IMG/VR virus record: IMGVR_UViG_3300047189_000039
Coordinates: 1-25,273 of that record
Source of the DNA: a virus
Length of the DNA stretch: 25,273 nt
Direction: 5' to 3' (one strand)
The notes under the pieces are model-generated. The model had not been told where the DNA came from. It searched no databases and saw only the letters and a program-made list of their open reading frames with translations. The translations under genes were made by a program, and so were the position numbers. Within the stretch, counting starts at the first letter, position 1; every line of letters begins with the position of its first letter. Shown here piece after piece: positions 1 to 25,273 of this stretch.

Positions 1-3000
1 CAATATAATTTAATGCTACACTGCTTCCATTTGTTATGAGACACTTTGTCTTATCAAATACACCCTGAAGCTGAATAACTGCAGTTGATGAGGACTGGTT
101 AAAATCGTTTGTATTGTTTGAGAAGAAGCTGGAAAGCATTCGTATTGAGCTTGATCCGGCCGCTAATAAACCTGTTGTAAATCCACGAACATATCCACCA
201 GAAGACAATATAGAAACTGTTCCAGCAGTGCTAATACCTGTTCCTGTAGGTGTAGTAAGATTTCCTACAATCTCAAAATTATCCATGATAAGAGAACCTG
301 AGCCTACTGCTTGAATTGCTATAGCTCCCAAACTACCTAATACAATATTAGTAATTTGACCATTGAATGTAGCTGATGATTGACCACTAATAGTGATATA
401 ATTATTGTTGGCATCGCTTCTTGACCACTCAACTTGTTGACCAGCGCTAATGGTACCATTTCCATAATTAATACCAACATAGCCTTCGTGAACATTAATT
501 TGATCAAGTTCAAAATATCCATCGCCATTAATTTGAACTAGGTTACCACCCGAAACTGAACTGTATGGAGTACCACCATTTGTGATACCATGCAATGTCA
601 TGGTTCCAAGGAATGGTCCCTTATTAGCGGTACCTGATGATAAACTAAATAATGGTTGACCATTTACTGTTGGCTGAACATATACAGCATGGTCGTATTG
701 TCCTTGAACAATAACATATTCGTTAGAAAGAGTAATTGGATTAACTTCTTGGTAGGTACCATCAACAATAACAACAGTAACTTGGTTTGATGAGTTAGCA
801 AGTCCAGAAGCAATTGTAACACCTTTCTTAACTGTTAAGAACGGTGTATCCCACGAACCATTTCCTGTTGTATCATTACCATACTTTGCTACGTAGATAA
901 CATTTGTAGGAGTACCACTTCCACGTGTTGAAATAGTAATTGCTCCCGCAGTAGGTGTTACAACTATACCACCACCAGCAGTAATAGTTTTGTATTCAAG
1001 AGCTGTTGCACCTGTATTAACACCAAGAACTTGGTTTGCTGTTCCAGTTGCTGTTAGACCAGTACCACCATTAGCAACACCAAGTGTACCAGCTAAGGTA
1101 ATTGCACCTGTTGTTGCCGAGTTAGGTGTAAGTCCTGTTGTACCAGCACTAAACGATGTAACAGCTAGGCCTGAAATACTTGACCAGGATGGTGCTGCTG
1201 ATGCTCCACCGGATGTGAATACTTGATTTAATGTTCCAGCACTACCAGCGATATTCCACTGCCCAGATGTTCCAATACCAAACGCATCTGTGGTACCACC
1301 ATTTATCACAAAGTGAATTGCATTTGAGGTTATTGTACCAATTGCAAGATCACCAGATGTAGATGTTAGATAAACGGTATTTGGTGCACTTAATATACCT
1401 GATCCAGTATATCCTGAACTATTCATTCCAAAATCACCATAATACGTTGTTGCAGTTCCCAGATCGTTGCTTACAATCCAGTCAACAGAAGCGGTTGACC
1501 CACCATGTGTATTTTGGATAATTGATTGAAGATATGAATTTTGAGAAGCCTGGAAAGCTGAGAAAATGTTAGTATCTACATAGCTTAACGTTCCCTTTTT
1601 GAATACTGTTGTAGCTTCAATGCTACCTGGTGCAACGAATACTGTTGGGATTGAAATAATAGGATTACCTAAAACACCATCACCATTTGTTACAGTTACC
1701 TGATTTGAAGTACCTGAAATTGTACGAGCAATTAATGAATTAGCGGCATACTGTGTAACTATTCCATTAGAAGCTAAACTTTGAAGACTTGCTAAAGTTC
1801 CTGCTAATGCAAATGTTGGATTACCAGTTATACCAGCTGGATTTGTAATCGTGATACCTGCTGCTGGTGCAACTAACTGTACTGTTGTCCATGCATCAGT
1901 TGCAGTACGGACCGAAAGTCCAGTTGTTGTTAGGCCTTCTACTGCAGCTAAGTCGTTAGCTAATGCAAATGTTGGATTACCAGCTATACCAGCTGGATTT
2001 GTAATCGTGATACCTGCTGCTGGTGCAACTAATGTTCTTTCAGCGCTAGTGCCGGAGCCAGTAATTATATAGATTCCAGTTGAGGAAGCACCCGATAATG
2101 CTGTTAAGTTAGTATTTTGTGCCTGTGGCGTATATCCAAGAGCAGTTGTTACATCTGACGAACTTATAGAAGCACCAACAGTTGCTCTACCATATGCATC
2201 AACAGTTAATTTTGTATATGTCCCTGGTGATACGCCGGTAGTTGCAAGATCGATATCATCTGTATTAATAACAATTCGACTTGAACTTGCTGTACCAACA
2301 TTTAATGTATTGCCTGTATAGTAAAGACCAGCACCAGCTGTAATTGTTACACTTTGAGAGAACGGAATCCATTGAGTTAATGCTGTTGAGTACGCATACG
2401 CAATTCCAAACGAATCATCTAGTGAGTTTGAAACATATAGTGCCCAGTTATTCGAAGGTGCCGTTGTTGTATATGTCCATGCTCCTATTGAACCACCGAT
2501 AATCGTTATGATAGCATTTAGATTTCCTACTGCAGCGCCGACAAGTGATGATGGAGACTGTTCAAAATTAATACCAAAACGCATGTTTAGTGCGGATGTT
2601 GCCACTTTAACCCAGACATTACCAGTAACCCACTCAACTACGTCGCCAGCAGCAAACCCTGCCCAAACTCCGGTATTACCTCCAGTATCGATGATATATG
2701 CGTCGCCAATTGTTGGAGTGACTGGTGGTGTTGCTGTATTACCTAGGAACCCATCTGCCTGAATAGGCTGTTGCCAAATTAAACCAGTAGCGATTGAATC
2801 AACATATCCTTTGGTTGCGGCATCGCTAGGTATGGATGGTCCAGCAAGATTTGTGATTACATTGCTACCCATATTAAGAACACCGGACATTGTATCGCCG
2901 GCCTTATTGACAGGTGTATATCCTAATGCTGTTGTAATATCGCTTGATGTTACCGCCGTTGTTGCCGAAACACGGCCTTGAGCGTCGGTTGTAATCTTAA

Positions 3001-4885
3001 CAAAACTTCCTGTAACAGGAGTACCAACATTTGGCATATCAACATTAATATTACCTGAAACACCACTACCATTTGTAATCGTTAGTGTTGTTCCAGTAGA
3101 TGTAATAGAGCGAGTTACACTAGTACCAGTTCCTGTAATAACATAAACACCTGTGGTGGATGTATTTGCAAGTGCAGTTAGATCACTATCAACTGGTTGA
3201 AAGGCAACCGCATGATATCCATCAAGTAGGTCAGCATTAAACCCAGTTACTAATTGACCCTGTGCGTTTGCTCCTAGAATAAATGGTGCTTGTGTTGCTG
3301 TTGGAGCAAAAGAATGTTGAGCAGTAATTATTCTTGGATTGCTAATGTGAACATATTGTAAATGATCATCAGTTTCTAGTCCCCCTAAAGCAGTATGGTC
3401 GAGTGCAGCAGTAATTGGTAGAGCACGATAATCAACAATATGTCGTAGGGCCGCGTGTGGAGTGTTTGTATATGTTGTACTTGTTTGGAACAATAAACAA
3501 TATAAAGGTCTAAGTCCTGATAGTTCTAAACCAAACATTAATTGAAGATCTGCAAAGGTATTATCTACGATAGCATCTCCAATAGTTGCACTATTGTGTA
3601 TACCAACCATACCAATAATTGGGTTTGATAAAGCAGCAGTTCCAATAACCCAAGTTGCGACATAATAGTCTTCGCTTGCATCTGCTAATACCCAGTTACT
3701 TCCATTAAAATAATTATACTGGATACGACTTGTGCCCTGCTTTACAGGAAATGTTGTTGCGGCATCTATAAATGGATAAGATCCAAGCTTATATGTTAGA
3801 TCTAGTTGAGCAGGCCCATTTAAGATTTGCTCATACGGATTAGTTGGAGTATTAGAATTTGTAATATCACTACTAAGTAATAGTCCATTTGTAATATTGA
3901 TTTGAGCATCAACATCACTTGATCCATTGCCATTTAATGTATATCCTGTTATATCTAATCCATTAATATATGTACGACCACTTACCTTTGACAAATAGTC
4001 TGATGTAGCATAATCCATCGAAATGCCATGACGTTCATCAGTCATCTGTTGTACTGTTGGTGTTGGTGTTGCATAATAGACAATAGCCGAAACTGAAATT
4101 TGACTTGATGAATCAAGTATTGTACCGGCAACGTATTGAAGTGTTGCTGTTGCATCATAATATATGATATAGATGCCTGTTGTATTTGGCAATACTATTG
4201 TTTCTGTTGTCTTAAAATAACGGGTACCACCAACATAAAGTGTAAAGTTTGTTCCTACTGGTGCTATTGTAAACGTCTGTGTAACTGGATTAAATGAAAT
4301 TGTAGATTGTGTTCTATTAACAAATCCTGATGGTGCAAATTGATCTTTTGTTTCCTGTGTATCAATCAACTGTTGCCAAGCACTACCGGTCCAATACTCA
4401 TTTACCCACAAATCTGTATTGTGACGTATTTGTCCAATTGTTGGTGATCCGGGACGCTGTGCAGTGGTTCCGCTTGGAATTACAACACCACCAGTTCCAG
4501 GAAGAGTTGGATCTGTAGCAATAGCAACTGTTGGATTGCCGGATACTCCATCTCCATCAGCAACATCAATTTCATTTGATGTTCCCATGATTGTTCTTGT
4601 TGCTGATGTGCCAGCACCAGTAACTGTATACAGCCCAGTTGTAGCAATGTTGTTAAGTGCATTTAGCACTGCGGTTGTTACTTGTATTAATGTCCAGTTG
4701 TAGTCGCCTGAACCAGATTTAACATATGTCTTATTTGTTCCAGCATATAAAACAACAGATCCAATGGGAGCTTCGTACCCGGAGCCCCCACCATCAGATG
4801 GATCAAAAGATAGGCTTGTCACTAAAACAAGATCGTTTAGTGACAAGCCATCAGGTACATCAAATGCTAGATCAATATTTGCCAT
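1..4885 (-). CDS. Giant tail fibre / adhesin, 5' part (open at left edge)
   Basis: One uninterrupted minus-strand frame runs from ATG at 4885 to the window edge, about 1628 residues without a stop, so the C-terminus lies outside. AAGG lies about 10 nt before the start. Domains seen: an N-terminal P-x-I-G-Q...W-x-G-x-x-W module (about residues 150-180); an L-G-G-L-x-x-D-D-H-x-Q-Y fibre motif near 500; A-L-G-Y-T-P-V-N-K-A-G-D-T-M-S-G near 650, followed by a K-G-Y-V-D...G-L-x-W module; a second A-L-G-Y-T-P near 920; five copies of a roughly 45-residue T-T-G-x-Y-x-I-T-G-x-G-T-S...G-x-x-G-N-P module; an A-N-G-G-T-G motif near 1270; and from about 1330 a Y-V-A-K-Y-G-N-D-T-x-G-N-G-S start typical of right-handed beta-helix (pectate-lyase-like) domains. 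These are hallmarks of host-binding phage fibres. Which surface receptor it binds cannot be told. Confidence 0.85.
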   Translation of the reverse strand, partial: MANIDLAFDVPDGLSLNDLVLVTSLSFDPSDGGGSGYEAPIGSVVLYAGTNKTYVKSGSGDYNWTLIQVTTAVLNALNNIATTGLYTVTGAGTSATRTIMGTSNEIDVADGDGVSGNPTVAIATDPTLPGTGGVVIPSGTTAQRPGSPTIGQIRHNTDLWVNEYWTGSAWQQLIDTQETKDQFAPSGFVNRTQSTISFNPVTQTFTIAPVGTNFTLYVGGTRYFKTTETIVLPNTTGIYIIYYDATATLQYVAGTILDSSSQISVSAIVYYATPTPTVQQMTDERHGISMDYATSDYLSKVSGRTYINGLDITGYTLNGNGSSDVDAQINITNGLLLSSDITNSNTPTNPYEQILNGPAQLDLTYKLGSYPFIDAATTFPVKQGTSRIQYNYFNGSNWVLADASEDYYVATWVIGTAALSNPIIGMVGIHNSATIGDAIVDNTFADLQLMFGLELSGLRPLYCLLFQTSTTYTNTPHAALRHIVDYRALPITAALDHTALGGLETDDHLQYVHISNPRIITAQHSFAPTATQAPFILGANAQGQLVTGFNADLLDGYHAVAFQPVDSDLTALANTSTTGVYVITGTGTSVTRSITSTGTTLTITNGSGVSGNINVDMPNVGTPVTGSFVKITTDAQGRVSATTAVTSSDITTALGYTPVNKAGDTMSGVLNMGSNVITNLAGPSIPSDAATKGYVDSIATGLIWQQPIQADGFLGNTATPPVTPTIGDAYIIDTGGNTGVWAGFAAGDVVEWVTGNVWVKVATSALNMRFGINFEQSPSSLVGAAVGNLNAIITIIGGSIGAWTYTTTAPSNNWALYVSNSLDDSFGIAYAYSTALTQWIPFSQSVTITAGAGLYYTGNTLNVGTASSSRIVINTDDIDLATTGVSPGTYTKLTVDAYGRATVGASISSSDVTTALGYTPQAQNTNLTALSGASSTGIYIITGSGTSAERTLVAPAAGITITNPAGIAGNPTFALANDLAAVEGLTTTGLSVRTATDAWTTVQLVAPAAGITITNPAGITGNPTFALAGTLASLQSLASNGIVTQYAANSLIARTISGTSNQVTVTNGDGVLGNPIISIPTVFVAPGSIEATTVFKKGTLSYVDTNIFSAFQASQNSYLQSIIQNTHGGSTASVDWIVSNDLGTATTYYGDFGMNSSGYTGSGILSAPNTVYLTSTSGDLAIGTITSNAIHFVINGGTTDAFGIGTSGQWNIAGSAGTLNQVFTSGGASAAPSWSSISGLAVTSFSAGTTGLTPNSATTGAITLAGTLGVANGGTGLTATGTANQVLGVNTGATALEYKTITAGGGIVVTPTAGAITISTRGSGTPTNVIYVAKYGNDTTGNGSWDTPFLTVKKGVTIASGLANSSNQVTVVIVDGTYQEVNPITLSNEYVIVQGQYDHAVYVQPTVNGQPLFSLSSGTANKGPFLGTMTLHGITNGGTPYSSVSGGNLVQINGDGYFELDQINVHEGYVGINYGNGTISAGQQVEWSRSDANNNYITISGQSSATFNGQITNIVLGSLGAIAIQAVGSGSLIMDNFEIVGNLTTPTGTGISTAGTVSILSSGGYVRGFTTGLLAAGSSSIRMLSSFFSNNTNDFNQSSSTAVIQLQGVFDKTKCLITNGSSVALNYI
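1803..1876 (-). repeat. Direct repeat copy A inside the fibre gene
   Basis: A 74-bp unit that recurs 156 bp away at 1959-2032 with a single visible mismatch (T at 1829, C at 1985). It encodes the L-V-A-P-A-A-G-I-T-I-T-N-P-A-G-I module of the fibre. The near identity, including third codon positions, implies recent duplication or gene conversion. Confidence 0.85.
1959..2032 (-). repeat. Direct repeat copy B inside the fibre gene
   Basis: Partner of 1803-1876. The period of 156 bp equals 52 codons, so copies can be gained or lost without breaking the reading frame. Confidence 0.85.
4813..4849. repeat. Perfect 14-bp inverted repeat in fibre codons 13-24
   Basis: Arms GGCTTGTCACTAAA (4813-4826) and TTTAGTGACAAGCC (4836-4849) flank a 9-nt loop. 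In the minus-strand mRNA the hairpin begins about 37 nt after the fibre start codon. No T-run follows on the minus strand, so it does not look like an intrinsic terminator. Confidence 0.9.
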
Positions 4886-4916
4886 TATAAATTTACCTTA
4901 TACCTGTTATTAGCTA

Positions 4917-6275
4917 TTATAGTGCAAAGTAGTTTGTTGCTACACGACGAACAGATACATCGAATGCATTTGTTGCCTTAGCTTGTACTTCCATCAGTGG
5001 ACCCGCTGTAATTACAACCTGTACACTAAATCCTGTTGGACCTCCACTTACCTTAATATCAGCATACTTTGTATAGTCAAGACCAGTTGATGGAGCTGCT
5101 GCTGTATTCCAGTCAACAACTGCGTGAACTTCAACTGCACGTACCTTATTAGGTGCTGCATTATCACGAACCATGACCATCCACTTAACTTCTTGGATAC
5201 CATCTGTTCCATTTGGAGTAATCGTATCAACAGTTACGTATGTATTAGCAGTCTGATTTGTTAGTGTCTGCTGAAAGTTATTGAATACAAGTGAGTTGCT
5301 CAAACTCTGTAAGTTTGCCGTAACGGTTGTATTTGTAAGGTATGGACCTGTGAAGCTATTAGTTCCAAGGCGATTATTCAGGTCATTTAGTGCTGATGTG
5401 ATTGTTAATGTACCACCTGAAAACCATGCCATATCCGCTGTTAGCGCATAGTTACCTGTTGTATTGGTAATGTCACCATCACCAAGCGTTAAGTCCAATG
5501 CCGAAATAGCAGCTTCTAGTGAAGTACCTGTAATAACGGCATTGTTTGTTCCGTACGTTGGCATAACTGGACCAAGTGATGGCTTACCAATGAATGAATT
5601 GATATAACCAATTTCTATGTTACCAGTTGCACTTGACATCTGCACCCATGCAAATGAAATGTCGTTGTATACCCACTGCGTATCAGTGTTTAGTGTTCCG
5701 TTGGTTACAAGAACAGCATCGCCCTTTGTTAACGTGTTATTTTCGTAATATGGACCAGGGTTTAGTGTGGGATCATCAACATACTTGACAACAACTGGAG
5801 CAGTACTTACAACTACACCAACTTGATTGCCTACTGTTGGTGTGCCTGTAAATGGAGATACAAAGATAAGACGATCACCAACAAGTAGTGTGTACCCATC
5901 GACAACACCCGCAGCCGCATTGATTGCTGCTACTGCTGCTACTAAGCTAGCATATACAGCTGTTACTGCAACAGCTACTGGCTCGCGCCACGACAAACCT
6001 TGTACAAGGGCGTCAATATATGTTTTTGACGTAACCTGTACCCAGTCAGCGTTTGTGCCTGCTGATACTGAAAACTTTGTCCAAAACTGATTCTTGTTAC
6101 TATCTGCAACTGTGTACATGAAAGTTGAACCAATAGGTGCATCAATTTCTTCGGGGAAGTTAACTGCATCTGAACCTGGAAGGTGTGAACCTTGTAGCAC
6201 AAATGCATTGCTTGACAAGTCGCTAGCGACAACATCAACACCTACGTATGTGCGAAATAAATCTAATGAACTCAT
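4917..6275 (-). CDS. Virion structural protein, probable fibre or fibre-associated adhesin
   Basis: A 452-residue acidic, Thr/Val/Asn-rich protein with no membrane segment beyond an alanine-rich stretch near 100-125. Residues 84-97 (K-T-Y-I-D...G-L-S-W-R-E-P) match a module also present near residue 670 of the adjacent giant fibre (K-G-Y-V-D...G-L-I-W-Q-Q-P), so the two genes share an ancestral fibre domain. A further region near 195-215 (G-D-A-V-L-V...W-V-Y...W-V-Q) resembles the W-rich modules of these fibres. ATG at 6275 is preceded by AGGAG seven bases upstream, and a GATAAATA late-promoter element lies 37 bases upstream. The giant fibre starts only 31 bases beyond its stop, so both are probably co-transcribed. 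The exact role is not known. Confidence 0.7.
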   Translation of the reverse strand: MSSLDLFRTYVGVDVVASDLSSNAFVLQGSHLPGSDAVNFPEEIDAPIGSTFMYTVADSNKNQFWTKFSVSAGTNADWVQVTSKTYIDALVQGLSWREPVAVAVTAVYASLVAAVAAINAAAGVVDGYTLLVGDRLIFVSPFTGTPTVGNQVGVVVSTAPVVVKYVDDPTLNPGPYYENNTLTKGDAVLVTNGTLNTDTQWVYNDISFAWVQMSSATGNIEIGYINSFIGKPSLGPVMPTYGTNNAVITGTSLEAAISALDLTLGDGDITNTTGNYALTADMAWFSGGTLTITSALNDLNNRLGTNSFTGPYLTNTTVTANLQSLSNSLVFNNFQQTLTNQTANTYVTVDTITPNGTDGIQEVKWMVMVRDNAAPNKVRAVEVHAVVDWNTAAAPSTGLDYTKYADIKVSGGPTGFSVQVVITAGPLMEVQAKATNAFDVSVRRVATNYFAL

Positions 6276-6311
6276 AATCGTCTCCTAAAATCGGTAAAGT
6301 GGTTGGCCCGG

Positions 6312-6319
6312 TATTTATC
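6312..6319 (-). promoter_or_regulatory. T4-type late promoter element GATAAATA
   Basis: Minus-strand GATAAATA overlaps the TAA stop of the upstream gene. By T4 geometry transcription would start near 6306, giving a leader of about 31 nt to the ATG at 6275. Confidence 0.65.
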
Positions 6320-6698
6320 CTGTAGGCATCTGTATTCTTACAGCATTAACTGTATACGTATGTGTTGCATGTTTATTTGTTATTAGCAGCGACAAGCTAC
6401 TACCAATTATTTGGACATCAACTTTGTGGGGTGCAGTTTTGTAATCACCAACTACCCCTGTCCAGTTATATGATTCTGTCCCAGCAACTCCAAGCCTGCT
6501 TTGTCCTAAAACTTCTCCTGAGACAACCTTGTTACCTACTGTATCAACAAGACTATAAATCCATTTCACCGTATTGTTCGTAGCAGCAGGAACTGCATCA
6601 CAAGCGACCGTGTTTAGTGGAGGAATGGTTGCAGCAACAGGATTTGTTCCTGCTGGTCCGGCACCGCCTCCTGCTGGTCTTGTAATAATAATGGACAT
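6315..6698 (-). CDS. Small virion-type protein, function unknown
   Basis: A 127-residue protein with a Gly/Pro/Ala-rich start (residues 8-30) followed by a predicted beta-rich body ending in a V-x-I-x-M-P strand; no catalytic motif is visible. AGGAAG lies about nine bases before the ATG at 6698. It sits just upstream of two fibre genes on the same strand and behind a perfect TATAAATA element, which fits late expression of a small decoration, fibre-tip or fibre-base protein. I do not recognise the family. An outer-capsid or fibre accessory role is inference from context only. Confidence 0.65.
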   Translation of the reverse strand: MSIIITRPAGGGAGPAGTNPVAATIPPLNTVACDAVPAATNNTVKWIYSLVDTVGNKVVSGEVLGQSRLGVAGTESYNWTGVVGDYKTAPHKVDVQIIGSSLSLLITNKHATHTYTVNAVRIQMPTG

Positions 6699-6715
6699 CG
6701 ATTACTTCCTATATT

Positions 6716-6811
6716 CTAATGCTTTAGGGACATAGTTGACAGTAGAGAAGGATTTTGGGGTTCATATCGGAGTAACCATTGCATTTGCTGCAATAACGTA
6801 ACTTTTGACAT
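6716..6811 (-). CDS. Probable 31-residue ORF in the late leader
   Basis: ATG at 6811 is preceded by GTGAGGATTTC, a good AGGA ribosome site with suitable spacing. The frame reads 31 codons (M-S-K-V-T-L-L-Q-Q-M-Q-W-L-L-R-Y...) to TAG at 6716, ending 17 bases before the next gene start. It lies about 35 nt downstream of the start expected from the TATAAATA element at 6852-6859. The start is amphipathic and helix-like. It could be a genuine small phage protein or a leader peptide. No family is recognised and chance cannot be excluded at this length. Confidence 0.4.
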   Translation of the reverse strand: MSKVTLLQQMQWLLRYEPQNPSLLSTMSLKH

Positions 6812-6827
6812 GAAATCCTCACAAAGT

Positions 6828-6849
6828 ATAAGCCTACTAATCTGCTTAT
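6828..6849 (-). other. Stem-loop at the 5' end of the late leader
   Basis: ATAAGC and GCTTAT arms (6 bp) enclose a 10-nt loop immediately downstream of the TATAAATA element, at the predicted mRNA 5' end. It may stabilise the transcript. The stem is short, so chance is possible. Confidence 0.35.
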
Positions 6850-6851
6850 GT

Positions 6852-6859
6852 TATTTATA
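6852..6859 (-). promoter_or_regulatory. T4-type late promoter, perfect TATAAATA
   Basis: Exact match to the T4 late promoter core on the minus strand, in the intergenic region between divergent units. It would drive the 31-codon ORF, the 127-residue protein and the fibre genes. Confidence 0.75.
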
Positions 6860-6892
6860 AGGCGCGAATGGCAGGAGCGACGAAAGCTCGGA

Positions 6893-6900
6893 CATAAATA
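6893..6900 (+). promoter_or_regulatory. T4-type late promoter CATAAATA, plus strand
   Basis: Expected start near 6906 gives a 30-nt leader with AAGGAA at 6921-6926 before the ATG at 6936. With the minus-strand element at 6852-6859 it forms a divergent late promoter pair. Confidence 0.7.
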
Positions 6901-6935
6901 GAGTTAATGCTTTCTGATTTAAGGAAATTCTCAAG

Positions 6936-7634
6936 ATGCCAATCGCCAGTAATGTAATTATTACGTCATTTTTCACCAGAGCTGGTGTTCCTGCGAATGA
7001 CATTCAAACCTACAACGGACAACCAATTTATGCTGGTGTTCTTTACCCTCAAATCCGTATTTGGGAGGTAATTGCTGGAAATGTTCAGGATAATTTCATT
7101 GGGGCTTTTGAAATGATCCCCGTTGAGGATGCTCCCGGTCCCATCGAAGATGGATTCTACAAATATACATTCTTCGACATAGGCGGATACGACCCGACAA
7201 AAACCTATGTGTTTAGGACAGATGGAGGTCCAACGCTACCTCCTGGAGAACGGTATCAGGCAGGTCAGATGGATCCTTCACAGGATGTCATCAATATTGC
7301 CAACCAGGTTTGGGATGAGCCTATGTCACAACATTTACTTGCTAATACCACAGGCTTCACTCTCGCACAAACAGAAGCAAATACCGTTGCGATTGCAAAC
7401 AACCTATTCTTGAATCCTAATAGTGTTCTCGACCTTGTGCAGTTGATTCTTGCGTATGATACTAACAGAACAAAGATTGATCCGGTTGCAAAAACACTCA
7501 CAGTATACGAAAACGATTGTGTTACACCATTGCGTGTATTCCAATTGCTCGATACAACCGGTGCTCCAAGTATTACAGAGGTTGCAGAGCGCAAACCAAT
7601 TGCCGCCAACGATGGCCTACCAGTCTGCCCTTAA
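6936..7634 (+). CDS. Virion-type protein of unknown function (plus-strand cassette, gene 1)
   Basis: A 232-residue protein, ATG at 6936 with AAGGAA nine bases upstream. The N-terminal half (about residues 1-110) looks like a beta domain with many aromatic and proline residues. Residues 115-135 contain an N-x-V-W-D-E-P-M-S-Q-H-L segment. Residues 175-205 contain N-R-T-K-I-D-P-V-A-K-T-L-T-V-Y, a pattern I associate loosely with phage structural proteins rather than enzymes. No signal peptide, membrane span or catalytic motif is seen. It leads a three-gene late operon opposite in direction to the neighbouring genes, with 10 bases to the next gene. A tail or baseplate-periphery role is inference. 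Confidence 0.65.
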   Translation: MPIASNVIITSFFTRAGVPANDIQTYNGQPIYAGVLYPQIRIWEVIAGNVQDNFIGAFEMIPVEDAPGPIEDGFYKYTFFDIGGYDPTKTYVFRTDGGPTLPPGERYQAGQMDPSQDVINIANQVWDEPMSQHLLANTTGFTLAQTEANTVAIANNLFLNPNSVLDLVQLILAYDTNRTKIDPVAKTLTVYENDCVTPLRVFQLLDTTGAPSITEVAERKPIAANDGLPVCP

Positions 7635-7644
7635 GGAGTAGGAC

Positions 7645-8169
7645 ATGGCCGGCCTCGGGAACTTAACAACAACACTGATTACGACGCGTGGGTTGTATAC
7701 GCTTGGTGATGTACATACGCCAGGATTTACAGTCTTGACATTTGGTGCCGGAATCACTCCTTGGTTCCGTTTGTACCTTGGTGAAGGATATGTACCACCA
7801 AAACGTGAATATGTTGCCGCTGCAGGTAGCCGTGTTTACCAACCTGGTGAGTTTGCTCAATCATGGAAGCAGGTCGATCCAAACACTGGCTTGGCAACAG
7901 AGGAGCCTTGGTTAGTCCCTCGCGACCAGGAAGACCAGTACTTCAATAAGGGTAAAGTTGTTACGATTAAGCTTGTTTGGGGCGAGAAGCAGCTCGAGAG
8001 ACAATACAAGATTAACGAAAGAGCAGCAAAGCGAGTAATCGAAGCTGCAAACGTTATCAACGCAACAAGAGAAAAGATCAGAATTACTGTGTCAGCAATC
8101 AAAAAGGTCACCTCAACCGCTATTGTTGAGGCTAGAAACTTGATTCTTCTCCGTAAACCCAATAAATAA
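7645..8169 (+). CDS. Unknown protein (plus-strand cassette, gene 2)
   Basis: A 174-residue protein. ATG at 7645 follows AAGGAG with six-base spacing, a strong ribosome site. Residues 1-105 are mixed, Gly/Pro/aromatic-rich and probably beta; residues 115-174 are Lys/Arg-rich and apparently helical (E-K-Q-L-E-R-Q-Y-K-I-N-E-R-A-A-K-R...), which could form a coiled coil or bind nucleic acid or another virion protein. It is tightly spaced between genes 1 and 3 of the cassette. Its stop codon lies inside an AATAAATA promoter-like element. I do not recognise the family. Confidence 0.6.
   Translation: MAGLGNLTTTLITTRGLYTLGDVHTPGFTVLTFGAGITPWFRLYLGEGYVPPKREYVAAAGSRVYQPGEFAQSWKQVDPNTGLATEEPWLVPRDQEDQYFNKGKVVTIKLVWGEKQLERQYKINERAAKRVIEAANVINATREKIRITVSAIKKVTSTAIVEARNLILLRKPNK
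8161..8168 (+). promoter_or_regulatory. Late promoter-like AATAAATA, plus strand
   Basis: Overlaps the stop codon of the preceding gene. It would start transcription near 8174, 19 nt before the ATG at 8193, the same geometry as the element before the 634-residue tail gene. The first base differs from T4 consensus. Confidence 0.45.
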
Positions 8170-8192
8170 TACGCATTCAAAAGGATAGTACC

Positions 8193-8855
8193 ATGGCTGA
8201 AGAAATTGTATCGATCAACAACTTAAAGGAGAACATCCTCCAGTTCGAGCTTACTGTTGAAGGTTTGTCGATGAAGGATTTCGATGCTAAGTTTGTTATT
8301 CACTCAGCAGACATGGAAATGGCGTTCCCTTGCAAGAAGGGCGATGATGGAAAGTGGTCAGTTACACTTCCACCACTCCCAATGCTTGAACGTACAGCAT
8401 ATCCATTCCATCTTCAGGTCGTCGCTGAAGGGTTCCAGTTCCGTCCTTTGAAAGGTGCAGTCAACATTGTTGGTTCGCCTGAAGTATACGCAGCAGGTGT
8501 TAAGAACCAAAAATTGGAATCACCAACGAAGCCTACCGAAACTCCAAAAGCAAAGACAGAGTCAGTAGTTACTCCAAAATCTCAACCAACAAAGCAACGC
8601 GAAAAGCCAGTTGAGCAAGTTGCTCGTGAGTTAATGGAAGCAAACAAGGCTACAAAGAAACCAATCGTTGAAGCAAAGACTGTAGAAGTCAAGAAAGAGC
8701 CAATCAAAGAATCACTACTTCCAAAGATTGATGTTGAGAAGAAGACAAAGCCAGATACATCCGCAAAGGATAAGGCTGCTCGTAAGGTTCTTGAGGATCT
8801 CGGTATTAACGTACCAAAGGCAAAGTCAAAGAAACGTTTCTCGCTTAAAGATTAA
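8193..8855 (+). CDS. Unknown protein, beta domain plus Lys/Pro-rich disordered tail (cassette gene 3)
   Basis: A 220-residue protein. ATG at 8193 is preceded by AAGGA. Residues 10-105 look like a compact beta domain (L-Q-F-E-L-T-V-E-G-L...F-P-C-K...V-T-L-P-P-L-P...L-Q-V-V-A-E-G-F). Residues 110-220 are a charged Lys/Glu/Pro/Thr-rich linker, probably disordered, ending in a short helix and a K-K-R-F-S-L-K-D tail. This make-up recalls scaffold or prohead-core proteins of large myophages, but no family match is certain. The gene closes the plus-strand cassette, and its stop overlaps the convergent minus-strand stop by four bases. Confidence 0.6.
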   Translation: MAEEIVSINNLKENILQFELTVEGLSMKDFDAKFVIHSADMEMAFPCKKGDDGKWSVTLPPLPMLERTAYPFHLQVVAEGFQFRPLKGAVNIVGSPEVYAAGVKNQKLESPTKPTETPKAKTESVVTPKSQPTKQREKPVEQVARELMEANKATKKPIVEAKTVEVKKEPIKESLLPKIDVEKKTKPDTSAKDKAARKVLEDLGINVPKAKSKKRFSLKD

Positions 8856-9412
8856 CGAACTACTCGTTCGTTTTTTAATTCCTGCATCACACGAAGTAAG
8901 TGCTTACACATTCCAGGCTTGTGTGTTGGATTTCTAGGCACACGATCCGTCTTTGGATGATACGGTGCAGGAGGCTCTCCATACAAACTTCTATCGCTTT
9001 GATTCCACTTTGAGAACGTAAAATAGAAGTCCAAACACGTGCAACGTACTTCTGCATTGTTGCGGTTTAGTTGGATCGGAACCATGTGAACTTCTTGTTT
9101 GTCAGGTCCAACGAACGACACATTATCAGGACGATCCTGGTCCTCAAATATCACACCGTGAAACATGATTGTTGAGTCGTATTGGTGTGGTCCACTTTGT
9201 ACTTTTGCCTCAACCTTGAGGTCTCCGGTATCACGTTGGCCACGTGATGGAATTAGCTGCATACTCTTAATTTGAATAGGAGCGACAACGTGTTGACGAC
9301 GCTGAGAAGGTGGCTGAAAGCTCTGTGTGTTTTGGTTGAGCGTAGCTAATGGGGTCTCATTTAACTGAGCCTCAATTCTCTCTCCACGAATAAACATCGG
9401 TTTTGTTTCCAT
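8852..9412 (-). CDS. SWIM-type zinc-finger protein, conserved phage hypothetical
   Basis: A 186-residue protein. C124-T-C126...C169-K-H171 matches the SWIM zinc-finger spacing C-x-C-x(n)-C-x-H, with aromatic residues after the first pair (L-D-F-Y-F-T-F) and the conserved-looking R-N-P...G-M-C-K-H-L core. Residues 1-45 are polar and probably disordered; 46-122 form a beta-rich domain. SWIM fingers bind nucleic acid or mediate protein contacts. I recall comparable proteins in T4-like marine phages, but not a proven role. Start is uncertain: a GATAAATA element ends six bases before the ATG at 9412, so the transcript would begin at that ATG (leaderless). Met6 at 9397, with GGAA upstream, is an alternative. 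Confidence 0.7.
   Translation of the reverse strand: METKPMFIRGERIEAQLNETPLATLNQNTQSFQPPSQRRQHVVAPIQIKSMQLIPSRGQRDTGDLKVEAKVQSGPHQYDSTIMFHGVIFEDQDRPDNVSFVGPDKQEVHMVPIQLNRNNAEVRCTCLDFYFTFSKWNQSDRSLYGEPPAPYHPKTDRVPRNPTHKPGMCKHLLRVMQELKNERVVR
8854..8876 (+). terminator. Intrinsic terminator of the plus-strand cassette
   Basis: Stem AACGAAC / GTTCGTT (7 bp) with loop TACTC is followed by a run of six T on the plus strand. It begins at the stop codon of the plus-strand gene and lies wholly inside the last codons of the convergent minus-strand gene. On the minus strand only a broken T-run follows, so termination is probably one-directional. Confidence 0.8.
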
Positions 9413-9417
9413 ACCGA

Positions 9418-9425
9418 TATTTATC
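9418..9425 (-). promoter_or_regulatory. Late promoter element GATAAATA abutting the SWIM gene
   Basis: Minus-strand GATAAATA containing the TAA stop of the upstream HD-Pnk gene. By T4 spacing the transcript would start near 9412, exactly at the annotated ATG. Confidence 0.55.
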
Positions 9426-10533
9426 TGGTGAGAGTATTGATTACCTCAATGCGGTCGAATTCACCGAGCAAAGGTCCCTGAAGCGCCGTGTAATGCTGGC
9501 GTACAGCATCCTTAGGCACGTCCTTTTCGCCCTGAGCACCACGAGCCTTCTGTCGCTTGAACAGAGTCTCCAACGCGATAGGGAATACGTACCCAATTAC
9601 GTTGTATCCGTGCTTACGAGCATCATCAATGAAAGGACGACGACGCTTGCGTGACAGATTCGTGTTGTCGATGTAAATGTTCTTTCCGGTCAGAACATGA
9701 GTCTTGAATTCCTTCATGTACTTCGCGTTGAACGAAGGGTCGTCAACCGACATCTGGTATGCCTTTTCGTAGTTCGAATCATACCACTCGAGGCGCAGAA
9801 GATCCCACGAGTAGTGGTGCAACTCGTGTTCCTTCAGAAGCTTCTTCAGAAGCGTCGACTTGCCACAACCGGAAGGTCCGATTGCGAGAATCAGAGTCTT
9901 TTCCTTTCGAATCTCACCATCGAGATGAACAGGAACGTGCATCTTCTTCTCGAACTCAACGATCCACTCGTCAACCTTCGCAATCTTGTTCTTGTGGTCA
10001 TCCGCAACGCGACCATGAGTGTCAGCAGTCAGATGGTTCTGGAACACAGGCGAAGAGAAGTACATCGCCGCGGTTGTAGCAATGTTCTGAATCTTGTCGG
10101 TAGGAACTTCATAAGGCATGTGATGCTCAATCACGAAGCCAACCTGGAAGATGATATTGATCTCGCGCTGTTCGAACAACTCCCACATACGCTCGATGTT
10201 TCGCAGAGCATAGTCTTCCCAAAGACGGGCAGAGATCACCTCGTGTCCACCAAATGAGTTGTAGGTACCACGCTCAGGCTTGTACTTCTCAACACGAGCA
10301 GCAGGCTTTCCGGTATCGTGGAAAGCACAGGCGACAGCACCGATCAGAGTCTCGGTTGTCCACTCTTTGTCTGCCCACGAGATGTACTCTGAAACGACCA
10401 TGTCCGTGTGCGTGCCCACCGACTTTTCCCGGTGCCAAGGGCTACCCTCGACAGTCTTCTCCATAGTCTTATAGAGATCGTCTGTCTTGAATTCGTTGTT
10501 GTACCAAGCGATGAATTTGCCACGAAGACTCAT
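9421..10533 (-). CDS. HD-Pnk: HD phosphohydrolase fused to T4-Pnk-like polynucleotide kinase
   Basis: A 370-residue two-domain end-healing enzyme candidate. Residues 30-180 hold an HD phosphohydrolase signature: H42, H72-D73 (A-F-H-D-T-G-K), H97, H137-H138 and D171, the metal ligands expected of the fold. Residues 212-370 hold a kinase of the T4 Pnk type: P-loop G-P-S-G-C-G-K-S at 219-226, D244-x-x-R247 (general base and substrate clamp position), I-D-N-T-N-L-S-R-K-R-R at 288-298, and V-P-K-D-A-V-R-Q-H-Y near 339-348. The same order of domains is known in HD-Pnk enzymes such as that of Runella slithyformis, which heal 2',3'-cyclic phosphate and 5'-OH ends. GC content is visibly higher (about 52-57% in sampled lines, against 32-47% in flanking lines). 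ATG at 10533 follows AGGAG by six bases, with its own sigma70-type promoter. No ligase is in the window. The enzymatic role is inferred from motifs. Confidence 0.85.
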   Translation of the reverse strand: MSLRGKFIAWYNNEFKTDDLYKTMEKTVEGSPWHREKSVGTHTDMVVSEYISWADKEWTTETLIGAVACAFHDTGKPAARVEKYKPERGTYNSFGGHEVISARLWEDYALRNIERMWELFEQREINIIFQVGFVIEHHMPYEVPTDKIQNIATTAAMYFSSPVFQNHLTADTHGRVADDHKNKIAKVDEWIVEFEKKMHVPVHLDGEIRKEKTLILAIGPSGCGKSTLLKKLLKEHELHHYSWDLLRLEWYDSNYEKAYQMSVDDPSFNAKYMKEFKTHVLTGKNIYIDNTNLSRKRRRPFIDDARKHGYNVIGYVFPIALETLFKRQKARGAQGEKDVPKDAVRQHYTALQGPLLGEFDRIEVINTLTR

Positions 10534-10539
10534 GAAATA

Positions 10540-10586
10540 CTCCTAAATTATGACCCTATTATACAGGGATCGAAGAGTCAAGTCAA
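10540..10586 (-). promoter_or_regulatory. Sigma70-type early promoter and strong ribosome site of HD-Pnk
   Basis: On the minus strand TTGACT (10586-10581), a 17-bp spacer and TATAAT (10563-10558) form a near-consensus host promoter with a perfect -10. AGGAG follows at 10544-10540, six bases from the ATG. The -35 begins just after the terminase stop codon. It is the only clear sigma70-like promoter seen; the other recognisable promoters are of the late type. Confidence 0.8.
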
Positions 10587-10589
10587 CCG

Positions 10590-12149
10590 TTAGATGAACG
10601 GCATTGGCGCGTCATTTTCGCTGTTTTCGTTGTACTCGATATTGCCACTGTCCCACTGTTCGAAACCAGTTGTTGAATACAACTTGTCAAACGCGTTCTG
10701 GTCATATGTAGCAATTTCCTCAACGAGGCGAATGACGGTTAGTGTAGCTGCAATACAATCTGAAGTGCTACCCGGAAGATGATCATAAGCACCACGTGTA
10801 CGAACGAATGTTTTCAACTCCTGCAACAAAATTGGAGATGTAATTTGAATATTATCCTTTTCAAACATTTCCTTGAAGTTGACACAAGCTTTCATCTTCG
10901 AACGAGCTGTAGTGAAGAATCCTCTCTTGCCCTTTCCTTCTTCAGAAACGAACTCCGAGTTTGTAGGTGAGTTTTCGTCAGCTTCGAACAACGAAATGAT
11001 ACCCTCACCAACACCGTTATTTTCAACACTGAAGTAAACCATTGTTCCCTTATCTTCAAGGAACAACAAGATGTTCTTCAACACTTTGTACGAATCGTTT
11101 GGAGACATCGTATTAGAACGGTACTCTGCAACCTGTCTCATTGATGGGAAGTGATAGATTGTGATGACGGTAAAATCCTTGCCAGTACCTGTAGCAGGAT
11201 CAACTCCAACAAGGTATGTTGCACCCGGTTTAATATCGTACCAGAATACTACATCGCCAACGACAAATCGTGGCTTGACATCTTTTAGCTTTAGAGTAAT
11301 CTCTGCAAGCTTAATTGAGTTAACCAATAGAGCTTCGGAGGATAGGAAGTCACATTCGTATTCCTGCTTCCATTTCTGTTCGCCAATACGACCGATTGTC
11401 TCTTCTTTGAACTTTCCATCACGTCCGGGTGGCTCATCCCACTTAACTTCAATTGGAAAGAAACCGTTTGCCTTGACCATTGCGCCACGCCAGATCTGAG
11501 CGAAGATATCAATATCTCCGTTAGGCGTAGATGTCATAATACAATCACCACCAGTCGATAAGGTAGGCTCAATCGAAGTCCAGAATTCTTCCTGGATGTT
11601 CTTAGCTACGTGGGCAAATTCGTCCAAGTACAAGAGTGAAATTGACAAACCTCTACCTGAATTTTCTGACGTTGCTTCCGAAATGATACGTGTGCCGTTG
11701 TCGAAACCAACACTGTGCTTATTCCATCCATCGTCCTTGATACCAGGCTTTAACCACATGGGAATGTTCTCGTAACCAAGACGAATACGATGGATCATTT
11801 CCATAGCATTGCTGTTCTTATTTGAAGCAATTAGAACGGTCTTATCACGATGGAAGCAAGCGTACCAAAGAAGATATGCACCTGATGTTACGGATTTACC
11901 TGTCTGACGAGCGGACAGTACCACCGTAAAACGGTTGTTCTGATATCCACGCAACATGCGTTCTTGGTAAGGACGAAGACGGAAAGGAACAATACCACGA
12001 GTGGGATGTTGAATCTTTACGTACTTGTCAATGAAGTACACAGGATCGAGTTTGCACTTCTTGAGCTCCAATAGTTGCTCAAAAGTATACTCGTGTTGGA
12101 CATTAGGTCCTTTTATGTTGGGATTTTTGTTACGAGGAATTAGTGCCAA
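10590..12149 (-). CDS. gp17: Terminase large subunit (DNA packaging ATPase/nuclease)
   Basis: A 519-residue packaging motor. The ATPase domain has Walker A S-A-R-Q-T-G-K-S (79-86), Walker B L-L-Y-L-D-E (172-177) and coupling motif T-S-T-P-N (206-210). The nuclease domain has the RNase H-like acidic triad D317 (V-G-V-D-P-A-T-G), E376 (S-V-E-N-N-G) and D464 (S-T-S-D-C-I-A-A). Length is below the 610 residues of T4 gp17 but complete for the family. The start is TTG at 12149: an in-frame TAA lies four codons upstream and no in-frame ATG or GTG occurs before residue 37. GGAGG sits only one base before that TTG, so the true initiation site is ambiguous. The gene overlaps the HNH gene by ten bases. 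Confidence 0.95.
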   Translation of the reverse strand: MALIPRNKNPNIKGPNVQHEYTFEQLLELKKCKLDPVYFIDKYVKIQHPTRGIVPFRLRPYQERMLRGYQNNRFTVVLSARQTGKSVTSGAYLLWYACFHRDKTVLIASNKNSNAMEMIHRIRLGYENIPMWLKPGIKDDGWNKHSVGFDNGTRIISEATSENSGRGLSISLLYLDEFAHVAKNIQEEFWTSIEPTLSTGGDCIMTSTPNGDIDIFAQIWRGAMVKANGFFPIEVKWDEPPGRDGKFKEETIGRIGEQKWKQEYECDFLSSEALLVNSIKLAEITLKLKDVKPRFVVGDVVFWYDIKPGATYLVGVDPATGTGKDFTVITIYHFPSMRQVAEYRSNTMSPNDSYKVLKNILLFLEDKGTMVYFSVENNGVGEGIISLFEADENSPTNSEFVSEEGKGKRGFFTTARSKMKACVNFKEMFEKDNIQITSPILLQELKTFVRTRGAYDHLPGSTSDCIAATLTVIRLVEEIATYDQNAFDKLYSTTGFEQWDSGNIEYNENSENDAPMPFI

Positions 12150-12715
12150 TCCTCCATAAACTTACAACGCTTTGCTGAGTTCTCGTCTTTTGTCAAAATT
12201 TGTAGATTATTTTCGCTATGCAATCCACAAACTTTTTTGCTTTGAAGAGGAATAATGTGATCTACCTCTCTTGGTATTCCATCTTGCTGTTGAAGACGAG
12301 CAGCTTGTTCATAGATCTGTTCAATAGCGTCTTGGTTAGCCCACAATGGCGTAGCTAATTCAATATTCCTATTTCGTTTGTTAGCTTGCAATCTATTCAG
12401 CGCAGCTCCTCGAGGCGAGCGTCTATACTCAGTCATTTTAGCTAGTCGATGTTCTTTATTGTTGTGGAAATACAATAACGTCTTTTCAATAATTTGATCT
12501 CGACGTTGCTGATAGTATACTTTGGCTCGTTTGCTTTGTTTTTCTTTGTGACCAGCATAATAGCGCAGCGCAGCTGCTCTCTTCTTTTTAGTACTTTGTG
12601 TACTGTTGTGGCATAATTTACAACGAGAGCTCAACCCACCAGGTCCTTCTTTAATATTAAAGAACTGGTCTCGTGGTTTATTGTCTTTACATTTTGAACA
12701 AATCTTAGTTAGCAT
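12140..12715 (-). CDS. HNH endonuclease with N-terminal zinc-binding motif (homing-type)
   Basis: A 191-residue protein. C6-x-x-C9 and C32-x-x-C35 form an N-terminal zinc site; residues 40-115 are strongly basic and helical (DNA binding). The HNH core lies at 151-182: V-D-H-I-I-P-L with H153, then G-L-H-x-E-N-N-L-Q-I-L and N179. Such enzymes are commonly mobile in phage genomes and often sit between or within packaging genes. Here it separates a PD-(D/E)XK-like gene from the large terminase. Its ribosome site is poor (AGG one base from the ATG), and a degenerate GCTAAATA lies seven bases upstream, so expression may be low or coupled. Its last nine codons overlap the terminase start region. 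Confidence 0.85.
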   Translation of the reverse strand: MLTKICSKCKDNKPRDQFFNIKEGPGGLSSRCKLCHNSTQSTKKKRAAALRYYAGHKEKQSKRAKVYYQQRRDQIIEKTLLYFHNNKEHRLAKMTEYRRSPRGAALNRLQANKRNRNIELATPLWANQDAIEQIYEQAARLQQQDGIPREVDHIIPLQSKKVCGLHSENNLQILTKDENSAKRCKFMEDWH

Positions 12716-12753
12716 ACCTAATATTTAGCAGCAAAAAATAAGGGGTTACCCGT

Positions 12754-13443
12754 TTAGGGTGAAATGAAGACCTTGATTGCAGCTCTAAGTGCGTTTCCAC
12801 TCTTAGGATCCCAACCGTACGTATCAAACTGGGCTCTGGAAAGTGTTGGGAATTTGTCAGCGTGGAGAGCACGAAGGAATGGTCCTGAGATATAGTAATA
12901 CTTAACTTCGTTGGTACCAGGAACAACAAGTGCGAGATAATGATCGCCACGTTCCTTATAACGTGCTATTAGTTGCTTTCTTAGTTCGTTTAGAACGGCG
13001 GCTCCTGTCAAGGGAAATGCTGGAACTTTTCCGCTCTTTGCCACGCCTGGATCACCAGGAAAGCCAACACGTCTATCTTGCTTGCGAACTTCATCAATTA
13101 ACTGTGAAAATGACAGCTTGTGTTTATTGTTTGGAAGCGTTGATGCTGCCCAATCGAGCATTGCGTCTGATTCACCTCTACGAATTGAACTATCATATGC
13201 AGTGATGCGCATACCAGCAACCTTAACTTCGATGTGAACCTCTTCGCCATTTTTCATTGTCATGATAATGTCAGTTTTCTGGCTACCTCGAGGTGCGAGG
13301 AATGTTGCCTTGGAAGATGGAAACTTTCTACGGAAATCACGAATAACAAACACTTGAGCCGCTGCTCCAGTATCTACACGTGTTTGTTCGTCCTCTTCAT
13401 TTTCTAGGAGAGGAAATGGATTGTTAGCTTCAACTAGCCTCAT
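12754..13443 (-). CDS. PD-(D/E)XK-like protein between terminase subunits, function unknown
   Basis: A 229-residue protein. Residues 57-75 read T-D-I-I-M...E-V-H-I-E-V-K-V, which fits the D...E-x-K active-site pattern of PD-(D/E)XK nucleases (D58, E72, K74). An upstream acidic residue such as D36 or E21 could complete the site. The rest is mixed alpha/beta with an F-x-Y-Y-Y-I-S-G-P segment near 182-190 that could be a further core strand. GGGGAAGAAAG precedes the ATG at 13443, and the gene overlaps the end of gp16 by 14 bases, so translation is coupled to the small terminase. A packaging-linked or DNA-processing role is inference. Non-nuclease members of the fold are also common. Confidence 0.6.
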   Translation of the reverse strand: MRLVEANNPFPLLENEEDEQTRVDTGAAAQVFVIRDFRRKFPSSKATFLAPRGSQKTDIIMTMKNGEEVHIEVKVAGMRITAYDSSIRRGESDAMLDWAASTLPNNKHKLSFSQLIDEVRKQDRRVGFPGDPGVAKSGKVPAFPLTGAAVLNELRKQLIARYKERGDHYLALVVPGTNEVKYYYISGPFLRALHADKFPTLSRAQFDTYGWDPKSGNALRAAIKVFISP

Positions 13444-13891
13444 CTTTCTTCCCCATCATATTCTCAAGTCGCTCGAGAATCTCACTCTGGGAACCAACAA
13501 TCAGGTTGTTGTTAACTGTCTTTGGACCTACCTTGCTATTCAGATCAAGTGTAACCTTGTCCTTGTGTTGCTTTAGTGTCCCTTTTGATTGGGCTGCTTG
13601 TAGTGCTGTATTCAAGAACTGAACAGCAACCTCACCTGAACGAGCCTTATACTTGCCTTCAATCAGTTCTGTTTCTTGAAACTGGCTCTCAAATGCTCCC
13701 ATTGCAGCATCGTAAACTTCCTGATACTGACCTTCAATTTCGTGGTCCTTATCATCATAAGTCTCAGCAGCAACAATCTCAGTCGTGCGAACGATTGTAG
13801 GCATAAGAGTTGTACCTTCCTCAATTTCGAACACTTGCTCGAGAGGATGATTTACTGGGACTTCTTTTTCTACGCGTGTTGTTTTACTCAT
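13430..13891 (-). CDS. gp16: Terminase small subunit
   Basis: A 153-residue protein against 164 for T4 gp16. The acidic N-terminal third is followed by a central helical region (Y-D-A-A-M-G-A-F-E...K-A-R-S-G-E-V-A-V-Q-F-L-N-T-A) and a C-terminal N-N-N-L-I-V-G-S-Q-S-E-I-L segment resembling the N-x-x-x-x-x-G-S-x-x-E-L pattern of gp16 proteins. The small subunit assembles as a ring that selects DNA and stimulates gp17. It overlaps gp4 by four bases (ATGA) and the following PD-(D/E)XK-like gene by 14 bases. A weak TCTAAATA is present about 40 bases upstream, inside gp4. Assignment rests on motif similarity, length and position near gp17. Confidence 0.75.
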   Translation of the reverse strand: MSKTTRVEKEVPVNHPLEQVFEIEEGTTLMPTIVRTTEIVAAETYDDKDHEIEGQYQEVYDAAMGAFESQFQETELIEGKYKARSGEVAVQFLNTALQAAQSKGTLKQHKDKVTLDLNSKVGPKTVNNNLIVGSQSEILERLENMMGKKDEAS

Positions 13892-14361
13892 TTGAATTGT
13901 GTGTTCTCGTTAATAAGTCGGAACTTCATCCCGTATTTAGAACAATATTTGGCAGCGCTCTCCCACTTTGCAATATTAATCGCATATGTGATTTGCTCAT
14001 ATAGTTGCTGATTATGTTTCTTACCAACAATAGTGGGTTGAACCATTTGGGTAGAAGGCTTGATTTCAATAACTTCTTGAATAATTTCTCCATTTTTATC
14101 GATATACTCAAACCAAAAATCAGGATAATATGTGTGGATCTTTTTGTCTGTAGGCTTAATGTATGGGATACCAAATGGTTCTGAAGACCAACGAAGCACA
14201 CGTGTGTTATTGTCTAGGAACTTACAGAAGTCTAGTTCCCATGACGAACGGAATACAATTTGGTTTCTTGCCGTGCCTTGCTTATGCTTTGCAGAGTTGC
14301 CTAGCACATATTTTTTGGGATGGCGAGGGTGGTAGAATCCTTTACTGAATCCCTTGGGCAT
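13888..14361 (-). CDS. gp4: Head completion protein, TnsA-like nuclease fold
   Basis: A 157-residue protein closely patterned on T4 gp4 (about 150 residues): F-R-S-S-W-E-L-D-F (37-45), V-L-R-W-S-S-E-P-F-G-I-P-Y (55-67), Y-Y-P-D-F-W (78-83), and E-I-K-P (99-102). E42, D81, E99 and K101 form a PD-(D/E)XK active site as in TnsA-like endonucleases. In T4, gp4 acts with gp2 and gp50/65 to complete the filled head and allow tail joining. ATG at 14361 lies two bases after the preceding stop, with GGGAAG upstream. In T4 the gene is away from gp16/gp17; here it sits directly before the small terminase. Confidence 0.85.
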   Translation of the reverse strand: MPKGFSKGFYHPRHPKKYVLGNSAKHKQGTARNQIVFRSSWELDFCKFLDNNTRVLRWSSEPFGIPYIKPTDKKIHTYYPDFWFEYIDKNGEIIQEVIEIKPSTQMVQPTIVGKKHNQQLYEQITYAINIAKWESAAKYCSKYGMKFRLINENTQFK

Positions 14362-14363
14362 GA

Positions 14364-16268
14364 TTAACTTCCCGATGGTGTAGGTGTAGGTATTGGTACG
14401 ATTTCTTGTTGTGGAATTTGCGATTGAGTTTTTACAGTTGCTAGTGCATTTGTTGCAGTCTGCTGAGCAGCAATAACTTGTTCTTGCGATGTAGCGGCAG
14501 CTGTTGCAGTAGCAAGGTTCAGGTTAATCTGCGACGCAGCATTGTTAGCTGCTGATGATACATTCGTGATGTTTGCAGTATTGTTTGCACTTGCTGGTGT
14601 TGAGCCAGTAACCGGATCAAGTGTAGCATTTGTTCCAGATGTAGGTGTTGATGGATTCGCTGCAAGCGATGTAACGGAACTTAGTGCTGACATAGATGCT
14701 GTTGCTACTGATGTTGGTGTCTGATTATTGCCGTTCTGGTTTGGCACCGTTCCCGTTCCACCACCACCAACAACTGGTGCTACAGATGCCATTCCTGTCA
14801 AGTTTGAACCAGTTGCTGTAGTATATGTTGGCGTTGCTTGATCGTTTGCTGCAATTACTGATCTCAAAATACCCTTGTCAGATAATATCGTTGATTGACC
14901 AGAAGCCAACTTAATTCCATCTCTTTGATCCCAGTTTGGTACCGACGTGTGTGGATCTACACCAAGAGGACGCAATCCACCGGTTGTGAGATCGTGAAGA
15001 TTATGACGTGTTGGAGCGTCTTGATTGAATACCTGAATACCTGGAGCAATGAATACACTATCGTAGCTAAACGTAAGACTAACTTCTGTGCCTTCACTTG
15101 AAGCCATATCAAGATCGTCGAGATCCATCTTCGTGATTTTTGGATTATAAAAGTGCATTTGATTCATCAATGTTCCTGCACGATAAACATGATAAATTGA
15201 AATGCGACGAAGAATGTTTCTTATACCTGTGCTTCCATACGCACCCAACGAACCTGCATAAAGTTGACCTAACGTATTTGGCCACGATGCTGAAATAGGC
15301 GAGTTACCACTTTCAAAACCCATTCCACCACCAACTAGATTGTATGCATTTAGTGGAGCTTGTTGCTGTAACTCAACATCGATATTTGCGATTGGGCTTA
15401 TTAGTTTGAGGTATGTAGTGTAAAATTGAAATGCATTATTGCGATCGTCATCGAGGAACTTCATCGTGATTGGTTGATATACAGTCTTCTTTGCAACTTT
15501 AGTTCTGAAGTTGTACATGTTGATATCTTCATACTCAAAATCAACTGTAGGACGAGTTGTAGACTTGATTACGAATGCTGGATCAATGCCTGGACCTTTC
15601 TTCAATACCTCTTGAAATTCAGGATCAAACTCAAACTCAACAACGAACAAAAACTTATACTTAGGTGCATACTTAATCAAATCTGTTGCATAGTTACCAA
15701 CACCGCATGTTTGTCCAAACTGTGATGCTTGTGGTTGTGTTGCAGGAGTTGCTCCTGTGAACAAGGATGAAATTAACGCTGTACCATTTTGGAAAGCCGA
15801 GAATGCAGCTGGAATATCTTGTGGTCTAAACTTACCTTGACTAACACTATTGTATACTTGCGATGCACCATTCAAAGCATTATTGGCGACACTTGGATTG
15901 AATTGACCTGCTGTGTTCAGTTGGTTCTGATCGATACCAACTGCTTTTAGAACCCACGCCTGTCCATTACCAACTGCAGCTTGTGGAATCTGACTCATAC
16001 CGCCAATACGAACAGCATTTGAAACACCTGCAAGGTAGCTTAATCCTTGACCAACGACACCACCACCAACATTATTTGCTAGGTTAGCAAACGCACCAAC
16101 AACACCGAGCGTTGATGAAAGTGCTAACATTTGTGCTTGAGATTCTGTTTGTGCTCTCTCAAGAACACTTGGGCACCCTGTAGCGTGAGCAACTCCAAAT
16201 ATATCGGGGCTTTTGTTTAGGATTGTTCCTGCAAAGTTAAACAGGTTGAGTCTTGGATCACTTGCCAT
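14364..16268 (-). CDS. Tube-fold tail protein, probable baseplate-tube junction (gp54-like)
   Basis: A 634-residue protein in three parts. Residues 1-195 are Ala/Gly/Ser-rich with helical stretches (A-L-S-S-T-L-G-V-V-G-A-F), as in the N-terminus of T4 gp54. Residues 197-430 carry a tail-tube-like domain (Y-K-F-L-F-V-V-E-F-E-F...Y-Q-P-I-T-M-K-F-L-D-D...N-P-K-I-T-K-M-D-L-D-D...V-S-L-T-F-S-Y-D). Residues 430-634 are a low-complexity Ala/Thr/Ser/Asn tail ending in a Pro/Thr stretch. It follows gp19 directly but has its own terminator-promoter boundary, CATAAATA and AAGGAA. T4 gp54 has 320 residues, so both ends are extended. It could instead be a second tube or tail-tip protein. Confidence 0.6.
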   Translation of the reverse strand: MASDPRLNLFNFAGTILNKSPDIFGVAHATGCPSVLERAQTESQAQMLALSSTLGVVGAFANLANNVGGGVVGQGLSYLAGVSNAVRIGGMSQIPQAAVGNGQAWVLKAVGIDQNQLNTAGQFNPSVANNALNGASQVYNSVSQGKFRPQDIPAAFSAFQNGTALISSLFTGATPATQPQASQFGQTCGVGNYATDLIKYAPKYKFLFVVEFEFDPEFQEVLKKGPGIDPAFVIKSTTRPTVDFEYEDINMYNFRTKVAKKTVYQPITMKFLDDDRNNAFQFYTTYLKLISPIANIDVELQQQAPLNAYNLVGGGMGFESGNSPISASWPNTLGQLYAGSLGAYGSTGIRNILRRISIYHVYRAGTLMNQMHFYNPKITKMDLDDLDMASSEGTEVSLTFSYDSVFIAPGIQVFNQDAPTRHNLHDLTTGGLRPLGVDPHTSVPNWDQRDGIKLASGQSTILSDKGILRSVIAANDQATPTYTTATGSNLTGMASVAPVVGGGGTGTVPNQNGNNQTPTSVATASMSALSSVTSLAANPSTPTSGTNATLDPVTGSTPASANNTANITNVSSAANNAASQINLNLATATAAATSQEQVIAAQQTATNALATVKTQSQIPQQEIVPIPTPTPSGS

Positions 16269-16292
16269 TCATAGTTCCTTGATAGGTGAAAG

Positions 16293-16300
16293 TATTTATG
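16293..16300 (-). promoter_or_regulatory. Late promoter element CATAAATA
   Basis: Minus-strand element 25 bases before the ATG at 16268, placed just beyond the gp19 terminator. Predicted leader is about 19 nt with AAGGAA at its end. Confidence 0.7.
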
Positions 16301-16316
16301 GAAAGGATAAGGGGGT

Positions 16317-16343
16317 AAAAAGAGGGCGCCGAAGCGCCCTCTT
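16317..16343 (-). terminator. Intrinsic terminator with UUCG loop after gp19
   Basis: On the minus strand AAGAGGGCGC / GCGCCCTCTT (10 bp) encloses a TTCG tetraloop and is followed by a T-run, a classic strong rho-independent terminator. A weaker CTCAC...GTGAG hairpin at 16346-16361 precedes it. Confidence 0.92.
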
Positions 16344-16364
16344 AACTCACGTCCGTGTGAGAAC

Positions 16365-16991
16365 TTATGGCTGGTTATTGTTTTGTGTACCGTTTGGAAC
16401 ACGACCAGCACCACCAAGAGCTGAACCAGGACCTGTTGTGTAGGTACCGATTGTCTGGAACGCATGATCAAAACGCATGCTGATATCAATCTTGACAGCT
16501 TCAGATGCAGAGTAGTCCAAATTGTTGTAGTTGACATTCTTCAACCAGCAACCTTCTAATGTCCATGTCTCCAATACTTGCTCGTTTCCATCCAACATAT
16601 CCAAGTACGTTACGAACTTGTATAGTGAACCTTCAGGAGCTGTTGCCAACCATGGACCCTGTGTACCAATCAAGTACTGCTGAGCCTGTAGCTGGTTTGT
16701 GAGAACTTGTGAAGCACTCGATGTAATATCGTCTTCGATAGAAATCTTGATTTCTTCCCATGAATGCTTTGCAGCAATCCATGCGCGTGAATTATAACGG
16801 TTCAACGCAACTTCTTCAAAGCTAAGTGTTGGACGATCCATGGTAACAACCTGCATGCTCAATGGCTGTGCATCGCCGTTTGTACCGGGACCGCCAATGC
16901 CTGCAAACGTTGCACGCCAACGGTTCTTAAGCTTTGGTTGGAGAATACCTGTACCTACGCCAGGAATACCGATATCGTTAATATTTGCCAT
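16365..16991 (-). CDS. gp19: Tail tube protein
   Basis: A 208-residue protein, longer than the 163 of T4 gp19 because of a Gly/Asn/Gln-rich C-terminal tail (about 185-208). The tube fold is visible in K-N-R-W-R-A-T-F (22-29), M-D-R-P-T-L-S-F-E-E-V-A-L-N-R-Y-N (51-67), W-E-E-I-K-I-S-I-E-D-D (78-88), W-T-L-E-G-C-W-L-K-N-V-N-Y-N-N-L-D-Y (142-159) and V-K-I-D-I-S-M-R-F-D-H-A (166-177). It polymerises inside the sheath. AAGGATGG precedes the ATG. The gene is next to the sheath gene, with a weak late-type element between, and ends at a strong terminator, so tube mRNA can be made separately in high amount. Confidence 0.9.
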   Translation of the reverse strand: MANINDIGIPGVGTGILQPKLKNRWRATFAGIGGPGTNGDAQPLSMQVVTMDRPTLSFEEVALNRYNSRAWIAAKHSWEEIKISIEDDITSSASQVLTNQLQAQQYLIGTQGPWLATAPEGSLYKFVTYLDMLDGNEQVLETWTLEGCWLKNVNYNNLDYSASEAVKIDISMRFDHAFQTIGTYTTGPGSALGGAGRVPNGTQNNNQP

Positions 16992-17016
16992 GTTTATCCA
17001 TCCTTATCAATACGTG

Positions 17017-17024
17017 TATTTACA
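17017..17024 (-). promoter_or_regulatory. Weak late promoter-like element TGTAAATA
   Basis: One internal mismatch to NATAAATA, 26 bases before the gp19 ATG, the spacing seen for better elements. It could allow tube expression apart from the sheath. Confidence 0.4.
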
Positions 17025-17028
17025 TTAA

Positions 17029-19173
17029 TTAGACTGAAGGCGAAGCACCTGCTGTATTAAGCGAAGCACCTGTTGCAACAATCGTGATTGGGATGTAAAT
17101 GAATTCCGCTGCCTTTACAGGCTTCAAAGCTACATCGATAATCAACGAATTTGCGTCAACAACCGCTGGTGTGTTGTTTGAACTATCGCAAACCGTTGCG
17201 AAGTCATACAAGCCACGTTGTGTGACCAAATTACCTAGGAAACTATCAACCATTGTCTTCAAGTTATTTTGGGTCAAAGTATCGTTTGGCTCGAATACGA
17301 ATGCCAATGCTGACTTACGTAGTGAACGTGCGATGTACTTAACTAGACGCGAAACATTGATACGGTCGAGTGCTGTTGCAGTCGTACCTGTCGATGTTTT
17401 TTGTCCCCAAACAACGAAGCCGTTACCTGGGAAGAACGCCAGTGGGTTAATGCCACCAGCTGCTGTGTAAGCGTACATTACATCGCGCTGTCCCTGGTTT
17501 GGGTGCAAGCTAACGAACGTTGTAGCCGTTCCAGGTGTTCCCGTGAAGTAGCCAATATCATTGACACCCGAGATCTTACCACGGTTCAAACCTGCTGGTG
17601 CAAACCACTCGAAAGATACGTTGTCGCTAAATGCCATCGTTGTTAGTGCTTGTGCACTTGATGGAACCATAATCGTTGTACCGTCAAGGTTTGTTGTCAA
17701 AATGTGTGGGTAGTAGTAGCAAATGTTACCGGCAACGTCAATAACACGTGCAACTGAAGCTGCCCATGTTGAAAGCTGATCTGGATTATCGCCCATTGGT
17801 GTATCACCAATTACGAGAACTTCTGAGTTCAAGTAGTTGACAACAAGTGCCTGCATATTCGTTGCACACTCTGGATAACCAGGTGTTAGAATCAAGTTGT
17901 ATTCAATTGTTTCAGAACGAATGTCTTGGTTGCTATTGATAACTGCATTCAATGCCTGAACAATAGCTGCGCGGCGTGATGCATCATCTGTACCAAGAGA
18001 TGTCTTAAACAAGAAGTTATTTGTCCACTGGAATTCATCACCAGCTTGTGTTAGCAAGTTACCTGCTTCTGCTGCTGTGAATTGGCCTGGAACCGTACCA
18101 CCCTCAAGTGTGTTGAACCATTCGTTCAACAAGCCAAGGATACCAATAAACGTACCGGTTTGTGGCTGTGTGAACCCGTTTGCATATACAGCAAATGGAG
18201 TCAATGTCTGGTCGTTCATGAAGTCTTCTTGCAACGTTGTTGGCGTTGTTGGAATACCAAATGAGTAATCTTGCCAGATGAATGCCGTTGCCTGAACAAT
18301 CAATGCATACAAGCTCGTGTGGTCAATTGTTACTGCATATCCATTCGTACCTGGAACTGCTGTGTTGAATTGAACAAAGCTAGGATCAACTGATGCAAAC
18401 AATGGATTTGCACCCGAATCTGCAATCGAGATTGTTGATGATGAACCAACCGTTGCGCTAGTAACGACAATGTTACCAGCAATTAATGAAGCTGTTCCAA
18501 ATACTCCAAGTGTTGCATTAATCGATGTTAGCAATTGAGCAACCGTCAAACCGTTAATTGCAATTGACAATGGGTGTGCAACAGTATCGATAGTAATCGT
18601 TGCTGTGTATGGTGTTGCTGGTAGGGCGGTGATAACTGTTGCATTTGTCAATAAACCACCATAGTTAACAGTCTGTGTTGCAGCTGTTGATGGTGATGAA
18701 GGTGACAATTGGTTGTTAACGTTGTACTGAGCAATCCACTGGTTGACCAAATTTTCAAGAACCGAGGTAGCAACATCAATGTCGCCTTGCCATGTTGCCT
18801 GAATGTCTGCAAAATTTGTATCCAAGTTAACATTTGCGCGGACCGTGTAAGCGAAGTTACCTTGACCTAGGAACATATTCAACGCTGCTAGACCATATTC
18901 GTTTGTGGAATCACCGTTGTTTGGCTGACCGTTTGTAGTATTGAAGTAAGGAATACCAAACGTTGATTGGCTCTGTTGTAGAGAGGTGATTGTGCGAACA
19001 ACACCATACTCTTGGGTACCAGGAGCAATAGGGCTGCTTGGGGTCGTTGGGCTAATTGGCTTATTCTCGCGAGTTGCAAGAATAATTAGTGGAACGGTTG
19101 GGGCTGACGCAGGAACAAAATAGCTCTTGTCAGTAACTGTTACACTTACACCTGGGCTAACTAATGTTGCCAT
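17029..19173 (-). CDS. gp18: Tail sheath protein
   Basis: A 714-residue protein against 659 for T4 gp18. The N-terminus M-A-T-L-V-S-P-G-V-S-V-T-V-T-D-K-S is the typical sheath start; the C-terminal domain contains I-N-V-S-R-L-V-K-Y-I-A-R-S-L-R-K-S-A, and F-V-F-E-P-N-D and F-I-Y-I-P-I-T-I strands, as in contractile sheaths. The middle (about 140-290) is a Thr/Ala/Val-rich insertion with I-N-G-L-T-V-A-Q-L-L-T-S-I, probably a surface protrusion domain. ATG at 19173 follows AAGGAG, and a perfect TATAAATA lies 63 bases upstream. The sheath drives contraction with gp19, gp15 and the baseplate. Confidence 0.93.
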   Translation of the reverse strand: MATLVSPGVSVTVTDKSYFVPASAPTVPLIILATRENKPISPTTPSSPIAPGTQEYGVVRTITSLQQSQSTFGIPYFNTTNGQPNNGDSTNEYGLAALNMFLGQGNFAYTVRANVNLDTNFADIQATWQGDIDVATSVLENLVNQWIAQYNVNNQLSPSSPSTAATQTVNYGGLLTNATVITALPATPYTATITIDTVAHPLSIAINGLTVAQLLTSINATLGVFGTASLIAGNIVVTSATVGSSSTISIADSGANPLFASVDPSFVQFNTAVPGTNGYAVTIDHTSLYALIVQATAFIWQDYSFGIPTTPTTLQEDFMNDQTLTPFAVYANGFTQPQTGTFIGILGLLNEWFNTLEGGTVPGQFTAAEAGNLLTQAGDEFQWTNNFLFKTSLGTDDASRRAAIVQALNAVINSNQDIRSETIEYNLILTPGYPECATNMQALVVNYLNSEVLVIGDTPMGDNPDQLSTWAASVARVIDVAGNICYYYPHILTTNLDGTTIMVPSSAQALTTMAFSDNVSFEWFAPAGLNRGKISGVNDIGYFTGTPGTATTFVSLHPNQGQRDVMYAYTAAGGINPLAFFPGNGFVVWGQKTSTGTTATALDRINVSRLVKYIARSLRKSALAFVFEPNDTLTQNNLKTMVDSFLGNLVTQRGLYDFATVCDSSNNTPAVVDANSLIIDVALKPVKAAEFIYIPITIVATGASLNTAGASPSV

Positions 19174-19235
19174 ATTAAAATCTCCTTATCTCTCACCTTT
19201 TAGATCGCCTAGACTACGTTTGGGTAGTATGCGAT

Positions 19236-19243
19236 TATTTATA
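19236..19243 (-). promoter_or_regulatory. T4-type late promoter, perfect TATAAATA, before the sheath gene
   Basis: Exact core in the 105-bp gap between gp15 and gp18. Predicted start near 19230 gives a leader of about 57 nt with AAGGAG before the sheath ATG. Confidence 0.78.
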
Positions 19244-19267
19244 GCTTGTCGCTGTTCGAAAACCATT

Positions 19268-19314
19268 TTTTCCTTGAATTACGGTTTATTGATGTCAATA
19301 TTATTCAAGGAAAA
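19268..19314. repeat. Long inverted repeat with nested hairpin at the gp15 stop codon
   Basis: Arms TTTTCCTTGAAT (19268-19279) and ATTCAAGGAAAA (19303-19314) are perfect complements over 12 bases. Inside is a second hairpin, TATTGA-TG-TCAATA (19287-19300). The gp15 stop codon lies at the edge of the arm. No proper T-run follows on either strand. Confidence 0.8.
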
Positions 19315-20088
19315 CAGGTCTATATAAGTTGCGCCTTCGGCATTAAGTGCGTCAAGAACACTGTACGAATCACTGAAGTTCGTTGCTGATGAGACAACAG
19401 CCAAACGGACCTTGATGTTATCGATGTAGTTCTGACGGAAATTTGCGGGACCAGAAAGATAGAAGATCACTTCAAAAAACAACACCGACTGGATGACACG
19501 TCTGTCAGCACCAGCAGGAAAATTCTCTTCCCAATTGATGTTCGTCATTTCGACGGTTGTTATTTGGGTCATATCAAGCGGATCATCACTCGTCTGAATT
19601 TGTACGCTAGGGTCAAATAGAATCATGATTTGTTCCATGATCTGGTGATGTTGAAGTGTGTTGCTTGCATATACACTTAACTCAAATACCGCACGATATG
19701 GGACTGGTTGAATCTGACGATAGACACCAACGTTGTTTGGAAATGGTTGACCGTTGTTCAATGCAACAGTTTGACGGCGAGTTGCACCAACACCTTTTCT
19801 CTTGTCAGGTGCTTGTGCAATACTACGCAAGTATGCACTCATTGCTGGAAGACGCAAAGGCTTGTTTTGTGTTTGATCGCCCTTGATCCAAGCAACAACT
19901 CTGTCTCTGCTGCCGTACACAACAGGAACTTTGATTAGACGTGCTGGAAGATCAGTACTAGCACCAACTTTAACTTGGAGTTCAGAAAAGATAGCCATAA
20001 ACTGAACGCAGTAGCGTTTTAACTGTTCATCAAAATAGTAGTCGCTATCGTCGCAAAATGTTTCTGCTGGTGGTGATGTATCTGTCAT
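19279..20088 (-). CDS. gp15: Tail terminator / sheath stabiliser
   Basis: A 269-residue protein against 272 for T4 gp15. The pattern matches: Y-F-D-E-Q-L-K-R-Y-C-V-Q-F-M-A-I-F-S-E-L-Q-V-K near 18-40, a V-P-V-V-Y-G-S-R-D-R segment near 54-63, Y-R-A-V-F-E-L-S-V-Y (133-142) and I-M-E-Q-I-M-I-L-F-D-P (150-160). In T4 the gp15 ring caps the completed tail and binds the gp13/gp14 neck. The ATG shares one base with the gp14 stop (TAATG), so the two are translationally coupled. It lies between neck and sheath genes, as in T4 (13-14-15). Confidence 0.85.
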   Translation of the reverse strand: MTDTSPPAETFCDDSDYYFDEQLKRYCVQFMAIFSELQVKVGASTDLPARLIKVPVVYGSRDRVVAWIKGDQTQNKPLRLPAMSAYLRSIAQAPDKRKGVGATRRQTVALNNGQPFPNNVGVYRQIQPVPYRAVFELSVYASNTLQHHQIMEQIMILFDPSVQIQTSDDPLDMTQITTVEMTNINWEENFPAGADRRVIQSVLFFEVIFYLSGPANFRQNYIDNIKVRLAVVSSATNFSDSYSVLDALNAEGATYIDLFSLNNIDINKP

Positions 20089-21878
20089 TATAGTATCTCG
20101 GGATCATTTGGTGGATCGCACTGAGGAATTGGTTTTTCAATAACCGCATGCTCTTTGCGAATGCCGCTTGAGTGAATAAACTCTTCAAGCGTTGGTTTTC
20201 TTGGGTTGTATATTTCACGCCAGTCGGTTTCAAGATATACCCACTGATTCTTTGCTGCAGAGTATCTATACAAACGAGCCGGGATACCTTCTGAAGGACC
20301 AATATATGTCATTCTGTGATAGGCTTTATCTTTTGCATTTTGTGTTGGTGGAAGCGTAGGACCTTCTGTAAATGGTGCATTGTTTGGAGGCATTGCATCT
20401 TCGCCATAGATTCCTTTCTTGTTCAAACTAATCTTTGATAGTGCACCTAGAGGCATGCCTTGTGTGGCAGCACTTGCTTTTTGTTCATCTGAAAACTCTT
20501 GGATGTAACCAGAGGTTTCACGACCATTTTCAGGTACGTTATCAAGAGCTGTTGTCTTGATGAACGTTGCAATGTCAGAAAAGTCTTGGAAGTTAGGATT
20601 ACGACCATTTCCTTGATTCATCAAACCATCGCCGCCCCTTACTGGTTGCTCTGCAAGATCACCAAAGATGTCTTGTGTCTCTTCAGAAGCGTATGCAGGC
20701 TGAGCTGTGACCTTGAGTAACAAAGGAACCCACGTTGGTGTATAGCCATTTGCGGCCCATGTTACATCCGTAACTTCCATCCATTTGTAAACTGGAGTCA
20801 AAGATGATGAGTATTGTGTCTCACTTGGAAGACGAACAATATCACCAATGACAAGTGGACGACCAAGAATTGCGACACATGATGTGAAGCTAATCTGTAG
20901 GTTGTATGTCAATGCAGGAAGCTCAATACCAAAGCGGGAGAGTTCTGTACTTGCTTCAACAATGCTGTAATAGCCCTTCATCAAAACTGGATCTGTTTCA
21001 TACGCGCGATCTCTATTCTCCAACAAAATTTTGTCTTGGATATTACCAACGTTGATCGTTTCATAGTTGTGGTACAATTGCAAAGCCTGAACGCCCCAAT
21101 AGTCGGTTGTTCCAGTTCCACCTGTTTGAGGTGTTGTTCCGGGTATGCAAGGATCTACAGTGCCACCATTAAATTTTGTTGGACGTAGACGCCAGTATCT
21201 TGCTGGAGCTGAATGCTTCATCAAAATCGTATTGAACTTGTCATCGTCTGGTAGTGTTGCTAACCCAGCACCATACCACTTACAGTTGTCGTTTGAGTAT
21301 TCGAGACGAACTTGCGTAACACGATTCTTCTGGTTAGCTGATTGCTTAATAGCAAATGCTGTGATGTGCTTGTTAATTTGAGTGTCAATACCGTACATGC
21401 GGCGTGTCTGGTCGAGCGTCTTGATATAACCAAAATCGTACCCTAAAAAGGCGGATGAGGTTACTCCTGACCCAATTTGGATAGAATGCCACTCAGAGAC
21501 ATATGTCTCAAATGCATTAGAAGCGGGATATACCGGTGCAAAACCGCCCGAAATCGCTTGTCCATGACCAGTTGCATCTACCAGCTTACATTGTTCGTGG
21601 ACACCTAGGAGCTTGTATACGTAGACGTCTGCTCCAGCTATATTGATCGATTCGGTAATCATCGAATCTTGAACGCAAGCATCATTATTTTGGGTTAGTT
21701 GAAACGCATACGACTTCAAATCAACTGTCGTTGGAGGACAGTCAAGTGCTATTCCTGGACGGAATGGAACATAGCCATTTGGATTTGGTGGGTTCTCAGG
21801 TCCTGTGTTGAAGTCTGGACCTGTTGTACTACCAGATGCCAAAGAATATGGATTTGGGCATGCTGGATTATTTGCCAT
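20088..21878 (-). CDS. gp14: Neck protein gp14-like, with inserted discoidin-like (F5/8 type C) module
   Basis: A 596-residue protein from ATG 21878 (GGAGAA upstream; an in-frame ATG at 21896 lacks a ribosome site). T4 gp14 has 256 residues. Residues 57-100 resemble the gp14 start (Q-D-S-M-I-T-E-S-I-N-I-A-G-A-D-V-Y-V-Y). The gp14 pattern resumes at 277-410 (L-S-R-F-G-I-E-L-P...G-R-P-L-V-I-G-D-I-V-R-L-P...Y-K-W-M-E-V-T-D-V). Between them, 105-275 looks like an F5/8 type C domain: P-A-S-N-A-F-E...E-W-H-S, L-G-Y-D-F-G, V-T-Q-V-R-L-E-Y-S-N-D-N-C-K-W, A-R-Y-W-R-L-R-P, with W-G-V-Q-A-L-Q-L-Y at the end. Such domains bind glycans or lipids. Residues 410-596 form an unrecognised C-terminal extension. 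Confidence 0.7.
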   Translation of the reverse strand: MANNPACPNPYSLASGSTTGPDFNTGPENPPNPNGYVPFRPGIALDCPPTTVDLKSYAFQLTQNNDACVQDSMITESINIAGADVYVYKLLGVHEQCKLVDATGHGQAISGGFAPVYPASNAFETYVSEWHSIQIGSGVTSSAFLGYDFGYIKTLDQTRRMYGIDTQINKHITAFAIKQSANQKNRVTQVRLEYSNDNCKWYGAGLATLPDDDKFNTILMKHSAPARYWRLRPTKFNGGTVDPCIPGTTPQTGGTGTTDYWGVQALQLYHNYETINVGNIQDKILLENRDRAYETDPVLMKGYYSIVEASTELSRFGIELPALTYNLQISFTSCVAILGRPLVIGDIVRLPSETQYSSSLTPVYKWMEVTDVTWAANGYTPTWVPLLLKVTAQPAYASEETQDIFGDLAEQPVRGGDGLMNQGNGRNPNFQDFSDIATFIKTTALDNVPENGRETSGYIQEFSDEQKASAATQGMPLGALSKISLNKKGIYGEDAMPPNNAPFTEGPTLPPTQNAKDKAYHRMTYIGPSEGIPARLYRYSAAKNQWVYLETDWREIYNPRKPTLEEFIHSSGIRKEHAVIEKPIPQCDPPNDPEIL

Positions 21879-22215
21879 CTTTGTTCTTCTCCGCATACGA
21901 CTTAAACGATTCAGGCCCCTTTGTCTTGTATTCCATTTTCTTCAGACGGGAATAGTAATCAGGTAATTCACTAAGGTGATCCTTAGTGATATTCTTTGCT
22001 GTACGCTTATCGCTTGTATGTTCTGTTTCTACTTCAATTCCCATAGCAAGTTCTTGTGGGTCAAAGTGACTATCAGTTACGTCATCATGCTTACCAATAG
22101 TAATCTTCTTGCCCTTGTACTCAACTTCCTCCTCTTCACGATCGCACTTGCAGGCATGTAGTCCGCAAATTGGGCAAATCATTTCATTAAGTTGTACAAG
22201 TTCAAAGAGTTTCAT
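21868..22215 (-). CDS. Small Cys-rich zinc-ribbon-like phage protein between neck genes
   Basis: A 115-residue charged protein. C14-P-I-C17-G-L-H20-A-C22-K-C24 is a compact zinc-binding candidate. Residues 45-95 read F-D-P-Q-E-L-A-M-G-I-E-V-E-T-E-H-T, then A-K-N-I-T-K-D-H-L-S-E-L-P-D-Y-Y-S-R-L-K-K-M-E, a signature I recognise from small conserved phage proteins of unknown function (DUF5661-like). It starts two bases after the gp13-like stop and overlaps gp14 by 11 bases, so it is coupled to both neck genes. It may be an assembly factor or part of the neck; no function is established. Confidence 0.7.
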   Translation of the reverse strand: MKLFELVQLNEMICPICGLHACKCDREEEEVEYKGKKITIGKHDDVTDSHFDPQELAMGIEVETEHTSDKRTAKNITKDHLSELPDYYSRLKKMEYKTKGPESFKSYAEKNKDGK

Positions 22216-22217
22216 AA

Positions 22218-25200
22218 TTATCCCATTACTATTGAGCCATAAGCTCCGTAGCTCTCAACGTCCTGAACGATTAACTCATCTAGTTCCGTGTATAGCATAT
22301 CACGGATTTCCTTAGCCTGTGTTCTTAGATCCAGTGCATTTAATGTAATCGCACCACTTGCACCTGGTAGGTTGGCATACTTACCACGAATCTGAGCAAG
22401 TATGTCCATAGCCTGTGCTTGTGCAAACTGTTGAATCCAACGCTTTGCATATCTATCTACGAAAATTTCTTGTTCGGTCTTTTCTAATGTGACATCAAGC
22501 AAGATACGTTCTGGACGTGTGAATGCCTGGTGGAATGAGATACGACGCTTACTTTCGTCCCATACGTATGTTAAGCGAGTTGCAAACATAATTTCCAACT
22601 GCTCAACATATGATGATACAATGTGGTAGCTCAACAAATCAAACGTTCCCATGTTATACAAGTGTTGTAGAACAACCTGTCCATAAACACCAGATCCCAT
22701 TGCTTGTGACAAGAATGCAGAAGTGAATCTATAGCCTGCCATAACTGTAACGATCTTATTGTAGTCAACTGCCTTGTTAGCTAGAACATAGTGTTGGTTA
22801 TAAGGCTTAATATCCAAGAAGAAGCACGCACGTTTAACCGCCATTGAACTTCTCTGGCGGAACGTTTCTAATGCGTCAGATACAGCACGACTTAGTTGAT
22901 CATCTGTCAACTCAACTGTGATCGTTGGATAACCAAGTTCTGTACGAACAATCTTCATAATGTTGCGACGTTCATCTGGTGTTCCGTCGGTTCCAACACC
23001 AAGTTCATCATATGATGGTGTACCACTTACGCCGTCTTGACCACCAGATGGAACTAGAATATTTGCTGTAGGCTTTAGATTTGACCATAAGAATGCACCT
23101 GGATTGATTGGTAGTGCACGATAAGGAATTCCTCTCTCGAGTCCACCACCGTTGTAACTAACCCATGCATCAAGTGGCCCAACACCATTTCCAAGATTAC
23201 CACTAAAGTCGCCAAAATAATCTAAGCCCGAATACAATCCATCGTAGTAGAAACCATCAGCAATAGGAACATCAAACAAACTTCTGCCGCCTGGTGCGCC
23301 GTATGGATAGTATGCATTTTGTGTACCAACATCATTGATGTAGTCAGCTGCACCTGTTCCGTATACAACCAAGCTACTTGCCATGTAAGGGATCCCGTTT
23401 GGAATTGGAATCATGATTACATAGTTACTTCCACAGCCTGTTGTTACAAATACCAAGTTGCCTTGTGGATCAAACTGACAGTAAACAGCTGGCTTGATCC
23501 ATATCCACTGCGTACCATCCCATTGATATAGCTTGCAAGTTATAGTATTGAACCAGTTCTGTCCTTTCTTCAATGTTGGTGCTATTGTTGTGAATGGAAC
23601 ATTTACCCACTTCGTACCATCCCAACTGTTGAGTGTATTAGGAATTGATGTGTTGAACCACAACTGTCCTACTGGCAATGAGTTTGGTGGATTGATCGAA
23701 ACAATTGGTGAAATTGGATTCCATGCACCCACTGTTGGAGTTCCCCAGATATACCAGAGATTGGTTGTTGTATTGTGCCAAACTGTTCCAATAGTAGGAA
23801 CTGTTGGATCTGTTGGAAAGTTAATAAATGTAACTGGTTCCCATGTACTACCATTCCATACTGATAGGACACCCGTGATTGGATTATACCAAACAGAGCC
23901 CGTTATAAGTGTTGGCACACCAAACGGATCGGTTCCTTGACTAAAGTAAGGTGTAACAAGATTCCACGTGCTGTGGATTATATCCCACTGCTTGAGCATT
24001 CCTGGAGATGTTAAGGAATCATCAAACCATAGACCACATGAGGTAACATCTGTTGGATCTGTTGGCCATACTAATACGGATGTTACATCCCATCCTGTAT
24101 TTGTAAGATTGCGTTGTGACAAAACTTCTGTTGTTGGATTGTACCATAGTGTACCTGCAACAACAGCATTTATTGGAACAAGAGCTGGGTCTGTTGTTGA
24201 GTTAATAAATGGTTGTACTGCCCATGCTGGGGCAATCGTTCTTGTATAGAGAACGCTATTCGTTAGGTCAAACCAGTATGAACCAGCTGTGATCACATTA
24301 GGTGCTACTGGCCATGTTACTGCATAGGCTAGAACCCACTGCGTTCCATTCCAAGTATAAAGTGTTGAGTTTGCTGTATCGTACCAGAATGCACAACCAA
24401 CTGGTGCTGCAGGACACGAAGGATCTGTTAGTGAGATAAATGTTTCACTACCAGGAACTTCGCACCAAGTATTTCCACAACGTGAAAATGCGTTAGTACC
24501 ATTCCACCACCACGTACCTGGATGTGGTTGTGTTGGATCAATTGCATCTGTGATAAATGGAACAACAACCCACGTTGTTCCATTCCATTGCGATAGAACA
24601 TTTGTGGTAGGATTTAACCAGTATGTACCAACAGGAACAAGGGATGGATCAGTAGGCTGAACAATAACACCTGTTGTGTTAGGAACCGTTACCCATGCTG
24701 TGCCATTCCATTGTGACAATATACCTGTTGTAGGATCATACCAATATGCTCCGATAATAGGTGCCGTAGGTGCTGTTGTTTGTACAAGAACAGTATTAGG
24801 TGCGGTTACCCAAGCACTTCCATTCCAGATAGAAATAATTCCTGACGTAGGATTATACCAGAAAGCACCAACAATTGTGGTTACTGGTGAAGAGCTTTGA
24901 ACAAACGTATTGGGTGGAACTACCCAGGCTGTTCCGTTCCACTGCATCAATGTTACTGTTATGGTATTGTACCAGAACGTGCCTGTTGTTGGAGGTAGAG
25001 GCGGTATAGTGCCAACAGTAGTGTTTGCTACTGGGATCCATGCTGTGCCATTCCACTGTGAGAGAACACTCGTTAGCGTATTAAACCAATACTGGTTCAT
25101 AACTGGATTTGTAGGTGCTGTGGTTTGGCTAGTAACTCCAATTACAGCAATAAGAGATATTCCATTCCACATCCATAGCTTTGAACCATCCCAGTAATAG

Positions 25201-25273
25201 ATTCCATCACCTGGAACAACAGGCGATACATAACAACCAATATTGCTGCTTTGGACTGCAAGCTGTTTATTGA
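22218..25273 (-). CDS. gp13: Neck protein gp13-like with long N-terminal W-N-G repeat region (open at right edge)
   Basis: The frame is open across the right edge: 33 further in-frame codons precede the first ATG in view (25172), so at least 1017 residues are visible and the start is outside. The C-terminal part (from about 255 residues before the end) follows T4 gp13: R-R-N-I-M-K-I-V-R-T-E-L-G-Y-P-T-I-T-V-E (gp13: L-G-A-P-I-I-N-V-E-L-T-P-D-Q), V-D-R-Y-A-K-R-W...L-A-Q-I-R-G-K-Y, and L-P-G-A-S-G-A-I-T-L-N near the end. T4 gp13 has 309 residues. The upstream part is tandem repeats (see 23490-25273), joined by a Gly/Tyr-rich linker. In T4, gp13 and gp14 form the neck that joins head and tail and carries the whiskers. 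Confidence 0.75.
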   Translation of the reverse strand, partial: NKQLAVQSSNIGCYVSPVVPGDGIYYWDGSKLWMWNGISLIAVIGVTSQTTAPTNPVMNQYWFNTLTSVLSQWNGTAWIPVANTTVGTIPPLPPTTGTFWYNTITVTLMQWNGTAWVVPPNTFVQSSSPVTTIVGAFWYNPTSGIISIWNGSAWVTAPNTVLVQTTAPTAPIIGAYWYDPTTGILSQWNGTAWVTVPNTTGVIVQPTDPSLVPVGTYWLNPTTNVLSQWNGTTWVVVPFITDAIDPTQPHPGTWWWNGTNAFSRCGNTWCEVPGSETFISLTDPSCPAAPVGCAFWYDTANSTLYTWNGTQWVLAYAVTWPVAPNVITAGSYWFDLTNSVLYTRTIAPAWAVQPFINSTTDPALVPINAVVAGTLWYNPTTEVLSQRNLTNTGWDVTSVLVWPTDPTDVTSCGLWFDDSLTSPGMLKQWDIIHSTWNLVTPYFSQGTDPFGVPTLITGSVWYNPITGVLSVWNGSTWEPVTFINFPTDPTVPTIGTVWHNTTTNLWYIWGTPTVGAWNPISPIVSINPPNSLPVGQLWFNTSIPNTLNSWDGTKWVNVPFTTIAPTLKKGQNWFNTITCKLYQWDGTQWIWIKPAVYCQFDPQGNLVFVTTGCGSNYVIMIPIPNGIPYMASSLVVYGTGAADYINDVGTQNAYYPYGAPGGRSLFDVPIADGFYYDGLYSGLDYFGDFSGNLGNGVGPLDAWVSYNGGGLERGIPYRALPINPGAFLWSNLKPTANILVPSGGQDGVSGTPSYDELGVGTDGTPDERRNIMKIVRTELGYPTITVELTDDQLSRAVSDALETFRQRSSMAVKRACFFLDIKPYNQHYVLANKAVDYNKIVTVMAGYRFTSAFLSQAMGSGVYGQVVLQHLYNMGTFDLLSYHIVSSYVEQLEIMFATRLTYVWDESKRRISFHQAFTRPERILLDVTLEKTEQEIFVDRYAKRWIQQFAQAQAMDILAQIRGKYANLPGASGAITLNALDLRTQAKEIRDMLYTELDELIVQDVESYGAYGSIVMG
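23490..25273 (-). repeat. Tandem W-Y-N...W-N-G protein repeats, at least 14 units
   Basis: About 40-residue units of the form P-x-x-G-x-x-W-[YF]-[ND]-x-x-T-x-x-L-x-x-W-N-G-x-x-W-x-x-V, such as G-A-Y-W-Y-D-P-T-T-G-I-L-S-Q-W-N-G-T-A-W. Fourteen units can be counted, plus part of another at the right edge. Units near the middle diverge (one has R-C-G-N-T-W-C). The DNA is related but not identical between units, so the array is not a very recent expansion. Confidence 0.85.

Follow-up and report, generated by a model that had tools for sequence, protein, structure and literature searches.

Known neck whiskers and neck fibres are separate proteins docked on the neck. In phage T4, the fibritin-binding domain comprises residues 190–239 of the neck protein gp13 (PMC12270204), and the neck fibres of Anabaena phage A-1(L) (gp82/gp81/gp80) are bead chains of about 16 beads, ~100 nm in length (PMC10966104). 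The locus described here departs from these examples in that the adaptor gene itself encodes the presumed appendage. The open-licence literature that we searched yielded no description of an adaptor equipped with its own repeat arm.

A neck adaptor and a repeat array in one open reading frame

The DNA analysed (the window) is the entire viral record IMGVR_UViG_3300047189_000039, 25,273 bases long. Its minus strand shows a T4-type gene order of 13, 14-position, 15, 18 and 19, with the large terminase gene beyond. As the original prediction had described, the frame in the gene 13 position (22218–25271) is unbroken and leaves the window: its 1017 codons contain zero internal stops and run off the contig end. 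It divides as follows:

22218..25273, minus strand: neck adaptor of gp13 type, its N-terminal part a repeat array; 1017 aa frame, 5' end cut by the contig
23490..25232, minus strand: 15 repeats of ~36–46 aa, residues 14–594 (repeat profile; AlphaFold2)
22989..23489, minus strand: linker from array to adaptor, residues 595–761 (~165 residues), mostly with pLDDT below 50; no credible start codon with a Shine–Dalgarno site inside it
22221..22988, minus strand: T4 gp13-like head–tail adaptor domain, residues 762–1017 (profile, hhalign, fold), without the fibritin-docking insert

The same prediction held that the last ~255 residues follow T4 gp13, and both profile comparison and structure prediction bore this out. 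Residues 728–1001 match PHROG 211, 'head-tail adaptor Ad2', at E 3.5e-105, as does T4 gp13 (E 1.8e-43), which indeed has only 309 residues, and a profile of the adaptor domain and its relatives retrieved the solved T4 gp13 chains at E 5e-16. By hhalign, the domain is colinear with T4 gp13 (98.5%), and the best Foldseek matches of the AlphaFold2 model are the T4 gp13 entries 9lu7 and 9mkb (E 3.5e-9). VIA scored T4 gp13 at Z 12.5 over 191 residues (rmsd 16.1) and at Z 12.3 over 115 residues (rmsd 4.8); portal adaptors, among them those of SU10 and T7, came next. Some of these rows have a large rmsd, which may be due to a hinge between subdomains; in T4, the swing domain shifts by about 90 degrees (PMC12270204). 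The top matches of the model have the adaptor fold, a helix bundle with an inserted beta domain, and the gene adjoins those for neck 2, gp15 and the sheath. These results identify the last ~256 residues as an adaptor of the gp13 type.

The unbroken fusion recurs in finished isolate genomes of the jumbo phages XacN1 (ORF268, 977 aa), RAS14 (976 aa) and CM1, as well as in IMG/VR contigs: two close relatives, L006 and L007 (87% and 82%, respectively, in the adaptor domain), and more than 20 others. In XacN1 the fused gene stands after the capsid gene, and in all three isolates the gp14-position gene comes next. Adaptor, array, linker and the N-terminal domain described below form a single open frame in all relatives but one: in L012, array and adaptor lie in frames of 774 and 281 codons, respectively, with an in-frame TAA (5376–5378) between them. 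This stop is either a real division of the gene or an error of sequencing. In L007, an ORF that looks endonuclease-like by eye (2544–3320) directly follows the fused adaptor gene.

A fibronectin-III-like domain at the N-terminus of complete relatives

The true start, beyond the window's end, could be located in L006, where the gene is complete (1250 aa, GTG start); by alignment to it, the window protein is short of about 241 N-terminal residues. The ~240 residues of L006 that are missing from the window hold a fibronectin-III (FN3)-like domain, then a small second domain. Among 15 members, five matched Pfam fn3 (best E 9e-5) and eight matched Pur_ac_phosph_N, an FN3-like family (best E 6.9e-5). 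A model of L006 residues 1–484 matched neogenin FN5 with a VIA Z of 9.3 (97 residues, rmsd 2.7), and nearly all of the VIA matches listed for this N-terminus were FN3. Profile and fold agree on an FN3 domain in the complete relatives; the window itself ends before it.

Composition of the repeat array

The repeats follow the consensus G-x-[YF]-W-[YF]-N ... L-x-x-W-N-G-T-x-W-V. An earlier count of at least 14 W-N-G repeats stands if units are meant, the profile finding 15, and fails if the literal triplet is meant, as WNG occurs nine times in the window frame. The looser motif W[ND]G occurs 12 times there; 2000 composition-preserving shuffles gave a mean of 0.46 and never more than 4. AlphaFold2 models the repeats as three-stranded beta units (pLDDT mostly 55–90 there) and assigns pLDDT below 50 to residues 594–746 of the linker region. 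For the whole window protein the confidence is modest (mean pLDDT 63.7, pTM 0.33), so the arrangement of the repeats and the disorder of the linker are to be read as predictions only.

Searches with the repeat against Pfam gave weak matches only at E ≤ 1 and no convincing family, and the array sequence had no match among solved structures at E ≤ 1. Foldseek on the array returned low-probability beta-propellers and ROS1/Sevenless, while about two repeats gave a weak fold match to a dextransucrase region (Z 2.6). Similar WNG-type repeats occur in fibre and minor tail proteins, such as gp94 of Arthrobacter phage Mimi and the tail fibre protein of Synechococcus phage S-N03, and structural matches of the repeat type are found in fibre-like viral proteins. 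Cysteines recur at set repeat positions (such as GN/GS.WC and SC.LW) in the arrays of L011, L013, L014, L012, L001 and the window; they are possible disulphides or cross-links. At the opposite end of the window (2–4885), a related short motif, GTTAQRPGSPTIGQIRHNTDLWVNEYWTGSAWQQL, occurs in a fibre-like ORF that runs off the contig and has at least 1628 aa.

Constant ends and variable repeat number

All 26 extended adaptors fall into one clade (97/96), apart from the plain adaptors of T4, RaK2, Atu_ph07 and the cyanophage type; the tree leaves the branching order of array and two-repeat forms within this clade unsettled. Across the clade, both protein ends are constant and the number of repeats varies: by repeat profile, there are 15 in the window and L006, 9–11 in most members and two in L021–L030. 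Repeats 7–13 of the window pair one to one with units 3–9 of the 11-repeat relative L016. The window's additional units lie at:

24675..25133, minus strand: repeats 2–5, extra compared with the 11-repeat relatives

These four are most like one another and repeat 6, a resemblance from which we conclude that they probably arose through local tandem duplication.

ORF401 of RsoM2USA (494 aa), already annotated as 'neck protein' (PMC8504454), may be a two-repeat member of the clade, and the BFVD match A0A8D4KEF7 (493 aa) could be such a member. The annotated neck protein ORF401 is not among the proteins listed for the RsoM2USA virion gel, and a scan of genome contigs with a two-repeat member gave no matches.

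Outside the array clade, one gp13-type adaptor (L071:7901–10780; IMGVR_UViG_3300037086_000398) has an unrelated N-terminal extension of ~700 residues that appears beta-helix-like by eye. Apparently, a neck adaptor has here been extended independently a second time, which suggests that the N-terminus of gp13-type adaptors is a permissive site for additions.

A possible discoidin-like domain on the protein at the gp14 position

The fused gene is followed by genes for further neck and tail components:

20088..21896, minus strand: gp14-position (neck 2 / stopper) protein, 602 aa; discoidin (F5/8C)-like at its N-terminus, with a probable gp14-like core behind
19279..20088, minus strand: gp15-like tail sheath stabiliser (PF16724, E 1.2e-34)
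17029..19173, minus strand: tail sheath, gp18-like (context gene)

The gp14-position protein matches F5_F8_type_C at E 2.3e-4 (21.7 bits, below the Pfam cut-off of 28.2) and discoidin chains at E 0.0014–0.06. It is conserved in its discoidin-like form across the clade, and T4 gp14 is only about half as large. In hhalign, its core aligned with a gp14 set at E 6.6e-5 (64%) when the gp14-position protein of L071 was included and at E 0.0011 (21%) when it was left out; against L071's protein alone, itself without an hhalign match to T4 gp14, the values were E 1e-5 (82%), and a reversed control gave E 0.22. On these profile comparisons, the neighbour is a probable gp14. Elsewhere in the window are another tail-tube-like protein (14364–16268; 634 aa), whose long C-terminal tail is rich in Ser, Thr and Asn, and, beside the terminase gene, an ORF that is endonuclease-like by eye (12140–12715).

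No support for the array as a substitute for fibritin

The original prediction also cast the array as a covalent replacement for fibritin whiskers, and comparison did not support this part as stated. Of nine gp13s compared, only those of T4 and leE, both with wac next door, have the docking insert. It is absent in the window and XacN1, and likewise in the plain gp13s of RaK2, Atu_ph07, S-RIM2, phiN3 and SenALZ1. Fibritin_C (PF07921), readily detected in T4 as a positive control (E 2.3e-34), was not found in XacN1, RAS14, CM1, Atu_ph07 or RaK2, nor in the L006 and L007 records, and a Pfam scan of the window frame gave no PF07921. With Fibritin_C missing from the array-bearing records searched, we rejected a fibritin identity for the array. 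An evolutionary swap of array for fibritin was rejected in the form proposed: RaK2 and Atu_ph07 are without insert, without Fibritin_C and without array, so the absence of fibritin is not coupled to the gain of an array. The array clade may never have had fibritin.

A candidate neck appendage and its alternatives

The core of the original prediction, that a neck subunit of gp13 type has a repeat array built into it, has good support. On balance, we think it probable that the window protein is the head–tail adaptor (neck 1 / Ad2, T4 gp13 homologue) of an XacN1-like T4-type jumbo phage, with a covalent N-terminal arm that acts as a neck appendage. By analogy with T4, the adaptor domain would dock on the portal as a dodecamer, and the linker would allow up to twelve arms, one for each of the ~12 ring subunits, to leave the neck surface. 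Each arm would then be an anchored appendage, a built-in whisker outside the neck, whose FN3 tip and aromatic-rich repeats might bind to the surface of the cell, to the tail fibres or to the virion itself; the number of repeats would determine its reach or avidity. The FN3 tip, the repeated beta units and the low-confidence linker of the models make it plausible that the arm projects on a flexible tether.

A surface-contact role for the arm is a reasonable analogy, since the repeat type occurs in fibre and minor tail proteins and the gp14-position protein bears a discoidin-like domain. Glycan binding, which had also been suggested, is putative and draws on the aromatic-rich, fibre-type repeats together with the discoidin-like domain of the neighbour. 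XacN1 has been reported without visible tail fibres or fibre homologues (PMC5852040), which, as a single observation, would leave more for neck arms to do; the text of that paper makes no mention of ORF268 (PMC5852040). We offer more tentatively the fuller picture of a neck ring turned into an adhesion device, with ~12 covalent FN3-tipped arms of 2–15 surface-binding beads, a number that tandem duplication would adjust, and with a discoidin-like domain on the ring below.

Alternatively, the array might not project at all and instead wrap the neck as a shield that stiffens the head–tail joint, like the Milano collar or the decoration proteins of phage 812. The Milano neck is sheathed in a protein collar that has no fibres and has an outer domain similar to glycan-interacting proteins (PMC10491603), and the phage 812 proteins are thought to reinforce the neck (PMC12886913). 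Several cysteines at fixed array positions would suit such a shell, and the repeats keep a one-to-one positional identity across relatives, as specific contacts would require. However, a number of units that ranges from 2 to 15 and a long low-confidence linker before the ring fit a tether better than a tight shell, and we regard this arrangement as unlikely.

Next in order, and also rather unlikely, is that the array guides attachment or folding of the tail fibres, as T4 fibritin does, with no host contact. The FN3 tip is the constant part of the arm and would fit a fixed viral partner, and the T4 neck whiskers bind the long tail fibres when these are in their 'up' state (PMC12270204). Against this stand the absence of the fibritin motif and the 11-repeat arm of XacN1, a phage reported to be without visible tail fibres and fibre homologues (PMC5852040).

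It is distinctly improbable that the two parts act separately, either because proteolysis frees the array or because the adaptor is also made alone. T4 encodes the head maturation protease gp21, L012 has its in-frame TAA between array and adaptor, and the array could be removed from the adaptor after assembly. Yet every relative seen except L012, in which the stop may be a sequencing error, keeps the array in frame. In 15 genes, we also found no recurrent internal ATG with a Shine–Dalgarno site ahead of the adaptor domain, whereas AGGA or AGGAG precedes most of the distal starts; a separate adaptor produced by an internal translation start in the linker was rejected for this reason. Finally, that an assembly or sequencing error at 22900–23490 joined two genes, an outcome named as fatal to the original prediction, has a negligible chance of being true: the window frame does reach the end of a metagenomic contig, but the same unbroken fusion in the genomes of three isolates and in over 20 independent contigs rules it out.

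Comparison with known systems

The preferred reading, an adaptor with a covalent arm, has its nearest counterparts in XacN1 ORF268 (BBA65416.1) and RAS14 WAX21693.1, which resemble the window end to end, with an FN3-like domain, WNG-type repeats, a linker and a gp13 domain, and share with it the neighbouring gp14-position gene. Identity to the window is about 34–35% over the whole protein and 40–43% in the adaptor domain; both have 11 repeats and a shorter linker, compared with the 15 repeats of the window. The architecture is conserved in a clade that includes cultured Xanthomonas and Stenotrophomonas phages, yet these two proteins are annotated merely as hypothetical. The natural variation in repeat number between constant ends provides a defined system for testing neck appendage function.

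T4 gp13 (neck 1, Ad2; PDB 9LU4, 9MKB) has the homologous adaptor domain and is likewise encoded ahead of a gp14-position gene and gp15. It has no N-terminal extension and binds separate fibritin trimers through its insert at 190–239, which the window protein lacks. The T4 fibritin (gpwac) whiskers are a neck-anchored appendage, as the window array would be if our reading is right, but fibritin forms trimers of its own that dock on gp13, whereas the window array consists of covalent, predicted beta repeats with no Fibritin_C. By description, the bead chain anchored at the neck of A-1(L) also resembles the window array; there, separate proteins form trimers on a ring that is pentadecameric and differs in fold, while the beads of the window are encoded in the adaptor gene. 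Finally, Mimi gp94 and the S-N03 fibre protein carry WNG-type repeats on tail and fibre proteins, whereas those of the window are on a neck adaptor.
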